Shown here: positions 1 to 64,000 of the stretch, piece after piece | How positions within the stretch are numbered: position 1 is the stretch's first letter | Layout: each line of letters opens with the position of its first letter | From: Polaribacter sp. | GTDB taxonomy: Bacteria > Bacteroidota > Bacteroidia > Flavobacteriales > Flavobacteriaceae | Reading direction: 5' to 3' | DNA: 64,000 bases | Assembly (NCBI GenBank): GCA_018663625.1 | Contig: JABJPX010000052.1 | Span: forward strand, 1 to 64,000 | Program-made: the position numbers and the translations under genes | Notes under the pieces: generated by a model | Told to the model about the DNA's origin: nothing | Database searches by the model: none | The model's input: the letters and a program-made list of their open reading frames with translations, nothing else

Positions 1-99
1 ATGGTCAACAATCCAAAATTAATTGAACGGCCAATTGTTGTCAATAAAGACAAGGCTATAATTGGAAGACCTACTTCTGACATTTTATCAATTATTTAG
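1..99 (+). CDS. ArsC-family reductase-like protein, 3' end only
   Basis: This is the last 32 residues of a protein cut by the window edge. The residues NPKLIERPIVV followed by KAIIGRP and an Ile/Leu-rich end are the usual C-terminus of the glutaredoxin-fold ArsC/Spx family, where the Arg-Pro region helps form the active site pocket. The catalytic Cys lies upstream of the window, so true arsenate reductase activity cannot be judged. The ATG at position 1 is probably an internal Met. Confidence 0.72.
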   Translation: MVNNPKLIERPIVVNKDKAIIGRPTSDILSII

Positions 100-193
100 A
101 CTTCAATTAAATAAATTCTTTAACGTTTCTTTAACAAAAAGAGCATTAAACTTTGTGTAATCTTTGCTGTATTAATGAAAAATAAATTAAGCT

Positions 194-2662
194 TTGATAA
201 AAAAACTCCCCCTAATACTCTTTAGCCTTTTTACTACCTCGCTATTATTCGCACAACAACCTACAAATACAAAAAACATCTCTCTAAAGGGAAAAGTTGT
301 GGAAGCGAATAGCAACGCGCCTTTAGAATATGCAACCATTGTTATAAAGAACACAGTAACTCAAAATATTTCTGGCGGAATTACCAATGAAAAAGGATTT
401 TTCGACATTAAAACTCCTACTGGAACCTATGAAATAAGTGTGGAATATATTTCTTTTAAAAGCATTCAATTGCCAACTCAAAAGCTAACAGCAGACAAAA
501 ATTTTGGAATCATCAAACTTTCTGAAGATGCAAACAGCTTGAATGAGGTGGTGATTATTGCCGAAAAATCGACGGTAGACATACGCCTAGACAAACGGAT
601 TTATAATGTAGGAAAAGACATGACCGTCAAAGGTGGAAACGCTTCTGATGTATTGGACAATGTGCCTTCTGTAAGTGTAGATGTCGAAGGTAATGTAAGC
701 TTACGTGGCAATGAAAACGTTCGTATTTTAATTGATGGAAAACCATCTGCTTTGGTGGGTTTAAGTGGTGCAGATGCATTGAGACAATTGCCAGCCGATG
801 CCATCGAGAAAGTAGAAGTCATTACGTCTCCTTCTGCTAGATATGACGCTGAAGGAACCGCAGGAATCCTAAACATCGTCTTACGAAAAGGAAAAGCGTT
901 AGGCTTTAATGGTTCTGTAAATTCAACAGTTGGATCGCCAGATCAATTTCAATTAGCGACCAACTTAAATCAACGAGGGAAAAAGACCAATCTCTTTTCT
1001 AACTTTGGATATCGTTACAGTAAAGGACCTGGAAATTCTTTTACCGATTTAAGAAATTTCACGAATGGCATTGTTACAAGTTCAAGAATTGAAGACCGAA
1101 TCTGGCAACGAAGAAGAAACAGTTTTAATGCCAATATTGGCTTGGAATATTTTCTAACCAAAAAAAGCAATCTTACTGGAACAGTCTTTTATCGAAATAC
1201 CAAAGGCAGTAATTATTCAGAAAACACCATTGAGGAATTTGATGAAAATTTCAACAACACAGACAATGCGATTCGTATTCAAGATGAAGATGGAGACGAT
1301 GAAACAGTACAATATTCTTTAAACTACACCAACAACTTTAATAAGGATGGCCACAAGTTAACAGTTGATTTTCAATACAGTGATAGTAAAGAAAACGAAG
1401 AAGCAATTAATACAGAGCCTGGTTTTATAGATGAAACCAATATTACCAATGAAGCTTCAATTAATACATTAGTACAAGCAGATTATGTGTTGCCTATTGG
1501 AGAAAACACCCAGTTTGAAGCGGGATATCGTGGCGATTTTCAGAATTTGACTTCTGACTTTATAGTGACTCCTGTATCTGACCCTGATTTTGATCCTTCC
1601 AACAACTTGGAATTTGGTCAGGACATTCACGCTTTTTATACTCAATATGGAAATAAGTTGAAGCAGTTTTCATTCTTATTGGGACTGCGTTTAGAAACCA
1701 CCGATGTAAAAGTACGGTTGTTAGGCACCAATGAAAATAATGATTTTAGTTATACCGAATTATTTCCAACGGTCAATATTGGTTTTGAAGCCACCGAAAA
1801 GCAAAGTTATACCTTAGGATATAGCAGACGTTTGCGAAGACCTCGTTTTTGGTATTTGAATCCTTTTGAATCTCGAAATAGCCAAAACATTATCTTTAAA
1901 GGAAATCCAGCATTGATTCCTACGTTTACAAATTCATTCGATTTGGGGTATTTAAACAGAATAGGAAAGTTAACACTAAACGCTTCTGTCTATTATCAAC
2001 ATTCTACGAATAATATCAGTAGAGTTACGCGTCAAGAAATCAGAGAAATTAACGGGAATGATGAATCTGTTCTTATCAGAGAGCCAATTAATCTAGCTAC
2101 AGAAGATCGGTATGGTTTTGAATTTACCTCCAATTACAACGCTTCTAAAAAAGTGCGTTTTGATGGTAGTTTCAACCTATTCAACTCTAGAACAGAAGGA
2201 ATCTACACCTATAACTTTTTAGATCCAGGTACCAATGAAACTACAGTCATCACAGATGATTTAGGCAACAGCAATACCAGCTGGAGAGCTCGTTTTAATG
2301 CACGTGTGACGCTGCCATATGCAATAGAATGGCAAACAAGATTGTCTTACAGGGGCCCCAATGAAAGCGCACAAAGTGTGACGAAAGGAATTTTTTCTGC
2401 CAATTTAGCCTTCAGTAAAGAGATCTTAAAAGAAAAAGGTACCTTAGTATTGAATGTGAGTGATGTATTCAATTCAAGAAAGAGGAATTCTGTAAACTAT
2501 ACGCCCAACGGAGACAACCCAACGAATATTTCCGATCAAACTTTCCAATGGAGACAGCGTCAAATATCTTTAAACTTTAGTTACCGTTTCAATCAAAAAA
2601 AGAAAGAAGCGCAAAGAGGTGGTAGAAACGATGGCGATGGTGGAGAAGGTTTTGAAGGGTAA
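194..2662 (+). CDS. Outer-membrane beta-barrel protein, TonB-receptor-like
   Basis: An 822-residue protein with a signal peptide (residues 1-20, ending LLFAQ). A carboxypeptidase-regulatory-like beta-sandwich follows (about 28-110), then a plug-like region (about 130-215, with GNENVRILIDGKPS), then a long barrel rich in alternating aromatic strands. This matches the flavobacterial 'outer membrane beta-barrel family protein' group; the ligand is unknown. The barrel is followed by a charged, Gly-rich tail (residues about 803-822), so it does not end on the usual terminal aromatic residue. The only in-frame start that keeps the signal peptide is TTG at 194; a nearby ATG at 175 is in another frame and stops at once. 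It stands alone, with a bidirectional terminator downstream. Confidence 0.85.
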   Translation: MIKKLPLILFSLFTTSLLFAQQPTNTKNISLKGKVVEANSNAPLEYATIVIKNTVTQNISGGITNEKGFFDIKTPTGTYEISVEYISFKSIQLPTQKLTADKNFGIIKLSEDANSLNEVVIIAEKSTVDIRLDKRIYNVGKDMTVKGGNASDVLDNVPSVSVDVEGNVSLRGNENVRILIDGKPSALVGLSGADALRQLPADAIEKVEVITSPSARYDAEGTAGILNIVLRKGKALGFNGSVNSTVGSPDQFQLATNLNQRGKKTNLFSNFGYRYSKGPGNSFTDLRNFTNGIVTSSRIEDRIWQRRRNSFNANIGLEYFLTKKSNLTGTVFYRNTKGSNYSENTIEEFDENFNNTDNAIRIQDEDGDDETVQYSLNYTNNFNKDGHKLTVDFQYSDSKENEEAINTEPGFIDETNITNEASINTLVQADYVLPIGENTQFEAGYRGDFQNLTSDFIVTPVSDPDFDPSNNLEFGQDIHAFYTQYGNKLKQFSFLLGLRLETTDVKVRLLGTNENNDFSYTELFPTVNIGFEATEKQSYTLGYSRRLRRPRFWYLNPFESRNSQNIIFKGNPALIPTFTNSFDLGYLNRIGKLTLNASVYYQHSTNNISRVTRQEIREINGNDESVLIREPINLATEDRYGFEFTSNYNASKKVRFDGSFNLFNSRTEGIYTYNFLDPGTNETTVITDDLGNSNTSWRARFNARVTLPYAIEWQTRLSYRGPNESAQSVTKGIFSANLAFSKEILKEKGTLVLNVSDVFNSRKRNSVNYTPNGDNPTNISDQTFQWRQRQISLNFSYRFNQKKKEAQRGGRNDGDGGEGFEG

Positions 2663-2682
2663 TACACTTCAAAACATAAATT

Positions 2683-2722
2683 AAAAAAAACCTCGTTCTA
2701 AAAATAGAACGAGGTTTTTTTT
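2683..2722. terminator. Bidirectional Rho-independent terminator
   Basis: A perfect 10-bp stem (CCTCGTTCTA / TAGAACGAGG, 2691-2714) with an AAAA loop is flanked by an A run on the left and a T run on the right. It can end the barrel gene on the plus strand and lgt on the minus strand. Confidence 0.9.
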
Positions 2723-2737
2723 AATAGGGTAAGGTGA

Positions 2738-3592
2738 TTACTTCTTCTTCCGAAACATCAACCAAAGGCCTAATAAGACTAAAGGAATGCTTAACACTTG
2801 CCCAGTATTTAATGGGCTAAAGAACCATTCTTCGCCTCTTTTTTGTACTTGCGGTTCTTTTAAGAACTCAATCACAAAACGTAGCGACCATAAAACAGCG
2901 GTAAAAAGACCAAATAAGTAGCCTAATTTTTGTTTTTTGTCGGTTTTCCAATATAGGTGCCACATTACAAAGAATAATGCCAAATAACTAAAAGCTTCAT
3001 AAAGTTGCGTTGGATGTCTTGGAAGTGTTTCTCCAGCAACTTCAAAAATAACTCCAAAACTAGAACCGGTTTCTTTTCCGTAAATTTCGGAGTTGAAAAA
3101 ATTTCCAAAACGGATGAAAAACCCTGCCAAAGCGACCATAATCCCAAGTCTGTCTAAAATAAACAACCAAGGTTTTTGTAAGTGTTTCTTCGCATAAAAA
3201 TACAATGCAATCGGGATTCCTATGGCTGCACCATGACTTGCAAATCCAGAAATTCCTGTAAACTTCCAGCCTTCAATCAAACCAAAAATCATGGCAGCGC
3301 CTTCTTGCCTCCTAAATGGCAATATAATTTGCCATAAGTTGTCTTGGTAATTGTCCCAACTGTAAAAGAAGACTTCTCCCAAACGCATTCCTACTAACAT
3401 AGAAATGAAGACATACATAAACAATGGATCTAATTTTTCTAATGAAATTTTATCTTGGATGTATATTTTTTTCATCAACCGAAGGCCCAATAAAAAAGCG
3501 GTGATAAACATGACACTATACCAACGGATGCTAATTCCTCCGATGTTTATGATTTCGGGATTCCAATTCCAATTAATTGCTAAAAAACTCAT
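2738..3592 (-). CDS. lgt: Prolipoprotein diacylglyceryl transferase
   Basis: This 284-residue inner-membrane enzyme transfers a diacylglyceryl group from phosphatidylglycerol to the lipobox Cys of prolipoproteins, the first step of lipoprotein maturation. About seven hydrophobic segments are visible. Family motifs include GGISIRWYSVMF near the N-terminus, GFASHGAAIG (about 116-125), the RFGNFFNSEIYG signature (about 161-172) and RHPTQLYEA (about 192-200). Length is normal for the family. It lies 19 bp after yidD on the same strand and ends at the shared terminator. Many of the PUL proteins in this window are its likely substrates. Confidence 0.97.
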   Translation of the reverse strand: MSFLAINWNWNPEIINIGGISIRWYSVMFITAFLLGLRLMKKIYIQDKISLEKLDPLFMYVFISMLVGMRLGEVFFYSWDNYQDNLWQIILPFRRQEGAAMIFGLIEGWKFTGISGFASHGAAIGIPIALYFYAKKHLQKPWLFILDRLGIMVALAGFFIRFGNFFNSEIYGKETGSSFGVIFEVAGETLPRHPTQLYEAFSYLALFFVMWHLYWKTDKKQKLGYLFGLFTAVLWSLRFVIEFLKEPQVQKRGEEWFFSPLNTGQVLSIPLVLLGLWLMFRKKK

Positions 3593-3611
3593 AGGTTATC
3601 TATTTTATACT

Positions 3612-3899
3612 TCAATCTTTTAAGATTGCATTCTTCTTTTTTTCTGGCACTGGATCGTAGCCACTTCCACCCCAAGGATGGCAACTAAAAATTCTTTTTA
3701 AGGCCAACCAACCTCCTGCAAACAATCCTTGTTTTTGCAAAGCTTCTATGGTATAATGAGAACATGTAGGACTGTATCTACAAGTCGATGGCGTAAAAGG
3801 TGAGATGGCTGTTTGATAAAAACGAACCAACAAAATAAATGGATATGTGATTCTTTTTTTCAAATTATTGTATTGAAAATGTGGTTCCTTCTCTCCCAT
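3612..3899 (-). CDS. yidD: Membrane protein insertion efficiency factor YidD
   Basis: A small inner-membrane-associated protein of the YidD (DUF37) family, thought to assist YidC/Sec-dependent insertion. The family core [20 protein letters not shown] and then [24 protein letters not shown] are intact. The ATG at 3899 gives 95 residues but overlaps cysS by 35 bp and adds 12 residues ([12 protein letters not shown]) not typical of the family. A TTG at 3863, one base after the cysS stop codon, gives the usual-looking N-terminus LKKRITYPF and may be the true start. It is cotranscribed with cysS and probably lgt. Confidence 0.93.
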
Positions 3900-5343
3900 C
3901 TTTTAACTGAATGCCCAAGGCAATCAGTTCATCTCTAATTTGATCTGATAATGCCCAATCTTTATTTTCTCTTGCTTCTTTTCGCAATTTAATCAACAGC
4001 GCTACCACTCCGTTTATTTTATCTGAATTGTCCTGATTGGCTTCATTCATCAATCCTAAAACATCAAAAACAAATGCGTTTAAGGTGGTTTTAAGAGTTG
4101 CTAAATCAGCAGCAGTAATTGTTGCGTTCTGTTCTTTTATTTGGTTGATTGCTTTTACTGCTTCAAACAAATGTGCAATTAAAACTGGCGTATTAAAGTC
4201 ATCATTCATAGCAGCATAACAATCCTTTTCCCATTTCTGAACATCAAAAGTAGAGGTTTTAGCTGCTGCAATACTATCTACAAAACGAACGGCATCCATC
4301 AATTTAGCATGCCCTTTTTCTGAGGCCTCTAAAGCTTCTCCAGAAAAGTCTAAAATGCTTCTATAATTGGCTTGTAAATTAAAGAAACGTACTACACTTG
4401 CCGAAAATGGTTTTGGTAAAATGTCATTTTCTCCTGATAAAATCTCATTGGGTAAAATAAAGTTCCCGGTAGATTTTGCCATTTTCTGACTGTTTAACAG
4501 CAACATGTTGGTGTGCATCCAGTAGTTTACGGGTTTTACACCGCTACAGGTTTGAGATTGTGCAATTTCACATTCATGATGTGGAAATTTCAAATCCATT
4601 CCCCCCCCATGGATGTCAAATTGTTCTCCTAAATATTTTGTACTCATTACTGAACATTCTAAGTGCCAGCCTGGAAATCCGTCTGACCAAGGAGAAGGCC
4701 AACGCATAATGTGTCTTTCGTCTGCTTTTTTCCAAAGGGCAAAATCTTGTGGATTTTTTTTATCTGATTGTCCGTCTAATGTTCTAGTATTGTGAATTAA
4801 GTCTTCTACTTTCCTACCTGATAAAATTCCGTAATGGCTGTCTTCATTGTAGGCCAAAACATCAAAATAAACAGATCCATTTACTTCGTATGCAAAACCT
4901 TTTTCAATGATTTCTTTAATCATTTCTATTTGTTCTACAATGTGTCCCGTTGCTGTAGGTTCTATGCTTGGTGGTAAAAAGTTGTAATTTTTTAATACAT
5001 CGTGAAAGTCTACGGTATACTTTTGAACCACTTCCATCGGCTCTATTTTTTCTAACCGAGCTTTTTTAGAAATGCGGTCTTCGCCTTCATCTGCGTCATT
5101 TTCTAAATGTCCAGCATCGGTTATATTACGCACATAACGTACTTTATAGCCCAAATGCAATAGGTAACGATACACCACATCAAAGAACATAAAGGTTCTT
5201 ACATTCCCCAAATGGGCATTGCTATATACGGTGGGTCCACAAACGTACATACCTACATATCCGTCTGTTATGGTTTTAAAATCCTCTTTCTTTTTAGAAA
5301 GCGAATTGTATACTTTCAATTGATTTTCTTTGTAACGTTCCAT
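3865..5343 (-). CDS. cysS: Cysteinyl-tRNA synthetase
   Basis: A class Ia aminoacyl-tRNA synthetase of 492 residues that charges tRNA-Cys in the cytosol. The HIGH-type motif HLGN (44-47) and KMSKS-type motif KMAKS (287-291) are intact. Predicted zinc ligands are Cys35, Cys230, His255 and Glu259 (in FPHHECE), the set used by the family for cysteine discrimination. The anticodon-binding C-terminal region is complete. It is the first gene of a cysS-yidD-lgt run on the minus strand. Confidence 0.98.
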
Positions 5344-5558
5344 TAAAAAAGTGCCTATTTACAGTTGATAAATATAGGAACTTTATAAAGAATAGCGAAA
5401 TAGAATTTAGGGGATATAGAATGTGTTTTTTCGACTCAATTCGGCTGTTTAGAATTCAGAGTATACCCTAATAAGTTCATATATTTTGTGAATTTTTAGA
5501 GAGAAACAAGGGAGCAAGTTCTCATTTTTATACTTAAATTTACATATTAACTTTTGCA

Positions 5559-6626
5559 ATGGATAAAAAAATATCTGCATTGACTGAAAATGAAGGGGTT
5601 TCTCTACCGGAAACCACCAGCAATAGCGCTGCTCAAAAAATAAAATTGAGCAGAGCTAAACAGCATTCTGTGGAAGCGTTTGTAACGAACATTTTGGCAG
5701 GAGACATTCCTTTTTTAAGCCGTGCTATTACCTTGGTAGAAAGCACAACAGTAAAACATCAACAGAAAGCGAATGCTATTTTAGAGCGTTGTTTACCCTT
5801 TGCGAACAATTCAGTAAGAATTGGGATTACGGGGGTTCCTGGTGTTGGAAAAAGTACTTTTATTGAAGCTTTTGGTAAACATTTAACTTCACAAGGCAAA
5901 AAAGTTGCGGTGTTGGCTGTAGACCCAAGTAGCTCGCTAAACAAAGGAAGTATTTTAGGCGACAAAACTCGCATGGAAGAATTGGTTACTGATAAAAATG
6001 CATTTATCAGGCCCTCTCCTTCTGGGACTTCTTTGGGAGGGGTTGCTCAAAAAACACGGGAAAGTATCATCCTTTGTGAGGCTGCTGGTTTTGATACGAT
6101 TATTATTGAAACAGTTGGTGTTGGACAGTCTGAAACGGTGGTGCACTCGATGGTCGATTTCTTTTTATTATTGAAACTTTCGGGAGCTGGTGATGAATTG
6201 CAGGGAATGAAACGAGGCATTATTGAAATGGCGGATGCGATTGTGATTCACAAAGCAGATGGAGATAATATTCAGCGAGCAAAGATGGCGAAAGTAGCGT
6301 TTACAAACGCCTTGCATTTATATCCTTTAAAGGAAAACAAGTGGCAACCAAAGGTGGTCACAGCAAGTGCTTTGGAAAAGCATGGAATTGCTGAAATAGA
6401 ACTTTTAATTTCTGAATACATCCAACTAACAAAACAGAATGCTTCTTTTGAAAATAAAAGAAATGCGCAAAATAAATTTTGGCTTTTGTCTACAATAGAA
6501 CAGCAACTAAAATCGAGTTTTTACCAAAATCCATTGATCAAAGCGGCATTGTCTGAAGAAATTCTTGCTTTAGAAAATGGAAAAACAACACCTTTTAATG
6601 CTGCTAAAAGACTTCTGAATCTTTAA
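5559..6626 (+). CDS. meaB: Methylmalonyl-CoA mutase-associated GTPase MeaB
   Basis: A 355-residue G3E-type P-loop GTPase of the MeaB/ArgK family, which loads and protects the B12 cofactor of methylmalonyl-CoA mutase. The Walker A GVPGVGKST lies at 92-100, followed by VLAVDPSSS, the switch region GSILGDKTRM, and ETVGVGQSE; the base-recognition area reads IVIHKADGDN where classical GTPases have NKxD. No mutase gene is in the window. It is transcribed alone, in a 215-bp gap from divergent cysS, and ends at a strong hairpin. A TTTTG run sits only two bases before the ATG. Confidence 0.95.
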   Translation: MDKKISALTENEGVSLPETTSNSAAQKIKLSRAKQHSVEAFVTNILAGDIPFLSRAITLVESTTVKHQQKANAILERCLPFANNSVRIGITGVPGVGKSTFIEAFGKHLTSQGKKVAVLAVDPSSSLNKGSILGDKTRMEELVTDKNAFIRPSPSGTSLGGVAQKTRESIILCEAAGFDTIIIETVGVGQSETVVHSMVDFFLLLKLSGAGDELQGMKRGIIEMADAIVIHKADGDNIQRAKMAKVAFTNALHLYPLKENKWQPKVVTASALEKHGIAEIELLISEYIQLTKQNASFENKRNAQNKFWLLSTIEQQLKSSFYQNPLIKAALSEEILALENGKTTPFNAAKRLLNL

Positions 6627-6649
6627 ATTATTATTTTTTTCTTCATAAA

Positions 6650-6682
6650 AAAATCGCCTACATTGCTGTAGGCGATTTTATC
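6650..6682. terminator. Rho-independent terminator between meaB and the 1029-aa gene
   Basis: A 13-bp perfect stem (AAAATCGCCTACA / TGTAGGCGATTTT) with a TTGC loop and A/T flanks works in both directions between convergent genes. Confidence 0.9.
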
Positions 6683-6703
6683 TTTTATGAAAGGAATGTT
6701 TGT

Positions 6704-9700
6704 TTATTCTTTAATAAACTTCATTGTTCCTACTGCATTGTTTATCGTATATTTTAAAATGTAAACACCCGTTTTCAATGAAGATACATCCAGTACATCT
6801 TCTTTTTTATTGAGGGTAGCATTTACTACTTTTTTACCCAACACATTGTAAATAGTTACATTTTCAATGATGTCTTGCGCACTAATTTTTAATGCATCGG
6901 TCGCTGGAACTGGAGACAAACTTACATTTAATAAGTTGTCTTTGTCAACGCTAGCGGTTGCAGGTCTGTACATATAAATATTATCTACATAAACAACATT
7001 TAAATCACTGGTTATTAAAAACTGAGCCAAGTCATTTCTTGAATCATTTCCAATTCCTGTCCAATCAGAAAAAGGAATGTCTAAAGAAATCCAAGTTCCT
7101 GGATTCGGATTTGGAATCGCTGGATTACTTGCATTTGTTACAGAAAACTCAATTGCATTTGCTTCTGAAGTACCACCATCCCAATTCGAAAATTTCAAAT
7201 TAAAACTTCTGTCTAATGTTGCCTCTGTGACAAAAACATCTAAGTGAAAATGAGTAAATGGAGTTGCATCTATTTGATTACTATTTAGAAATTCAACACC
7301 TAAGAAATTTTCAAAAGTTATTTTCTTAGTATCATTTCCAACAATTTGAACATCTTCTATTGCAGCACTGTCCCAACTTGCAGACCAAGTGTCTATGGTA
7401 ATGTTGTCATAGGCATTACTGAATAATGAAATCACATCCCAAGCATTTCTTGCTGGAGGTGTTGGTGCCGCCACTGTTGGTGCTTCAGGATCTGTTGGAG
7501 GTGCAACATTGGTACCACCCTGAATGTCGTCCACTAAATAGGTATCTGTAGCTCCACTTCCAGCATCTGTAAAGAGTACTAGTTTTGAATAACTTCCTAA
7601 ACCTGCTGGAAAGTTTAAACTAATGGTTTCCCAATCGGTTCCCGTAGTATTGAATGCTAATTCTGTATTAGATCCTCCATTTGCTTCCCCTTCAAATTTT
7701 AACAAGTGATTTCCAGACCCAGAACCATTCATTGGTTTGATTCTAAAAGTAATGGTATTGTTATCATCGTCTGATAAGTTCACATTTAAATCTAAATAAG
7801 AAATAACATTGTCCCAATCTCCGGCACTTCCTACAATTTCTAGTACTTTATTTGAAGCATCTGTTGGGTCTTCGATTACCGTCCCAACATTTGGATTTGC
7901 TGTAAATGGGTTTTCTCCATCTTCAAAATCAAATGGCAAAGCAATTCCATTAAAGGCTGGTGCTTTATAAAAGTATACATTGTCAATATAGATTGTGGAA
8001 GGGTTTGAACCAGCTTGTCCATCAAATTTCATTTGAATTAAAGAATCCCATGTCATCCCTGTAAAATCAGCAATCGCAATATCAACACTACTCCATGCTC
8101 CAGTAACAACAGGAACATCCACTAAAATTTCACCAACACCTGAACCGTTATTTACAGGAGTAAACTTTACATTGGTCGCATCGGCTGTCCAAATATCGAT
8201 ATGTACAAACTCCATTGCTGAAGCATCTGTAGCGTCAAATTCTGTTCCTTGATAATTAAAGTTTGAATATTCTAAAACCGTGTTTACACCATTTCCAGTA
8301 GGGTCATAAGCGGCATCAACAGCTCCTGACTGTCCCCAACCTGGATTAAAGTTGGTCACATTTATATTGGTGTACGCATCACTATAAATCGAAATAACAT
8401 CTGCTGCATCTCTTTCTGGTGGCGTTGGTGCATCAGTAGTTGGAGCCGTTGCAACTGGTATCTTGTACATGTAAATGTTATCTACAAATACTTGTCCTAA
8501 ATTAGAGGTGATTATAAATTGTGCCAAATCACTTCTCGAAATACCGTTTACTCCTCCCCAACTTGAAAATGGAATGTCTAAAGAAATCCATGTTCCTGGA
8601 TTTGGGTTTGGTAGCGCAGGTGTACTTACATTGGTTGTTGAAAATTCAATAGCATTTGCTTCAGCAGTACCTCCAGCCCAGTTAGAGAACTTCAAATTGA
8701 AACTTTTATCGAGTGTTTCAGTTTCCGTATAAATATCAATATGAAAGTGCGTAAATTCTGTTGCGTCTATTCTAGCATCTAGAAATTCTACACCAATAAA
8801 ATTTACGAAATTTATTTTTTTGGTATCATTTCCTTGAATTTGAATGTCTTCAATCGAAGAATCATCCCATGTTGCAGACCAAGTATCAATTGGCATGTCT
8901 GTATAGGCATTACTAAATAGAGAAACTACATCTTCTGCATTCCTAGCTGGTGGTGTTGGAGCTGCTTCAGATGGACCTTCGACTACAAATGAAATTGTAT
9001 ACTCATTGGTTTGAGAACCATCTTGAGAAACTACGACAACGCTTGCATCTCCAGGAACTGAAGTCGCTTGTGTTATTGTAATGCTTGTAACATTGGCATC
9101 TGTTGCGGTTGCAGTAACTTCTGGAACAGCTCCACCAACTGCTACTCCAACAGTGTATGCAAAAGTTGTAGGGCTAAAACCTGATACGATTGCTCCATTG
9201 ACGTTTAAGTTAGTTAAAGAAGCATCGGTTCCTTCAGCTACAGGTTCTTTCCAAAAATAAATATTGTCTATATAAATGTCTGTGGTAGAATCTCCACCAT
9301 CAAATTTCAATTCTTTGATATCAGCAATCGACATTCCTTGGTCTGTAAAATCCGACAAAGGAATTTCTACACTCGACCATGAACCTGCGTTTGCAGGAAC
9401 ATTGACAGATTTTTCTCCTGTTGTTGCACTTATTAAAAATACATTCGGAGAAAGTCCGTTTGTCCAGATATCTACATGCATTGTTGTCATTCCTGAGATA
9501 TTAATCTCAGAACCAATTACGATTCCTTGATAATGAAAAGCAGGGTATTTCAATACATTGTCACTGTTGAGTGTTTCTGTTGTAACATTTCCAGAGGTAG
9601 AACCCCAATTGGGATTGAAATTTGAAACTGTAATATCATCATACACTGTTGTTGTGGCATTGGTTGTTTGTGTAAATAAAGAAATTACATTCTCAGCATC

Positions 9701-9793
9701 TCTTGCTGTAGGTTCTGCTGCAGCACTTCCTGGTGCCTGTGCATACATCAATGATGATAAAATCATTGCAAAGTATAAAGTAATTTTTTTCAT
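6704..9793 (-). CDS. T9SS-secreted multimodular glycan-binding protein (four repeat modules)
   Basis: A 1029-residue secreted protein with no recognisable catalytic domain. Order: signal peptide (1-20); repeat module A1 (about 26-186); cadherin-like beta-sandwich (about 190-272); A2 (about 276-452); A3 (about 456-612); a different CBM-like sandwich (about 613-760, starting PFDFEDGENPF); A4 (about 770-945); type IX sorting tail (about 950-1029, ending GTMKFIKE). Each A module opens with a Pro-rich linker and a DVISLFSNAYTN-like stretch and ends YIDNIYFYK. A2 and A4 are close copies, down to shared PNPNPGTWISLDIPFS. It probably holds glucan at the cell surface, judged from its place beside the GH17/GH30 operon. 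It has its own promoter region carrying the shared PUL motif. Confidence 0.85.
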   Translation of the reverse strand: MKKITLYFAMILSSLMYAQAPGSAAAEPTARDAENVISLFTQTTNATTTVYDDITVSNFNPNWGSTSGNVTTETLNSDNVLKYPAFHYQGIVIGSEINISGMTTMHVDIWTNGLSPNVFLISATTGEKSVNVPANAGSWSSVEIPLSDFTDQGMSIADIKELKFDGGDSTTDIYIDNIYFWKEPVAEGTDASLTNLNVNGAIVSGFSPTTFAYTVGVAVGGAVPEVTATATDANVTSITITQATSVPGDASVVVVSQDGSQTNEYTISFVVEGPSEAAPTPPARNAEDVVSLFSNAYTDMPIDTWSATWDDSSIEDIQIQGNDTKKINFVNFIGVEFLDARIDATEFTHFHIDIYTETETLDKSFNLKFSNWAGGTAEANAIEFSTTNVSTPALPNPNPGTWISLDIPFSSWGGVNGISRSDLAQFIITSNLGQVFVDNIYMYKIPVATAPTTDAPTPPERDAADVISIYSDAYTNINVTNFNPGWGQSGAVDAAYDPTGNGVNTVLEYSNFNYQGTEFDATDASAMEFVHIDIWTADATNVKFTPVNNGSGVGEILVDVPVVTGAWSSVDIAIADFTGMTWDSLIQMKFDGQAGSNPSTIYIDNVYFYKAPAFNGIALPFDFEDGENPFTANPNVGTVIEDPTDASNKVLEIVGSAGDWDNVISYLDLNVNLSDDDNNTITFRIKPMNGSGSGNHLLKFEGEANGGSNTELAFNTTGTDWETISLNFPAGLGSYSKLVLFTDAGSGATDTYLVDDIQGGTNVAPPTDPEAPTVAAPTPPARNAWDVISLFSNAYDNITIDTWSASWDSAAIEDVQIVGNDTKKITFENFLGVEFLNSNQIDATPFTHFHLDVFVTEATLDRSFNLKFSNWDGGTSEANAIEFSVTNASNPAIPNPNPGTWISLDIPFSDWTGIGNDSRNDLAQFLITSDLNVVYVDNIYMYRPATASVDKDNLLNVSLSPVPATDALKISAQDIIENVTIYNVLGKKVVNATLNKKEDVLDVSSLKTGVYILKYTINNAVGTMKFIKE
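6705..6955 (-). repeat. T9SS tail copy 1 (near-duplicate of 10208-10456)
   Basis: The last ~80 codons of this gene and of the interrupted gene at 10207-11715 are nearly the same at DNA and protein level; both end with the same stretch DVSSLKTGVYILKY and then MKFIKE. This suggests duplication or gene conversion of the sorting-signal cassette. Confidence 0.85.
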
Positions 9794-9978
9794 AAATAGT
9801 TGTTTTAATTTAACCTTATAATATTATCATATATTTTTGTCTAATAAACATTATAGACCTATATAAAACATATACGTTAAATATTAAATTTTATTAAAAA
9901 TTATTAAACCTCAAAATCAATGATTTTAAAGGGATACATTGAAATTCTATAACTTTTATAATATAAGATTGAAATCAT

Positions 9979-9997
9979 ATGTATGGTTTTTGTATTG
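9979..9997 (-). promoter_or_regulatory. Candidate PUL regulator site D
   Basis: On the minus strand this reads CAATACAAAAACCATACAT, close to the consensus CAATACAAnACCAnnACAT found upstream of the other three PUL transcription units. It is the most divergent of the four copies. Confidence 0.5.
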
Positions 9998-10149
9998 GTT
10001 AATACTATTACATTGAAGATTTCATCCGTTTTTATTAATTAAAAAACAGTGTGAGAACATTCTAAATCAATACCTTCAAAATAATTTCAATTCGTTGATA
10101 GCAAAAAAGGAGGTTATTTTCGCAATTATTAAATGCTACGAATAATAAA

Positions 10150-10182
10150 AAAATCGCTTGCAGTATATGCAAGCGATTTTAT
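10150..10182 (-). terminator. Rho-independent terminator after the interrupted CBM4 gene
   Basis: A 13-bp perfect stem (AAAATCGCTTGCA / TGCAAGCGATTTT) with a GTATA loop and A/T tails lies just past the stop codon of the 10207-11715 gene. Confidence 0.9.
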
Positions 10183-10206
10183 TTTTTATAAAATAAAGAA
10201 TGTAAC

Positions 10207-11715
10207 TTATTCCTTAATAAACTTCATCGTTCCTACTGCATTGTTTATCGTGTATTTTAAAATATAAACACCCGTTTTCAATGAAGATACATCAAGTACG
10301 TCTTCTTTTTTATTGATGGTAGCGTTTACGACTCTTTTTCCTAAGATATTATAAATGGTTACATTTTCAATAAGGTCTTGTGCGCTAATTCTTAATTCAT
10401 TTTTTGCTGGAACTGGAGACAAGCTCACGTCTAACAAGTTGTTTAGGTCTACCCCTGCGGTTGCAGCTCTATATAAATAAATATTATCAAAATAAATATT
10501 GTCCGGTGTTGCTCCATCAGCTGCAGAATAGGTAAAGAGCAATTGTGCGATTCTTTCTCTATCATCTGTACCAATTTCCAAATCAACAGAAACCCATGTT
10601 TCATTTTCAGAACCATCTCCTGCTATCGCTTTGGGCAATACAATTCCATTCGTTTGCGTTCCAATAACTCCAGCATGATTAGAAAGCGTTGGATTTAAAG
10701 TTTGCCCTGTGATATAATCTCCTACGATCCAGAAATCTGCATGAAAGTGCGTCATATCTGTAGCATTTACGAAACCATCTGTATTTGCGATATCAAAACC
10801 TATAAACTGATCGGTACCGTTTGTAACTTTCAATACCTTATTGGAAGCAATTGTTAGTTCTTCTGAATCAGCACCATTATCCCAAGTAGTGTTCGCCAAA
10901 CCAATTTCAGTTCCATAAGCCTCACCATAGAGCGAAATTACATCCCAAGCATTTCTAGTAGGTGGTGGATTTGGTGCATCAGTAGGTGCTGAAACTACAA
11001 CAAATGATACCGTATACGTTTTTGTTTGGTTTGAGTTTTGAGATACAACTTGTATTGTAGTACTTCCAGGTATAGATGTAGCAGGTTGTATTGTTATCGC
11101 TGCATTTACATTTGAGGCAGTTGCTGTAACCGTTGGAACAGTGCCCCCAGCAATAGCTTCATAATTATAGCTTGTAACTTCGGAAGAAAAACCACTTATT
11201 GTTGTTGCGTCCACCTGTAAATCACTCAGTCTAGCATCGTCTTCAGTATCTAAAACTTGTAAAGAAACATTATCAATTCCAACAAACCCAATTGCTGCAC
11301 CCATATCAAATATTACGCGACTATTTGCGTTTCCAAAATTTGCAGTAAGTGTTAACGTATAAGATTGTGAAGTTGAAGATAAAGTGATTGTTTCAACAAC
11401 AGAAGACCAAGGATCTTGATTCAGACCAATTCCAGCTACAATTGTTCTACTTCTATCCGACCATGCATCAAATTTTAACGTATATGTTTCTCCATTTGTA
11501 ATGGATACAACTTGACTTAAAGAAGCATCCCAAGCATTACCAGCTGTTTCAACATTTGCAGAATTATAACTGTTATTATTTTCAGTTACTACATTCGCAG
11601 CATTACCCATCCAACCAGTTTCATCATCAGTTTCAAAGTTTCCATTTGTTATTAATTCTTATGATAATCCTATTGATGTAATCAACAAAACAAGTAATAA
11701 AGTAATTTTTTTCAT
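10207..11715 (-). pseudogene. CBM4/repeat-module T9SS protein interrupted by a stop codon after the signal peptide
   Basis: From ATG at 11715 the frame encodes an 18-residue signal peptide (MKKITLLLVLLITSIGLS), then TAA at 11661-11659, then continues in the same frame as ELITNGNFETDDETGW and onward for 483 residues. A CAA codon would restore a normal GLSQ/E junction. The rest is intact: CBM4_9-type module (about 20-155, NGNFE...FDAWSD...IDNVSL), cadherin-like sandwich (about 160-240), one DVISLYGEAYG-type repeat module (about 250-415), and T9SS tail. A shorter frame from ATG at 11610 (467 aa) lacks any signal peptide, so it should not reach the T9SS. Its own promoter and terminator remain. 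A sequencing error is the main alternative. Confidence 0.8.
10208..10456 (-). repeat. T9SS tail copy 2 (near-duplicate of 6705-6955)
   Basis: This pairs with the copy ending the 1029-residue gene; most differences are single bases, many at third positions. Confidence 0.85.
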
Positions 11716-11897
11716 AATTTTAAATTTTTATATTATTAACCAATGTTAACATATTGTATTGATAAATGAAAAAAATGAAACTATACAAAAAACATACAAA
11801 ATGAATTGTTTATCGTTAAGGAATAAGTGGTCTTGTTAAGGTATAAGTGGTAATAATATGGGAACAAGTGTAAAATATTTAATTTCAACAAATTGAA

Positions 11898-11916
11898 ATG
11901 TAGTGGTATTGTATTG
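11898..11916 (-). promoter_or_regulatory. Candidate PUL regulator site C
   Basis: On the minus strand this reads CAATACAATACCACTACAT; it differs from site B (24653-24671) at only two of 19 positions. Confidence 0.6.
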
Positions 11917-12035
11917 ATATTTAATGAATTAATCCATCACTAAAGGATAAAAAAAATAAAATATTGTACGTTTTTTTATCTGAAATCACAGAATGTAAAG
12001 AAATAAGAACGATTACTTTGATATTTTAATAAAAA

Positions 12036-12068
12036 AATGACCCCAATATATATATTGGGGTCATTCAT
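12036..12068. terminator. Terminator of the six-gene PUL operon
   Basis: A perfect 30-bp palindrome with halves AATGACCCCAATATA and TATATTGGGGTCATT lies just downstream of the symporter gene, preceded by an A run. On the minus strand it forms a GC-containing hairpin followed by T residues. Confidence 0.85.
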
Positions 12069-12094
12069 TTATAATTTAAAAAAGTTCTTTTTTA

Positions 12095-13516
12095 TTACTT
12101 ACCTTCCGCTGCTCTTGCATCTAACTGAACTCTCGTTTCAATTGCCTTTTCTTCTGATAAATCATAATCCCACATTATATAGATGGCGATTATAGTTCCA
12201 AGCATTGGTAATCCTGAGAAAAATAAACGCAATCCGGTAACGGCCTCTACAGTTTGAGTCTCAGCTCCAGAGTCCCATCCAATAACAGAAAAAATCACCC
12301 CAGTTAAACCACCTGCAATTCCAAAGCCAAATTTCACCATCCACCAATAAATTGCTCCAAAAATTCCTTCGCGGCGTTTCCCTGTGTTTAATTCGTCTAA
12401 ATCAATAACATCAGCCGTCATCGACATCATTAAGGTGAACAGTCCTCCAATACCAAACGAAAAGAATGGCAATGCTAATAAGAATAGATAGGGTTTCCCT
12501 GGTATGAACAAGAACCAAAGCATGATATATCCGACAATGGAAATAGATTGAGAAACTAAAAAAGCTTTCTTTTTACCAATTTTTTTAGAAATCTGTGTAA
12601 CGAATGGAATGACTAAGAAAGTAGTGATTAATGCACCTACACAACCAAAAAGAGTTGGCCACAAACCAGCTCCAGAACCATCGAATAAATAGTGAAGAAT
12701 TATAAAATAAGAAAATGCTGCCACTGTATTAAAGGCATTGAATACTAAAAAGGTCGCCATGCATAATTTCCTAAATGCTTTTATTTTGAGTGCTTCCTTA
12801 AAATTAATTACAAAAATTGTGTGCAAACTTTTAAAAATATTTTCAAAAGTAATACTGTCGTATTTTTCATTTAGAGTTGATTTTCCTTTAATGAAAATTG
12901 CAGGAATGATCGCTATAATCATACAGATTAGTCCCACCCATATGGCTAATTCTCTTACGGCTACTTCTCCTGATTCAAAGAACCCTTGCCCTGGATCCAT
13001 AATCACCCATAGCCATGGAGCAATTACCCATGCCCATTGACCTATAAACTGAGCAATCCCCATAATATTGGTACGCTCATGAAAATCGTCACTCATTTCA
13101 TATCCCATTGCTACATAAGGAACACTAAAAATTGTTAAACCCAGATAAAAAACTAATGACCAAAAAAGAAAATATGCAAAATTATAATCAATCGAATTGG
13201 CTTCGTTCAATTGCCACATAATAATGAAAGAAATCCCCATGATAATGGCTCCTGATAAAACATATTGTTTTCTTCTTCCCCATTTAGATTTTGTGTTGTC
13301 AGAAATAAAGCCCATGATTGGATCTGTAATTGCATCAAAAAGTCTTGGTAGGAAAGCTACGAATCCCCACATCCAGCCTGGAAATCCTAAATTCTGAACA
13401 AGAACAACCATAAATATACTGATGACAGCAGGAAACATTTGATTGGCCAACATTCCCAAACCAAAAGCTATTTTTTGTCCCATCAGGACTTTTTTAGAGG
13501 TATTTGTATTCGACAT
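12095..13516 (-). CDS. GPH-family sugar:cation symporter (MFS)
   Basis: A 473-residue inner-membrane transporter with about 12 hydrophobic segments. The early motif FDAITDPIMGFISDNTKSKWGRRKQY (about 60-85) is the hallmark of the glycoside-pentoside-hexuronide symporters (MelB/XylP type), with the Asp residues used for cation coupling. The second half has DELNTGKRREGIFGAIYWW, also typical. As the last gene of the operon, 15 bp after GH30, it probably imports glucose or short gluco-oligosaccharides from the periplasm to feed the cytosolic phosphorylase. The exact substrate cannot be read from sequence. Confidence 0.92.
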   Translation of the reverse strand: MSNTNTSKKVLMGQKIAFGLGMLANQMFPAVISIFMVVLVQNLGFPGWMWGFVAFLPRLFDAITDPIMGFISDNTKSKWGRRKQYVLSGAIIMGISFIIMWQLNEANSIDYNFAYFLFWSLVFYLGLTIFSVPYVAMGYEMSDDFHERTNIMGIAQFIGQWAWVIAPWLWVIMDPGQGFFESGEVAVRELAIWVGLICMIIAIIPAIFIKGKSTLNEKYDSITFENIFKSLHTIFVINFKEALKIKAFRKLCMATFLVFNAFNTVAAFSYFIILHYLFDGSGAGLWPTLFGCVGALITTFLVIPFVTQISKKIGKKKAFLVSQSISIVGYIMLWFLFIPGKPYLFLLALPFFSFGIGGLFTLMMSMTADVIDLDELNTGKRREGIFGAIYWWMVKFGFGIAGGLTGVIFSVIGWDSGAETQTVEAVTGLRLFFSGLPMLGTIIAIYIMWDYDLSEEKAIETRVQLDARAAEGK

Positions 13517-13531
13517 ATGAGTTGTTGTTTT

Positions 13532-15028
13532 TTATTTAGTTGATACTATAACAATCGTTTGCAATGCTTGTGCATTGATATGAATTGCTGTTTCTTTTTC
13601 GCCTAAGCGTAGTTTAAAATCCTTTTCTTTTTTCCCTTCATTAAAAATAACTACTGCGATAGAACCATCTGGATTTTTTGCTGCAGTAACTTGTAAATCT
13701 TTATCGGTACTTTCCAAACCAATTACTTGTGCATTGGGTCGAATATATTTGCTAAAATGTGCCATGGTATAGTACAACGGCGTAAAATAAACTTCATCTT
13801 TTTCTGGATCTACTAATATGGGTGCAACACACCAGTTTTTAAACCAATTTGGACCTCCTTGTTTGTCCAATACCATGTTCCAATCAATCCATCCATCTAC
13901 CCAATTGTTTAGGCAACCAATAATATCTCTAGCATATCGGTTTACAGGCGCATATTTTGGATGTAAATACTTATCTTTTTCTGATGCCCAGTCCCAACCC
14001 CAATCTGTGGCTTCTTTGGACCAATACCAAGCGTCATTTTTCCATTCAGGAATTTGAGAATCAATACAGCCTTCTGTTTCTATTAAATATTTATTAGGGG
14101 CTTTTTGATGTGCATATTGCAATGCCTTTGGAAAAACTTCATAGGTACTTTCATACCAATGAATTGCAGTTCCATCATAATATTTTGAAGAGGCTTCAGA
14201 AGCATACATTACATCTACCCACTCTTTGATACCGGCTCTATTTTGATCATATCCTAAAATAATTTTATCTCCATAACCATCTGCTTCTAACTTTGGTCCT
14301 AAATGATCTACTACAAAAGTGGTCATTTCTTTGGGTGAATAATGCATACTTTCCCAATTATTACCATTGCCATGAGGTTCGTTTTCTACTGTAAAACCCC
14401 AAAGATCAATTCCTTCTTCTTTGTAGGCATCTAAGTATTTAGAAAAAAACAAAGCCCAAGTATCATAGTATTTTGGCAATAACTTCCCACCTACCCATTT
14501 TTTATTGTCTTTCATCCAAGGAGCTGCTGTCCAAGGAGAAGCGATTATTTTAAAGCCGTCTTCAGAAACTTTCATAGCTTCTTTAATCATCGGAATTAAG
14601 TCATCTTGATCTTCTTGAATCGTAAAATGTTCTAATGTCATGTCTTCCGCAACAGGAGAATAGGAATACTGAGACAGGGAGAAGTCACATGAATTCATAT
14701 GGGTTCTAGTCAAGGAATAATTGGCACCCTCTTTTCCAAAATAGGCTTGAATAATGGTATCTCTATTTTTCTTACTTAACTTGTTTAGTAAATAGGCTGA
14801 TGATTCTGTAAACGCACCGCCAAATCCCGAAATCGTTTGAAATTTTTCTGCTGGATTTAAAACAATGGTTGCCGCGTTTTCAACTGCTGTGAAACCCGAA
14901 ACTTTTGTTAACTGATTTCCACTTTCCGAAGTTTCATATACTGTGACACTCAAATCACTTCCTTTTTGATTGCAACTTATGAGCATCATTAGGAATACTA
15001 TTTGAAAAATATGGGTTATTTTTTTCAT
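13532..15028 (-). CDS. GH30 family beta-glucanase/glucosidase lipoprotein
   Basis: A 498-residue lipoprotein (lipobox LISC, Cys19) with a GH30 (beta/alpha)8 barrel and its C-terminal beta-sandwich. The acid/base Glu217 sits in FTVENEPHG and the likely nucleophile Glu319 in LIETEGC, matching the GH30/glucocerebrosidase pattern. GH30 subfamilies 1 and 3 include beta-1,6-glucanases and beta-glucosidases; beside a GH17 and a beta-1,3-glucan phosphorylase, removal of beta-1,6 branches from laminarin is the most likely task. It is the fifth gene of the operon, 12 bp after GH17. Periplasmic or surface side of the membrane is not settled by sequence. Confidence 0.92.
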   Translation of the reverse strand: MKKITHIFQIVFLMMLISCNQKGSDLSVTVYETSESGNQLTKVSGFTAVENAATIVLNPAEKFQTISGFGGAFTESSAYLLNKLSKKNRDTIIQAYFGKEGANYSLTRTHMNSCDFSLSQYSYSPVAEDMTLEHFTIQEDQDDLIPMIKEAMKVSEDGFKIIASPWTAAPWMKDNKKWVGGKLLPKYYDTWALFFSKYLDAYKEEGIDLWGFTVENEPHGNGNNWESMHYSPKEMTTFVVDHLGPKLEADGYGDKIILGYDQNRAGIKEWVDVMYASEASSKYYDGTAIHWYESTYEVFPKALQYAHQKAPNKYLIETEGCIDSQIPEWKNDAWYWSKEATDWGWDWASEKDKYLHPKYAPVNRYARDIIGCLNNWVDGWIDWNMVLDKQGGPNWFKNWCVAPILVDPEKDEVYFTPLYYTMAHFSKYIRPNAQVIGLESTDKDLQVTAAKNPDGSIAVVIFNEGKKEKDFKLRLGEKETAIHINAQALQTIVIVSTK

Positions 15029-15040
15029 ATAATTTAATAT

Positions 15041-16354
15041 TTATCTTTTATATCCTGTGTTAGGAACCAATACGGTGTTCATTAATTCCTTTTTATCACC
15101 TTTAAATGTTTTTGTAATTGGGTTTCCATTTCGGCTTAGTCCTTTAAAGACATCTTTGTCTACGAGATCCCAAAGCCCATATTTTACAGCGCCATCTCGA
15201 GTAATCAAACCAAAATTATTTTCGGAACCACTCACATTATTAGGATCTTTCCAGGGTTCATCAAATGCTTCAAAAAAGAAACAAGAAATACCTTCTTTAT
15301 TCGTCCATGTTCGAAGTGCTTTATAATACAACCCTTGTTTATATTCGTCCGTTGCTCTAGATCCATTAACTCCGTAATGTCCGTTTGAAATCGTTGCCCA
15401 ACCGGTTTCACCAATATGAATTGGTTTCTCAATTCCAAGACTTTTCATATAGTTTGAAACTGCGTAATATTGATTTTTTGCAAAATTTAGAGCGCGCATC
15501 ATGGCAGCATCAACTTTTTCATTCTCTGAAAAATTCATCAAATGGTCTGGTGTTTTCCAAAAAGAAGGATTGTAATGAGAATTATGATACGGATAGGTAT
15601 GCATTGAAACATAATCTACTGCATGTATCAAAGCTTCTAAATCTTGGGAATGATAACTAGCATCTCCTCCACCCCAAGAAGAAAAATCATCGGAGCTTGT
15701 AATCCATAAGTCTTTACACAATGTACCCTCTTTTTTTAATTTTTGAAGGTGATTCACCCATTTTAAAATTATACTAGGCTGAACAAAATAACTTGTGGCC
15801 CATTTTACCATCGCTTCATTCCCCACTGCAATTACTTTTACAATATCTGGATATTGTTTTGCCAAAGCAACAGCTCTGTCAATCTCTCCGGAGTTTTGCA
15901 AACTTTCTTTGTTGTGATCTGGTACTGATGCAGACCATGCGTTTAAGCAATCAATCCAAGCGCCCAACATCACATACATTTCGAAATTGGGATCTTCTTT
16001 TTTAAGTTCGGAAATTGCTTTTAAAACATTGGCAGCATGAGGGAATTGAGTTTGTACATTGTAGGTTCGAATAATTTTAACCCCCATTGCAAAGAGAATT
16101 TTTAAATCTTCCTTCAATGCTGCTATCGTCGGCTGTATTTCTCTTGAATTCTCTCTGTATCCTCCATATGACATTGCCAAATAATTAGGATTTCCTAATA
16201 GCTGTGCAGCAGTTTTGGATGTTTTTTTGACAATTACATTTTCGGGAACTGAGGTGGTACAGGAAAGACTAAAAACCAAAACCACAAGAGCTATACTCAT
16301 ACTAAGTATTACTTTTCTAGGATTTCGGTATGTAATCATTCGCTTCTTTTGCAT
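15041..16354 (-). CDS. GH17 family beta-1,3-glucanase lipoprotein
   Basis: A 437-residue lipoprotein (lipobox SLSC, Cys32) of clan A. The GH17 acid/base appears as AVGNEAM (Glu180) and the nucleophile as HIGETGWA (Glu316); IIRTYNVQ and YVSMHTYPY are further family-like stretches. GH17 enzymes in marine Bacteroidota hydrolyse beta-1,3-glucan chains, preferring unbranched segments, which fits partnership with the downstream GH30. Its ATG starts one base after the stop codon of the phosphorylase gene, so the two are likely translationally coupled. No carbohydrate-binding module is attached. Confidence 0.9.
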   Translation of the reverse strand: MQKKRMITYRNPRKVILSMSIALVVLVFSLSCTTSVPENVIVKKTSKTAAQLLGNPNYLAMSYGGYRENSREIQPTIAALKEDLKILFAMGVKIIRTYNVQTQFPHAANVLKAISELKKEDPNFEMYVMLGAWIDCLNAWSASVPDHNKESLQNSGEIDRAVALAKQYPDIVKVIAVGNEAMVKWATSYFVQPSIILKWVNHLQKLKKEGTLCKDLWITSSDDFSSWGGGDASYHSQDLEALIHAVDYVSMHTYPYHNSHYNPSFWKTPDHLMNFSENEKVDAAMMRALNFAKNQYYAVSNYMKSLGIEKPIHIGETGWATISNGHYGVNGSRATDEYKQGLYYKALRTWTNKEGISCFFFEAFDEPWKDPNNVSGSENNFGLITRDGAVKYGLWDLVDKDVFKGLSRNGNPITKTFKGDKKELMNTVLVPNTGYKR

Positions 16355-16355
16355 T

Positions 16356-19300
16356 CTATTTATGGATATAAACGATTATCTTTTTTACTTCACCAGTTCT
16401 TTCAAATATTTTTTGACTTACCGCTGCATCTAAAACCAAATCTTCAAATTCTTTGGTGGATGCATCTTCAAAAAACACCTCAACACCTTTTTTCTCAGAA
16501 ATCTTATAAATCACTGGAATTTGACAATAGGTAAAACAAAAAGTATTTGCTTCTAAGTGTAGCGTCTTTTTGCTGCTGTCAAGATCGACGTAGGTAAAAT
16601 CTTTCGAAGCGGTTAGAAACTCTTCTTTTCTTAATAACTTTGGATTGAACTGCAACTGTCCGTCTTTTACAAAAACACCGATTTCTCCAAATCTCGAAAG
16701 AATATCTTCCTTCACTTGGCCTGTCATTCCTGGTTGTTGTGCTCCTTTTCCTGCCGGTGTATGTGAATATGGATCTGTTGGAAATGCTCCATATAATTCT
16801 GGTGACTTATGCACTCCAATACCTTCATTTATTTCATAATAGTGCTCTAACAATCTTCCGATTACGACTTCGCTTTCATTCTCATTAATTGCCAATAAAC
16901 AGTTTTCTTGAGCTGCGATTAACAATTTCGAAACCATGTGCCAGTAAATAGATCCTAAACCTTCATAGCCAAAAAATGTTCCAGATCTTCCTGTAAAGGA
17001 TTTATGATCAAACATTTCTTCATAAATTGCTAAAATGAGTTTTTCATCCTTTGCTAATAATGATTGGTACTTATCTGAAAGTGTATCCAACGTTTCTTTT
17101 AATCGAATGCCATTGTTAAAATTGGCATTAAAATGATAAGCGCCTGTGATGTCTTTTTCGATGATCTGTGTATTGCCATCTGCTAAAAGTTGACCTAATA
17201 ATTCCGACTTTTCTACGGATGCAGCTGGAATAATATTTTTGCTAGTAAACCTTGGTAGGTCTTTATTTGGATATAAAATATAACTGTATTGATCGTCTCT
17301 AAAAAGAGCACTTGCTTTTAAACCATCCAACACAGACAACGCTTCTTTTGCAGATAAATAGCCAGAACTTAAAACCGCTACTTGACCTTCTAACATTTCT
17401 GACAGGTAGGAAATAGACACCTCGGTATCGCTTTCTACGGTCATTAAATTATAGGCATGATACAAATTATCTGTACGTTTATTAGCAGCTATTGTATGAT
17501 CTAAATATTTTTTAAGGACATTGAAAAACGAAGTTAAATCGCCTTTTGCAATTGCTTCCTTATCACTTGTAAAACCGGTTTCGTAAATCGTAGTTCTATA
17601 GGTGCTTCCTGCTTTTCCAAGGATGTCTAAAAGTGTTTTCCGGTCTGCATCTGAAATTTTACCTGACAATATGCTGACATTGCTGTTCAACGCTAAAGCT
17701 ACAGATTGGAAAAAATTTGTTAATTCTTTTGAAACTGCATAAGTTTCTTCTGAAGATTTTTCTACAATATCTTCAAAGAAATTAATAAATCTTCTTAAAT
17801 AATAAAGCGTCACCATTGAGACACCATTTCCTACTAAGGCATTGTTGGCATCGTTCCATTCTGGTCTTTGCGTGTTTAACCAAATACCCCCTTCTGGAAT
17901 AAAGTTAGAAACTTTTGCCAATACGGTAGCGAGTAATTTCTCTATTAAATTCACTTTATGGATAAAGAAATTTTCGTCTCTCAATAAAGCACCATCAGCA
18001 CCAAGTCTTTCTTTCTCTTCTTGAATTTTTTGATCTAATTTTGCATCAAAATCAATCGTGTCTTTTGGGTCTTTTAAAGTGTCTTCATAACTCTTAATTA
18101 CATAAGGAACATTCGCATATACAAACACATCTTCTGTGAAGTTTTTGGCCAATTTGTTCGGGTAATATTTTTCTATAAATTCTAAGAACTTTAATAAATA
18201 AATAATTTGATGATCGCCCCAATACCCAATATATGACCAAGGGTCGTTTTCTTCAATGGTTTCCCAATCGAAGCCATCTTTGGTTACTCGATACGGGTTG
18301 TATCCTTCAAAAGTTGTTGCGTTTAAAAACTTATAGATCATTCCTTCAATAAACTCTGGATAAGAATGCGCTAGGGCTTCCCAGTTTTGAAATATATCTC
18401 TCCAGTTTCCTTCGTAATCTAAAATTTTTGAACCGTCTATTTCACTACGTGTATTGATAGAAAATTTGTTCCAAGGTCTACTTGGATCTCCATGTCTTCT
18501 ACTAAATTTTAACGGTAAATACTCATAACAAAGTCTTTTGAAGTTAGCGTCAAAGTCAGCATCTGCAATGCTTTTTATAAAATCAACATTGAAAATTTCT
18601 GGTAAATTCTTTAAAACTTCTTCTTTCTTTTTGGTAACTTTCTTATTTGCTTTTGAAATGTATTTTATAAAATCTTCTTTTTCAATTTGATAATTATCAT
18701 CAAAAATACCACCTCGCATAATATTAAAAAGGGTATTCGCAAAATGCCTAGTGTTTCTAGGTTGATTTTCTCCCAATTGCAATCCATCAGACCCAGCAAC
18801 TAACTGCACCAACTTTGCTGTTCCTATTTCAATATCTTCTTGGAGCAAAGCAGTAACATCTGGAGTATTTGTTATGATTTCTTTAGTTTCTTGTATCGAA
18901 ATAAGGTTCTGATTTACATTTGCTACCAACATCCAAGAAATTGGATTGTTAGGCGCTAGCGTAAGATCCTGCACAGTGAAGTAAGCTCCTTTTTCTGCCT
19001 TTATATCTTCTTCTTGATGTACTTCTTCTCCTTTTCTGAAAGCATTTAATTGCAAAGACGAAATTAAATACGTCGGATTTTTAACACCTGTAGACCAAAC
19101 TGTATTTGCTTTTAAAGCTTCGCTTGGTTCCGCTTTATCTACAATCACAGCACTCAAAGCAAAAATCCCTAAACCTGTATCTTTTTCTAATTCACATTTT
19201 TTATAAGCATCAATAAGATTACTTGTACTATTTTGAAAATCTGAAGCAATTCCGTAAGGTAAAATATTTTGAATACCATCTAAAATAGTAACCTCAACAG

Positions 19301-19823
19301 CTGCAGTAGTATTATTTTGTACCGTAGATTTTTTTACAAAACCAAATTTTGTACTTGTATTCCATTGGTACTGAAAAGTAATTCCTAAATCTTCATTAAC
19401 TTCTTCAAAAATAAGTTTGTTTCCATAATTATTTTTGTACAAATTCCTTTTGATAGCATATACACCTTCATATTTATTTGAAAATGGTTCCCAAAGAAAT
19501 GTTTTATCGTCTTTATGAACATGAAGGATGGTTTTAGATCCTGTAATGTCTGAAGATTCCGTTATTTTATCGTCGGTATAGTATGGAAAGAAAGCGTTCT
19601 CAGCATTTTTTCTACCTGCAGATAAACCACCATTGCTTGAAATAAACATCCAGTGGTCTGAATTGCTCACAAGACTTATGAAAAAAGGTCTCATTTTATT
19701 GCTATTCGAAATTTTATAATAAACCTCGTTTTCAATAATTACTTGTGCTCCACTCACTTCTAAAGAAGGGTTATAAGCGCTATTTTTTCCTAAAAAAATC
19801 GGATTCTTCGTCATATAATACAT
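16356..19823 (-). CDS. Large cytosolic beta-1,3-glucan phosphorylase, GH149/GH161 type
   Basis: A 1155-residue protein without signal peptide, so cytosolic. Its build resembles the GH94-related phosphorylases: an N-terminal beta-sandwich (about 1-300, with SSNGGLSAGRKNAENAFFPYYTDDKI-like residues at 62-87), then an (alpha/alpha)6 barrel with SRRHGDPSRPWNKF (about 441-454) and EGNWRDIFQNWEAL (about 471-484), and a long C-terminal part. The length is far above GH94 and fits GH149 or GH161, which phosphorolyse beta-1,3-gluco-oligosaccharides to glucose-1-phosphate. I cannot choose between the two families by eye. It is the third gene of the operon, just before GH17. A second in-frame ATG at 19814 is an alternative start. 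Confidence 0.8.
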   Translation of the reverse strand: MYYMTKNPIFLGKNSAYNPSLEVSGAQVIIENEVYYKISNSNKMRPFFISLVSNSDHWMFISSNGGLSAGRKNAENAFFPYYTDDKITESSDITGSKTILHVHKDDKTFLWEPFSNKYEGVYAIKRNLYKNNYGNKLIFEEVNEDLGITFQYQWNTSTKFGFVKKSTVQNNTTAAVEVTILDGIQNILPYGIASDFQNSTSNLIDAYKKCELEKDTGLGIFALSAVIVDKAEPSEALKANTVWSTGVKNPTYLISSLQLNAFRKGEEVHQEEDIKAEKGAYFTVQDLTLAPNNPISWMLVANVNQNLISIQETKEIITNTPDVTALLQEDIEIGTAKLVQLVAGSDGLQLGENQPRNTRHFANTLFNIMRGGIFDDNYQIEKEDFIKYISKANKKVTKKKEEVLKNLPEIFNVDFIKSIADADFDANFKRLCYEYLPLKFSRRHGDPSRPWNKFSINTRSEIDGSKILDYEGNWRDIFQNWEALAHSYPEFIEGMIYKFLNATTFEGYNPYRVTKDGFDWETIEENDPWSYIGYWGDHQIIYLLKFLEFIEKYYPNKLAKNFTEDVFVYANVPYVIKSYEDTLKDPKDTIDFDAKLDQKIQEEKERLGADGALLRDENFFIHKVNLIEKLLATVLAKVSNFIPEGGIWLNTQRPEWNDANNALVGNGVSMVTLYYLRRFINFFEDIVEKSSEETYAVSKELTNFFQSVALALNSNVSILSGKISDADRKTLLDILGKAGSTYRTTIYETGFTSDKEAIAKGDLTSFFNVLKKYLDHTIAANKRTDNLYHAYNLMTVESDTEVSISYLSEMLEGQVAVLSSGYLSAKEALSVLDGLKASALFRDDQYSYILYPNKDLPRFTSKNIIPAASVEKSELLGQLLADGNTQIIEKDITGAYHFNANFNNGIRLKETLDTLSDKYQSLLAKDEKLILAIYEEMFDHKSFTGRSGTFFGYEGLGSIYWHMVSKLLIAAQENCLLAINENESEVVIGRLLEHYYEINEGIGVHKSPELYGAFPTDPYSHTPAGKGAQQPGMTGQVKEDILSRFGEIGVFVKDGQLQFNPKLLRKEEFLTASKDFTYVDLDSSKKTLHLEANTFCFTYCQIPVIYKISEKKGVEVFFEDASTKEFEDLVLDAAVSQKIFERTGEVKKIIVYIHK

Positions 19824-19882
19824 CTCAAAACATATTCTATATATGTTTTTTACTTTTTTAAATTACTATTTATTTTGTGTGC

Positions 19883-21292
19883 TTAGTTGTAAAAATAAAG
19901 ATTGTCAATAAAAATTTTGGAGCCATCTCCACCTTCTAATATCAACTGTGCCATATTCGATCTACTGCCCAAACCTGTTAAACTCGAAAAAGGCAAATCG
20001 ATGGATATCCAACTTTGAGATACTAAGGTTGGTGCTCTAAAGGTTGTTGAATGTCTGGTGTCATCTCCACCTCCATAAGAACCATCTGCGCCAAAATCTA
20101 CCAAGAGAACTCTAAATTCTCTACCTCCGGCTATCGGACCTGGAATGTATGCATCTAAATGAAAATGTGTCATCGATGTAGCATCAATAGTTGGTGCACT
20201 AAATTCCATTCCCACAAAATTAAAGATGGTGTATTGTAAAATATTGTCGCCATCTACAGTGAAATCATCTGACAATGTTGTTTGCCAAGGTGCCCAATAG
20301 CCATTATAATAGTTTACTGGCACATTGGTATAAGCATCTGAAAATAATGAAATTACATTTGCTGGATCTTGCGTAGGAATAGGTGCATGTGAAAACGCTC
20401 CCAAAGAATTGATGGTTAGGCTTCCGGATACTTGTTGGTCATTAAAGCTAGCTGTTATGACAGCAGTTCCCGATTCTAATGTGGTAACTACGCCAAAGTC
20501 ATCTACTGTAGCAACACTTGTATTCGATGAATTAAAGGTTAAATAAGCTGGAGAGATCGAGATAGTTTGAGAAATCTGATCTGTAAAATTAAAGGTTGCA
20601 GAAACTCCATCTATGGTTGTTTGTACACCATTAAAAGAGGTAATTACTTTGTCGTCTCCCTCTAAAATTAAAGCTTCAATATCTGAAATAGTTCCTAATT
20701 TTTCAAACTTCACTTCATCAATCCAAAAGCTATATCCTTCTCCATTTTCTGGGCCTTCTGCATACCAAAGCAATCCTTTTTCTTGTATTAATCTGGATGC
20801 ATCTGGAATTGGGATTACATATTTTACCCAATTTGTGGTCAATTGCAATCCTCTTTTACTTACTTCAAATTTGTTTTCTCCAAAATCTTGACCAAAACCG
20901 ATATCATTAATTTTTGCCGATTGTGTTGCTTTTGCCCAAAAAGTTAAGGCATCATACTGTGTTAAGTTTCGTCCACCATTGTCATCTCTAAAAATGGCTC
21001 CTGCATAGGCTCCAGCTGGATCTCCTTCTACAGGTACATCAAAACGCATCGAAGAGCTTCCTTTGTATTTTTCTTCTGTGTCTACAGAAAAAGCTTCGAA
21101 TTTAGAATTTAAATACGGGTAGTATTCTAATCCACTACTAAACCCATCGATATAAACATCTGGGGATGGTGAAAAGGTTGCCAAAACGACATCTTCTGAA
21201 AGTGCTCTTTCACTTTCACACCCAATAGTTACTACTAAGAGTAAGCTTAAAAGAAGGGTGATTTTTGAATAAATTTGTTTTTTAGTTTTCAT
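19883..21292 (-). CDS. Surface lipoprotein with Ig-like domain and repeat module
   Basis: A 469-residue lipoprotein (lipobox TIGC, Cys about 25). Residues about 45-200 form a CBM-like beta-sandwich (SGLEYYPY...FWAKATQSAKIN...WIDEVKFEK). Next comes a bacterial Ig-like (Big_2-type) domain (about 215-295, VTTLESGTAVITASF). The C-terminus is one copy of the window's repeat module (about 300-469, ANVISLFSDAYTNV to FIDNLYFYN). It has no catalytic signature. It lies 12 bp after the glycosidase-barrel gene and 59 bp before the phosphorylase. The most likely role is a surface glycan-binding protein of the laminarin system. Confidence 0.82.
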   Translation of the reverse strand: MKTKKQIYSKITLLLSLLLVVTIGCESERALSEDVVLATFSPSPDVYIDGFSSGLEYYPYLNSKFEAFSVDTEEKYKGSSSMRFDVPVEGDPAGAYAGAIFRDDNGGRNLTQYDALTFWAKATQSAKINDIGFGQDFGENKFEVSKRGLQLTTNWVKYVIPIPDASRLIQEKGLLWYAEGPENGEGYSFWIDEVKFEKLGTISDIEALILEGDDKVITSFNGVQTTIDGVSATFNFTDQISQTISISPAYLTFNSSNTSVATVDDFGVVTTLESGTAVITASFNDQQVSGSLTINSLGAFSHAPIPTQDPANVISLFSDAYTNVPVNYYNGYWAPWQTTLSDDFTVDGDNILQYTIFNFVGMEFSAPTIDATSMTHFHLDAYIPGPIAGGREFRVLLVDFGADGSYGGGDDTRHSTTFRAPTLVSQSWISIDLPFSSLTGLGSRSNMAQLILEGGDGSKIFIDNLYFYN

Positions 21293-21304
21293 GATCGTAA
21301 CTGT

Positions 21305-24300
21305 TTATTGTTTTCCAACATTAATATGAATGTATGTTCTAATTTCCCATTCAGAACCGTTCGACTGTCCTGCAAGGTTTAAAGTAGAAGCATCTGTACT
21401 GCTAAAAGTATATCTCGGAGAATATTGATCTAGCGATCTCCAAGTTCCGCGAATTCCCATTTTGGTATTAGGCAAAACAAACCAACCTGGTTTTCCTAAA
21501 GTGGTCGAAAAATCCAACATCAATTGGGTTGGATACGTTAGGTTAAAATCTCGGTGATAATCAAAAGGCCCCCAATCATTAAACTTTGCGGTAGCGGTTA
21601 CTTTCAATTTATTGTAAATCATACGGATATCTCCACCCGATCTTGTTATCAATCGTGCATCACTTCCGTTCGCTTGACCATTTCCATAATAGAGGTTAGC
21701 AATAAACCCAAAATCTGGACTCATTTTAGAAACAATTCTTGAATTTACTTCCCAAAGGTCTTCAGCAGGTGCTGATTCTCCAAATGCAAAAATTGATCGA
21801 TTGGAAAAGAAACCGATTGCAGCATCTTGTGTTGTTGGTAAGTGTCTGTATACAAATCCTAAATTCATCGCAAAATTTGCATCTTCTGCACGGTCATTAT
21901 CCCATTCGTACATCCAAGTTCCTGGTGTTGGATCGTAAGTAAATAAAATTTCTCCTGCAGTCGTTTCTCTGTTGCCTCTTACCACAAATGGATCTGCTTG
22001 TATGTTTCTTAATCTTCCTGGAGCATCAATACCGTTTGGCATGGCAGCAACAAGGGGTTTTTGCCATAAAAAGTTGGGTGCAATTTGTAAGTTTCCTGAA
22101 CTGAATGTAAATCCTGTTAAAAAGTTTGCCTGATTCCCACTTCCATTGTCTTTCAATTTCCAGCCTGTAAAAGTAGTAGTTGCATCGGCACCTCCGTTTG
22201 CAACAAGTCCCATTACAGCAGATTGTGCATACCAGTTAAAAGTTCCTTTGGTATAGGTCACTTTTAATTTACTTCCCCAGTTATCGGATGCTTTCACTCT
22301 ATCTACCACAACATCACTTGTACCGTCATTATTGTATCTAATATCTTGGTATTCTCTTCCGTTTAAGGGTTGACCTCCCCAGATACCTCCTAATTGGAAT
22401 CCGAAATTATCGTATTTTCTTTCCAATGCTAGTGTCAATCTACGTGTTTGAGGTAAAGGAATAAAACCAGATGTTTGTGCTTCTCTAGTATCTCTTTTAT
22501 TAACATCTTCATGAAACACACTTGTAAAAGTGTATTTCCCGATTTCTGTACTGTATTTTAAAAGCAATGCTGGATTTGCTCCCCACCATAACTGAGGTCC
22601 AAAAGCGGCTTTTAATCCTTCCAAAACCCCTTTACCATCTACTTCAATACCTAAAATTTCACCTCCGTAAATATCTAAATTCGGTCCATAATTTGCTTCT
22701 GGATATAACCCAAAAACATCACCTTCATATTGCCAATGGTAATGACCTGTTCTATAAAATCCTCTCACATCAAAAGCATCTGATTTCCAATCGAAAGATG
22801 CATTGTAAACTTGGACTCTATTATTGTCTGTAAGGGTTACGTTTCCATCGTCTGTGTTAACCACTACAGGACGATTTCTGTTTTCGTAGAATATTTCATC
22901 GATCGGATTTGCAGCTACATTCCCTAAAACATTAACATTCACTTCTGCTCTCATATTTGCAGAAGGTTGTGCTTGCACTCCTATAAAATAAGATTGCATA
23001 TGATCGAAACCAGTTCTATTTGGATAGCCTGTGTTTTCTGGATCTGCAATACTTGGCGTGGTTAATAAATCTCCTCCTGTATTGAACGTTGTAAATTCTG
23101 CTCTTAAATTACTCAGACTTATTTTTTCGTTACTCCCCATTGTAGCTTTACCGCCTCTTGCTCTTAAGACGCCGTCCATTAAACTAATATTCGAAAAATG
23201 TTTTGCTACTGAAGTGGATGTTACTCCTTCATCATATGGATTGATGCGATGTGCTTCTTGTAAGGAATAATAAGCTGCTCTGGGGTATAAAGTATACAAT
23301 CCTGCCGCGTTTGTAGGTCCTTTGGCACAGATTCCAAACCATTCTTCGTTCATATTATTTCTTCCTTCTTTGAAATCTATATAATAACCTCCGTTGGACC
23401 AAGAGGCATTGTTATCATGTACATCCAAATCTTTAGTTTGACCAAATTTCCACCAACCGTCACTAAACTGAAAAGTAAAACCACCTAATGAGTTTCCTGC
23501 TTCTCCTAATCCGGCAGCATTTTGATAAATTTCTCTCCAGTTTTCAACCATAAAGTGCGCTTGCATTTTTTGATCTTCTTCATTGGTAACTGCATTGAAT
23601 GCATCCGCTCCAAATTCTGTAAACATGATAGGCATGTTTAGTTCTTTTTTTACTCTTTTAAAGGCATCTCCAAATGACTTCCCGCGATACATATTTGTTC
23701 CGTAAATGTCTACATCTTTACATTCTTTTGCAACAATATCCAAGAACCCTAAATCACCATTACAAATAGCAACTGGATGCGAACGATCCATTTCTTTCAT
23801 AGCTACTGCTGCCTTGTTAAACATTTGATATAAATACTTGGCAGCAACAGAATAATCATCTTCATTGATAGGTAGGTCTTCCGTTTCGGCTCCTTTCCAT
23901 ACCAGTCCATAATTATTTTCATTTCCTAATAGGTACATCAGTAAACCAGGCGTGTTTTTATATTCATTAACAACATCTGTAATTTCTTTCAATAAAACGG
24001 CTTGTGTAGTAGGATCGGCATAATCTGTCTTAGCCACCCATGCGCCATTAACCGTCAATCCATACCTACCAAATGAATGATTTAACATGGTATGAATTCC
24101 ATATGTTTCGTAGATATAGGTAATCCATTTTGGCTGAATACCCGTGTATACACGAATCGTATTTACACCCATATTTTTAAGCAAGCTCATTTCTGCATCT
24201 AAGGCTACCTTAATAACATCTTCAGATTGATTCCACAAACTATACGAGTAATTGGTGCCAATTGGAAAATAATCCCAATTCATTCCATTAATCATAAAGT

Positions 24301-24421
24301 CGTTTCCATTAACGGACAATTTAATTCCTTGCTGATTATCAATTACTTTAACATTATTTGCTTGGGCAAATAGGTTCAAAGAACAGCAAATTAAAATAAT
24401 TCTTAAAAAATGATTTTTCAT
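21305..24421 (-). CDS. Clan-A glycosidase fused to a predicted outer-membrane beta-barrel
   Basis: A 1038-residue protein with signal peptide (1-20, LFAQ). Residues about 25-395 form a (beta/alpha)8 glycosidase of the GH2-C/GH5-like clan: GVNTIRVYTG, acid/base in YLLGNENNYG (Glu168), nucleophile in IMFTEFGAD (Glu269), and GGFTFQFSDGWWKFG. Residues about 430-1038 show alternating aromatic/polar strands separated by Gly/Asn/Asp-rich turns, as in an outer-membrane barrel, ending EIRTYIHINVGK. The GH family cannot be named with certainty. As first gene of the operon with its own long leader, it may act as an outer-membrane-anchored beta-glucanase or transglycosylase. Confidence 0.8.
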   Translation of the reverse strand: MKNHFLRIILICCSLNLFAQANNVKVIDNQQGIKLSVNGNDFMINGMNWDYFPIGTNYSYSLWNQSEDVIKVALDAEMSLLKNMGVNTIRVYTGIQPKWITYIYETYGIHTMLNHSFGRYGLTVNGAWVAKTDYADPTTQAVLLKEITDVVNEYKNTPGLLMYLLGNENNYGLVWKGAETEDLPINEDDYSVAAKYLYQMFNKAAVAMKEMDRSHPVAICNGDLGFLDIVAKECKDVDIYGTNMYRGKSFGDAFKRVKKELNMPIMFTEFGADAFNAVTNEEDQKMQAHFMVENWREIYQNAAGLGEAGNSLGGFTFQFSDGWWKFGQTKDLDVHDNNASWSNGGYYIDFKEGRNNMNEEWFGICAKGPTNAAGLYTLYPRAAYYSLQEAHRINPYDEGVTSTSVAKHFSNISLMDGVLRARGGKATMGSNEKISLSNLRAEFTTFNTGGDLLTTPSIADPENTGYPNRTGFDHMQSYFIGVQAQPSANMRAEVNVNVLGNVAANPIDEIFYENRNRPVVVNTDDGNVTLTDNNRVQVYNASFDWKSDAFDVRGFYRTGHYHWQYEGDVFGLYPEANYGPNLDIYGGEILGIEVDGKGVLEGLKAAFGPQLWWGANPALLLKYSTEIGKYTFTSVFHEDVNKRDTREAQTSGFIPLPQTRRLTLALERKYDNFGFQLGGIWGGQPLNGREYQDIRYNNDGTSDVVVDRVKASDNWGSKLKVTYTKGTFNWYAQSAVMGLVANGGADATTTFTGWKLKDNGSGNQANFLTGFTFSSGNLQIAPNFLWQKPLVAAMPNGIDAPGRLRNIQADPFVVRGNRETTAGEILFTYDPTPGTWMYEWDNDRAEDANFAMNLGFVYRHLPTTQDAAIGFFSNRSIFAFGESAPAEDLWEVNSRIVSKMSPDFGFIANLYYGNGQANGSDARLITRSGGDIRMIYNKLKVTATAKFNDWGPFDYHRDFNLTYPTQLMLDFSTTLGKPGWFVLPNTKMGIRGTWRSLDQYSPRYTFSSTDASTLNLAGQSNGSEWEIRTYIHINVGKQ

Positions 24422-24652
24422 ACTTTTTTTGATTTTTTAGATGATCTCAATTTAAATCCAGTTACTTGTTCAACACAAATAAATAGGAACACAGGTTTCT
24501 ACTCCTGTTTTTTTTTTAAATCTAAGTATTATTCAGGTTCGATTCTATAAATACACCACAATAAAAAACATACATCTTACAAGAAACTAAAACCTTAGCT
24601 ATAAGTCTAAAAAACAACCGTTATTAGATAAAAAAAAATACACTCCCAATAT

Positions 24653-24671
24653 TTGTTGTGGTATTGTATTG
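24653..24671 (-). promoter_or_regulatory. Candidate PUL regulator site B
   Basis: On the minus strand this reads CAATACAATACCACAACAA, the best match to the shared consensus. It lies about 80 bp upstream of the TATGTTTT box of the six-gene operon. Confidence 0.6.
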
Positions 24672-24910
24672 CTTATTTCTGGATTGTTGTGGTTATATAA
24701 ATTTATAAAATATACGTAGCGTTCAGGTTTTTGAAAAGATTATCTGTAGACAAAGCCATTTCAATGCTATTAATTGATAAAACGCACTGAAAATGAAAAC
24801 TCAATTTTAAATATTGATTTTGATTTGTTTGGTATTCTTTGATAACGACAAAGTATAAAAAAAGTAAAAACACATTCTTTCCAATTCGAAAAATGGGGCA
24901 TATTCAATAA

Positions 24911-24945
24911 AAAAAGGCAGTAATCTTACGATTACTGCCTTTTAA
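24911..24945. terminator. Terminator of the 57-aa membrane protein gene
   Basis: A 12-bp stem (AAAGGCAGTAAT / ATTACTGCCTTT) with a CTTACG loop and A/T flanks lies about 50 bp downstream of the minus-strand small gene. Confidence 0.85.
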
Positions 24946-24994
24946 ATTTTGATAGAATAGCATTGAAAAAACACTATCTGTATGAAATGGCTAC

Positions 24995-25168
24995 TTATTT
25001 ACCTTCCGCAGCTTTTTTCGCTTCTCTTTTTAATTTTAAATTTTCCCAAATTGTACCACCTATCCAGTAAGGAACGACAAATGTTAACAAGAAGATCAAC
25101 AACCAGAAACCGGCTGTAAAGATGAACATGAATAAAACTAATCCTGAAAATTGAGAAAAATCTAACAT
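24995..25168 (-). CDS. 57-residue single-span membrane protein
   Basis: ATG at 25168 to TAA at 24997-24995 encodes 57 residues beginning MLDFSQFSGLVLFMFIFTAG. One long hydrophobic stretch (about 9-38, with WLLIFLLTFVVPYW) is followed by a basic amphipathic tail (ENLKLKREAKKAAEGK). The aromatic belt, positive-inside tail and dedicated hairpin terminator make it a convincing gene. I do not recognise a function. It is divergent from fumC. A longer frame on the same strand at 24999-25217 is only a frame shadow of this gene. Confidence 0.78.
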   Translation of the reverse strand: MLDFSQFSGLVLFMFIFTAGFWLLIFLLTFVVPYWIGGTIWENLKLKREAKKAAEGK

Positions 25169-25325
25169 TTGTTTTTGTTTGAAAAATTATTACAGCAAAA
25201 ATAATACATATTTTCATATTCTACTATGTAAAATGAAAATTTTTCAATTGTTTTTAAAAGCAATTGATAATAGCATTTATCTTAGTTTTCGTAAATTTGT
25301 GTTTTAATATTTCATTCACACAAAC

Positions 25326-26723
25326 ATGACCTACAGAATAGAAAAGGATACCATGGGACAAGTAAAGGTTCCAGCAGATAAATATTGGGGAGCGCAAACA
25401 GAACGATCTCGTAACAACTTTAAAATTGGAGCAGCAGGATCGATGCCTCTTGAAATTGTATATGGTTTTGCCTATCTTAAAAAAGCAGCAGCTTATACCA
25501 ATTGTGATTTGGGTGTTCTAACATCCGAAAAAAGAGATCTAATAGCACAGGTGTGTGATGAGATTTTGGCAGGAAAACATGATGATCAATTCCCATTAGT
25601 CATATGGCAAACGGGTTCAGGCACACAATCAAATATGAATGTGAATGAAGTGATTGCAAACAGAGCGCATGAAATTGCAGGACATGTTATAGGTGAAGGC
25701 GAAAAGACGATTCAACCCAATGATGATGTAAACAAATCACAATCTTCAAACGACACCTTTCCAACAGGGATGCACATTGCAGCCTACAAAAAAATTGTAG
25801 AAACCACCCTTCCAGGCATTGCGCAATTGAAAGCTACTTTAGAATTAAAATCAGAAGCATTTAAAGACCTTGTAAAAATAGGAAGAACGCATTTAATGGA
25901 TGCAACTCCACTAACTTTAGGACAAGAGTTTTCTGGCTATGTAGCCCAATTAAATTTTGGTGTGAAAGCCTTGAAAAATACCTTAGCACATTTAAGCCAG
26001 TTAGCTTTAGGAGGTACTGCCGTTGGAACGGGATTAAACACCCCTCCTGGCTACGATGTTTTAGTAGCTAAGTACATTGCTCAGTTTACGGGATTGCCCT
26101 TCATAACTGCAGAAAACAAATTCGAAGCATTGGCTGCACACGATGCTTTTATAGAAACACACGGATCGTTAAAACAAATTGCTGTTTCTTTAAATAAAAT
26201 TGCAAATGACATTCGTATGATGGCGTCTGGACCCCGTTCAGGAATTGGAGAATTGATCATTCCGGCAAACGAACCTGGCTCCTCTATCATGCCAGGGAAA
26301 GTCAATCCAACACAAGCAGAAGCCATTACTATGGTGTGTGCACAAGTAATGGGAAATGATGTTGCTGTAACTATTGGTGGAACGCAAGGACACTATGAGT
26401 TGAATGTTTTCAAACCTATGATGGCTGCAAACGTTTTACAATCGGCGCAGTTAATAGGAGACGCATGTAAATCTTTTGATGAAAACTGTGCTGCGGGAAT
26501 TGAACCCAATCACACTAGAATCACAGAATTGGTAAATAATTCTTTAATGTTAGTAACGGCTTTAAATACAAAAATCGGGTATTACAAGGCTGCTGAAATT
26601 GCAAACACAGCACATGAAAACGGCACTACATTAAAAGTAGAGGCAGTTCGCTTAGGCTATGTAACTCCTGAAGAATATGATGCTTGGGTAAGACCTGAAG
26701 AAATGATTGGTGGATTAAAATAA
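25326..26723 (+). CDS. fumC: Fumarate hydratase, class II
   Basis: A 465-residue cytosolic enzyme that interconverts fumarate and malate in the TCA cycle. The fumarase/aspartase signature [15 protein letters not shown] is intact, as are [18 protein letters not shown], the QSSNDTFPT segment and [17 protein letters not shown] with the catalytic-region His. The signature's Ser-Ser-Ile-Met-Pro-Gly-Lys loop holds the catalytic Ser of this superfamily. Length is standard for class II. It is a single gene with a bidirectional hairpin downstream. Confidence 0.98.
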
Positions 26724-26740
26724 ACTCCTCCTTATATGAT

Positions 26741-26772
26741 AAAAAAGCTGTAATTCATTTTACAGCTTTTTC
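26741..26772. terminator. Bidirectional terminator between fumC and pepE
   Basis: An 11-bp stem (AAAAGCTGTAA / TTACAGCTTTT) with a TTCATT loop, flanked by A and T runs, lies between convergent genes. Confidence 0.88.
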
Positions 26773-26775
26773 TCT

Positions 26776-27477
26776 TTAAAGAGCTATTTCACTCCCCGAT
26801 GCCAATTCTAAAGGAAGTTGATTCTTTTGGAATAATCTTGCTTGCAAAGCTCCTTTTAGTATAATTTTTTGATCCATCACTTCAAGCCAGCTTCCTTCTC
26901 GCAAACCTAAAACAGGTGTGTCATTATAGACATGAAATTCTTGGATACGCGTCTCACGTGTTTCTCCCATATGCGTTGATCCCTTAACAGGATCTAAATA
27001 ATGGGCATTGATATTAAAAGCAATCGTTTCCAAAGCCTTAAAACTTGGCGGATACACTACAGGCATGTCATTGGTATTGCGAATAGAAACGCCACAAATG
27101 TTACTTCCTGCACTGGTTCCTAAATAGGGTGTTCCCTTTTCCAACACGCTTTTTAATTCTGTAATAAGATCATGTTGATAGAGTTGATTTAACAACTCAA
27201 AAGTATTTCCCCCACCGGTAAAGATGGCTTGTGCTTCTTGAAGTGCCTTTATGGGATTCTCAAATTCATGAATCCCCTGCACTTTTATGTTTATGGTTGC
27301 GAATGCTTTTGCAGCGATTTTAGTATATGCATCATAGGAAATACCCCCTGGCCTTGCATATGGAATGAATAACAATGTAGCAACCCCTTCAAAAAATGAA
27401 GTTAATGTTGGCAAAAGATACTCTAAATAGCCACTACCATATATCGTTGACGTACTTGCAATTATTAATTTTCTCAA
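26776..27477 (-). CDS. pepE: Peptidase E (alpha-aspartyl dipeptidase, S51)
   Basis: A cytosolic serine dipeptidase for N-terminal Asp dipeptides. The nucleophile elbow GTSAGSN, the FTGGGNTFELL loop and NAHYLDP match peptidase E. I place the start at TTG 27477 because it gives the family N-terminus RKLIIASTSTIYGSGYLEYLL and a normal length (233 residues). The longer frame from ATG 27552 adds 25 atypical Asn/Leu-rich residues. Whichever start is used, the catalytic core is intact. It is a single gene, divergent from the gene at 27649. Confidence 0.88.
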   Translation of the reverse strand: MRKLIIASTSTIYGSGYLEYLLPTLTSFFEGVATLLFIPYARPGGISYDAYTKIAAKAFATINIKVQGIHEFENPIKALQEAQAIFTGGGNTFELLNQLYQHDLITELKSVLEKGTPYLGTSAGSNICGVSIRNTNDMPVVYPPSFKALETIAFNINAHYLDPVKGSTHMGETRETRIQEFHVYNDTPVLGLREGSWLEVMDQKIILKGALQARLFQKNQLPLELASGSEIAL

Positions 27478-27608
27478 AATAGAACGGTTTAGATTCAGCG
27501 AATTTAAAGAATTAAACGGGTTCTTTAACAAAATTTTTACAAGTGCCTTCAAACACTTAAGTAATTGATTGCATTTTCGTGGTTCTTAATAAGAGAACAA
27601 TTTTTCCC

Positions 27609-27616
27609 TATTTTTG
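27609..27616 (+). promoter_or_regulatory. -7 promoter box TATTTTTG
   Basis: This is an exact match to the Bacteroidota TAnnTTTG element, 32 bases before the ATG at 27649. No clear -33 TTG was found at standard spacing. Confidence 0.5.
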
Positions 27617-27648
27617 TATTCATCATTTTCTATAAAATAGAATTATAT

Positions 27649-28425
27649 ATGTCTAAGACAGCGTTGTTTGTATTTCTCTTCGTCTTTACTTTAAATGGAA
27701 TGGTCGCTCAAAGAAGTACTCTGATAACGGGACATCTTAAAGATTCTATTGGAAGTATTTCCAACGCTACGATTTTAAATTTAAGCACAAAAAGAGGAAC
27801 AATCTCCAATGATGAGGGAGTTTTTGAAATACGGGTTCGTTTGGGAGATTCTTTGCGGCTCTCTTCTGTTCAGCATGTTACAAAAATTATCTATATTTCG
27901 AAAGCTACTATTATACGTAAAAGAGTAGCCATTCAATTGTTCATTGAGACGACTGTCTTAGATGCGTTTGAATTAAAAAAACATGATTTATCAGGTCGAT
28001 TGGGCATCGATGTTCAAAAAGTGATTAAGGAAGATAAAATAAGTGCAATCACCTTAGGACTCCCGAATGCAGGGAGAAAAAAATTAAAAAAAGTAGACCG
28101 AGAAATTTACACAGCGACCACCAGTAGTGGCGGTATTTCTTTGGACCATATAATAAACACCTTGTCTGGTAGAATAAAAATGTTGCGAAAAAAGAAAGTG
28201 ATTGTTGAAGAAGACATCGATGTTCAAATCTTGTTGAAGCAATACAATTACGATTTAGAAAAAAATTTCAAGATTCAAAAAGATGCTACAACACGATTCT
28301 TATATTTCTGTAGAACCGATTCATTGTTTAAAAAGACCCTCTTCAACAATGAATTTGCACTTATTAAATTCTTAGAACAAAAAGCCATCGAATTTAATAA
28401 ATTAAACAGTAATTTGGCTCGCTAA
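27649..28425 (+). CDS. Secreted carboxypeptidase-regulatory-like domain protein
   Basis: Starting at ATG 27649 the product is 258 residues, with a clean signal peptide (about 1-20, ending MVAQ). A CarboxypepD_reg-like sandwich follows (about 22-105: GHLKDSIGSISNATILNLSTKRGTISNDEG and so on), and then a basic, helical C-terminal half with no recognised domain. An upstream in-frame ATG at 27565 would bury the signal peptide and overlap the promoter box. It lies 18 bp before the DUF6702 gene, probably cotranscribed. Function unknown; such proteins are envelope-associated in flavobacteria. Confidence 0.85.
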   Translation: MSKTALFVFLFVFTLNGMVAQRSTLITGHLKDSIGSISNATILNLSTKRGTISNDEGVFEIRVRLGDSLRLSSVQHVTKIIYISKATIIRKRVAIQLFIETTVLDAFELKKHDLSGRLGIDVQKVIKEDKISAITLGLPNAGRKKLKKVDREIYTATTSSGGISLDHIINTLSGRIKMLRKKKVIVEEDIDVQILLKQYNYDLEKNFKIQKDATTRFLYFCRTDSLFKKTLFNNEFALIKFLEQKAIEFNKLNSNLAR

Positions 28426-28443
28426 TTGACTTGATACTTCTTT

Positions 28444-28941
28444 ATGAAACTACATAAAAACTTTTTAATATTACTATTCATAACGTTAATGTCATTTTCT
28501 GCACATAAATATTACTTGAGTCTCACTCAAATAAACTTTAGTTCGAAATCAAAATCGGTACAAATAATTATCAATGTTTTTATGGACGACATAGAAACAG
28601 CTTTGAACAAAGATTATGATATTGATTTACAATTAACCACCGAGAAAGAACTCAAAGAAAATGATGTTTATTTTGAAAAGTATTTGAACGAAAAATTGCA
28701 TTTTAAAGTAAATACGATTGACAAAAAATTCAATTATATCGGCAAAGAATACGAAGGTGAATTGGTCTATTTTTATTTAGAAATTGAAAATATTAATGCC
28801 GTCGATCAAATAACTATCTCCAATAAAATACTCGTCAAACACTTTCCAAAACAAGAAAATCTCATAAAATCGAAAGTTGGTAAAGTCAACAAAAGTGTTT
28901 TATTGGATGCAGAAAATTACTCAGAAACCTTAAAATATTAA
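28444..28941 (+). CDS. DUF6702 family protein
   Basis: A 165-residue exported protein. The N-terminal hydrophobic segment ends with the family opening SAHKYYLSLTQINF, followed by KSVQIIINVFMDDIETAL. It is a single beta-rich domain with no catalytic motif I can name. DUF6702 members commonly precede M1 metallopeptidase genes in flavobacteria, as here (67 bp before the first M1 gene), which suggests a shared envelope role. Function unknown. Confidence 0.85.
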   Translation: MKLHKNFLILLFITLMSFSAHKYYLSLTQINFSSKSKSVQIIINVFMDDIETALNKDYDIDLQLTTEKELKENDVYFEKYLNEKLHFKVNTIDKKFNYIGKEYEGELVYFYLEIENINAVDQITISNKILVKHFPKQENLIKSKVGKVNKSVLLDAENYSETLKY

Positions 28942-29008
28942 GAATTTAAAGCCCCTATATTAACAGATATTCCTAAATTTAGAAAAATATTTAAAACAAT
29001 CAATTAAA

Positions 29009-31129
29009 ATGAAAAAACTAAGCATGCTATTGTTTTCATTTGTTTTTATTGCTGGAGCGAATTTTGCACAGCAAAAGACAAAACAAGGACACACAAACCA
29101 GAATAAATTCAAACAGTTAAAAGATGAATTGGCAACACCAAACAGCCAACATACAGCTTCTGGTGCTCCAGGTATTGCCTATACCCAACAAAAGGTAGAT
29201 TACAATATGGACATTGTCTTAGATGATGACAATCAACGAATTTATGGAAACGAAACCATAACCTATCACAATAACTCAGTGGATAAACTGACTTACTTAT
29301 GGGTTCAGCTAGATCAGAACATGCGTGCTGCAGATTCTAAAACGCCAGACATTCAACCCAATAAAATACCTACCAAACTAAGTAAAAGTAGGTTCGATAG
29401 AAGTTTTCCTTCTGAAGCTTTCGATGGAGGTTTTAAAATTGAAGAAGTTACCAATATAGATGGTTCTGATTTGTCCTACACGATCAATCAAACCATGATG
29501 CGCATCAATCTTACAGCACCTTTGCCTTCAGGCGCTTCATTTGAATTCAAAATAAAATGGTGGTACAACATCAACAATCATAGAACCCAAGGAGGGAGAT
29601 CTGGTTTTGAGCATTTTCCTGATGGAAACAACAACTATGTCATTGCACAATTTTATCCAAGAATGTGTGTGTATGACAATGTAGAAGGATGGCAGAATGA
29701 TCAATTTTGGGGACGCAGTGAATTTGCGCTAGAATTTGGAGATTTCACCGTAAACATTACCACTCCAGAAGACCATATGTTGGGTGCAACGGGGGTATTA
29801 TTGAATGAAAAAGAGGTATTGACGCGCAAGCAATTAAAAAAATTAGCAGAAGCTAAAAAGTCTTTTGATAAAATTGTGATCATTCAATCTCAAGAAGAAG
29901 CTGAAAAAGTTGAAAAGAAAAGAGCTACGAAAACCAAAACTTGGAAATTTAAAGCGACCAACGTAAGAGATTATGCGTTTGCAAGTTCAAGAAAATTTAT
30001 TTGGGATGGAATGGCTGTAGATATTAACGGGAAGACCGTTATGGCTTATTCATACTACTCTAGAGAAGCAAATCCATTGTATGGAGACCATTCTACAAAA
30101 GCAGTAGCACAAACCTTAAAAACCTATTCTGAATATACTTTTGACTACCCATATCACAAAGCAATTTCTGTAGATGGACAAATGGGAATGGAATATCCAC
30201 AAATTTGTTTCAATCCCGGTAGACCAAATGCTGACGGAACCTACTCTGACCGAGTAAAATACAGAATGATCAAAGTAACGATTCATGAAGTAGGACATAA
30301 TTTCTTTCCAATGATTGTAAATTCGGACGAAAGACAATGGACTTGGATGGATGAAGGATTGAATTCCTATATGGAAATGTTAGCTGAATTGGCGTATGAC
30401 AAAGATTTTCCAATTACGAGAGGGTATCCAAAAAATATTGTCAAATATATGAATGGAGACCAATCTAGAATTGCACCTATCATGTCCAAAGGAGACCATG
30501 TATACAGTTTTGGTAACAACGCCTATGGAAAACCAGCTACTGCCTTATGGATTCTACGTGAAACCATTATGGGGAAAGAATTGTTTGATCATGCTTTTAA
30601 AACCTATTCACAACGTTGGAAATTTAAACACCCAACTCCGGCCGATTTCTTTCGTTCAATGGAAGATGCTTCTGCAATGGATTTAGACTGGTTTTGGAGA
30701 GGATGGTTTTACACAACAGACGTAACAGACATCGGAATTCAAAGTGTAAAAAAGTTTCAAACGAAAACAGGTGAAAATGACACCGTAGAATTTATTGAAG
30801 ACACCACAGCAGGTTTAACCTTTGCTAAAAAAGATGCCAACTCAAAATTTCACTATGAAATTACCTACAACAAACCAGGTGGATTGGTAATGCCAATCAT
30901 TGTAGAATTTACCTATAAAGATGGTTCTACAGAGAGAAAAACGTATCCAGCACAAATTTGGAGATACAATGACAAAGAAATTACAAAAACCTTCTCTTCT
31001 GAAAAGGAAATAACAAATATTGCATTGGATCCAGATTTAGAAACGGCAGATGTAGATACTTCAAACAATAGTTTTCCAAGAAAAGAACAAACGAAGTTTA
31101 CTCAATTCAAAAAGAAAATGAAAGGTTAA
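29009..31129 (+). CDS. M1 family zinc metallopeptidase, copy 1
   Basis: A 706-residue exported aminopeptidase-like enzyme with signal peptide (1-20). The zinc site is intact: HEVGH at 426-430 and Glu449 in WMDEGLNS, 18 residues later as expected for gluzincins. The N-terminal beta domain and the catalytic region are followed by a C-terminal beta segment (about 590-690). No type IX tail is visible, so it is periplasmic or membrane-associated. It lies downstream of DUF6702 and 161 bp before a close paralogue, an evident tandem duplication. Confidence 0.93.
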   Translation: MKKLSMLLFSFVFIAGANFAQQKTKQGHTNQNKFKQLKDELATPNSQHTASGAPGIAYTQQKVDYNMDIVLDDDNQRIYGNETITYHNNSVDKLTYLWVQLDQNMRAADSKTPDIQPNKIPTKLSKSRFDRSFPSEAFDGGFKIEEVTNIDGSDLSYTINQTMMRINLTAPLPSGASFEFKIKWWYNINNHRTQGGRSGFEHFPDGNNNYVIAQFYPRMCVYDNVEGWQNDQFWGRSEFALEFGDFTVNITTPEDHMLGATGVLLNEKEVLTRKQLKKLAEAKKSFDKIVIIQSQEEAEKVEKKRATKTKTWKFKATNVRDYAFASSRKFIWDGMAVDINGKTVMAYSYYSREANPLYGDHSTKAVAQTLKTYSEYTFDYPYHKAISVDGQMGMEYPQICFNPGRPNADGTYSDRVKYRMIKVTIHEVGHNFFPMIVNSDERQWTWMDEGLNSYMEMLAELAYDKDFPITRGYPKNIVKYMNGDQSRIAPIMSKGDHVYSFGNNAYGKPATALWILRETIMGKELFDHAFKTYSQRWKFKHPTPADFFRSMEDASAMDLDWFWRGWFYTTDVTDIGIQSVKKFQTKTGENDTVEFIEDTTAGLTFAKKDANSKFHYEITYNKPGGLVMPIIVEFTYKDGSTERKTYPAQIWRYNDKEITKTFSSEKEITNIALDPDLETADVDTSNNSFPRKEQTKFTQFKKKMKG

Positions 31130-31146
31130 AAAAGACCTTTATCTCT

Positions 31147-31179
31147 AAAAAGCGAAATCAAATTGATTTCGCTTTTTTT
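31147..31179 (+). terminator. Terminator between the two M1 genes
   Basis: A stem around AGCGAAATC / GATTTCGCT with flanking A and T runs follows the first M1 stop codon. The second copy therefore has its own transcription unit. Confidence 0.85.
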
Positions 31180-31290
31180 ATGACCAATTTTGACATTTAA
31201 TTTGGTAAAGATTTGTTAATTTTTTAACATTTTTTAACTCATTTAAATACAAATTCTTAATTTAGACGCCATTTCAAAAAACAATTAAAA

Positions 31291-33495
31291 ATGAGAAAAT
31301 TATCTGTACTCGTATTTTCACTATTCTTTGTGGCGACTGCATCTTTTGCACAAGCGCCTGTTAAAGAAAAAAAGAAAACACAACAAGGACACACCGATCA
31401 AAACAAATTCAGACAAATGAAAGATGTTTTGGCAACACCTAATGATCAGCATGCTGCATCTGGAGCTCCAGGAAACCAATACACACAACAAAAAGTAGAT
31501 TATGTAATGGACATTCGTTTGGATGAAAATGCCAATCGTATTTATGGGGATGAAAACATTACCTATCACAACAATTCTAAAGATGTTTTAGACTACTTAT
31601 GGGTACAATTAGATCAGAACATGAGAGCTGACGATTCTAAAACACCGTTGGCGAAATCGAACGGTGCTTCTCTTTTTATCACTCCAGAGAATTTTCAGAG
31701 TACTTATATGAATGAAAAGAAAGGATTTGGATTCAACATTACGGCTGTAGAAAGTAATGGTGCTCCCCTATCTCATTTCATCAACAGAACCATGATGCGT
31801 GTCAACTTACCAAAAGGGTTACAACCAGGTGGAGTATTTAAATTTCGCATTGCATGGAATTATAAGATTAATGACATTAATAAAGACGGTGGAAGATCTG
31901 GTTTAGAAACGTTCCCTGACGGAAATAACAACTATACCATTGCACAGTTTTTCCCAAGATTGGCAGTCTATAACAATGTAGAAGGATGGCAAAATATGCA
32001 ATTCTGGGGACGTAGTGAATGGGCGTTAGAGTTTGGAAGCTATGATGTAAAAATTACCGTGCCTGCAGATCATATTTTAGATGCGACCGGAGATTTACAA
32101 AATGAGAAAAAAGTATTGTCTAAAAAACAGCGTCAACGTTTTGAAAAAGCAAGAAAAACTTTTGACAATCCTGTTTTAATTGTAACCCAAGCGGAAGCGG
32201 AAGCTGCAGAAAAAGGACGTGCTACTGGAACAAAAACTTGGCACTTTAAAGCAGACAAAGTACGTGATTTTGCTTTTGCGACCTCTAGAAAATACATTTG
32301 GGACGCGATGGCAACCAATGTGAATGGAAAAACAGTAATGGCGGTTTCTTTGTATCCGAAAGAAGGAAACCCTTTATGGGAAGAACACTCTACTAGAGCG
32401 GTTGCAACCACACTTATTGAATACTCTAAACTTACGTTTGACTACCCATATTCGAAAGCAATTTCTGTGCATTCAGAAAGACAAGGAATGGAATACCCAA
32501 TGATTTGTTTCAATTTTGGAAGACCAAATCCAGATGGAAGCTATTCAGACAGAACCAAAAAAGGAATGATTGGTGTGATTGTTCATGAAGTTGGACATAA
32601 CTTTTTTCCAATGATTGTAAACTCAGACGAAAGACAATGGACTTGGATGGATGAAGGATTGAATTCTTTTGTAGAAATTTTAGCTGAAGATGTGTATGAT
32701 GCTGAATTGTTTGCTTCCAACCCAACCAAAGCGATTACGCGTTATATGGGCGGAGATCAATCGAACATCTCTCCAATCATGTCTCAAGGAGATTATGTAA
32801 AGCAATTTGGACCGAATGCCTATTCGAAACCAGCGGCTGGATTGTACATGCTAAGAAAGACCATTATGGGTCCTGAATTGTTTGACCATGCTTTTAGAAC
32901 CTATTCGAAGAGATGGATGTTTAAGCACCCAACACCGGCTGACTTCTTCCGTTCTATGGAAGATGCTTCTGGAATGGATTTAGATTGGTTTTGGAGAGGA
33001 TGGTTCTATACTACGGATGTAACGGATATTGGAATCAAGTCTGTAAAGCCTTTGTATTTAACCGACAAGCCAAACGAAAGAGTGACCCAATTAAAAGAAC
33101 AATACAAGCAGTATTTTGACAACCTTGGAGACTTGGTTTACATTACCGACAAAAAGGAAGATGCCAATGCAAAAGCGATGGATACCTATGTGGATGGAAA
33201 AGAAGTACCTTCTTTTATCTATTCTGTTGAGTTTGAAAAGCCTGGTGGATTGGTAATGCCAATCATTGTAGAATTGACCTATGCGGATGGAACCACGGAA
33301 AGACAAACCTTTCCTGCTCAGATATGGATGCAGGATGACACTTCTGTAAAAAGAGTGTTCTCTGCTACTCAAGAAATTGTAAGCTTTAAACTAGATCCAG
33401 ATGAAGAAACTGCGGATGTAGATACTTCAAACAATAGCTGGCCTAAAAAGGAAGCAACGAAATTTGAAAACTTCAAAAACAAAGTAAAAGGATAA
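31291..33495 (+). CDS. M1 family zinc metallopeptidase, copy 2
   Basis: A 734-residue paralogue of the preceding gene with signal peptide (1-20). HEVGH is at 432-436 and the zinc Glu lies in WMDEGLNS, followed as in copy 1 by DLDWFWRGWFYTTDVTDIGI. It is 28 residues longer, with a changed region after the first 115 residues and an insertion near 625-655 (LKEQYKQYFDNLGDLVYITD). Both copies share a C-terminal EKPGGLVMPIIVE-type segment. Retention of both with separate terminators suggests differing substrates. Confidence 0.93.
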   Translation: MRKLSVLVFSLFFVATASFAQAPVKEKKKTQQGHTDQNKFRQMKDVLATPNDQHAASGAPGNQYTQQKVDYVMDIRLDENANRIYGDENITYHNNSKDVLDYLWVQLDQNMRADDSKTPLAKSNGASLFITPENFQSTYMNEKKGFGFNITAVESNGAPLSHFINRTMMRVNLPKGLQPGGVFKFRIAWNYKINDINKDGGRSGLETFPDGNNNYTIAQFFPRLAVYNNVEGWQNMQFWGRSEWALEFGSYDVKITVPADHILDATGDLQNEKKVLSKKQRQRFEKARKTFDNPVLIVTQAEAEAAEKGRATGTKTWHFKADKVRDFAFATSRKYIWDAMATNVNGKTVMAVSLYPKEGNPLWEEHSTRAVATTLIEYSKLTFDYPYSKAISVHSERQGMEYPMICFNFGRPNPDGSYSDRTKKGMIGVIVHEVGHNFFPMIVNSDERQWTWMDEGLNSFVEILAEDVYDAELFASNPTKAITRYMGGDQSNISPIMSQGDYVKQFGPNAYSKPAAGLYMLRKTIMGPELFDHAFRTYSKRWMFKHPTPADFFRSMEDASGMDLDWFWRGWFYTTDVTDIGIKSVKPLYLTDKPNERVTQLKEQYKQYFDNLGDLVYITDKKEDANAKAMDTYVDGKEVPSFIYSVEFEKPGGLVMPIIVELTYADGTTERQTFPAQIWMQDDTSVKRVFSATQEIVSFKLDPDEETADVDTSNNSWPKKEATKFENFKNKVKG

Positions 33496-33518
33496 CATTT
33501 CTTTTTACTAGATCTTAC

Positions 33519-33550
33519 AACTCCAACGAAATTCGTTGGAGTTTTTTTTG
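33519..33550 (+). terminator. Terminator after M1 copy 2
   Basis: A 12-bp stem (AACTCCAACGAA / TTCGTTGGAGTT) ends in eight T residues. Confidence 0.9.
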
Positions 33551-33903
33551 CTTTCTATTGAAATTTTAACAAGGTATTTTATCGCTGAATGTTTTTATTG
33601 AATTGAAATAAAGCAATTTAAATATTAATATATGTTATTTTTTATGTGTATTTAAACTGAAATTAAAATAAACATACATTTATCCAAAAAGCATTATTTA
33701 TAAATACAATAACTAAATCTATGCAACTTCCTAATTGATACGATTAACAAAAAGGAACGTTATCCCGTAAATTAGGATAGTGATAAGCGCATAAAATAGA
33801 AGGATATAACAAAGTTATGGGCAATTAAAGAAACTCGTAACGGTCGGAATAAGCTGAAAAATGACCATAAACAGAAGTAAGCAATAATTAAAAATTCAAT
33901 AAA
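33551..33903. other. Gene-poor stretch with an unusual 160-bp segment
   Basis: The first 170 bp are plain AT-rich sequence. From about 33722 to 33890 the composition changes, with more G and C. It holds an inverted pair TCCTAATT (33729-33736) / AATTAGGA (33770-33777) and a small hairpin ATAAC/GTTAT around 33806-33818. One frame (33722-33883) reads like protein broken by two TAG codons. It may be a structured leader of the next gene, a degraded gene or a cassette boundary. Confidence 0.35.
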
Positions 33904-34197
33904 ATGAAAAAATTAGTATTAGTAGCAGTTATGGCAATCGGAACAACATTTTTAATGTCGTTTACAAAAGCCTTTAATGAAAAAAAAGTAAAAACAGAAG
34001 TAGTTGTAATGCAATCTGACTATGAAGAGGGTTGGGAAGATGGATATTGTGAAGGTTGGAAAGATGTAAAAGGTCAATATGCAATTTGTCCAATTACACC
34101 AATTTGTCCAATTCCAGAGATTGGCTGTAGCGAAGGTTACAAATGTGGATATAATCGTGGATTTAAAGCAGGAATGAAAGCAGCCAAAGAAAATTAA
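33904..34197 (+). CDS. Small exported Cys/Gly/Tyr-rich protein
   Basis: A 97-residue protein with an N-terminal hydrophobic segment (about 1-22). The mature part has two Gly-aromatic repeats, EEGWEDGYCEGWKDV (about 41-55) and EGYKCGYNRGFKAG (about 77-90), around a Pro/Cys linker CPITPICPIPEIGC. There are five Cys residues, enough for one or two disulfides. The GY/GW spacing of four residues recalls short GYxxG-type amphipathic repeats. I do not recognise a named family. It sits alone in an accessory patch between the M1 genes and the PUL. Confidence 0.75.
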   Translation: MKKLVLVAVMAIGTTFLMSFTKAFNEKKVKTEVVVMQSDYEEGWEDGYCEGWKDVKGQYAICPITPICPIPEIGCSEGYKCGYNRGFKAGMKAAKEN

Positions 34198-34201
34198 AAA
34201 T

Positions 34202-34339
34202 ATGAGCAAAAATCAACACGTTGAAAAGAAAGACGGGGATTGGACTGTTAAAGGTGCAGGAAACTCCAAAGCAACTAAAAAATTTGACACTCTCAAAGTC
34301 AGTAACTTATCGGAGCAGCGTAAAGGTACATCTATATGA
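34202..34339 (+). pseudogene. Truncated DUF2188-like remnant
   Basis: A 45-codon frame begins MSKNQHVEKKDGDWTVKGAG and runs NSKATKKFDT, which is the conserved first half of DUF2188 proteins. The second half (normally a helix with an Ala-Arg pattern and an IHGxDGxI strand) is replaced by LKVSNLSEQRKGTSI and a stop. It starts four bases after the Cys-rich gene. It is most likely a partial deletion product, though a very short functional protein is not excluded. Confidence 0.6.
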
Positions 34340-34371
34340 TCTCTTTTCATTATTCTATAAAAAAAGCGCAC

Positions 34372-34405
34372 AAAAAAACTCAAGACAAATGTCTTGAGTT
34401 TTTTA
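34372..34405. terminator. Bidirectional terminator between the accessory patch and the PUL
   Basis: A stem AACTCAAGACA / TGTCTTGAGTT with A and T runs on the two sides lies between convergent units, about 50 bp from the end of the 304-aa lipoprotein gene. Confidence 0.9.
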
Positions 34406-34455
34406 TGATTTGCAAGCCCTTAAAAAAAGGGTTGCCTTGTATTTAAAGAATAACC

Positions 34456-35370
34456 TTATTCTAAAGTAATGATGAACCACCAGTCAAATTCAGCATTTGC
34501 ATCGGTTGTTTTTAAGATCATTTCATTAGGAGTTTCCCTGTCAAAGATTTGATATTGGTGATTTCCACCGGTATAGTATCCTAAAAATGCAGTTCCCGAA
34601 AGGCTAATGGTTTCGATTCCTCCTGGAGCTGTTAAAGTCCAAGAAGCAGCATAATCGTCAAAAGCATAGTTTTCGATATCTGCCCCGTTTACATTTCCAG
34701 ATGCATTGGGTCCTAAATCGTTCACAATATAAGGGTCTCTACCAAAAACAGTTCCATTGGTAACATGGGTAAAAGTACCGTCAGAACTAAAGGTAAAACG
34801 ATCGTCATACATCCCAGTTCCTGCTTTTTCATCGGGACCAGCACCGTACCATTCCGTTAGAACTTGTCCTCCTACCGGGCCTAAACCAAAGTGTTTGTTT
34901 TTGGTTGAGTGCACTTTCCAAGTTCTAGAGGTTACTGCTGTAGGGTCTGCTGGATCGTATCCATAGAGCTTAGCAATTAAATCTACAGGGGGTGCATAGG
35001 TAGACAATACTTCTACTTCGATGGATTTGCTAGAACTTACGCCAGCAGTTCCAGAAGCAACCACGGTTACTGTATAGGTGTTTACTCCTAAAGAACTAAA
35101 GTTTATGCTATTGTTTCCAGATAAAGAAACAGTTTCTTCACCATTGAATACATACTTGTAGGATACGGCATTGTCTGCGGTTGCTGCAAAATTTACAACA
35201 CCACTACCATCCCCATAAGGGTTTGCTGCATCTGCTCCTACAATTTCAGCTGTAATTTGAATATTTGAAGGCGTCACTATGTCTCCAAAAGAATACTCAT
35301 CTTCTTGACAGCCATAAAAAGCCACCATTGCGGAAAATAAGAGGAAATAAATATTTTTTAAATTTTTCAT
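34456..35370 (-). CDS. PKD-domain surface lipoprotein of the PUL
   Basis: A 304-residue lipoprotein (lipobox FYGC, Cys21). A PKD-like sandwich (about 38-122, with VSYKYVFNGEE and NTYTVTVVASG) is followed by a beta-rich C-terminal domain (about 135-304: SRTWKVHSTKNKHFGLGP, MYDDRFTFSSDGTFTHVTNG, EMILKTTD) seen in SusCD-linked glycan-binding lipoproteins. There are no catalytic carboxylates in a recognisable glycosidase motif. It is the last gene of the susCD operon, 43 bp after the CBM4 lipoprotein. It probably binds glucan at the surface. Confidence 0.82.
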   Translation of the reverse strand: MKNLKNIYFLLFSAMVAFYGCQEDEYSFGDIVTPSNIQITAEIVGADAANPYGDGSGVVNFAATADNAVSYKYVFNGEETVSLSGNNSINFSSLGVNTYTVTVVASGTAGVSSSKSIEVEVLSTYAPPVDLIAKLYGYDPADPTAVTSRTWKVHSTKNKHFGLGPVGGQVLTEWYGAGPDEKAGTGMYDDRFTFSSDGTFTHVTNGTVFGRDPYIVNDLGPNASGNVNGADIENYAFDDYAASWTLTAPGGIETISLSGTAFLGYYTGGNHQYQIFDRETPNEMILKTTDANAEFDWWFIITLE

Positions 35371-35413
35371 TTTTTATAATTTAAGAACGTTAATGATCAT
35401 GAATGTTTTTAAT

Positions 35414-37405
35414 CTAATTAATAGATAAAGAAACATTATCAATATTTACAATACCGGTATCTGCGCCTAGATCAAAAAGAACACGCGCATCTGGGGCTCC
35501 ATATCCTGTAGCAGCTACTGTTACTGAATAGGTAGTTCTAGTTGTGTTAATTGCTACTGTTTCAGTTGTATTCGACCAAGGAGCACCGCTTAGGCCAATT
35601 CCTGCAACAACATTTCTATCGGTATCTGACCATGCATCAAAAACCAATGTGTAAGTGTTTCCGTCAATAATTTCTAATTTTTGACTCATATTTACATCAT
35701 ATGGGTTACCAGCAGTTGCTACAGATACTGAATAATACGTATTTCCATTTTCTGTAACTACGGGTGCAGCGGAATTATCATCTACTCCTACCAACCAGGA
35801 AGCACTTCCTGCTTGAAAATCTCCGTTAGTAACGAGATTTCCGTTTCCGATTCTTAGAGAAACATTGTCAATATTTACCAGACCAGTAGCGGCACCTAAA
35901 TCAAAAATAACACGGGCATCGGGTGCACCATATCCTGAGGCTGCAACGGTCACCGAATAAGTAGTTCTCGTGGTGGTTAAATTAACTGTTTCTGTAGTAT
36001 TTGACCATGGTGAAGCACTCAAACCAACTCCTGCTATTATCGGTCTGTTCGTATCTGACCAAGCATCAAAGGTTAAGGTGTAAGTATTCCCGTCTATAAT
36101 TTCTACTTTTTGACTCATGTTCACATCATACGGATTTCCCGCATTGGTAACATTAAAAGAATAGTAAGTATTTCCGCTAACAGTAACTACGGGTGCAGCA
36201 GAATTGTCATCTACTCCAACAAGCCAAGCTTCACTTCCTGCCTCAAAATCTCCGTTGGTCAATAATCCATCATCAAAAGTAGAAGCCGAACTCGCTTTGT
36301 AGAAATAAAAATTATCTACATAAACAATTCCTGCAACGCCGTCTGAATCGATTAATAGCTGTGTTATTTTGTTTTTGTTAGCAAGATTTCCATCAAAATT
36401 GGCCATATCTATCTCCACACTTTGCCAAGAACCTGCTACGGTAGTACCTAAAGATTCTACATCTTCTCCTCCATCTACAGTATTTACAATTTTAACGAGT
36501 AGTTCATTGGTGACTCCTTCTGGCACCCAATAATCAATGTGCATCATTTCCATTCCAGCAACGTCTATTCCGTTTGCATAGTTGGTTACCATACCCACAA
36601 AATCTAAGTTGGTTAGCTTCCATACATTGTCACTACCAATCGTTGTTGCCTCAAAACCTGAGGAAGACCAACTGGTAGGTAATTCATCCAAAGTTACGTT
36701 TGTATATGCATCACTAAAGATTGAAACGACATCCGAAGCATCTCTACCTGGAGGTGTTGTTGCTCCTACTGTTGGTGCTAAAATTTCAGTGACTTCAAAA
36801 TCAACCGTATAGGTTGTTGTTTCTATCGCACCCCCTTTTGCAATAATTTGAACGGTGTAGGTACCTGCATCAGCATATTGGTAAGACAATGCTTCGCCAA
36901 TATTTGCAGTGGCAACTGGTTGTGTTACACCTGCTTCACCTGAATGAAATTCATACATCATGGCAAAGTCTGCAGATGCACTCACATTTACCTGTTTCGA
37001 AACAGCTGCATCATTTTCAATGGTCGTCATCAAATTTTCTGGAGCTCTGAAAGAAACTACGATAGGTTTTGTTAATTCTGTAGCATCTCCTTTGGTGTTG
37101 TAAGCTACCAATTTTACATCATAGGTACCTTCTGCATACACATGCTGTGCATTTTCTCCGTTAGGTATTCTTAATGGTTCTGTAGTTGCATCTCCAAAAT
37201 AAACATCAAAGGTGGAAGCACCATCTGCATTGGGAGTGATGGTAGCCGCTCCTGTGTTGTCTTGTGTAATGCTGAACAACATTTCTAAGTTCGTAGGTGC
37301 AGACATGCTGTCTAAGAAAGACAACTCTCTTACATCTGTATCTGTACAGGCTGCTATCAATAGCAACACTGCAATTGTTTTGTATATATTTTTTATTTTT
37401 TTCAT
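35414..37405 (-). CDS. Surface lipoprotein with repeat module and tandem CBM4 domains
   Basis: From ATG 37405 the product is 663 residues with lipobox AAC (Cys about 19). The longer frame from 37441 overlaps susD and hides the signal peptide. Order: two PKD/Ig-like sandwiches (about 30-205), one repeat module (about 215-380, PPGRDASDVVSIFSDAYTN to YVDNFYFYK), then two CBM4_9-type modules (about 390-663), each with NGDF, FDAWSD and IDNVSL. CBM4 members often bind beta-1,3-glucan. It follows susD by 11 bp and is very likely the main surface glycan-binding protein beside SusD. Confidence 0.87.
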   Translation of the reverse strand: MKKIKNIYKTIAVLLLIAACTDTDVRELSFLDSMSAPTNLEMLFSITQDNTGAATITPNADGASTFDVYFGDATTEPLRIPNGENAQHVYAEGTYDVKLVAYNTKGDATELTKPIVVSFRAPENLMTTIENDAAVSKQVNVSASADFAMMYEFHSGEAGVTQPVATANIGEALSYQYADAGTYTVQIIAKGGAIETTTYTVDFEVTEILAPTVGATTPPGRDASDVVSIFSDAYTNVTLDELPTSWSSSGFEATTIGSDNVWKLTNLDFVGMVTNYANGIDVAGMEMMHIDYWVPEGVTNELLVKIVNTVDGGEDVESLGTTVAGSWQSVEIDMANFDGNLANKNKITQLLIDSDGVAGIVYVDNFYFYKASSASTFDDGLLTNGDFEAGSEAWLVGVDDNSAAPVVTVSGNTYYSFNVTNAGNPYDVNMSQKVEIIDGNTYTLTFDAWSDTNRPIIAGVGLSASPWSNTTETVNLTTTRTTYSVTVAASGYGAPDARVIFDLGAATGLVNIDNVSLRIGNGNLVTNGDFQAGSASWLVGVDDNSAAPVVTENGNTYYSVSVATAGNPYDVNMSQKLEIIDGNTYTLVFDAWSDTDRNVVAGIGLSGAPWSNTTETVAINTTRTTYSVTVAATGYGAPDARVLFDLGADTGIVNIDNVSLSIN
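35417..35827 (-). repeat. Tandem CBM4 module, copy 2
   Basis: This is the second of two 143-codon-period repeats in the surface lipoprotein. By eye about four of five residues match copy 1, including the whole stretches DDNSAAPVV, NPYDVNMSQK and GYGAPDAR. Confidence 0.85.
35846..36256 (-). repeat. Tandem CBM4 module, copy 1
   Basis: The first copy, offset by exactly 429 bp from copy 2. The high similarity points to a recent internal duplication or continuing gene conversion. Confidence 0.85.
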
Positions 37406-37416
37406 GGTGCTATATT

Positions 37417-38910
37417 TTAGTATCCTGGGTTTTGAGACCAACGGTTTCCTGTTAATTGAATTTCTATCACTGGAATTGGAAACACTTCGTGTTTTCCTGC
37501 TACAAAACCATCAATTTCTTGTGCTGCTTTTCCTGTTCGTACCAAATCGAAAAATCGATGTCCTTCTCCAGCCAATTCTACGCGTCTTTCTTGAAAAATG
37601 TTTTCTGTAAGTGTAGCTCCTGTTGCAGTAATATTGTGCATCATGTCTCCAAAAGCACGTTGACGTACTCTGTTCAAGTAACCTTGTGCCTTGGCATCGT
37701 TTGGAGTTGCGCTCCTATTGAAGGCTTCTGCAGCCATTAATAAAACGTCTGCAAAACGAATCGATCTGTAATTGTTTGGATTGGTCAAGTTTCGATCTCC
37801 TTGCGCCGCATCACTTCTTTTTCTTGGAATGTATTTTCTGTTGAAAAAACCAGTATGCTCATTTCCTGTTCCGAAGGTAATTCCAGTTTGTGCTGCCCAT
37901 GCATCAATGTCTAAAACAGCTACATCTTTTCTTAAATCTCCCTCTTCAAATGCATCTGCAAGTTCTTGTACAGGAACGTTGAAACTAAATCCAGAGGAGA
38001 AAATATCTCCTTCAGATCCTGGTGTTGCAGAATAATTACGGATTCCGCTAAAACCAACTGCTACATTTCCTTCACTACATTGTAAACAACCGAAACCAGC
38101 TCCTTCTAATTCTGAGTATTGTACTTCAAAAACAGATTCGATGTTGTTTTCTCCTTCCATTTCAAACATGGTGTCGTAATCGGTTACCAAGTCATAAGGA
38201 CCGTTTAGAATCAAATTATCCAATACGGTTGCAGCTTCGTCAAATTTATCTTGATATAGGTATGCTTTTCCTAATAAAGCTTGTGCTGCCCCTTTTGTAA
38301 CTCTTCCTGATTCAGCTTGGGTATACGGTAAGTTGTCCGCAGCATAGATTAAATCCGATTCAATCTGAGCATATACTTGTGCTTTTGGAGTTCTGTCTAC
38401 ATTGAATTGATCTCCAAATAAAATTCTTTGATCCACCACTAATGGTACATCTCCAAACCACTTCACCAACTCAAAGTAATAGTAAGCTCTTAAAAAGCGA
38501 GCTTGTGCAAGAATTTCTTCTTTCCCTTCAAAATCGATATTGTCTTTAAACTCTAAAATATAGTTCGCTCTGTTGACTCCTGAAAACATCCATCCCCAAA
38601 TATCTCTTAATTGAACATTTACAGGCGTGTGTGTCATGTCATCTACTTCTTGAATTCCAATAACGTCAGTAGCGCTTTCTCCACCCGCTAAGGTGTTGTC
38701 GGAAGCAATTTCTCCTAACATTACATTGATGTAACTCGATTGTAATAAATCGTAAGCACCAATTAATGCATTTTGATAATCTTCTTCAGTATTGAAATAG
38801 TCTTCTGAATTCTCTGCTTGAGATTTTACATCCACAAAATCATCACTACACGAAAAACCAAGTGTAAGAAGAACGATTGCTGATAAAATCTTTATGTTTA
38901 TTTTTTTCAT
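37417..38910 (-). CDS. SusD/RagB-family glycan-binding lipoprotein
   Basis: A 497-residue outer-membrane lipoprotein (lipobox FSC, Cys21). The family's early NSEDYFNTEEDYQNALIGAYDLLQ, the middle ARFLRAYYYFELVKWFGDVPLV and the C-terminal RRVELAGEGHRFFDLVRTG are all present, marking the TPR-based SusD fold. SusD proteins form the lid of the SusC pore and deliver oligosaccharides. The gene is 11 bp after susC. It is complete, of normal length, and pairs with the adjacent SusC. Confidence 0.97.
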   Translation of the reverse strand: MKKINIKILSAIVLLTLGFSCSDDFVDVKSQAENSEDYFNTEEDYQNALIGAYDLLQSSYINVMLGEIASDNTLAGGESATDVIGIQEVDDMTHTPVNVQLRDIWGWMFSGVNRANYILEFKDNIDFEGKEEILAQARFLRAYYYFELVKWFGDVPLVVDQRILFGDQFNVDRTPKAQVYAQIESDLIYAADNLPYTQAESGRVTKGAAQALLGKAYLYQDKFDEAATVLDNLILNGPYDLVTDYDTMFEMEGENNIESVFEVQYSELEGAGFGCLQCSEGNVAVGFSGIRNYSATPGSEGDIFSSGFSFNVPVQELADAFEEGDLRKDVAVLDIDAWAAQTGITFGTGNEHTGFFNRKYIPRKRSDAAQGDRNLTNPNNYRSIRFADVLLMAAEAFNRSATPNDAKAQGYLNRVRQRAFGDMMHNITATGATLTENIFQERRVELAGEGHRFFDLVRTGKAAQEIDGFVAGKHEVFPIPVIEIQLTGNRWSQNPGY

Positions 38911-38921
38911 TTTTCTTTATT

Positions 38922-41900
38922 TTAAAAATTAAGATTAACTCCGAATAAAAAGGTCTTTGGATTTGGATAGAATCCTTGATCAATTCCACCACCAATTGGA
39001 CTTCCGTTAGAAGTTGTTGGATCGTATCCTTTGTATTTTGTCAATGTAAACAAGTTGCTAGCTGACACGTAAAAACGTACTGTATCAAATTGTAACTTCT
39101 CTAATTGGTCCGCATCAAATGTGTATCCCAATTGTATGTTTTGCAACCTTAAGAAAGAACCATCTTCTACATAAAAGTCAGAGAACAAGGTATTTCCTGT
39201 TGCTCCGGTAGTCACTCTTGGAGAAGTATTGCTTGTCCCAGGACCCGTCCATCGGTCTAAAACATAGCTTAGTCGATTGGTCAATGGTAAGTTTCTTTCA
39301 TAACTTCTTACAATTTCGTTTCCTAAAGAAGCAAAAGCATAGGCATTGAAATCAAAGGCTTTGTAATTGAACGAAAAGTTCATCCCCATAGTAATGTCTG
39401 CAATCGGATCACCGATATACGTTCTATCTTCATTGGTAATGGTTCCATCGCCGTTGGTATCTACAAATCTCAAATCTCCAGGTGCTGCATTGGTTTGTGT
39501 AGCATGTGCGTCAACATCTGCCTGGGTCTGAAAGATTCCGTTGGTTTCGTATCCGTAGAAATACCCGATTGGGAAACCAGCTTCCATTCTAGAGGGTGCT
39601 TGTTGCCCTACTCCAAAAGATCCACCTTCTATTACACCCGTCGCGTTTCCTACAAAAGTTACATTATTGTCTAATTTGGTAAAGTTGTAGTTGGCACTAA
39701 ATTTGAAATCTTCAGATACGGTATGATTGTATCCGATAGAGAACTCAAATCCTTCATTGACAACAGAACCTGCATTTACAATAGGTGCAGAAGCTCCAGG
39801 AGCAGAAACTCCTAAGATTCCTGACACTTGAGGTTTTAATAATAAGTCTTCAGTCGTCTTTTTAAAGTAATCGGCAGTAATATCTACTTTGTTGTTGAAC
39901 AAACTGATATCAAGACCTAGATCCAATGGAATTTGTTTCTCCCATTTAATTTCTGGATTAGAAATTGCGCCTAACGCCGTTCCATAGTTCAATTGATTAT
40001 TAAATACATAAGTTCCTTGTCCTGTTAATAAAGAAACGAAACCAAAAGATTCAATTCGATCGTTTCCGATGATTCCATAACTTGCTCTTAACTTTAAGTT
40101 ATTGATAACTTCTGAATCTTCCAGAAAAGCTTCATCCGAAACTACCCAACCCACAGAGGCTGTTGGGAAAAAACCAAACTTGTTTTTAGGTCCAAAATTA
40201 GAAGAACCATCTCTCCTTATAACGGCAGACATTAAGTACTTCCCTTTGTAGTTGTATTGCAAACGAGAAAAATAAGACAACAATCTACTGTCAAAAAATT
40301 GTCTTGGATTGTTGCTCAACGCTAAATTGTCTTGAGCACCTGGTGTAATACTCACACTGTTTAGGTCCGTACCTAACACCCCGTTTTGAGTAAAATTCGT
40401 ATCATTAAATCCTTGTGATCTAAAAACTGAAGTTCCTAACAATACTTTTACATTATGATCTTCATCAAAAGTATTTTCATAACTTACAAAAGCATCAAAA
40501 GTATAATCCTTATAGGTTTGGCTATATTCGTTAACACTCGGTACATCTGTATTAAAAACACTCCCGTTTCCAAAATAAGCTATTGGAGAGAATGATTTTA
40601 CATTTACTTTCGCATGATTGTATTGGTATCTTGCTTCCGCAGAAAAACCATCTAAAAACTGATAGTTCAATCCATAAGAACCCGAGATTTTATTCACCCA
40701 AGTTCTGTTATAGCTGTTATCTACCTGAGCGAGTGGATTGGCAACTTCAATACCCGTTCCTATTGCTGGAGGTAAAGAGAAATCACCGTTCGCATCATAA
40801 ACTGGCGTAGTTGCTGGCATGTTTAAGGCATTGAACAAAACAGATCCTAAAGCATTTTCTATTAAATTCTTTTTATTGGTATTTGTATAGATGGTAGAAG
40901 TTGTTAATTTCAACTTATCTGTAAGGTCTCTGTTGTAATTGAACTTCACATTTCTTCTATTAAAGTTGGCTTTGTCTCCTCCAACGATCCCGTCTTGGTC
41001 TAAGACAGAGACTCCTAATGAATAGGTAGATTTTTTAGTTCCTTTGTTCAAGGTATAATCCAAACTATAAATTGGTGCAGAATCAAAAACGGCCTTTTGC
41101 CAGTTTGTACCTTGTCCTAAACCATTTACATTTGGAAATGGTAAACTCTCTCCGTTGGCAGCGAAAGCTTCATTGGCGAGTAAGGCATATTCCGTAGCAT
41201 TTAACAATGAAATCTCTTTTGTGGTTTGTTGAAAACCTACATAATAATTCAAAGTTGATTTATAATCTGTTTCTTTCTTTCCCGTTTTGGTGGTAATCAA
41301 AATAACTCCGTTTGCACCTCTTACTCCATAAATACCAGCCGTTGCATCTTTTAATACATTGATGGATTCTATATCGGAAGGATTCACCACACTTAAATCT
41401 TCAATAACATTCCCATCAACTAAAATTAGGGGTCTGTTGTCTCCGTTGGTAGAAATTCCACGAATTCGAATGTTGGAAGCGGCACCAGGAGAACCTGAAG
41501 AAGCCGTAACATTTACACCGGCAACTTGTCCTTGTAATGCTTGCTCTATTCGAGTTGGTTTTAGTTGTTCTATGGATTCACTAGAAACGACAGATACTGC
41601 ACCTGTAACTTCTTTTTTACGTTGAGTTCCATACCCAATTACAACAATTTCGTCTAGCGACTCTGCTGAGGCTTTTAAAGCAACATTGATTGTTGTACTG
41701 TTTACAACTACTTCGTTTGTTTTGTAACCTAAGTATCTAAAAACGAGTGTTGCGCCTTTAGTTACATTCTTCAAACTGTACAGACCATCAAAATCTGTTT
41801 CAGTTCCAGTATTACTACCTTTAATAACGACACTAACCCCAGGGAGAATTTCTCCAGACGCTGCATCTTTAACAATTCCTTTTACATCCATCTTTTGTGC

Positions 41901-41981
41901 GGTTGCACATAGTGTTGAAAATGCAAAAAGTAATAATGTGATTTTTCTAAGCATAAAATTGTTTTTGATTATTGATTTCAT
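38922..41981 (-). CDS. SusC/RagA-family TonB-dependent transporter
   Basis: From ATG 41981 the product is 1019 residues; a second ATG at 41954 is also possible, while the 42053 start adds an implausible leader. After the signal peptide (ending CATAQ) come a CarboxypepD_reg-like domain (VKGIVKDAASGEILPGVSVV), a plug with IVIGYGTQRKKEVTGAVS and NVLKDATAGIYGVRGANGV (SusC signatures), and a barrel ending FLFGVNLNF with terminal Phe. It imports oligosaccharides across the outer membrane using TonB energy. It is the first gene of the susCD operon, downstream of the regulator. Confidence 0.97.
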   Translation of the reverse strand: MKSIIKNNFMLRKITLLLFAFSTLCATAQKMDVKGIVKDAASGEILPGVSVVIKGSNTGTETDFDGLYSLKNVTKGATLVFRYLGYKTNEVVVNSTTINVALKASAESLDEIVVIGYGTQRKKEVTGAVSVVSSESIEQLKPTRIEQALQGQVAGVNVTASSGSPGAASNIRIRGISTNGDNRPLILVDGNVIEDLSVVNPSDIESINVLKDATAGIYGVRGANGVILITTKTGKKETDYKSTLNYYVGFQQTTKEISLLNATEYALLANEAFAANGESLPFPNVNGLGQGTNWQKAVFDSAPIYSLDYTLNKGTKKSTYSLGVSVLDQDGIVGGDKANFNRRNVKFNYNRDLTDKLKLTTSTIYTNTNKKNLIENALGSVLFNALNMPATTPVYDANGDFSLPPAIGTGIEVANPLAQVDNSYNRTWVNKISGSYGLNYQFLDGFSAEARYQYNHAKVNVKSFSPIAYFGNGSVFNTDVPSVNEYSQTYKDYTFDAFVSYENTFDEDHNVKVLLGTSVFRSQGFNDTNFTQNGVLGTDLNSVSITPGAQDNLALSNNPRQFFDSRLLSYFSRLQYNYKGKYLMSAVIRRDGSSNFGPKNKFGFFPTASVGWVVSDEAFLEDSEVINNLKLRASYGIIGNDRIESFGFVSLLTGQGTYVFNNQLNYGTALGAISNPEIKWEKQIPLDLGLDISLFNNKVDITADYFKKTTEDLLLKPQVSGILGVSAPGASAPIVNAGSVVNEGFEFSIGYNHTVSEDFKFSANYNFTKLDNNVTFVGNATGVIEGGSFGVGQQAPSRMEAGFPIGYFYGYETNGIFQTQADVDAHATQTNAAPGDLRFVDTNGDGTITNEDRTYIGDPIADITMGMNFSFNYKAFDFNAYAFASLGNEIVRSYERNLPLTNRLSYVLDRWTGPGTSNTSPRVTTGATGNTLFSDFYVEDGSFLRLQNIQLGYTFDADQLEKLQFDTVRFYVSASNLFTLTKYKGYDPTTSNGSPIGGGIDQGFYPNPKTFLFGVNLNF

Positions 41982-42028
41982 AAAAATAGACCAGAAAAAT
42001 TGCTGTATCAAAAAAATAACCGCAACTA

Positions 42029-42036
42029 AAAACATA
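42029..42036 (-). promoter_or_regulatory. TATGTTTT box upstream of susC
   Basis: On the minus strand this TAnnTTTG-like box lies 47 nt before the ATG at 41981. The same octamer recurs upstream of the other three PUL transcription units (complements of 24565-24572, 11789-11796 and 9865-9872). No -33 TTG at normal spacing is apparent, which fits an activator-dependent promoter. Confidence 0.5.
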
Positions 42037-42108
42037 CATCGCAAAAAAAACAACTTAACTCAATAATAGCTGAAAAAAAAACAAAGGACGAAGACTTTAA
42101 TTTAATGA

Positions 42109-42127
42109 ATGTTGTGGTCTTGTATGG
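42109..42127 (-). promoter_or_regulatory. Candidate PUL regulator site A
   Basis: On the minus strand this reads CCATACAAGACCACAACAT, matching the shared consensus at most positions. It lies between the regulator gene and susC, 72 bp upstream of the TATGTTTT box. Confidence 0.6.
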
Positions 42128-42149
42128 TTTAATAACACAACTTAAATCA

Positions 42150-44951
42150 TTACACTTCTAAAATATAGTTTGTTAAATTCGCATCGTGGGGTAAAGACAT
42201 CTTTTTACGTAATCGATATCGCTTAACTTCTACACTTCTTGGTGAAATATTCAATAAGGGTGCAATCTCTTTCGAGGATAAATTCAATCGCAAATAAGCA
42301 CACAATCGAAGATCGTTGGGTGTTAAATCTGAGTGCATACTCTTCATTTTCTTCAGAAAATCTTTATCGGCATTGTTAAACGCTTCTTGAAACATTTTCC
42401 AATCATCTGTATTGTTCAAATTTTTATCAATAATTTTCACTACACTTGAATTTTTATTCACATCAGACTTCATTAATTCTGTTTTGATGGAACTTAAGAA
42501 TTCATTCTTTTTAATAATATTCATGGTTGAAATAGCCAACTCTCTATTTTTATTTTCAATATCATTGCGCAGTTTTTCATTATTAATTTTAATGATGGTT
42601 TGCGAACTTTCCAATTCTTTTAATTCTAATTCCTTTTGAGCCTTGTCTAACAAACGCTCTCTTTGACGTTTATAATACCTTTTGGAGGTAAGATGCAGTC
42701 CGTAAAGAAAGAACAAAAACAAACTAACATATCCGGAAATAAAGAGGTTGGAATAGTACCAGGGTCTTTTAATTTGAAATTGATATTTGGCAACATTAGC
42801 ACTCATCTTTCCAGCTATAATCCCTCGAACTTTGAAGGTATAACTCCCATAAGGAAGGTTCTCAAATAACACAGAGGAAGATTTGGATGGCTTGCTCCAA
42901 TCTTTATTTTGACCTAATAACTGATATTGATACTTCGTTACCGAGGTATTATTATAGTTGGGGGTACTAAAAAATAGCTCAATATTATTTTCAGGATTCG
43001 GAAATTCTTTGACCGTTGATAAGTCGACACTGTTCTTGATACCATCCAATTTAAAACTATGAATACTATTAATGTGCACAATAAAGTCCGCTGGTTTTTT
43101 TAATGAATTTAAATCCATTTGTATGAATCCATCGGAAGTTCCAATAAGGTATTTTTGAGGCGCTAAATAGGTAATATTTTCATATCCAGAAACAGCTTTC
43201 GGTAGGTATTCTGAAATTGAAATGGAATTTACTTTTGGCTTATTGCTTAACTTCCCTGGCGCTAGATATTTAATTTGTTCTTTTGTAAAAGACCAGAGCC
43301 TATTTTTTACTGGGTCATGAATTAGTTTTGCAGAAATAAAGTTATCCGCATCAATTAAACTACTGTAAACCGTATCTTTTTTAAAAGAATCATTTATTTC
43401 ATCATACACAAAAACCCCTTTTTTACTTGCATACAGGATCTTATTTTGATATTTCAAAATACTAGAATGCACTCCTTTTTCTAAAGAGACATCTTTCTCT
43501 ACTTTGTTAATCTTTGTATAACGTGCATCTACATCTAATTTAAAAACTCCTTTGTATTCGTGGTTTACAAAAATCTTATTATTCCATAAAACAACATCTT
43601 TACTAGAGTTTTCAAAACCACGGATCTTATTTTTAAGCACCCATGTTTGATTCTTTTTTTCTAATACATAAAGACCATCGTAACATCCTTGCAGAATGGT
43701 TGAATCGTTTATTCTTTTTAAATTCCAAGTTCCTTGTTTGTCAAAAATCTGTTTTGCCTGATTTTTTTTTATCCAAAAGGTTCCAGAATCATGTCCACAA
43801 AATAGCGCTCCATCAATCTGAGTTAAACTCCAAACCTGACCTCGTGTGTTTTTGATCAATTGAAAAGCATCTTTTGATTTTATATTTCGATAAAACAGCC
43901 CTTGATTGGTTCCTAAATAGAGATTTTCATTATAAACAATTGAAGTATAAATAGTTCCTAAATAGTCACTCTCCTCATTTCCTTTTTTAAATACAGAAGT
44001 ATTATTGACACAATTAATGCCATTATCTAGCCCTAACCAAATATTATTATTTTTATCTTCATAAACAGAAAGAATGGTATTATTACTCAATCCTGAATTC
44101 TTATCCATTTGATAATTGACGGATCCGTTTTCATTTAAATGTAGAATCCCCTTAGAAATGCTCCCTAATAAAAAGTTGTTATTTTTTAATTGTACTGCAC
44201 TGTAAATTGTTTTATCCTCCAAAACATTTGAGGGCAACTTCCATTTTGTTACTTTTCCATCATTTAAAAGATAGAAACCTTTTTTTTGAGTTAAAACTAA
44301 AAGGGCATTCTCTTTTTCAAAGAAATCTATGATATTGTTTTCCTTGAAAACAGGAGCATCTGAAATTAATGTTGGACTGCCATTCTCAATTTTAAAGATT
44401 CCTTTATTATCTTCTTGAAAATAAATAATATCTTTTACTTTTGTAAGTGCATGGATTCTATTTTCGCCGTTAATAATTTTAATTTCTTTTGTTTCTATAT
44501 TATACAGATATATTCTTTGGAACGACTTAAACAAAAACCAACCTTCTATCTCGATAATCTTCCAGATTTGCTCATCTTCTAGCATCTTAATTTCCTTTTC
44601 TTTTACTACCGAAGAATATTCAAGTGCACCATACTTGTTTTTCTTCCAAAAACCAAAGTCCATATAAAAACCCGTAAAGATTTTATCTTTATATGCTTTT
44701 ACAGATCGCATAATCGTATTGTTGGGGGTTTCATAGAGTTGCCAACTTGCTCCGTTAAACTCCAACAACCCTAAATTATTAGCAACATACATAAACCCAT
44801 TGTCGGATTGTGAAATTGCCCAATTCTGATTTTCAGCACTGTATTCCTCTGTAGTGAAAATATTGATTGGAGGAAGTTCTTGCGAAAAACTAACATAGCA
44901 CCCAAAAAAGAAAAATAAAAAAGTTGTTATATTTTGAAGAGATTTGAACAT
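42150..44951 (-). CDS. Membrane one-component PUL regulator (propeller, Y_Y_Y, LuxR HTH)
   Basis: From ATG 44951 the product is 933 residues with signal peptide (ending SFSQ). The large periplasmic part has beta-propeller repeats of the two-component-regulator type (about 30-600). A Y_Y_Y-like domain follows (about 640-715, KYQYQLLGQNKDWS), then one transmembrane span (about 725-750), a coiled coil (about 755-830), and a LuxR-type HTH at the C-terminus (about 870-933: LSSKEIAPLLNISPRSVEVKRYRLRKKM). No histidine kinase or receiver domain is present, so it differs from classical hybrid two-component regulators. Its place directly before susC suggests it activates the PUL on sensing glucan. Confidence 0.92.
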   Translation of the reverse strand: MFKSLQNITTFLFFFFGCYVSFSQELPPINIFTTEEYSAENQNWAISQSDNGFMYVANNLGLLEFNGASWQLYETPNNTIMRSVKAYKDKIFTGFYMDFGFWKKNKYGALEYSSVVKEKEIKMLEDEQIWKIIEIEGWFLFKSFQRIYLYNIETKEIKIINGENRIHALTKVKDIIYFQEDNKGIFKIENGSPTLISDAPVFKENNIIDFFEKENALLVLTQKKGFYLLNDGKVTKWKLPSNVLEDKTIYSAVQLKNNNFLLGSISKGILHLNENGSVNYQMDKNSGLSNNTILSVYEDKNNNIWLGLDNGINCVNNTSVFKKGNEESDYLGTIYTSIVYNENLYLGTNQGLFYRNIKSKDAFQLIKNTRGQVWSLTQIDGALFCGHDSGTFWIKKNQAKQIFDKQGTWNLKRINDSTILQGCYDGLYVLEKKNQTWVLKNKIRGFENSSKDVVLWNNKIFVNHEYKGVFKLDVDARYTKINKVEKDVSLEKGVHSSILKYQNKILYASKKGVFVYDEINDSFKKDTVYSSLIDADNFISAKLIHDPVKNRLWSFTKEQIKYLAPGKLSNKPKVNSISISEYLPKAVSGYENITYLAPQKYLIGTSDGFIQMDLNSLKKPADFIVHINSIHSFKLDGIKNSVDLSTVKEFPNPENNIELFFSTPNYNNTSVTKYQYQLLGQNKDWSKPSKSSSVLFENLPYGSYTFKVRGIIAGKMSANVAKYQFQIKRPWYYSNLFISGYVSLFLFFLYGLHLTSKRYYKRQRERLLDKAQKELELKELESSQTIIKINNEKLRNDIENKNRELAISTMNIIKKNEFLSSIKTELMKSDVNKNSSVVKIIDKNLNNTDDWKMFQEAFNNADKDFLKKMKSMHSDLTPNDLRLCAYLRLNLSSKEIAPLLNISPRSVEVKRYRLRKKMSLPHDANLTNYILEV

Positions 44952-45282
44952 TATTTTGGTTTGTTTGGGTACTAAATTAATCAAAAAATAGACACAAAGG
45001 GAATTTTATATAAATTGTAGTGCGAAAAAATTGTTTGGTATAGTTTTTAAATAAATTAAAAACACCCAATACATTTTAATATTATTGGTTTCATCGCTTA
45101 AAGACAAAGCTGTAAAACTGTTATAATAATTAAAAAATAAAGCAAAAAAAGAATATGATAAGCTATAAAATGACGATACCCTAAGTCTACTTAAGCCCCT
45201 CTCTTTAAAATTATATTGGACTTATGTTTACAAAATGCCCTCTCATGGCAGCATAAAAATTACATATCGTAAACGCTACTCT
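44952..45282. other. 331-bp gap upstream of the regulator
   Basis: AT-rich sequence between the cysteine desulfurase gene (which ends at 45283) and the regulator (which starts at 44951), both on the minus strand. It should hold the regulator's promoter. I could not find a convincing TAnnTTTG box, terminator hairpin, small gene or a copy of the PUL motif. Confidence 0.4.
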
Positions 45283-46416
45283 TTACAAAAGTCCTTGTAA
45301 CTTTAAAAGTGTGGTGTCAATATCTTTTTGGGTCGTCAGTTTTGAAAAAGAAAATCGAATGGAGGTATGATTGGATGCTGTATCCTTTAAAATTTCTTGC
45401 AATACATGAGAACCTGAATTACTACCACTCTGACAGGCAGAACCCCCAGAAACGGCAATTCCTGCTAAGTCTAAACTAAAAAGCAACATGTCATTGTCAA
45501 ATGGAAAACGAACGCTTAAAATGGTGCAGGTTCCTTTATCTGGATCTGCAGAAAGCCCATTAAACGCTATCTTTGAATTTAATTTTTTAAGTTCCTTAAT
45601 GAAGTAGTTTTTTATTTTTTGAATCTTTATTTTATCATGCTCCATTCCTCCAATGGCAATATCCAATGCAGTTTCCATCCCTAAGATAGCGTGAACGTTT
45701 TCAGTGCTCGACCTCGCACCTCTTTCTTGATCTCCCCCATGAAACATAGGCATGATTCCGAAACCTTTTCTAAAAAAAGCAAAACCCACTCCTTTAGGGC
45801 CATGAAATTTATGTGCGCTGGCCACCATAAAATCGATTGGCGTTTTTTGTAAATCCAACGGATAATGCCCAACAACCTGAACGGTATCTGAATGAAACAA
45901 CGCGTTGTATTTTTTACACAAAATACAAACAGCATCAGCTGGTAAAATATTTCCTATTTCGTTGTTAATGAGCATTAAACTCACCAATGTTTTCTGAGCA
46001 GTATGACTTAACAAAGTTTCTAAATGGACTAAATCAACCGTCCCAAATTCGTCAACATTCACATGATCAACAGCAATACCATACTTTTCTTGTAAATGCG
46101 CAATAGTATGTGACACTGCATGATGTTCAATTTTTGTAGAGATGATTCTTTGCACACCTAAATGGGAAACAGCATTGTGTAATATTAAGTTATCTGCTTC
46201 TGTTCCTCCAGAAGTAAAGACAATCTCACTTGGGGTAACATTAAAATGATGGGCAATATTTTTGCGAGCAGTTTCTATAGCAGATTTGGCTTTTCTTCCA
46301 AATTGATGGGTCGAGGAAGGATTCCCAAAGTTATGTTCCATAGAGGTTTGCATCACCTCAATCACTTCTGGATCAATAGAAGTTGTGGCCGCACTGTCTA
46401 AATAAATTGAATTCAT
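45283..46416 (-). CDS. Cysteine desulfurase family protein (NifS/IscS-like)
   Basis: A 377-residue PLP enzyme of aminotransferase class V, from ATG 46416 (N-terminus MNSIYLDSAATT). The longer 46497 frame overlaps the Smr gene by 65 bp and adds 27 atypical residues. Visible motifs: FTSGGTEADN for cofactor phosphate binding, the PLP Lys in SAHKFHGPKG, and the catalytic loop Cys in SGSACQSGS. It releases sulfur from cysteine for Fe-S clusters or tRNA thiolation. Neither iscU nor a SUF operon is adjacent, so its sulfur acceptor is unclear. Confidence 0.93.
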   Translation of the reverse strand: MNSIYLDSAATTSIDPEVIEVMQTSMEHNFGNPSSTHQFGRKAKSAIETARKNIAHHFNVTPSEIVFTSGGTEADNLILHNAVSHLGVQRIISTKIEHHAVSHTIAHLQEKYGIAVDHVNVDEFGTVDLVHLETLLSHTAQKTLVSLMLINNEIGNILPADAVCILCKKYNALFHSDTVQVVGHYPLDLQKTPIDFMVASAHKFHGPKGVGFAFFRKGFGIMPMFHGGDQERGARSSTENVHAILGMETALDIAIGGMEHDKIKIQKIKNYFIKELKKLNSKIAFNGLSADPDKGTCTILSVRFPFDNDMLLFSLDLAGIAVSGGSACQSGSNSGSHVLQEILKDTASNHTSIRFSFSKLTTQKDIDTTLLKLQGLL

Positions 46417-46432
46417 GATACAAAAATACGTA

Positions 46433-46978
46433 TTAATTTGGGTTTTGGTAAATATACACTTCAGTGGCGCCGAGTCCATATTTTTTATAGGAAGCATCGT
46501 AATATTTTACTGGATATTTATTCAGCAAGTAATTCAGTTCCGATTTTAGAACACCCGCTCCCACTCCATGAATAAAAACGAGTTTAGAAATTCTTTTTTG
46601 AATGGCATATTCCACTTTGCTTCGAGCGGTATTTAATTGCATGGTCAACATATCAAAATTATCCATTCCACGGGTTGATTTTGTCAATTGATTGATGTGC
46701 AAATCAACCTCTAAAATCACTTCTTTTTTTTCGGTGATGAATGCCGATTTTTTCTTTTTTACACCCATCATCTTTTGTTTTAGTAAAGGATGATTGATGT
46801 CTGAAAATTTAGAAAGTTCGGTTTGACGCGCTTCAAGAAGAACCAGTTCATTGGCCTCAAAATTAAACAGCATTCCTTCCGAATCTCTAATAGCGATGAT
46901 ATTCCCATTTACAGAAACAATCTCTCCTTTTAGAACATCATCTAAAACGGCTACTTTTTGACCTATTTGGAAACGCAT
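46433..46978 (-). CDS. Smr-domain protein with N-terminal DUF2027-like region
   Basis: From ATG 46978 the product is 181 residues (a TTG at 46987 is less likely). The N-terminus (about 1-60, IGQKVAVLDDVLKGEIVSVNGN) is a small beta-barrel-like region. The C-terminal Smr domain (about 100-181) has the DLHINQL and HGVGAGVLKSEL motifs of MutS2/Smr nucleases. Such stand-alone Smr proteins are linked to ribosome rescue or branched DNA cleavage. It lies 16 bp before the cysteine desulfurase gene, probably in one operon. Confidence 0.88.
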   Translation of the reverse strand: MRFQIGQKVAVLDDVLKGEIVSVNGNIIAIRDSEGMLFNFEANELVLLEARQTELSKFSDINHPLLKQKMMGVKKKKSAFITEKKEVILEVDLHINQLTKSTRGMDNFDMLTMQLNTARSKVEYAIQKRISKLVFIHGVGAGVLKSELNYLLNKYPVKYYDASYKKYGLGATEVYIYQNPN

Positions 46979-47017
46979 ATTTAACAATTAATTAATTTAA
47001 GACTTAATTTTATGATT

Positions 47018-47025
47018 TACTTTTG
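47018..47025 (+). promoter_or_regulatory. -7 promoter box TACTTTTG
   Basis: An exact TAnnTTTG match 15 bases before the ATG at 47041. It implies a very short leader for the phosphatase-like gene. Confidence 0.5.
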
Positions 47026-47040
47026 TACAAAAATAACAAG

Positions 47041-47673
47041 ATGCCAAAGACTTCTACTACTTCTATCAAAAATTTCTTTGAAAATGCAGGGAATACAATT
47101 TCTATTTCTAATGAAAGAGGACAATTATTAAACACCATTGCGGAAAACATTGCAAAAGAATACCAGAAAGATGGAACTGTGAACTTAAATTTTATTTGCA
47201 CACACAATTCGAGAAGAAGTCAGTTTGGACAAGTTTGGGCCTTTTTTGCTGCAGAATACTTCAATTTAAACATCCATGCGTTTTCTGGCGGTACAGAAGT
47301 GACTGCTTTTTTTAAAAATACAGTAAAAACCTTAGCATCGGAAGGGTTTCATTTTGAACTTATCGATTTTTCGCATCAAAACCCGAAATATTCAATTTCA
47401 TTTGAAGGCACTGATAAAACGATTCTCGGATTTTCAAAGTTGTTTGATGATGCTCAGAATCTAAATCCATTTATTGCAATTACGACCTGTAATAATGCCG
47501 ATGAGAATTGTCCTTTTATTCCTACTGCAACGCATCGTTTTCATTTGCCTTTTGTAGATCCTAAGTTTTCCGATGACACAGAAGCAGCGCACGAAACTTA
47601 TGAAAAAACGAGCCAACAAATTGCGGGGGAGCTTTTTTACATATTCACGAAAGTAAGTGATCGTTTGGTTTAA
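47041..47673 (+). CDS. Low-molecular-weight phosphatase/arsenate-reductase-like protein
   Basis: A 210-residue cytosolic protein. The P-loop CTHNSRRSQ (Cys at about 53) fits the CX5R pattern of the LMW protein-tyrosine phosphatase and thioredoxin-type ArsC fold, and ITTCNNADENCPFIP is a later Cys pair region common in the ArsC-like branch. It is longer than classic LMW-PTPs (about 150). A TTG start at 47023 would overlap the promoter box, so ATG 47041 is preferred. Substrate (arsenate or phosphotyrosine) is uncertain. It converges on the PPK2 genes with a 4-bp overlap. Confidence 0.85.
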   Translation: MPKTSTTSIKNFFENAGNTISISNERGQLLNTIAENIAKEYQKDGTVNLNFICTHNSRRSQFGQVWAFFAAEYFNLNIHAFSGGTEVTAFFKNTVKTLASEGFHFELIDFSHQNPKYSISFEGTDKTILGFSKLFDDAQNLNPFIAITTCNNADENCPFIPTATHRFHLPFVDPKFSDDTEAAHETYEKTSQQIAGELFYIFTKVSDRLV

Positions 47674-48458
47674 ACTTCAATGTCCTTATCGTAGGGAATG
47701 CTTTTTAGAATATGATTGATTACATTGACTCTTGCCTCTGTTTTTCGGTTTGCTCGAATAATTTTCCAAGGAGATATTGCCGTATTTGTTTTGGCAAACA
47801 TGGCTTTTTTATAGATCGTATAATCATCCCAGAGTTCTTGAGCTCTTTCGTCTACAGGAGTCATTTTCCATTGTTTTAATGGATCACTTTTAATATCTTC
47901 AAAACGTTTTGCCTGTTCTTTTTTAGAAATTGACATGTAAATCTTAACCAAATGAATCCCAGACTCTAAAATCATTTGCTCAAAATTATTCACTTGATTC
48001 ATAAAAACATCGTATTGTTTTTGTGTACAGAAACCGTTCACCGGTTCAACTACTGCTCTATTGTACCAACTTCTATCAAATAAAACAATTTCTCCTGCTT
48101 TTGGAAATTGTTCAACATATCTTTGAAAATACCACTGTGTTTGCTCGTCTACTGTTGGCTTTGGCAATGCTACAATTCGCATATGCCTTGGATTTATTCT
48201 TTCGGTAACTCTTCGGATTGCGCCCCCTTTACCCGCTGCATCTCTTCCTTGAAAAAGAATAATAATCCGTTCATTTTTTTCGATTGCCCAGGTCTGTAAT
48301 CGAATCAATTCGGTTTGTAGTTTGACTAGCTTTTTCTCATAGTCTACATATCGTAAGGCCCTATCTGTATTTATTGGACCCTTAGATAACAATGCTAAAA
48401 GTCCTTTGTTTGAGTTTAATTTTTTTAAATCCGCTTCTGTTAGTATCTTTTTCATCAT
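47670..48458 (-). CDS. Polyphosphate kinase 2 family protein, second copy
   Basis: A 262-residue P-loop kinase that uses polyphosphate to phosphorylate nucleotides. Walker A GRDAAGKGG (71-79), the DRSWYNRAVVEPVNGFC Walker B/lid region, and the KIYMSISKKEQAKRFEDI segment are intact. It is a single-domain PPK2. Its ATG overlaps the TAA of the preceding PPK2 by one base, so translation is coupled. Class I versus II/III preference cannot be set by eye. Confidence 0.95.
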   Translation of the reverse strand: MMKKILTEADLKKLNSNKGLLALLSKGPINTDRALRYVDYEKKLVKLQTELIRLQTWAIEKNERIIILFQGRDAAGKGGAIRRVTERINPRHMRIVALPKPTVDEQTQWYFQRYVEQFPKAGEIVLFDRSWYNRAVVEPVNGFCTQKQYDVFMNQVNNFEQMILESGIHLVKIYMSISKKEQAKRFEDIKSDPLKQWKMTPVDERAQELWDDYTIYKKAMFAKTNTAISPWKIIRANRKTEARVNVINHILKSIPYDKDIEV

Positions 48459-49318
48459 TAATCAATTTGGTCATTAGAACGAAAGTAACGCATTACAACA
48501 TTTGGATCTGGTGCCAATGTAGTGGCTACAGTTCCTTTATCATCATAATTGAATTTTGAAAGCACATGTCGAATTGCTTCTAATCTTGCCGTCTTTTTAT
48601 CATTTGTTTTGATAATTATCCAAGGACTATAAGAAGTGTGGGTTTTACTAAACATTTCATCTTTGTAATCTGTGTAAGAATCCCAAAGTTCTTGCCCTTT
48701 TTGATCTACGGGACTAAATTTCCATCGTTTTAAAGGGTTTGTTTTACGCGCCTCAAATCGTTTCAATTGCTCATCTTTTGAGATGGAAAGCCAAAACTTA
48801 ATAATAATAAGTCCGTCCTCATACATCATGTGTTCATATTCTGGTACTTGCACCAAGAAATTTTTGTATTGTGCTTTGGTACAAAACCCCATGACTGGCT
48901 CTACAACAGCTCTGTTATACCAGCTTCTATCAAAATAAACAATCTCTCCTGGGTTGGGCAATTCTTTAATATATCGTTGAAAATACCATTGGCCTTTTTC
49001 TACCTCTGTAGGTTTGTTTAAAGCGACCAAACGAGAAGACCTTGGATTCATATGCTCCATAAAGCGACGAATACTTCCTCCTTTTCCAGCGGCATCTCTC
49101 CCCTCAAAAACAATGGCAACTCGTTTTTTATTTTTGGAGATCCATTGCTGAAGTTTTACCAATTCTATTTGTAACAATCTCAACTCTTCATTGTACAAAA
49201 TTTTTTTTTGTACTTTTTGAAAAGGTATTTTTTTATGTTCTAATACGTTTACTAAATCTTTATTAGTTTCAAGATTTTCAAAATCAGTAAAAGAGAGTTT
49301 ATTTTTTTGTGCAGACAT
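48458..49318 (-). CDS. Polyphosphate kinase 2 family protein, first copy
   Basis: A 286-residue PPK2 with Walker A GRDAAGKGG (73-81), RRFMEHMNPRSSR, and DRSWYNRAVVEPVMGFC. It shares roughly half its residues with the following copy, but has a longer C-terminus (VATTLAPDPNVVMRYFRSND). It is first gene of a two-gene operon divergent from lpxR. Two coupled PPK2s may act in sequence (NMP to NDP to NTP) or form hetero-oligomers; this is inference. Confidence 0.95.
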   Translation of the reverse strand: MSAQKNKLSFTDFENLETNKDLVNVLEHKKIPFQKVQKKILYNEELRLLQIELVKLQQWISKNKKRVAIVFEGRDAAGKGGSIRRFMEHMNPRSSRLVALNKPTEVEKGQWYFQRYIKELPNPGEIVYFDRSWYNRAVVEPVMGFCTKAQYKNFLVQVPEYEHMMYEDGLIIIKFWLSISKDEQLKRFEARKTNPLKRWKFSPVDQKGQELWDSYTDYKDEMFSKTHTSYSPWIIIKTNDKKTARLEAIRHVLSKFNYDDKGTVATTLAPDPNVVMRYFRSNDQID

Positions 49319-49412
49319 ATACGCGAATTAAAGGTCTAAAGTAATTCCTTTTTTTGATAAAATTGTTAAATAATACTCAATTTAAATAACAATCTTTATA
49401 TTTGAGTGTGCT

Positions 49413-50360
49413 ATGAAAATCGTTTTCACCTTTTTACTGCTCTTTTCTTTTTCGATTCTTTTTTCACAAAAAAAAATGAGCAAAGAATTTCGACTTAAGA
49501 CAGACAACGATTTGTATGTTTCTCCAAGCAAAGACCGCTATTATACAAATGGCATGTTTCTCACATTCAGACATTTATCTAAAAAGACAAAGAACAAATT
49601 AGAGAAAACTATTTTTGAATGGGAAGTTGGCCATAAAATGTATTCTCCTTTTAAGGCAACGGTTTCAGACATCTCTATGCATGATCGACCTTTTGCTGGA
49701 TATTTATATGGCAGTTTTGGCAAACAACGTGTTTATAAAAATAAGATTTTAACTCTAAATTTACAGTTAGGAGTTATTGGTCCTAGTGCACTTGGAGAAG
49801 AATTACAAGATTTAATACATCAATATTTTAATTTTAAAAAAGCGATTGGCTGGAAACATCAAATAAAAAATGCCCCTGGAATAAATTTAAAGGGTTCTTA
49901 CCGTCAAGGCTTCATTAAAGTCTCCACGAGTCATTTTGATCTTACGTGGACGAATCACGCACAGATAGGAACAGTATTTACCAATTTATCTACTGGCTTT
50001 TTTACAAGAATCGGCATGCTTCCTTTACAAGAAATGATGAATTCAATTGCTTTTAATACAAGTCTTAACAATTCTAATACGGGGTACAAAAGTGAAAAAG
50101 AAGCATTTTTGTATGCAAAAACAACTGTTCATTATACTTTATATGATGCAACATTACAAGGTAGTTTTCTTAACAAAAGAAGTGAAATCACCAATAAAAT
50201 AACTCCATTTCATCTTGGCTTAGAATTCGGAGTAAGCGTTGATTTTCATCAACTTAACCTGAGATATGCATACATATATACTGGAAGAAAATCAGAAGGA
50301 TTGCGTTTTAATAATGGTAATTATTATGGAAGTATTCAGTTAAGTTACCTATTCAACTAG
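49413..50360 (+). CDS. LpxR-family lipid A deacylase-like outer-membrane protein
   Basis: A 315-residue protein with signal peptide (ending LFSQ) and an outer-membrane barrel. LpxR/DUF2219 features: TDNDLYVSPSKDRYYTNGMFL (about 31-51), HDRPFAGYLYGSFG (about 89-102), and GVIGPSALGEELQDLIHQ (about 119-136). LpxR removes the 3'-acyloxyacyl chain from lipid A in enterobacteria; the conserved Asn/Asp/Ser pattern suggests a related role here. Its end overlaps the convergent helicase gene by 12 bp. Confidence 0.87.
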   Translation: MKIVFTFLLLFSFSILFSQKKMSKEFRLKTDNDLYVSPSKDRYYTNGMFLTFRHLSKKTKNKLEKTIFEWEVGHKMYSPFKATVSDISMHDRPFAGYLYGSFGKQRVYKNKILTLNLQLGVIGPSALGEELQDLIHQYFNFKKAIGWKHQIKNAPGINLKGSYRQGFIKVSTSHFDLTWTNHAQIGTVFTNLSTGFFTRIGMLPLQEMMNSIAFNTSLNNSNTGYKSEKEAFLYAKTTVHYTLYDATLQGSFLNKRSEITNKITPFHLGLEFGVSVDFHQLNLRYAYIYTGRKSEGLRFNNGNYYGSIQLSYLFN

Positions 50361-51776
50361 CTCAAAATTCTCATCCTTAAATCCAATCAAATACAATTTT
50401 TCTTGGGCTCTAGTGATCGCAGTATAGAGCCATCTATAATAAATTACAGAAGGACCTTCGGGCAAATAAGGTTGTTCTATAAAAACAGTCTTCCATTGTC
50501 CACCTTGCGATTTGTGGCAAGTAATCGCATAAGAAAATTTAATTTGTAGTGCATTGAAGTACTTATTACTTTTTATGGCTAAAAATTGTTTGTATTTCGA
50601 TTTTTCATCGGCATAGTCTTCTTTCACGGCTTCATATAAGGTATTGGATTCTTCATACGATAAGGATGGCGTTTCACTTGACAGCGTATCTAGCATCACT
50701 ACGGTATCAAAAGGTTTCATGTTTGGGTAATCAATCATCCTTATTTCTACTTCAGCAAATTTAAAACCATACAATTCTTTAATTGTTTTGATTCTTACAA
50801 TCTCACAAATATCTCCGTTGGCAATAAACCCAGCATCTGAAGATTCGTCCAACCAATAATAATTATTTTTAACAATCATCACATAATCGCCCGTTGAAAT
50901 CTCATTTTCTTGACCTCTAATTTGATATCGTATTTGTTCATTATACTGATTGGCTCTTTTATTGGAACGTACAATAAATGCAGTGTCTTCCACACCATAG
51001 TCATATGCAGTTACTAAAGCATCTTCGATATCATAACCATCTGTTAAACGAACAATATCTGGGAATTTTAAATCAAATTTAAAGTCAATGGTATCTTGCT
51101 GAATGTGCAATCTTAAAGAAGTGGCGTTTGCCAAAACTCCAGAATTTTCGTGTTGCCGTGTGACTTCATCCAACTCAATTTCAATTACATTTTTTTGATA
51201 ATCCAATTCTAAAGTGTCTGCAACTAGGGCTGGACTAATATCTAGTTTTACAGGAGGGAGCTGCGCGGTGTCCCCAACAAAAATTAGTTTGCAGTTTTTA
51301 CCCGAATATACATAGGAGATTAAATCATCCAACAATGAGGTAGCATCAAAAAGTTGACCATTTTGAGCTTTGTCTGGAATCATCGATGCTTCATCAACAA
51401 TAAAAATAGTATTTGTATGCTTGTTGGGTTGCAATACAAAACGGACACCTCCGTTGCTTTGTTTTTTTGGAAAATAGATTTTTTTGTGAATCGTAAAAGC
51501 CGGTTTTTTAGAATATACGGCAATTACTTTGGCAGCCCTACCTGTTGGCGCCAATAAAACTGCTTTTTTTTCAGCTTTCCAGAGACTATTAACGAGCGTA
51601 CTTATGGTTGTAGTCTTACCAGTTCCTGCATATCCTTTCAAGATGAAAACAGTACTTTTGTCTTCATCAAAAATAAAATCTGACAACAAACGAAATAAGG
51701 CACGTTGTTTGATTGTTAAAATAAAAGGAAATTTATTTACGATTTCTTTATAAAAATTGGCAGGTAATTTTATCAT
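50349..51776 (-). CDS. RecD/Pif1-like ATP-dependent DNA helicase
   Basis: A 475-residue SF1B-type helicase, from ATG 51776; the longer 51830 frame adds an atypical 18-residue leader. Walker A GYAGTGKTT (about 48-56), Walker B IFIVDEASM, GDTAQLPPV (motif III) and the C-terminal motif ITCHKSQGGQW with YTAITRAQEKLYLIG (motifs V/VI) are intact. No RecB/RecC neighbours, so it is a stand-alone RecD2/Pif1-type enzyme for repair or replication. It overlaps lpxR tail to tail. Confidence 0.9.
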   Translation of the reverse strand: MIKLPANFYKEIVNKFPFILTIKQRALFRLLSDFIFDEDKSTVFILKGYAGTGKTTTISTLVNSLWKAEKKAVLLAPTGRAAKVIAVYSKKPAFTIHKKIYFPKKQSNGGVRFVLQPNKHTNTIFIVDEASMIPDKAQNGQLFDATSLLDDLISYVYSGKNCKLIFVGDTAQLPPVKLDISPALVADTLELDYQKNVIEIELDEVTRQHENSGVLANATSLRLHIQQDTIDFKFDLKFPDIVRLTDGYDIEDALVTAYDYGVEDTAFIVRSNKRANQYNEQIRYQIRGQENEISTGDYVMIVKNNYYWLDESSDAGFIANGDICEIVRIKTIKELYGFKFAEVEIRMIDYPNMKPFDTVVMLDTLSSETPSLSYEESNTLYEAVKEDYADEKSKYKQFLAIKSNKYFNALQIKFSYAITCHKSQGGQWKTVFIEQPYLPEGPSVIYYRWLYTAITRAQEKLYLIGFKDENFELVE

Positions 51777-51882
51777 AAATCTTTTAAAAAACCAAAGATA
51801 CATTGAATTGCGAATAAAAATTTTTATCAATGAAAAAAAATTGTAGCTTTGCCATAATACTATAAAAAAAATAAATTATCAG

Positions 51883-52632
51883 ATGGGATTAATATTACAG
51901 ATTTTAGCAGCGGTTTTAGCTGCTGTTGGGCTAGCTATTGTAGTGGTTAAGTTTTTACCTTTAAAATTCAGATGGATAGCTTCCTTGCTATTATTACTAT
52001 ATACTGTTTTATTAGTATCAAAAATCTATGATGGTATAATGGAACCAATCAACTTTAACAAAGAAAAGGTAGTTCGTTATGCAAAAGTGGTTGAGAAATT
52101 AAAAATCATCAGAAATGCTGAAATTAGATTTCATGAAGTAAATGGTGTTTATACTAAAGACCAAGATGCCTTAATTCAATTTATCGATTCTGCGCAACTT
52201 GCTTTAACAGAAATAAGAGATACCGTTGTAAGAGTTAATAAAGGGAGTAACAATACCTGGGGTAGAATCATGGTTGACGTAGAGATGAGAATCAAAGATA
52301 CGATCGGTTACGAACCTGTTTCAAAATACTTTAAAGATGTGGATTACAAATCCATGTTTATCGTTCCTGGTGTAGAAGGTAAAACATTTGAATTACAAAC
52401 GGGAGTTATCGAAAAATTCCAAGGTTTAATTGTACCAACTTTCGAAGCAAGAACTGAAAAGAAAGCGATTTTAAAAGGCTTAAATCCTTCTTTAGTGAAA
52501 TTAGAACTAGAAGCAAATGCAACCGATGAAATAAAGGGAAGTTACGTTTCTGTAGGTTCATTAAACAAGGTAACTACTGGTGGAAACTGGCCTCCATTAT
52601 ACGATAAAAAAAGTGCAAAAAAAGACAATTAA
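51883..52632 (+). CDS. Conserved flavobacterial membrane protein, unknown function
   Basis: A 249-residue protein with two N-terminal transmembrane helices (about 4-25 and 30-48), then a conserved helical stretch NFNKEKVVRYAKVVEKLKIIRNAEIRFHEVNGVYTKD resembling a pseudopilin-like helix and loop, and a soluble beta-rich remainder. I do not recognise a family with known function. It precedes the DUF3822 and rsmD genes, with its 3' end overlapping the DUF3822 frame, so it likely belongs to their operon. Confidence 0.8.
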   Translation: MGLILQILAAVLAAVGLAIVVVKFLPLKFRWIASLLLLLYTVLLVSKIYDGIMEPINFNKEKVVRYAKVVEKLKIIRNAEIRFHEVNGVYTKDQDALIQFIDSAQLALTEIRDTVVRVNKGSNNTWGRIMVDVEMRIKDTIGYEPVSKYFKDVDYKSMFIVPGVEGKTFELQTGVIEKFQGLIVPTFEARTEKKAILKGLNPSLVKLELEANATDEIKGSYVSVGSLNKVTTGGNWPPLYDKKSAKKDN

Positions 52633-53431
52633 GACAACATTAGAGAAATCTAATCACCATAAATTATCCATCCAATTTACATTGGATGGATTTTCTTTTT
52701 GCATTACTAATTTAGACTCACAAGAAACAATTCATTTTTGTGCCTATACATTCCCAAAAACATTAGAAACTCCCGAAAAATTAGTAGCTCATTTTGAAAC
52801 TATTTTTCAAGAAGACAATCACCTTCAAGAAGATTTTAAAGAAATTTTAGTCATTCACCAGAATAGTTTAGCAACACTAGTGCCCAACAAACTTTTTCGT
52901 GAAGAACATCTTAAAGACTACTTAGATTTTAATATCAAGACTTTAAAAACTGACTTCTTTGCTTTTGACAATATCGATCAACTTGCTGCGAAAAACGTAT
53001 ATGTACCCTTTGTGAATGTAAACAATTATTTGTTCCAAAATTTTGGAGAATTCGAGTACCAACATTCAACAACTGCTTTTATCAAAAAATTACTTCAAAC
53101 AACCTCCGCTCCAGGAAAGACCATGTTTGTTGATGTTTGGAAAGACCAGATTTCGGTTGTTGTTTTAGAAGACAAAAAAGTATTATTTTCGAATTCCTTT
53201 TCCTTTACATCAAAAGAAGATTTTATCTATTATCTTCTTTTTACAGCAGAACAACTAGAATTAAACACCAATGAATTTCCATTGTTCTTTACAGGAGATA
53301 TTCTAGAAGAAACTGAAATTTATAAAATTACCTATCAATACATTCGAAATGTAGATTTCTTACGCAGTAAGAACCCAATTTTCATGAATTCCAGTTTTTC
53401 GAACCACACACACTTTATACTTTTAGGATAA
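52613..53431 (+). CDS. DUF3822 family protein
   Basis: A soluble protein of about 272 residues. The family's opening KLSIQFTLDGFSFCI and later DVWKDQISVVVLEDKKVLFSNSF resemble actin/ASKHA-type strands, so a pseudo-ATPase fold is possible. The start is uncertain: there is no ATG. GTG at 52613 (20-bp overlap with the previous gene) or GTG at 52580 (53-bp overlap) are the candidates. The gene precedes rsmD by 5 bp, the usual flavobacterial neighbour. Function unknown. Confidence 0.85.
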   Translation: MQKKTIKTTLEKSNHHKLSIQFTLDGFSFCITNLDSQETIHFCAYTFPKTLETPEKLVAHFETIFQEDNHLQEDFKEILVIHQNSLATLVPNKLFREEHLKDYLDFNIKTLKTDFFAFDNIDQLAAKNVYVPFVNVNNYLFQNFGEFEYQHSTTAFIKKLLQTTSAPGKTMFVDVWKDQISVVVLEDKKVLFSNSFSFTSKEDFIYYLLFTAEQLELNTNEFPLFFTGDILEETEIYKITYQYIRNVDFLRSKNPIFMNSSFSNHTHFILLG

Positions 53432-53436
53432 ACTAT

Positions 53437-53973
53437 ATGCGCATTATATCAGGGAAACACAAAGGAAGACGCTTAAAAGCTCCTAAAAAATTACCAGTAC
53501 GTCCAACCACGGATATGGCAAAAGAATCCTTGTTTAACATTTTAAACAACACCTATTATTTTGATGCCATTCGTGTAATTGATTTATTTGCAGGTACAGG
53601 GAATATTAGTTTTGAATTTGCCTCTAGAGGTACAAAAGAAGTTTATGCTGTTGATACTTTTTTTGGCTGTATTAAATACATTAATGAAACAGCAAAAGAG
53701 TTGGATTTAGACATTAACGCATACAAAAATGACGTCTATACATTTCTAGAAAAAACAGCCCTTAAAGCCGATGTCATCTTTGCAGATCCTCCTTATGATT
53801 TTGAAGAAGAACAATTTTTAAAAATTGCTGATTTGGTTTTTGAAAAAGAAATCTTACAGGAAGAAGGTGTCTTAATTATAGAACATTCTAAGCATACTGA
53901 TTTGACAAAACACGAAAAGCACTCCTATGACAAACGCTATGGCGGGAATGTCTTTAGCTTTTTTGAATACTAA
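53437..53973 (+). CDS. rsmD: 16S rRNA (guanine(966)-N(2))-methyltransferase
   Basis: A 178-residue SAM-dependent methyltransferase. It opens with the family RIISGKHKGRRLKAP and RPTTDMAKESLFNIL, has the SAM loop DLFAGTGNISFE (about 49-60), and the N6/N2-methylase motif DPPYDF (about 117-122). It methylates G966 of 16S rRNA during 30S assembly. Last gene of its operon, followed by a hairpin terminator. Confidence 0.96.
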   Translation: MRIISGKHKGRRLKAPKKLPVRPTTDMAKESLFNILNNTYYFDAIRVIDLFAGTGNISFEFASRGTKEVYAVDTFFGCIKYINETAKELDLDINAYKNDVYTFLEKTALKADVIFADPPYDFEEEQFLKIADLVFEKEILQEEGVLIIEHSKHTDLTKHEKHSYDKRYGGNVFSFFEY

Positions 53974-53987
53974 AAATAACAGGAATT

Positions 53988-54015
53988 AAAAAAAACAGCA
54001 AAAGCTGTTTTTTTT
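53988..54015. terminator. Terminator after rsmD
   Basis: A stem AAAAACAGC / GCTGTTTTT with an AAAA loop and long A/T flanks lies between convergent rsmD and moxR. Confidence 0.8.
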
Positions 54016-54042
54016 ATGCGTATAAATGTCGAATTTTATTGA

Positions 54043-54996
54043 TTAGAACAAAGAAGTAATGATCTCTGAGAGGGTAATTCCTTCTGCCTCTGCTTTGTAA
54101 TTTTTTACAATACGATGCGATAAGATTGGAATAGTTACAGCTTTTACATCTTCAATATCAGGAGAATACTTCCCATTAACTGCTGCATGTGCTTTAGCTG
54201 CTAAAATTAAATTCTGAGAAGCTCTTGGACCTGCTCCCCAATCTAAATATTTTTTTACTAATGGTGATGCCTCAGTAGCATTTGGTCTCGTTTTACCCAC
54301 TAATCTTACCGCATATTCTATCACATTGTCTGCGACTGGTATTTTTCTAATTAATTGCTGCACAGCAATAATTTCCTGGGCAGAAAACAAAGAGTTTACC
54401 TGCTGAATAATGGAAGATGTAGTGTTTTTTACAACCGCAACTTCTTCTTCGAAGGTTGGGTATTCTAAATTGATCGAAAACATAAATCGATCTAATTGTG
54501 CTTCTGGCAAAGGATACGTTCCTTCTTGCTCTATTGGGTTCTGAGTTGCAAGTACAAAGAATGGTAAATCTAATTGGTATTGATTTCCTGCAATAGTAAC
54601 TGAACGTTCTTGCATGGCTTCTAGTAAAGCTGCTTGTGTTTTGGGTGGGGTTCTATTAATTTCATCTGCAAGGATGATATTAGAAAAGATAGGGCCTTTT
54701 AAAAATTTAAACTGACGATTTTCGTCTAAAATCTCACTTCCTAAAATATCTGAGGGCATTAAATCTGGAGTAAATTGAATTCTTTTAAAATTCAATCCTA
54801 AAGCATCTGAAACAGTATTTACTAAAAGTGTTTTTGCCAAACCTGGCACACCAATTAATAGCGAATGACCACCACAAAAAACAGATAGTAAAGTAAAATT
54901 TACAGCTTCTTGCTGCCCAATAATTACTTTTCCAATTTCTTGTTTTAATTGATGGTATTTTTTTACTAAGTTATTTACCGCTGCAACGTCTGACAT
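54043..54996 (-). CDS. MoxR-family AAA+ ATPase
   Basis: A 317-residue AAA+ protein. Walker A GVPGLAKT (49-56), Walker B ILADEINR (about 108-115), sensor 1 LATQNPIEQEGTYPLPEAQLDRF and a C-terminal lid are typical MoxR. MoxR ATPases act as chaperones in metal-centre or envelope protein maturation, usually next to DUF58/VWA genes; here it instead follows three parvulin-type genes, overlapping the last by one base. Confidence 0.95.
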   Translation of the reverse strand: MSDVAAVNNLVKKYHQLKQEIGKVIIGQQEAVNFTLLSVFCGGHSLLIGVPGLAKTLLVNTVSDALGLNFKRIQFTPDLMPSDILGSEILDENRQFKFLKGPIFSNIILADEINRTPPKTQAALLEAMQERSVTIAGNQYQLDLPFFVLATQNPIEQEGTYPLPEAQLDRFMFSINLEYPTFEEEVAVVKNTTSSIIQQVNSLFSAQEIIAVQQLIRKIPVADNVIEYAVRLVGKTRPNATEASPLVKKYLDWGAGPRASQNLILAAKAHAAVNGKYSPDIEDVKAVTIPILSHRIVKNYKAEAEGITLSEIITSLF

Positions 54997-56381
54997 TATT
55001 TACTAATTTCCTTTTTCCAATTTCTCTCAAAAGTACATTTACCGTGCTTATTGTTCAATTTAATATAGGTCTCAAAAATCTTCTCTTTAGACCATTTGGC
55101 AATCGTTTCTTCTTTCTTTTTTCGAAGCGCTAAGTTTTGAATTTTCTCATAATCCTTTACCAAGTTTGCAGTATGTGTATCGGTTCTTTCTCTCATATAA
55201 AAAAACTTGTACATTTTCTCTCCTGCTCTTGTTTCATCATAAAACGGGGGGGTCATACTTCCTTGTTTTAAATCGCTTACTCTGGCATATAAAGCAGGAT
55301 CCATTCTTGTTAAATCAAACTTAGACTCTCCTGTTTGACCATTAATAAGCAAGCCTGCATTATTTTTTGTATCTTTATCTTGTGAGTATTTTTTTACCGC
55401 TTCTTCAAAAGTAATTGTTCCTTCTTCGATTTCTTTAATGATATCTTCAACTTTTTTTTCTGTTTCTTTTAACTTCTCTTCAGGAATTTCTGGTTGTATT
55501 AAAATATGAGAAACTGATCTGGTATTTCCTTTTATTTTGTGTAATTGAATAATGTGGTATCCATATAAAGATTTAAACGGCTCAGAAATCTGACCTTCTG
55601 TATCTAAGGTAAATGTTACTTCTTTAAATTCTTTTATAAATTGCGTTTCCTTGGTAATTTCATATTTACCCCCGGTGTTGGTTACGTTTGGGTCATCCGA
55701 ATTTATAATTGCTTTCATTTTAAAGCTAGATCCGTCTAAGATATCTTGTCTTATTTCATTGAGTTTCGCAACAATTCTTTCGTTCTCTTCTTCAGTTGGT
55801 TCTGCATTTATAACAATTTGAGCCAACTCAATTTCTGCTGGAAATTCTGGCAATTCGTTTTTATCTTTTAATCCTTTATGATATAAACGAACTTCTTCCG
55901 GAGTAACATCTACTTTTTCTGTGATTTTTTGTTGCTCTTTCTTAATGAGTGCATTTTCTTTTTCGATTTTAAACAACTCTTTCTTTAAATCCTCTTCATC
56001 ATTAAAACCATAGGCAGCAACCATTTTATCTACAGAACCATATTGTTGCTTAAAATAAGCAATATTGTTTTCAACACTTGCATTGACTTGTTCATCTGAA
56101 ACAATAACACTATCTACGATGGCATGGTGAGAAAGTAACTTTTGCAACATTAATTGTTCTAACATTTCACAATCTGAAATTTCGATCCTTCCTTCACTAT
56201 TCGCTAAAACTTCTTGCTTAAATTTATCGATATCAGAATCCAACACGATATTTTTACCAATAACAACAGCAACACCATCAATTTTTATTTTTTGGGCAAT
56301 TGTTGCTTGAATTGAAATTGCAAAGCAAATAAATAATGTGATTGATTTAATATATTTTGAAATTCTCGTTTTGTAGGGCAT
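54996..56381 (-). CDS. SurA-like periplasmic peptidyl-prolyl isomerase
   Basis: A 461-residue exported protein with a signal peptide after a basic leader (ending ATIAQ). A SurA-type N-terminal chaperone region (about 31-165) is followed by two parvulin-like segments (about 175-280, ending LYGYHIIQLHKI; and about 285-390, starting RSVSHILIQPEIPEE). It should escort outer-membrane proteins through the periplasm. The ATG lies 35 bp inside the preceding gene and its stop overlaps moxR by one base. Confidence 0.92.
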   Translation of the reverse strand: MPYKTRISKYIKSITLFICFAISIQATIAQKIKIDGVAVVIGKNIVLDSDIDKFKQEVLANSEGRIEISDCEMLEQLMLQKLLSHHAIVDSVIVSDEQVNASVENNIAYFKQQYGSVDKMVAAYGFNDEEDLKKELFKIEKENALIKKEQQKITEKVDVTPEEVRLYHKGLKDKNELPEFPAEIELAQIVINAEPTEEENERIVAKLNEIRQDILDGSSFKMKAIINSDDPNVTNTGGKYEITKETQFIKEFKEVTFTLDTEGQISEPFKSLYGYHIIQLHKIKGNTRSVSHILIQPEIPEEKLKETEKKVEDIIKEIEEGTITFEEAVKKYSQDKDTKNNAGLLINGQTGESKFDLTRMDPALYARVSDLKQGSMTPPFYDETRAGEKMYKFFYMRERTDTHTANLVKDYEKIQNLALRKKKEETIAKWSKEKIFETYIKLNNKHGKCTFERNWKKEISK

Positions 56382-57192
56382 CTTTAACTATTATTTGTTC
56401 TATTTCTCTAATTAGTTCAATTTTACGTTGGTGTAAAATTAATTGCTTTATGGTCGATTTTATATAACTCTTAGGTGCAAGATCGTTTCTTTTTAAAACA
56501 TCTTTAACAGCGACCAAATATAAACTTAATGAATCTTGTTTCTGAATGAATTTTGTTTTTTTTAACAATTTTTCCTTCAAAAAAGGGATTTTTAACATAA
56601 TGTTATCTAATGGCGTCCATACACTATCGTTTAACTGAAAAGAATTAAAGTTTAAATGGTATTTCTCAAGAGCCTCTGAAGCTTCTAAGTCATCTGATTT
56701 AAACAATGCAAAGAGCTCTTTTTTATTTATCAAATTGTTATTGAAGTTTAAAAATTTAATTTTCAAGAGTTCTTCATTCAATTTGAAATTCTTTTTATTT
56801 AAAGAATAATAGGTATCTATTTCAGCTTCAGAAATAATTGTATCAAGTTGTTGTTTTATCAATTGCTCTTTATAATTGTTAATTAACAAACTGTGTTTAT
56901 AATTTTCTACCAGCTCGTTAATTGCTGTATTTTCTCGAGAGGAATTATTTTCTAAAGATTTTTTAAGCATCAGTTGTTTTACTGCCCAATTGTTTATAAT
57001 ACTTTTAACCAATACCAAACTATCTTCTTTAGAGATGTTCGTTGGAATTAAATTTTCTAACGCATCCTTATATAGTTCCTCATCAAAGATAGCTGCAATA
57101 GGCATTTCTTTCGGTGCAGTTTCTTTTTTCAACCCAAAATAGTTACAAGATGAAAAAAGAACTAGAAACAATAAAATAGGCAAAAATTTCAT
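56347..57192 (-). CDS. Parvulin-related lipoprotein lacking a clear rotamase domain
   Basis: A 281-residue lipoprotein (lipobox FSSC, Cys16). It is helical and Lys/Leu-rich, with a SurA_N-like arrangement (LVKSIINNWAVKQLMLKKSLENN, then TIISEAEIDTYYSLNKKNFKLNEELLKIKFL). The rotamase motif GxHI is absent. It sits between two PPIase genes with one-base and 35-base overlaps, so it is surely cotranscribed. It probably works as a holdase-type chaperone beside them; that is inference. Confidence 0.82.
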   Translation of the reverse strand: MKFLPILLFLVLFSSCNYFGLKKETAPKEMPIAAIFDEELYKDALENLIPTNISKEDSLVLVKSIINNWAVKQLMLKKSLENNSSRENTAINELVENYKHSLLINNYKEQLIKQQLDTIISEAEIDTYYSLNKKNFKLNEELLKIKFLNFNNNLINKKELFALFKSDDLEASEALEKYHLNFNSFQLNDSVWTPLDNIMLKIPFLKEKLLKKTKFIQKQDSLSLYLVAVKDVLKRNDLAPKSYIKSTIKQLILHQRKIELIREIEQIIVKDALQNENFKIY

Positions 57193-58826
57193 TATTTTTT
57201 TTGGTAGAATTTAATTAGTTTTTTTAATTGTTTTTTCTTGATTTTTATGTTGTTTTTCTTTCTTAAATCAGCAATCCAATTTTGCTCAAGAAAATTTTGA
57301 TAATCGTTAATTACTTGTCCTTTTATCTCCGTTAAATCATCAACAGCATAGTTTTTTTTATTTTCAACAAAAAATTGTTTTAACCCTAAAGTATCTTTTG
57401 AAGATTTATTCCATATTTTTTGTTGCATTAATTCAAACAAGAGCAAACCATCCTCATATTCTTTTAAAATTGTTGCATATTCTGGAGCCGTGTGTACCAA
57501 ATTTTCTTTAAAATACTTTACAATTTCTTGATTTTTATACAATTCAAAAAGAACAGCAATCGATTGCTGTTTTTTATTTGCAATTGAAGAAACAAAATCA
57601 GCTTGGGTCAAATCTTTCTCATTAATACTGAGTAAGATGTTTTGTAAAGAATCTTTTGAAATCGTTCTAATGTCTTTTCTATTGAGTAGTAACTTTGCTG
57701 TTTTATGTTCAGTAATGCGATAGTTTTTCTTCAATTTATTTAGAACGGCGTCATCAGAAAGTTTCATTCGACCACTTCTCTTTAAACTTGCAGTAATCGT
57801 CGCTTTCATATCTTCAAAGGGCTTCAAAGGGTGTTTTTTTAATAAGCGGAGAATATGCCATCCAAAACGGGTTTTAAAGGGCTTTGAAAAATCACCAACT
57901 TCACCTAAAGAAAAAGCTGCATTTTCAAAAGAAGGCACCATTCTTCCTGTTCCAAATTTGGTTAATTTACCTCCTTTATCCTTTGAAGAATTGTCATTAG
58001 AATATATCTTTGCCAAAGAGTCAAAGGATTCACCTGCGCTTAACTTAGAATATACTTCGTCTATTTTAGTTTTACCCGTTGGGGTTAAATCTGAAACCAA
58101 AATATGGGCAACTTCAACCTCTCCTTTGGAAACTCTCATTGTATCAACTTTTAAAATATGATATCCAAATCTTGTTTTAAAAGGCATCGATACTTCTCCA
58201 ACTGGTGTTTTGTATGCAGCATCTTCAAAAGGATACACCATTTTAAAAGCAGAAAAATAACCTAGATTCCCTTTATTTCCTTTTAAATTTCTCAGTGGAT
58301 TATCTCTAGCCGAATCATCATCTGAAGTTGCGACTGCTACTTTTTCAAAATCTTCGCCTGCAAGAATTCTATTTCTAATTTTTAAAATTTTATTGTATGC
58401 CACTAAAGTATCTGTTGGGGTAGCATTCTTTTTAGTCCGAATTAAAATATGTTTTGTTTTAATTTCATTTTTAGTCCTAAAATAAGCCTCCTTTATTAAT
58501 TTCTCTGTAAAGCTATTATCTTGTAAATAAGGGGCAGAAAGTTGATTTCGATAGGTTTCAATCTCCCTTATGTAGGAAGGTAAAGTATCTAATTTAAGCT
58601 GATACGCTTCCTTCACTTTTAACGTATAATTGATGTACAAGTCTAAATTATACGGAACGTTTTTCGATTCTTCATTATCAATTGCATCCAAATTTTTTTC
58701 ATAAACTTTTTTAAAGTCTGCTACTGTTATTTTGGAATCATTAATAGTAACCAACGTTTTTGATTTCTTTTGAGAAAACATGACGACATGCACAATTAGC
58801 ATGAGGAGTAGAATACTTTTTTTCAT
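57192..58826 (-). CDS. Periplasmic peptidyl-prolyl isomerase with two parvulin domains
   Basis: A 544-residue exported protein (signal peptide ending MFSQ). An N-terminal chaperone segment (about 25-120) precedes rotamase 1 (about 121-230, KTKHILIRTKK to RFGYHILKV) and rotamase 2 (about 235-340, EVAHILVSDL to RFGWHILRLLKK), then a helical C-terminal third. Both domains keep the paired HIL and GxHIL motifs. First gene of the four-gene PPIase-MoxR operon. Confidence 0.93.
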   Translation of the reverse strand: MKKSILLLMLIVHVVMFSQKKSKTLVTINDSKITVADFKKVYEKNLDAIDNEESKNVPYNLDLYINYTLKVKEAYQLKLDTLPSYIREIETYRNQLSAPYLQDNSFTEKLIKEAYFRTKNEIKTKHILIRTKKNATPTDTLVAYNKILKIRNRILAGEDFEKVAVATSDDDSARDNPLRNLKGNKGNLGYFSAFKMVYPFEDAAYKTPVGEVSMPFKTRFGYHILKVDTMRVSKGEVEVAHILVSDLTPTGKTKIDEVYSKLSAGESFDSLAKIYSNDNSSKDKGGKLTKFGTGRMVPSFENAAFSLGEVGDFSKPFKTRFGWHILRLLKKHPLKPFEDMKATITASLKRSGRMKLSDDAVLNKLKKNYRITEHKTAKLLLNRKDIRTISKDSLQNILLSINEKDLTQADFVSSIANKKQQSIAVLFELYKNQEIVKYFKENLVHTAPEYATILKEYEDGLLLFELMQQKIWNKSSKDTLGLKQFFVENKKNYAVDDLTEIKGQVINDYQNFLEQNWIADLRKKNNIKIKKKQLKKLIKFYQKK

Positions 58827-58837
58827 AGTTATTTTTT

Positions 58838-59122
58838 TTATAAAGAGATTATTCCTTTTATCTTTTCTGCTTTTTTATAATATGCTATAATTTCAGAAGG
58901 ACTCTTTACTTGTAAAACGATCGATAAGCTTTCATATTTTCCTGTTTTTGACTTTTTAAGTTTTATTTCAGCATTCGAACCACTGAAGAGATCTCTAACC
59001 TCTTGTACTTGATTACCAGTGGTAGGGACAATAAACTTATACATATAGTCCGAAGGAAACTTACTTGTTTCTCCTAACTGTACTTTTAGCTTTGCATAAA
59101 ATACTTCTCTTTCATTAACCAT
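58838..59122 (-). CDS. DUF493 family protein (YbeD-like)
   Basis: A 94-residue alpha/beta protein of ACT/ferredoxin-like fold. KFPSDYMYKFIVPTTGNQVQEVRDLF and GKYESLSIVLQVKSPSEIIAYYKKAEKIKGIISL match the family. Function is unknown; E. coli YbeD lies by lipB. It is 11 bp upstream of the two-parvulin gene and divergent from the ATPase at 59216. Confidence 0.9.
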   Translation of the reverse strand: MVNEREVFYAKLKVQLGETSKFPSDYMYKFIVPTTGNQVQEVRDLFSGSNAEIKLKKSKTGKYESLSIVLQVKSPSEIIAYYKKAEKIKGIISL

Positions 59123-59203
59123 AAATTGAATTTTTTATTTTATAATTTATAAATAACAATACACAAAATTACACTAAATATTAGTTTTATAAAGGGAATG
59201 ATT

Positions 59204-59211
59204 TATTTTTG
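59204..59211 (+). promoter_or_regulatory. -7 promoter box TATTTTTG
   Basis: An exact TAnnTTTG match only four bases before the ATG at 59216. If used, the mRNA would be almost leaderless, and the upstream ATG at 59198 could not be the start. Confidence 0.45.
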
Positions 59212-59215
59212 TGAA

Positions 59216-59758
59216 ATGCAGCAAAAAATAGTTTTAATTGGTGGACCAGGAACTGGCAAAACTTCGGTACTAAATGCCTTGATTCAAAAAGGTTTTTTTT
59301 GCATGCACGAAGTTTCAAGAGAAGTCACTTTAAAAGCGAAGGAAGATGGCATCGACCAACTGTTTTTAACCGCGCCATTACTTTTTAGTGAAAAGCTCTT
59401 GGAAGGTAGAGAAAGACAATATCATAAAGCATCCGAAACAGCGGAAGAAATTGTTTTTTTTGATCGCGGAATTCCTGATGTTTTTGCCTACATGGATTAT
59501 TTTAAAACCCCTTACCCTTCATTTTTCATAGATAAAAGTAAAGCACATTTATATGACAAGGTTTTTATGTTTTCTCCATGGGAGGATATATATATTTCAG
59601 ACAATGAGCGATATGAAACTTTTGAGCAAGCAATAGCCATCCATACTTTTCTTGAAAAAGCATATCAAAAAATAGGATATGAATTGATCCTAGTTCCTTT
59701 TGGAAGTATTGAAGACCGCACCAATTTTATTCTCAACTCATTAGAAATAAAACGATGA
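59216..59758 (+). CDS. P-loop ATPase of the AAA_28 / NadR-like kinase type
   Basis: A 180-residue protein from ATG 59216 (ATG 59198 adds six residues). Walker A GGPGTGKTS is near the N-terminus, followed by the EVSREV segment and the FFDRGIPDVFAYMDYF Walker B region, as in small nucleotide/nicotinamide kinase-like ATPases. The substrate is unknown. Its last codons overlap recQ by four bases (ATGA), so the two are translationally coupled. Confidence 0.85.
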   Translation: MQQKIVLIGGPGTGKTSVLNALIQKGFFCMHEVSREVTLKAKEDGIDQLFLTAPLLFSEKLLEGRERQYHKASETAEEIVFFDRGIPDVFAYMDYFKTPYPSFFIDKSKAHLYDKVFMFSPWEDIYISDNERYETFEQAIAIHTFLEKAYQKIGYELILVPFGSIEDRTNFILNSLEIKR

Positions 59759-61647
59759 TTTCTCCAAGAGAAATATTGAAAGAATATTGGGGCCATTCAG
59801 CATTTAGACCTTTACAAGAAGAAATTATAGGTGCTGTTTTAGCACAAAAAAACACGGTAGCTTTGTTACCGACAGGGGGAGGAAAATCCATTTGCTTTCA
59901 AGTACCAGCATTGCTCTTAAAAGGAGTGTGTATTGTCATATCTCCATTGACCGCTTTAATGGAAGAACAAGTAACACGTTTACAAGAAAAAGGAATTAAA
60001 GCCATGAGAATTCCTGCAAAAAGTTCTCAAGATGAAATGATTGCTCTTTTTGATAATTTAAAATTTGGGAATTTTAAGTTTTTATACATCTCACCAGAAA
60101 GACTCCAATCAAGATTCATTCAACAAAAGATTAAAGAACTAACTGTTTCTTTTGTTGCCATAGACGAAGCGCATTGTATTTCTGAATGGGGACACGATTT
60201 TAGATCCTCTTACAGAAAAATAAATATTCTAAGAGAACTGTTGCCAAATGTCAATTTCATTGCACTGACTGCCACCGCAAATCAAAAAGTAATTGAAGAT
60301 ATTTTTTCAAATTTAGAACTAGCAGATGGAGTTCTTTTTAAACAATCTTTTAAGCGTGAAAAATTAGCCTATCAAATCTTTACAATTGAAGATAAATTAA
60401 ATCGTCTTTTACAAATTTTCAAAAAAACAAAGACACCTGCAATTGTTTATATCAATTCAAGAAAAAAGGTAGAGGAAATTTCGAATTTTTTAAATGCGAA
60501 TAATCTCAGTAGTAGTTTTTATCATGCTGGACTATCAACTGAAATAAAGAAAAGTACTTTTGAGAATTGGATGACAGAAAAAACGCCCATTATTGTTGCT
60601 ACCAATGCTTTCGGAATGGGTATCGACAAAGCAAATGTTGGTGTTGTTATTCACTTAAACATTCCTTCTAGTATCGAAAACTATGTACAAGAAGCAGGAA
60701 GGGCTGGGAGAAATGGTAAAAAATCGTTTTCGGTAGTCTTGCAAAATGATACCGATATTCGCCTTTTTAAAGAACAATTGGAACGTAATTTACCTACAAT
60801 TAAAGAAATCAAAGAAATTTACAAAAAAATGTTCCAGCATTTTCAAATTGGAAATGGAGAATTACTAGAGACTCCTTTTGAATTTAATTTTTTGGAATTT
60901 TGTGAAAAATATGGATTTAGTTCTTCTAAAGTGACTACCTGTTTAAAGTTGTTGAGTAATCAAGGAATTGTAACGGTTCAAACCGATTTCAACAAGAAAT
61001 CATTAGTGCACTTTACGACAACGAGTAAAAAAGTCATCAACTTCACCAAAAACAACGACAAACTACATCAGTTTATCTCAGTTGTGTTAAGAAATTATGG
61101 GGGTATTTTTGAACAAGAAACGAAGATTGATGAATATTACTTAGCAAAAAAAGCAGGGATCACCAATCAACAAGTAAGGAAGTACCTCACAAAACTAGAG
61201 GATGCAGAAGTATTGATATACAAACAAGCGGAATTAAGCACTGAAGTTTTGTTTTTACACCCAAGAGAAGATGAAAAGACCATAAATAGAAATGCTAAAG
61301 AAATACAACAATACTTAGATCAGAAAAGGAAGAAAGCCGCAGACTTGATTGATTTTATTAAGAATAATACTCTTTGTAGAAGCAAACAAATACTAACTTA
61401 TTTCGATGAAAAGGAAACTAAAGTATGTGGTATTTGCGATGTTTGTTTGTCAAACAAAAAAGCACCTCCTTCCTTAAGAAATAATATCTTAGAATTACTT
61501 TCCAAAACAACAGCAATAAGTTCATTAGAAATATGCCATCTTATAGACACCAATGAGAAGCACATTTTAATACATTTGCAAACCCTTTTATCAGAGGGAA
61601 AGATTGCACTCAATCATCAAAATAAATTCTACCTAAATAATAAATAA
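59755..61647 (+). CDS. recQ: RecQ-family ATP-dependent DNA helicase
   Basis: A 630-residue 3'-5' helicase. Walker A TGGGKS (40-45), DEAH (137-140), RecQ-specific aromatic loop SEWGHDFR just after, motif VI QEAGRAGRNG, then a zinc-binding-type region with Cys residues at about 542-560 (CRSKQILTYF...CGICDVC) set unusually far towards the C-terminus after a winged-helix segment. No HRDC domain. It functions in recombination and fork repair. It overlaps fmt by one base. Confidence 0.94.
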   Translation: MISPREILKEYWGHSAFRPLQEEIIGAVLAQKNTVALLPTGGGKSICFQVPALLLKGVCIVISPLTALMEEQVTRLQEKGIKAMRIPAKSSQDEMIALFDNLKFGNFKFLYISPERLQSRFIQQKIKELTVSFVAIDEAHCISEWGHDFRSSYRKINILRELLPNVNFIALTATANQKVIEDIFSNLELADGVLFKQSFKREKLAYQIFTIEDKLNRLLQIFKKTKTPAIVYINSRKKVEEISNFLNANNLSSSFYHAGLSTEIKKSTFENWMTEKTPIIVATNAFGMGIDKANVGVVIHLNIPSSIENYVQEAGRAGRNGKKSFSVVLQNDTDIRLFKEQLERNLPTIKEIKEIYKKMFQHFQIGNGELLETPFEFNFLEFCEKYGFSSSKVTTCLKLLSNQGIVTVQTDFNKKSLVHFTTTSKKVINFTKNNDKLHQFISVVLRNYGGIFEQETKIDEYYLAKKAGITNQQVRKYLTKLEDAEVLIYKQAELSTEVLFLHPREDEKTINRNAKEIQQYLDQKRKKAADLIDFIKNNTLCRSKQILTYFDEKETKVCGICDVCLSNKKAPPSLRNNILELLSKTTAISSLEICHLIDTNEKHILIHLQTLLSEGKIALNHQNKFYLNNK

Positions 61648-62591
61648 TGAGAGATATACGCATTGTTTTTATGGGAACACCCGATTTCGCTGTGACCATT
61701 CTAAAGAACCTTATCGCAGCCAATTATACAATTGCAGGTGTTATAACTGCGCCAGACAAACCTGCAGGTAGAGGAAGAAAAATACATCAATCTGCTGTAA
61801 AAGAGTATGCTTTATCACAAAAACTCCCCATTTTACAGCCAACAAATTTAAAAAACAAAGATTTTCAAAAAGAACTAAAGAGCTTAAACGCCAACTTACA
61901 AATTGTGGTTGCTTTTAGAATGTTACCCAAAGCAGTGTGGCAAATGCCTATTTATGGTACGTTTAATCTTCATGCTTCCTTATTACCTGAATACAGAGGA
62001 GCTGCTCCAATACATTGGGCAATTATAAATGGAGAAACTAAAACAGGGGTAACTACTTTTTTTATTGATGATAAAATTGATACCGGTGAAATCATTCTTC
62101 AAAAAGAAATTGAAATAGAAACAGATGAGATTGTAGGCACCTTGCATGATAAATTAATGCACTTAGGAGCAGAACTGGTAAATGAAACTGTTGCTCTGAT
62201 TAAAAACGATCGTGTAACCACCTACAAGCAACCTGAATTAGAAGAGAAATCTGCTTCTAAACTAGATTCCAGTAATTGTAAAATAGATTGGACTGCCTCT
62301 TTAGAAGTCATTTACAATCAAATACGCGGACTGAATCCATTTCCAGCTGCATGGACAAACATTCAGAACAATGAAGAAAAAATATCTGCAAAGATATATA
62401 TGATCGGAAAGGAAGTAGCACTTCACCAACATGAGGTTGGAAAAATAATTTACACCAAAAAAGAATTAAAAGTAGCCGTTGAAAATGGCTACATTATCAT
62501 TGGAGAAATTAAACTTGCTGGAAAGAAGAAGATGGATGCAAAAAGTCTTTTAAATGGATATGTTTTCTCTGAAAACGCTAAAATGGTGTAA
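61647..62591 (+). CDS. fmt: Methionyl-tRNA formyltransferase
   Basis: A 314-residue enzyme that formylates initiator Met-tRNA using 10-formyl-THF. The opening IRIVFMGTPDFAVTIL, the catalytic-region FNLHASLLPEYRGAAPIHWAIINGE (about 110-134) and the C-terminal tRNA-binding domain (about 205-314) are complete. Its start overlaps the recQ stop (TAATG). Confidence 0.97.
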   Translation: MRDIRIVFMGTPDFAVTILKNLIAANYTIAGVITAPDKPAGRGRKIHQSAVKEYALSQKLPILQPTNLKNKDFQKELKSLNANLQIVVAFRMLPKAVWQMPIYGTFNLHASLLPEYRGAAPIHWAIINGETKTGVTTFFIDDKIDTGEIILQKEIEIETDEIVGTLHDKLMHLGAELVNETVALIKNDRVTTYKQPELEEKSASKLDSSNCKIDWTASLEVIYNQIRGLNPFPAAWTNIQNNEEKISAKIYMIGKEVALHQHEVGKIIYTKKELKVAVENGYIIIGEIKLAGKKKMDAKSLLNGYVFSENAKMV

Positions 62592-62775
62592 AGCCCCTAC
62601 TGGCATGGATTTCGAGAAATACACTTCTTATTTACAGCTGTTATTAACAATTTGATTGTATTTATTAACAAAACATGCCTTTTTTAGAACGTAAATTTGC
62701 ATGACACCTTAATCCGTCTATATTTGTTAAGCTATTAAGCAAAAATAAAATATTAATTTAAAAAATTTATCAATT

Positions 62776-63048
62776 ATGAACAAGTCAGATTTAATCGACG
62801 CAATGGCTGCAGATGCAGGAATTTCTAAAGTAGCGGCTAAGGCAGCATTAGAATCTTTTACAGGTAATGTAACATCAGCTTTAAAAGGTGGTGATAAAGT
62901 TGCATTAGTTGGTTTTGGAACATTTTCTGTTTCTAACAGAGCTGCTAGAAATGGTAGAAACCCTCAAACAGGAAAAACAATTCAGATTGCTGCTAAAAAT
63001 GTAGCAAAATTTAAAGCAGGTGCAGGTTTAAGCGAAGCTGTAAACTAA
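62776..63048 (+). CDS. HU-family DNA-binding protein
   Basis: A 90-residue nucleoid protein. [28 protein letters not shown] and the DNA-binding arm [26 protein letters not shown] are textbook HU. It has its own 184-bp upstream region and a strong terminator, as expected for an abundant protein. Confidence 0.97.
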
Positions 63049-63069
63049 GACAACACTTTAAGTTATACA

Positions 63070-63100
63070 AAACTCTCTTATTTTTAAGAGAGTTTTTTTT
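63070..63100 (+). terminator. Terminator after the HU gene
   Basis: A 10-bp stem (AACTCTCTTA / TAAGAGAGTT) with a TTTT loop is followed by a run of T residues. Confidence 0.9.
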
Positions 63101-63139
63101 TGGCTTAAAATATGTATATTAGTTTCTATAAAAAGAGAG

Positions 63140-63691
63140 ATTATCAAACCAAATAAAGGAAACTTACTAATCGCAGAACCTTCTATATTAAATGACAACT
63201 CATTTAAAAGGACAATCGTTTTACTTACCGAATTTGCAGAAAGCAATGCGGTTGGCTTTATATTGAATAGACCGTTAGAATTTACAATTAAAGATTTACT
63301 TCCAGACATAAATTCTCAGTTTATAATTTATGAGGGCGGCCCTGTAGAACAAGATAATCTCTATTTTATACATCGAGTTCCAGATTTAATTCCTGACAGT
63401 ATCGCTGTAGCTAATGGAATTTATTGGGGAGGAAACTTCAGCTCTCTAAAAATATTATTACAAAACAACATTTTAAACCCTACAGAAATTCGTTTTTTTC
63501 TGGGATACTCTGGCTGGAATGAGCATCAACTTCTTGATGAAATAGAAACGGATTCTTGGTTTGTAACAGAAAACGATTTTAAAAATATTTTTGCCGTTGA
63601 TAATGAAACCCTCTGGAAAAACAAATTACTACAAAAAGGAGGTGAATATAAACTATGGGCTAATGCACCGAGTGACATCAACTTAAATTAA
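63140..63691 (+). CDS. YqgE/AlgH family protein with non-standard start
   Basis: The frame from 63140 encodes 183 residues, the normal size for YqgE/AlgH. It begins IIKPNKGNLLIAEPSILNDN and continues through TIVLLTEFAESNAVGFILNRPL, the conserved N-terminal half. No ATG, GTG or TTG exists in frame upstream of the core; the in-frame codons before it run back through ATT, GAG, AGA, AAA and ATA. ATT at 63140 is the best-placed start. A TTG at 63263 would delete the first 41 residues of a conserved fold. An ATG at 63112 is out of frame. YqgE function is poorly known. It ends directly against the convergent aminotransferase gene. Confidence 0.83.
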   Translation: MIKPNKGNLLIAEPSILNDNSFKRTIVLLTEFAESNAVGFILNRPLEFTIKDLLPDINSQFIIYEGGPVEQDNLYFIHRVPDLIPDSIAVANGIYWGGNFSSLKILLQNNILNPTEIRFFLGYSGWNEHQLLDEIETDSWFVTENDFKNIFAVDNETLWKNKLLQKGGEYKLWANAPSDINLN

Positions 63692-64000
63692 TTATTTTTT
63701 TAAGACTTGTAAAATTCGCAACGAGTTTGATAATTTGTCTCCAACAACTCTTGAGAAAACTTTTTTTCTATAATTAGTAACAATTTGAATACCTGTAATG
63801 GCATTGGTAATAAAGACTTCATCCGCTTTTTGAATTTCAAAGGGAGAAATTGAGGTTTCTTCAACTTCAAAATCAGCATTTTTAGTAATAATTTCTATAA
63901 TTTTACCTCGTGTGATTCCTTTAATACAACCTTCTGTTAAGGCAGGAGTTTTAATTGTATTTCCTTTTACGATGAATATATTTCCATTAGTAGCCTCTAC
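63692..64000 (-). CDS. Class IV aminotransferase (PabC/IlvE-like), C-terminal part
   Basis: The last 102 residues of a PLP fold-type IV enzyme; the gene continues past the window. EATNGNIFIVKGNTIKTPAL, TEGCIKGITRGKIIEI and DEVFITNAITGIQIV are the conserved C-terminal half of branched-chain aminotransferases and aminodeoxychorismate lyases. The catalytic Lys is upstream, outside the window, so the specific reaction cannot be decided. Confidence 0.88.
   Translation of the reverse strand, partial: VEATNGNIFIVKGNTIKTPALTEGCIKGITRGKIIEIITKNADFEVEETSISPFEIQKADEVFITNAITGIQIVTNYRKKVFSRVVGDKLSNSLRILQVLKK

Follow-up and report, generated by a model that had tools for sequence, protein, structure and literature searches.

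Introduction

Laminarin ranks among the major storage glucans of algae. In the window, as we call the whole 64,000-nucleotide stretch of Polaribacter sp. DNA analysed here, one gene joins a glycosidase to a predicted outer-membrane beta-barrel, raising the question of whether an enzyme built into its own membrane pore couples the cutting of a glucan to its uptake. PMC6246565 links the fast, "selfish" way in which marine Flavobacteriia take up laminarin to SusCD-like transporters. Should the barrel prove to conduct, a chain holding both enzyme and pore would offer a directly testable form of hydrolysis-coupled passage across the outer membrane, for which natural barrel-less homologues provide ready controls. 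The gene is common in its family, yet it is named plainly as a GH2 where it has very probably been described (PMC13188888, in the sections available). New here is its pairing with a lipoprotein gene that changes jointly with the barrel. This joint coming and going of barrel and surface-type lipoprotein suggests an unrecognised mode of sugar uptake with cutting at the doorway. The features concerned are collected in Table 1.

Table 1. Position of the fusion gene, its domains and neighbouring features in the window
Feature	Position	Strand	Remarks
Glycosidase-barrel fusion	21305..24421	-	1038 aa, operon gene 1
Signal peptide	24359..24421	-	Residues 1-21; signal-peptidase-I type, judged by eye
Clan GH-A (beta/alpha)8 glycosidase domain	23237..24358	-	Residues 22-395; Glu168 and Glu269
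C-terminal helices of enzyme domain	23144..23236	-	Residues 396-426; similar sequence in barrel-less homologues
Predicted 24-strand outer-membrane barrel	21308..23122	-	Residues 434-1038
Lipoprotein, Big_2-like module	19883..21292	-	Predicted surface glycan-binding barrel partner; acidic after lipid Cys
GH149 beta-1,3-glucan phosphorylase	16356..19823	-	NF058639 1804.5 bits, cut-off 1150; no signal peptide by eye
GH17 glycosidase	15041..16354	-	Lipoprotein signal by eye
GH30 glycosidase	13532..15028	-	Lipoprotein signal by eye
GPH-type MFS sugar symporter	12095..13516	-	Domain models
14-pair hairpin, terminator-like	24912..24943		Between fusion operon and divergent fumC
SusC-like TonB-dependent transporter	38922..42053	-	Neighbouring PUL
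SusD-like lipoprotein	37417..38910	-	Neighbouring PUL
Reg_prop/Y_Y_Y/LuxR-type regulator	42150..44984	-	

Gene, operon and distribution

An earlier note on this DNA had claimed a single 1038-residue chain, leaving the strand unstated. The frame does read through on the minus strand, from 24421 to 21305, with an ATG start, 1038 codons and no internal stop. That note had also named, as a finding that would overturn its claim, a frame error joining two genes; such an error, or a chimaera, is ruled out, the same fusion being conserved across related loci. Of at least 591 such loci in named genomes, the 80 best all share the architecture and match near full length at 63-96% identity; Flavobacterium aquatile and Kordia algicida, both cultured flavobacteria, are represented among these hits. 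Within the window's family, 87 of 397 sampled genomes have a match to the enzyme domain, and in 78 of the 87 an open frame of more than 1000 aa, sufficient for the fusion, lies at that place; across the phylum the domain is matched in 47 of 395 genomes, where 33 of the 47 matches are full or almost full length. The fusion is widespread among relatives, and a few orthologues (L115, L117 and L119) have a break inside the frame. A loose lipobox pattern matches 4 of 81 fusion orthologues, and the fusion carries no T9SS C-terminal sorting domain, which was detected in two positive controls (6704-9793 and 10207-11610).

The gene heads the PUL operon, as had been proposed, being the first in a six-gene minus-strand run that extends from 24421 down to 12095, the genes being 12, 59, 1, 12 and 15 bp apart. 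The operon is of the beta-1,3/1,6-glucan kind, and its substrate is probably laminarin. Its GH30 member scores 244 bits against the NCBIfam endo-1,6-beta-glucanase model, under the cut-off of 700. Among the 51 orthologous loci flanked by a full 10 kb, GH149 lies near 47, a homologue of the regulator near 43, GH17 near 41 and a SusC homologue near 14. GH16 also accompanies fusion orthologues. Given the SusC/SusD pair in the window and the 14 loci with SusC nearby, an alternative uptake route exists. We considered the fusion as a stand-in for SusCD and rejected it: there is no simple exchange, SusC also lying near the barrel-less loci L101, L105 and L114.

The enzyme domain

The N-terminal part was described in the earlier note as a clan-A glycosidase with Glu168 (in YLLGNENNY) and Glu269 (in MFTEFGAD), and both residues stand at these positions. 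Together with Asn167 they are invariant in 73 aligned sequences and again in a set of 25 enzyme domains drawn in part from barrel-less relatives and from relatives at 29-31% identity (alignments were hand-picked: A1, 73 sequences; A3, 64; A2, 34; A4, 25). Predicted strands 160-165 and 265-270 run into Glu168 and Glu269, respectively. The domain thus has the features of clan GH-A, namely a (beta/alpha)8 fold, an acid/base Glu preceded by Asn after beta4 and a nucleophile Glu after beta7.

The only Pfam domain in the fusion is Glyco_hydro_2_C (PF02836; residues 71-279, 34.1 bits against a cut-off of 21), which is also matched by 23 of 25 relatives at E<=0.01. Canonical GH2 enzymes carry N-terminal sugar-binding and Ig-like domains; the Pfam scan finds none of these in the fusion, whose TIM domain begins shortly after the signal peptide. 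By sequence profile and structure, the closest solved relatives are GH157, GH158 and GH2 enzymes. Searched against the PDB, alignment A4 (25 sequences, three distant relatives among them) places GH158 best at 3.4e-12, followed by GH2 at 1e-8 and GH157 at 5e-8, while an orthologue-only profile gives 0.0051 for GH2 and 0.0069 for GH158, and the single sequence reaches GH158 at 0.61. Relatives and operon together predict a beta-1,3-glucanase or glucosidase activity.

The predicted barrel

The remaining part, taken in the earlier note for a porin-type barrel of about 600 residues, gains moderate confidence from structure prediction, structure search and strand statistics. For the whole protein the prediction has pLDDT 75.8 and pTM 0.54, for the barrel alone 72.9 and 0.75; at a whole-protein pTM of 0.54 the model does not give the arrangement of enzyme and barrel. 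Foldseek listed 50 PDB chains, all with low TM-scores (0.19-0.42; rmsd 11-18). In a second structure search, with matches covering model residues 26-634, AlgE heads the list (Z 14.2-14.3, 294-310 aligned, rmsd 6.2-6.6), MOMP, Occ porins and the usher PapC lie within 1 Z of it, and FimD aligns over 361-365 residues (rmsd 4.3-4.7, Z 12.9). By title or as known barrel proteins, all 50 Foldseek matches listed, and 49 of the 50 in the second search, are transmembrane barrels. The one other match, 9j9n, is an engineered protein with a title silent on barrel type. Closed known barrels are matched along the whole domain in the second search, though the Foldseek TM-scores are low, and separate soluble beta-sandwich modules, which the earlier note had named as evidence against a barrel, are absent among the matches listed. 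The matches listed, at Z 12-14, indicate likeness at the level of fold only, and the absence of a family from the two lists does not count against it.

The strands themselves alternate between inward and outward residues with a score of 2.38, against 1.24 +/- 0.19 in shuffles, a value reached by none of 2000. Residues following odd strands (loops) have a median length of 24 and those following even strands (turns) a median of 2 (p=1e-4). The count of 24 strands is a choice made from the model, in which short predicted hairpins at 519-530 and 690-708 were taken as loops; when both are counted (28 strands) the parity holds, with an alternation of 2.28 against 1.27 +/- 0.18 and medians of 19.5 and 2. 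Against a barrel, 2 of the 11 turns assigned to the putative periplasmic side run to as many as 20 and 12 residues, and 2 of 24 strands barely alternate. The protein, with residues 434-1038 as modelled, bears the hallmarks of an outer-membrane barrel: a signal peptide, amphipathic strands in even number, and turns that are short at one face with loops that are long at the opposite one.

By sequence the domain stands apart. The profile search found no credible barrel relative in the PDB, where the top hit is a TetR regulator at E 1.8, and 34 barrel sequences yielded no credible Pfam family (nine families, each matched by a single sequence, best E 0.049). At E<=0.1 the barrel profile matches 35 of the 395 phylum genomes, every one of which belongs to the 47 matched by the enzyme; no barrel without the enzyme was found in the 395, a count in which only candidates from a loose first look were scored, so that far relatives may escape. 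Among the individual genomes, G204 has one gene across two contigs, G235 a broken copy and G119 a remnant. The TonB-dependent plug domain PF07715, detected in the SusC-like transporter of the window as positive control, is absent from the fusion, which is therefore probably not TonB-driven. Outer loops are on average conserved at 0.760 and strands at 0.783, with 4 of 12 outer loops highly conserved (0.90-0.99). Against the pore reading set out below stand the weak conservation of outer loops 1, 5 and 6 (0.50-0.66) and an aromatic share of 0.10 in outer loops as against 0.17 in strands.

The predicted lipoprotein partner and barrel-less homologues

The second gene of the operon encodes a lipoprotein with a Big_2 score of 22.0 bits, slightly below the cut-off of 22.8, and no SusD match in Pfam. 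Its gene lies downstream at all 99 barrel loci counted and at none of the 11 barrel-less ones. The former count, with a barrel called at more than 500 matched residues, includes the window's own L081 and the broken-frame L117 and L119; three of 102 barrel loci, with less than 1.2 kb downstream, were omitted, and the partial loci L115 (lipoprotein adjoining) and L118 were set aside. The 11 derive from 15 loci without barrel, leaving out the distant L110-L112 and L113 at a contig end. Barrel and lipoprotein change jointly in 6 of 6 independent pairs (sign test p=0.031), in a test designed after the pattern had already been noticed, with the barrel called at more than 300 residues and without L118, the downstream DNA of which is missing.

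At least two acidic residues at +2 to +7 occur in 47 of 52 of these lipoproteins and 13 of 14 SusD proteins, as against 6 of 35 GH17 and 12 of 30 GH30, counted where the lipobox pattern caught the protein (52 of 100, 14 of 20, 35 of 60 and 30 of 42, respectively). In sequence, the acidic tail of the lipoprotein is SusD-like and unlike that of GH17 or GH30.

Most barrel-less homologues stop some 20-40 residues past the TIM domain. In L108, 54 barrel-like residues lie beyond the stop codon that follows the enzyme (E 3.8e-11 in a match that includes enzyme helices; 1.4e-13 with the barrel profile), which makes L108 one clear case of barrel loss. No significant remnant was found in the other nine barrel-less loci examined, where barrel gain is accordingly possible. 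A single clade of the 10 barrel-less loci, several of which have long branches, is rejected in a quick tree (p-AU 4.6e-5). The tree sampled every third of L001-L080, leaving out L081 (window), L107 and L113 (contig ends) and L119 (broken), and was also built without the distant L110 and L112; L111 served as outgroup in the first run only.

Alternative readings

The barrel might simply replace a lipid anchor for a glucan-cutting enzyme and conduct nothing important. The barrel-less homologues lend this some weight, since a plausible lipobox can be made out by eye in 5 of the 10 whose N-terminus is readable and in some homologues the same enzyme domain is fused to a GH16 domain instead. We nevertheless judge it unlikely: a barrel of about 605 residues with outer loops about as conserved as its strands exceeds the needs of an anchor, as does a surface-type lipoprotein paired with it at every barrel locus counted, and the three barrel-less loci examined from the window's own family (L101, L114 and L116) are likewise without a lipid anchor by eye. 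Exopolysaccharide export, in which the barrel and a periplasmic hydrolase would release beta-glucan in the manner of AlgE, PgaA or BcsC, could draw on the first place of AlgE in the structure list, although other barrels follow it closely. It is a very improbable reading of an operon with catabolic contents (phosphorylase, GH17, GH30, sugar symporter), of nine scanned proteins among which no glycosyltransferase match was found, and of orthologues accompanied by a LuxR-type regulator, GH149 and GH16.

Display in the manner of an autotransporter, with the enzyme threaded through its own barrel to become a surface laminarinase, would suit the order of the domains, since type V autotransporters likewise have the enzyme N-terminal and the barrel C-terminal, and the fold match to FimD, whose 24-strand barrel passes folded domains. 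It is a doubtful possibility all the same. In the model the barrel starts and ends on the side of the short turns, and the roughly 8 residues between the enzyme helices and strand 1 are short for crossing a barrel. Autotransporter barrels have 12 strands, whereas 24, double the usual number, are predicted here, and no autotransporter Pfam model is matched in the fusion or in the 34 barrel sequences. The parity of strands and loops in the model speaks for an enzyme on the periplasmic rather than the surface side.

Proposed mechanism

We give about an even chance to the reading we prefer, an outer-membrane pore carrying its own enzyme; the pore function, the side of the enzyme and the coupling of cutting to uptake are what we infer. 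The barrel would sit in the membrane so that its two ends are periplasmic. To the enzyme we assign the helices as far as residue 426, since similar sequence occurs in barrel-less homologues, which leaves a short tether; with periplasmic barrel ends and a link of about 8 flexible residues to strand 1, the enzyme would lie at the pore's periplasmic mouth. Outside, the surface lipoprotein may bind laminarin or its fragments and cap, or dock on, the conserved outer loops, while oligosaccharides released by surface glucanases would enter through a pore that is probably not TonB-driven. Emerging chains would be cut or trimmed by the tethered enzyme, so preventing back-diffusion, the lipid-anchored GH17 and GH30 would finish and debranch them, the MFS symporter would import the products and the cytoplasmic GH149 would phosphorolyse them. 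More tentatively, as a proposal rather less likely to hold than to fail, this may represent a second glycan uptake system at the outer membrane of Bacteroidota apart from SusCD, with a 24-strand pore lacking a plug, a covalently tethered periplasmic enzyme, an obligate surface lipoprotein and catalytic trapping of laminarin oligosaccharides without TonB energy.

Relation to known systems

A fusion of glycosidase and outer-membrane barrel is not described in the titles and abstract openings listed in searches of the open-licence PMC literature, several of the lists giving just some of the matching papers, nor in the available portions of PMC13188888, PMC6246565, PMC5827456, PMC11345257 and PMC7157763. 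Muricauda laminarin PULs are given as LuxR, a GH2 beta-glycosidase, one or two GH16 and GH149, the GH2 being labelled as such only and with no barrel mentioned in the text available (PMC13188888). This enzyme is very probably the same gene as the fusion: that paper names the strain M. spongiicola 2012CJ35-5, whose locus L072 has the order LuxR-type regulator, fusion, lipoprotein, GH16, GH149. The contig cited in the accessible text of PMC13188888 is JAMFMA010000001.1 and that of L072 is NZ_JAMFMA010000002.1, leaving the identity of the two unproven.

A chain in which a membrane transporter is joined to a glycosidase is known from laminarin use by marine Flavobacteriia: FbGH17b (FORMB_24740) of Formosa sp. 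Hel1_33_131, an MFS-GH17 fusion; its authors state that, to their knowledge, a transporter-CAZyme fusion was undescribed in other bacteria (PMC6246565, available text). There the membrane part is a 12-helix MFS transporter, whereas here it is a predicted outer-membrane beta-barrel. SusC/SusD (BT1763-BT1762, 5t3r) is alike in that a barrel gene adjoins a surface-type lipoprotein gene in a glycan locus, and its fold is matched (Z 12.7, 369 aligned, rmsd 5.0). The SusC barrel has 22 strands. The fusion differs in having no plug, 24 predicted strands, a covalent enzyme and a lipoprotein without SusD match.

The enzyme domain finds its likeness in BuGH158 (6pal), GH158(Pro) (9oro) and LaGH157 (9g4n), which share the clan GH-A fold, a beta-1,3-glucan context and Asn-Glu at the acid/base position and are best or near-best in profile and structure matches, although sequence identity is only 18-22%. 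In BuGH158 the acid/base lies after beta4 and the nucleophile after beta7, and a C-terminal Ig-like domain follows (PMC7157763, in the text available). The position of that Ig-like domain is the one taken by the barrel in the fusion protein.

Gene organisation and integrity

The locus encodes a predicted fusion of an outer-membrane transporter to an enzyme, constantly accompanied by a putative lipoprotein partner, as proposed from sequence and structure models. The gene is a single frame with an N-terminal signal peptide (assigned by eye), present in one copy in its genome, and it heads a run of six same-strand genes separated by gaps of 1-59 bp. Both glutamates named in an earlier note on this DNA, Glu168 in YLLGNENNY and Glu269 in MFTEFGAD, are found in the frame.

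The best 80 of at least 591 related stretches in named genomes are covered to near full length at 63-96% identity, with frames of 1029-1068 residues, a few of which end at contig ends. Matches occur in 47 of 395 sampled genomes of the phylum, which is Bacteroidota judging by the named relatives, and are full or nearly full length in 33. Within the family, 87 of 397 genomes contain the enzyme domain, which lies in an open frame of more than 1000 aa in 78 and in a short, broken or cut one in the remaining nine. Such full-length relatives and conserved long frames contradict the frame error that the earlier note had listed as a possible refutation, and a chimaera of two genes is rejected on the same best 80 loci and 78 family frames. 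In three orthologues (L115, L117 and L119) the fusion frame is broken while the lipoprotein gene still adjoins, the breaks being either sequencing errors or real pseudogenes. Around the hairpin upstream of the operon, five terminator-like sites occur in 1.1 kb against 0.3 expected, both strands counted.

Features of the window and of related loci
Feature	Location	Strand	Description
Operon gene 1	24421-21305	minus	Fusion of glycosidase and predicted barrel, 1038 codons
Operon gene 2	19883-21292	minus	Lipoprotein with Big_2-like module
Operon gene 3			GH149 beta-1,3-glucan phosphorylase (1804.5 bits; cut-off 1150)
Operon gene 4			GH17
Operon gene 5			GH30
Operon gene 6			GPH-type sugar symporter
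Hairpin	24912-24943		14 pairs, terminator-like, between operon and fumC
T9SS-sorted protein	6704-9793
Peptidase genes	29009-33495		Tandem M1-type pair
Second glycan locus	35414-44984		Regulator, SusC, SusD, PKD/CBM protein
PKD/CBM protein	35414-37441		In the SusCD locus
Enzyme-GH16 glucanase fusion	L116:10381-12435	minus	Same bacterial family; upstream of GH149 and GH17
Distant enzyme-domain relative	L110:8712-10133		Long N-terminal extension
Distant enzyme-domain relative	L112:9130-10527		Long N-terminal extension
MFS symporter frame	L108:8617-10968		783 aa up to contig end; C-terminal part matches GH17

The predicted barrel domain

The C-terminal part, which the earlier note had taken for a barrel, is modelled with moderate confidence as a barrel-type domain of 24 long strands (residues 434-1036, strands counted by hand). 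Hydrophobic/polar alternation along these strands is 2.38, against 1.24 +/- 0.19 in shuffled sequence (none of 2000 shuffles reaching 2.38) and 1.02 in the enzyme's own strands. Odd-numbered strands are followed by loops (median 24 residues) and even-numbered ones by turns (median 2; p=1e-4); exceptions are two turns out of 11, which run to 20 and 12 residues, and strands 1 and 19, which barely alternate. Adding two short hairpins to the count gives an alternation of 2.28 against 1.27 +/- 0.18 and medians of 19.5 and 2. Because the strand boundaries are taken from the model, these tests partly depend on it.

Foldseek returned 328 PDB matches at E<=0.001, of which the 50 listed, judged by the proteins named, are barrels of the outer membrane, with low TM-scores (0.19-0.42). 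By VIA-align, AlgE ranks top over model residues 22-496, with Z 14.2-14.3, 294-310 residues aligned and rmsd 6.2-6.6, a lead that is not distinct, as MOMP, Occ porins and PapC fall within 1 Z unit. Matches to two ushers, FimD and PapC, and to SusC span most of the domain; the ushers have Z 11.6-13.3, 351-365 residues aligned and rmsd 4.3-4.7 (6.2 for the isolated FimD pore 3ohn), and SusC has Z 12.7, 369 aligned and rmsd 5.0. No credible sequence relative of the barrel was found in Pfam or the PDB, and among the 395 phylum genomes each one that matches the barrel profile also matches the enzyme.

Whether the barrel may do more than anchor the enzyme can be judged from its outer loops, which are the most variable part of ordinary porins. 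Here their mean conservation is 0.760 versus 0.783 in the strands (p=0.86), in a shallow alignment. Loops 3 (561-582), 4 (610-616), 7 (738-763) and 11 (950-962) reach 0.90-0.99, and loops 1, 5 and 6 only 0.50-0.66. Trp, Tyr, Phe and His are abundant in loops 3, 4 and 11; the aromatic fraction is lower in the outer loops overall (0.10) than in the strands (0.17).

The enzyme domain

In the model, predicted strand beta4 (160-165) leads to Glu168 and beta7 (265-270) to Glu269, which is the arrangement of clan GH-A; Asn167 and both glutamates are invariant across the aligned sequences. The alignments are shallow; in one of those used here the members, two near copies aside, are 64-71% identical to the query. 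GH157 (Z 27.7, 319 aligned, rmsd 3.4), GH158 (Z 27.4, 295 aligned, rmsd 3.4) and a GH2 glucuronidase (Z 27.4, 289 aligned, rmsd 2.9) are tied as its modelled structural neighbours. A profile including three distant relatives places GH158 first (3.4e-12), followed by a GH2 galactosidase (1.1e-8) and GH157 (4.9e-8); an orthologue-only profile is weaker (GH2 0.0051 and GH158 0.0069 at best), a single-sequence search reaches only 0.61, and the Pfam match is the GH2 TIM barrel. The domain is placed at clan level here. Beta-1,3-glucans are substrates of GH158 (PMC7157763), and one GH157 structure contains laminaritriose, by its title, both of which suit the gene content of the operon.

At L116 a GH16 domain is joined to the same enzyme domain in place of the barrel. 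A carboxypeptidase-regulatory-like domain is matched in two of 25 enzyme-domain members scanned, presumably the distant relatives L110 and L112.

The putative lipoprotein partner

All 99 barrel loci with at least 1.2 kb downstream have a lipoprotein homologue as the following gene (median gap 17 bp), which all 11 barrel-less close homologues lack. Since many of these loci are kin, independent changes were counted on a phylogeny of 60 enzyme-domain sequences, where barrel and lipoprotein each change seven times, with 0 of 59 rows discordant. The six independent pairs that lie on well-supported branches agree in direction (sign test p=0.031, the lowest value attainable with six pairs, in a test devised after the pattern was noticed). 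At L108 a barrel remnant lies behind a stop codon, which, judged by sequence, is a barrel loss caught in the act.

Acidic tails are surface-export signals in Bacteroidota. At least two acidic residues at +2 to +7 after the lipid Cys occur in 47 of 52 lipoprotein homologues with a recognised lipobox, as in SusD (13/14) and mostly unlike GH17 (6/35) and GH30 (12/30). The lipoprotein, the T9SS-sorted protein and the PKD/CBM protein apparently share a related binding-type module, and in tblastn all three match the same places in other genomes.

Side of the membrane

In the model the strands number 24 and the chain starts and finishes on the short-turn side, so both barrel ends should face the periplasm. 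Barrel-less homologues retain sequence resembling the post-TIM helices 396-426, which assigns these helices to the enzyme and leaves about eight residues before strand 1. So short a tether is easier to reconcile with an enzyme sitting at the periplasmic mouth than with one that has passed through the pore. In the window's own bacterial family, three loci that lack the barrel (L101, L114 and L116) encode a signal peptide and no lipobox, both judged by eye, and L101 and L114 stop shortly after the enzyme domain, leaving no room for a T9SS tail; by inference, these enzymes would be periplasmic. Five other barrel-less loci (L102, L104, L105, L106 and L109) have plausible lipoboxes.

Locus context and relation to known systems

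Full 10-kb flanks surround 51 of the orthologous loci, and the neighbours found there include GH149 (47), a LuxR-type regulator (43), GH17 (41), GH30 (32) and MFS (26). In L013 and L047 the gene directly after the lipoprotein is a GH16, and L048, L067, L068, L072 and L078 have a GH16 match at the corresponding place. L013 comes from a MAG that bears the name of Formosa sp. Hel1_33_131, a strain in which one laminarin PUL 2 GH16 was detected only on laminarin (PMC6246565); our guess is that the L013 locus is this PUL. Homologues of genes of the window's second glycan locus lie just upstream of the fusion in L003, L047 and L058, and this locus may be the other half of a laminarin system.

The laminarin PULs described for Muricauda (PMC13188888) combine LuxR and GH149 with one or two GH16 and a 'GH2 beta-glycosidase', and the section on them mentions no barrel. 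The order in L072 is LuxR-type regulator, fusion, lipoprotein, GH16 and GH149, and its strain is named in that section, with a contig number differing from the one cited; given the matching gene set and strain, this 'GH2 beta-glycosidase' is very probably the same gene. The nearest precedent for transport and cleavage in one protein is the MFS-GH17 protein of Formosa (PMC6246565). The MFS-GH17 frame at L108, in a genome from another family (f24), resembles it.
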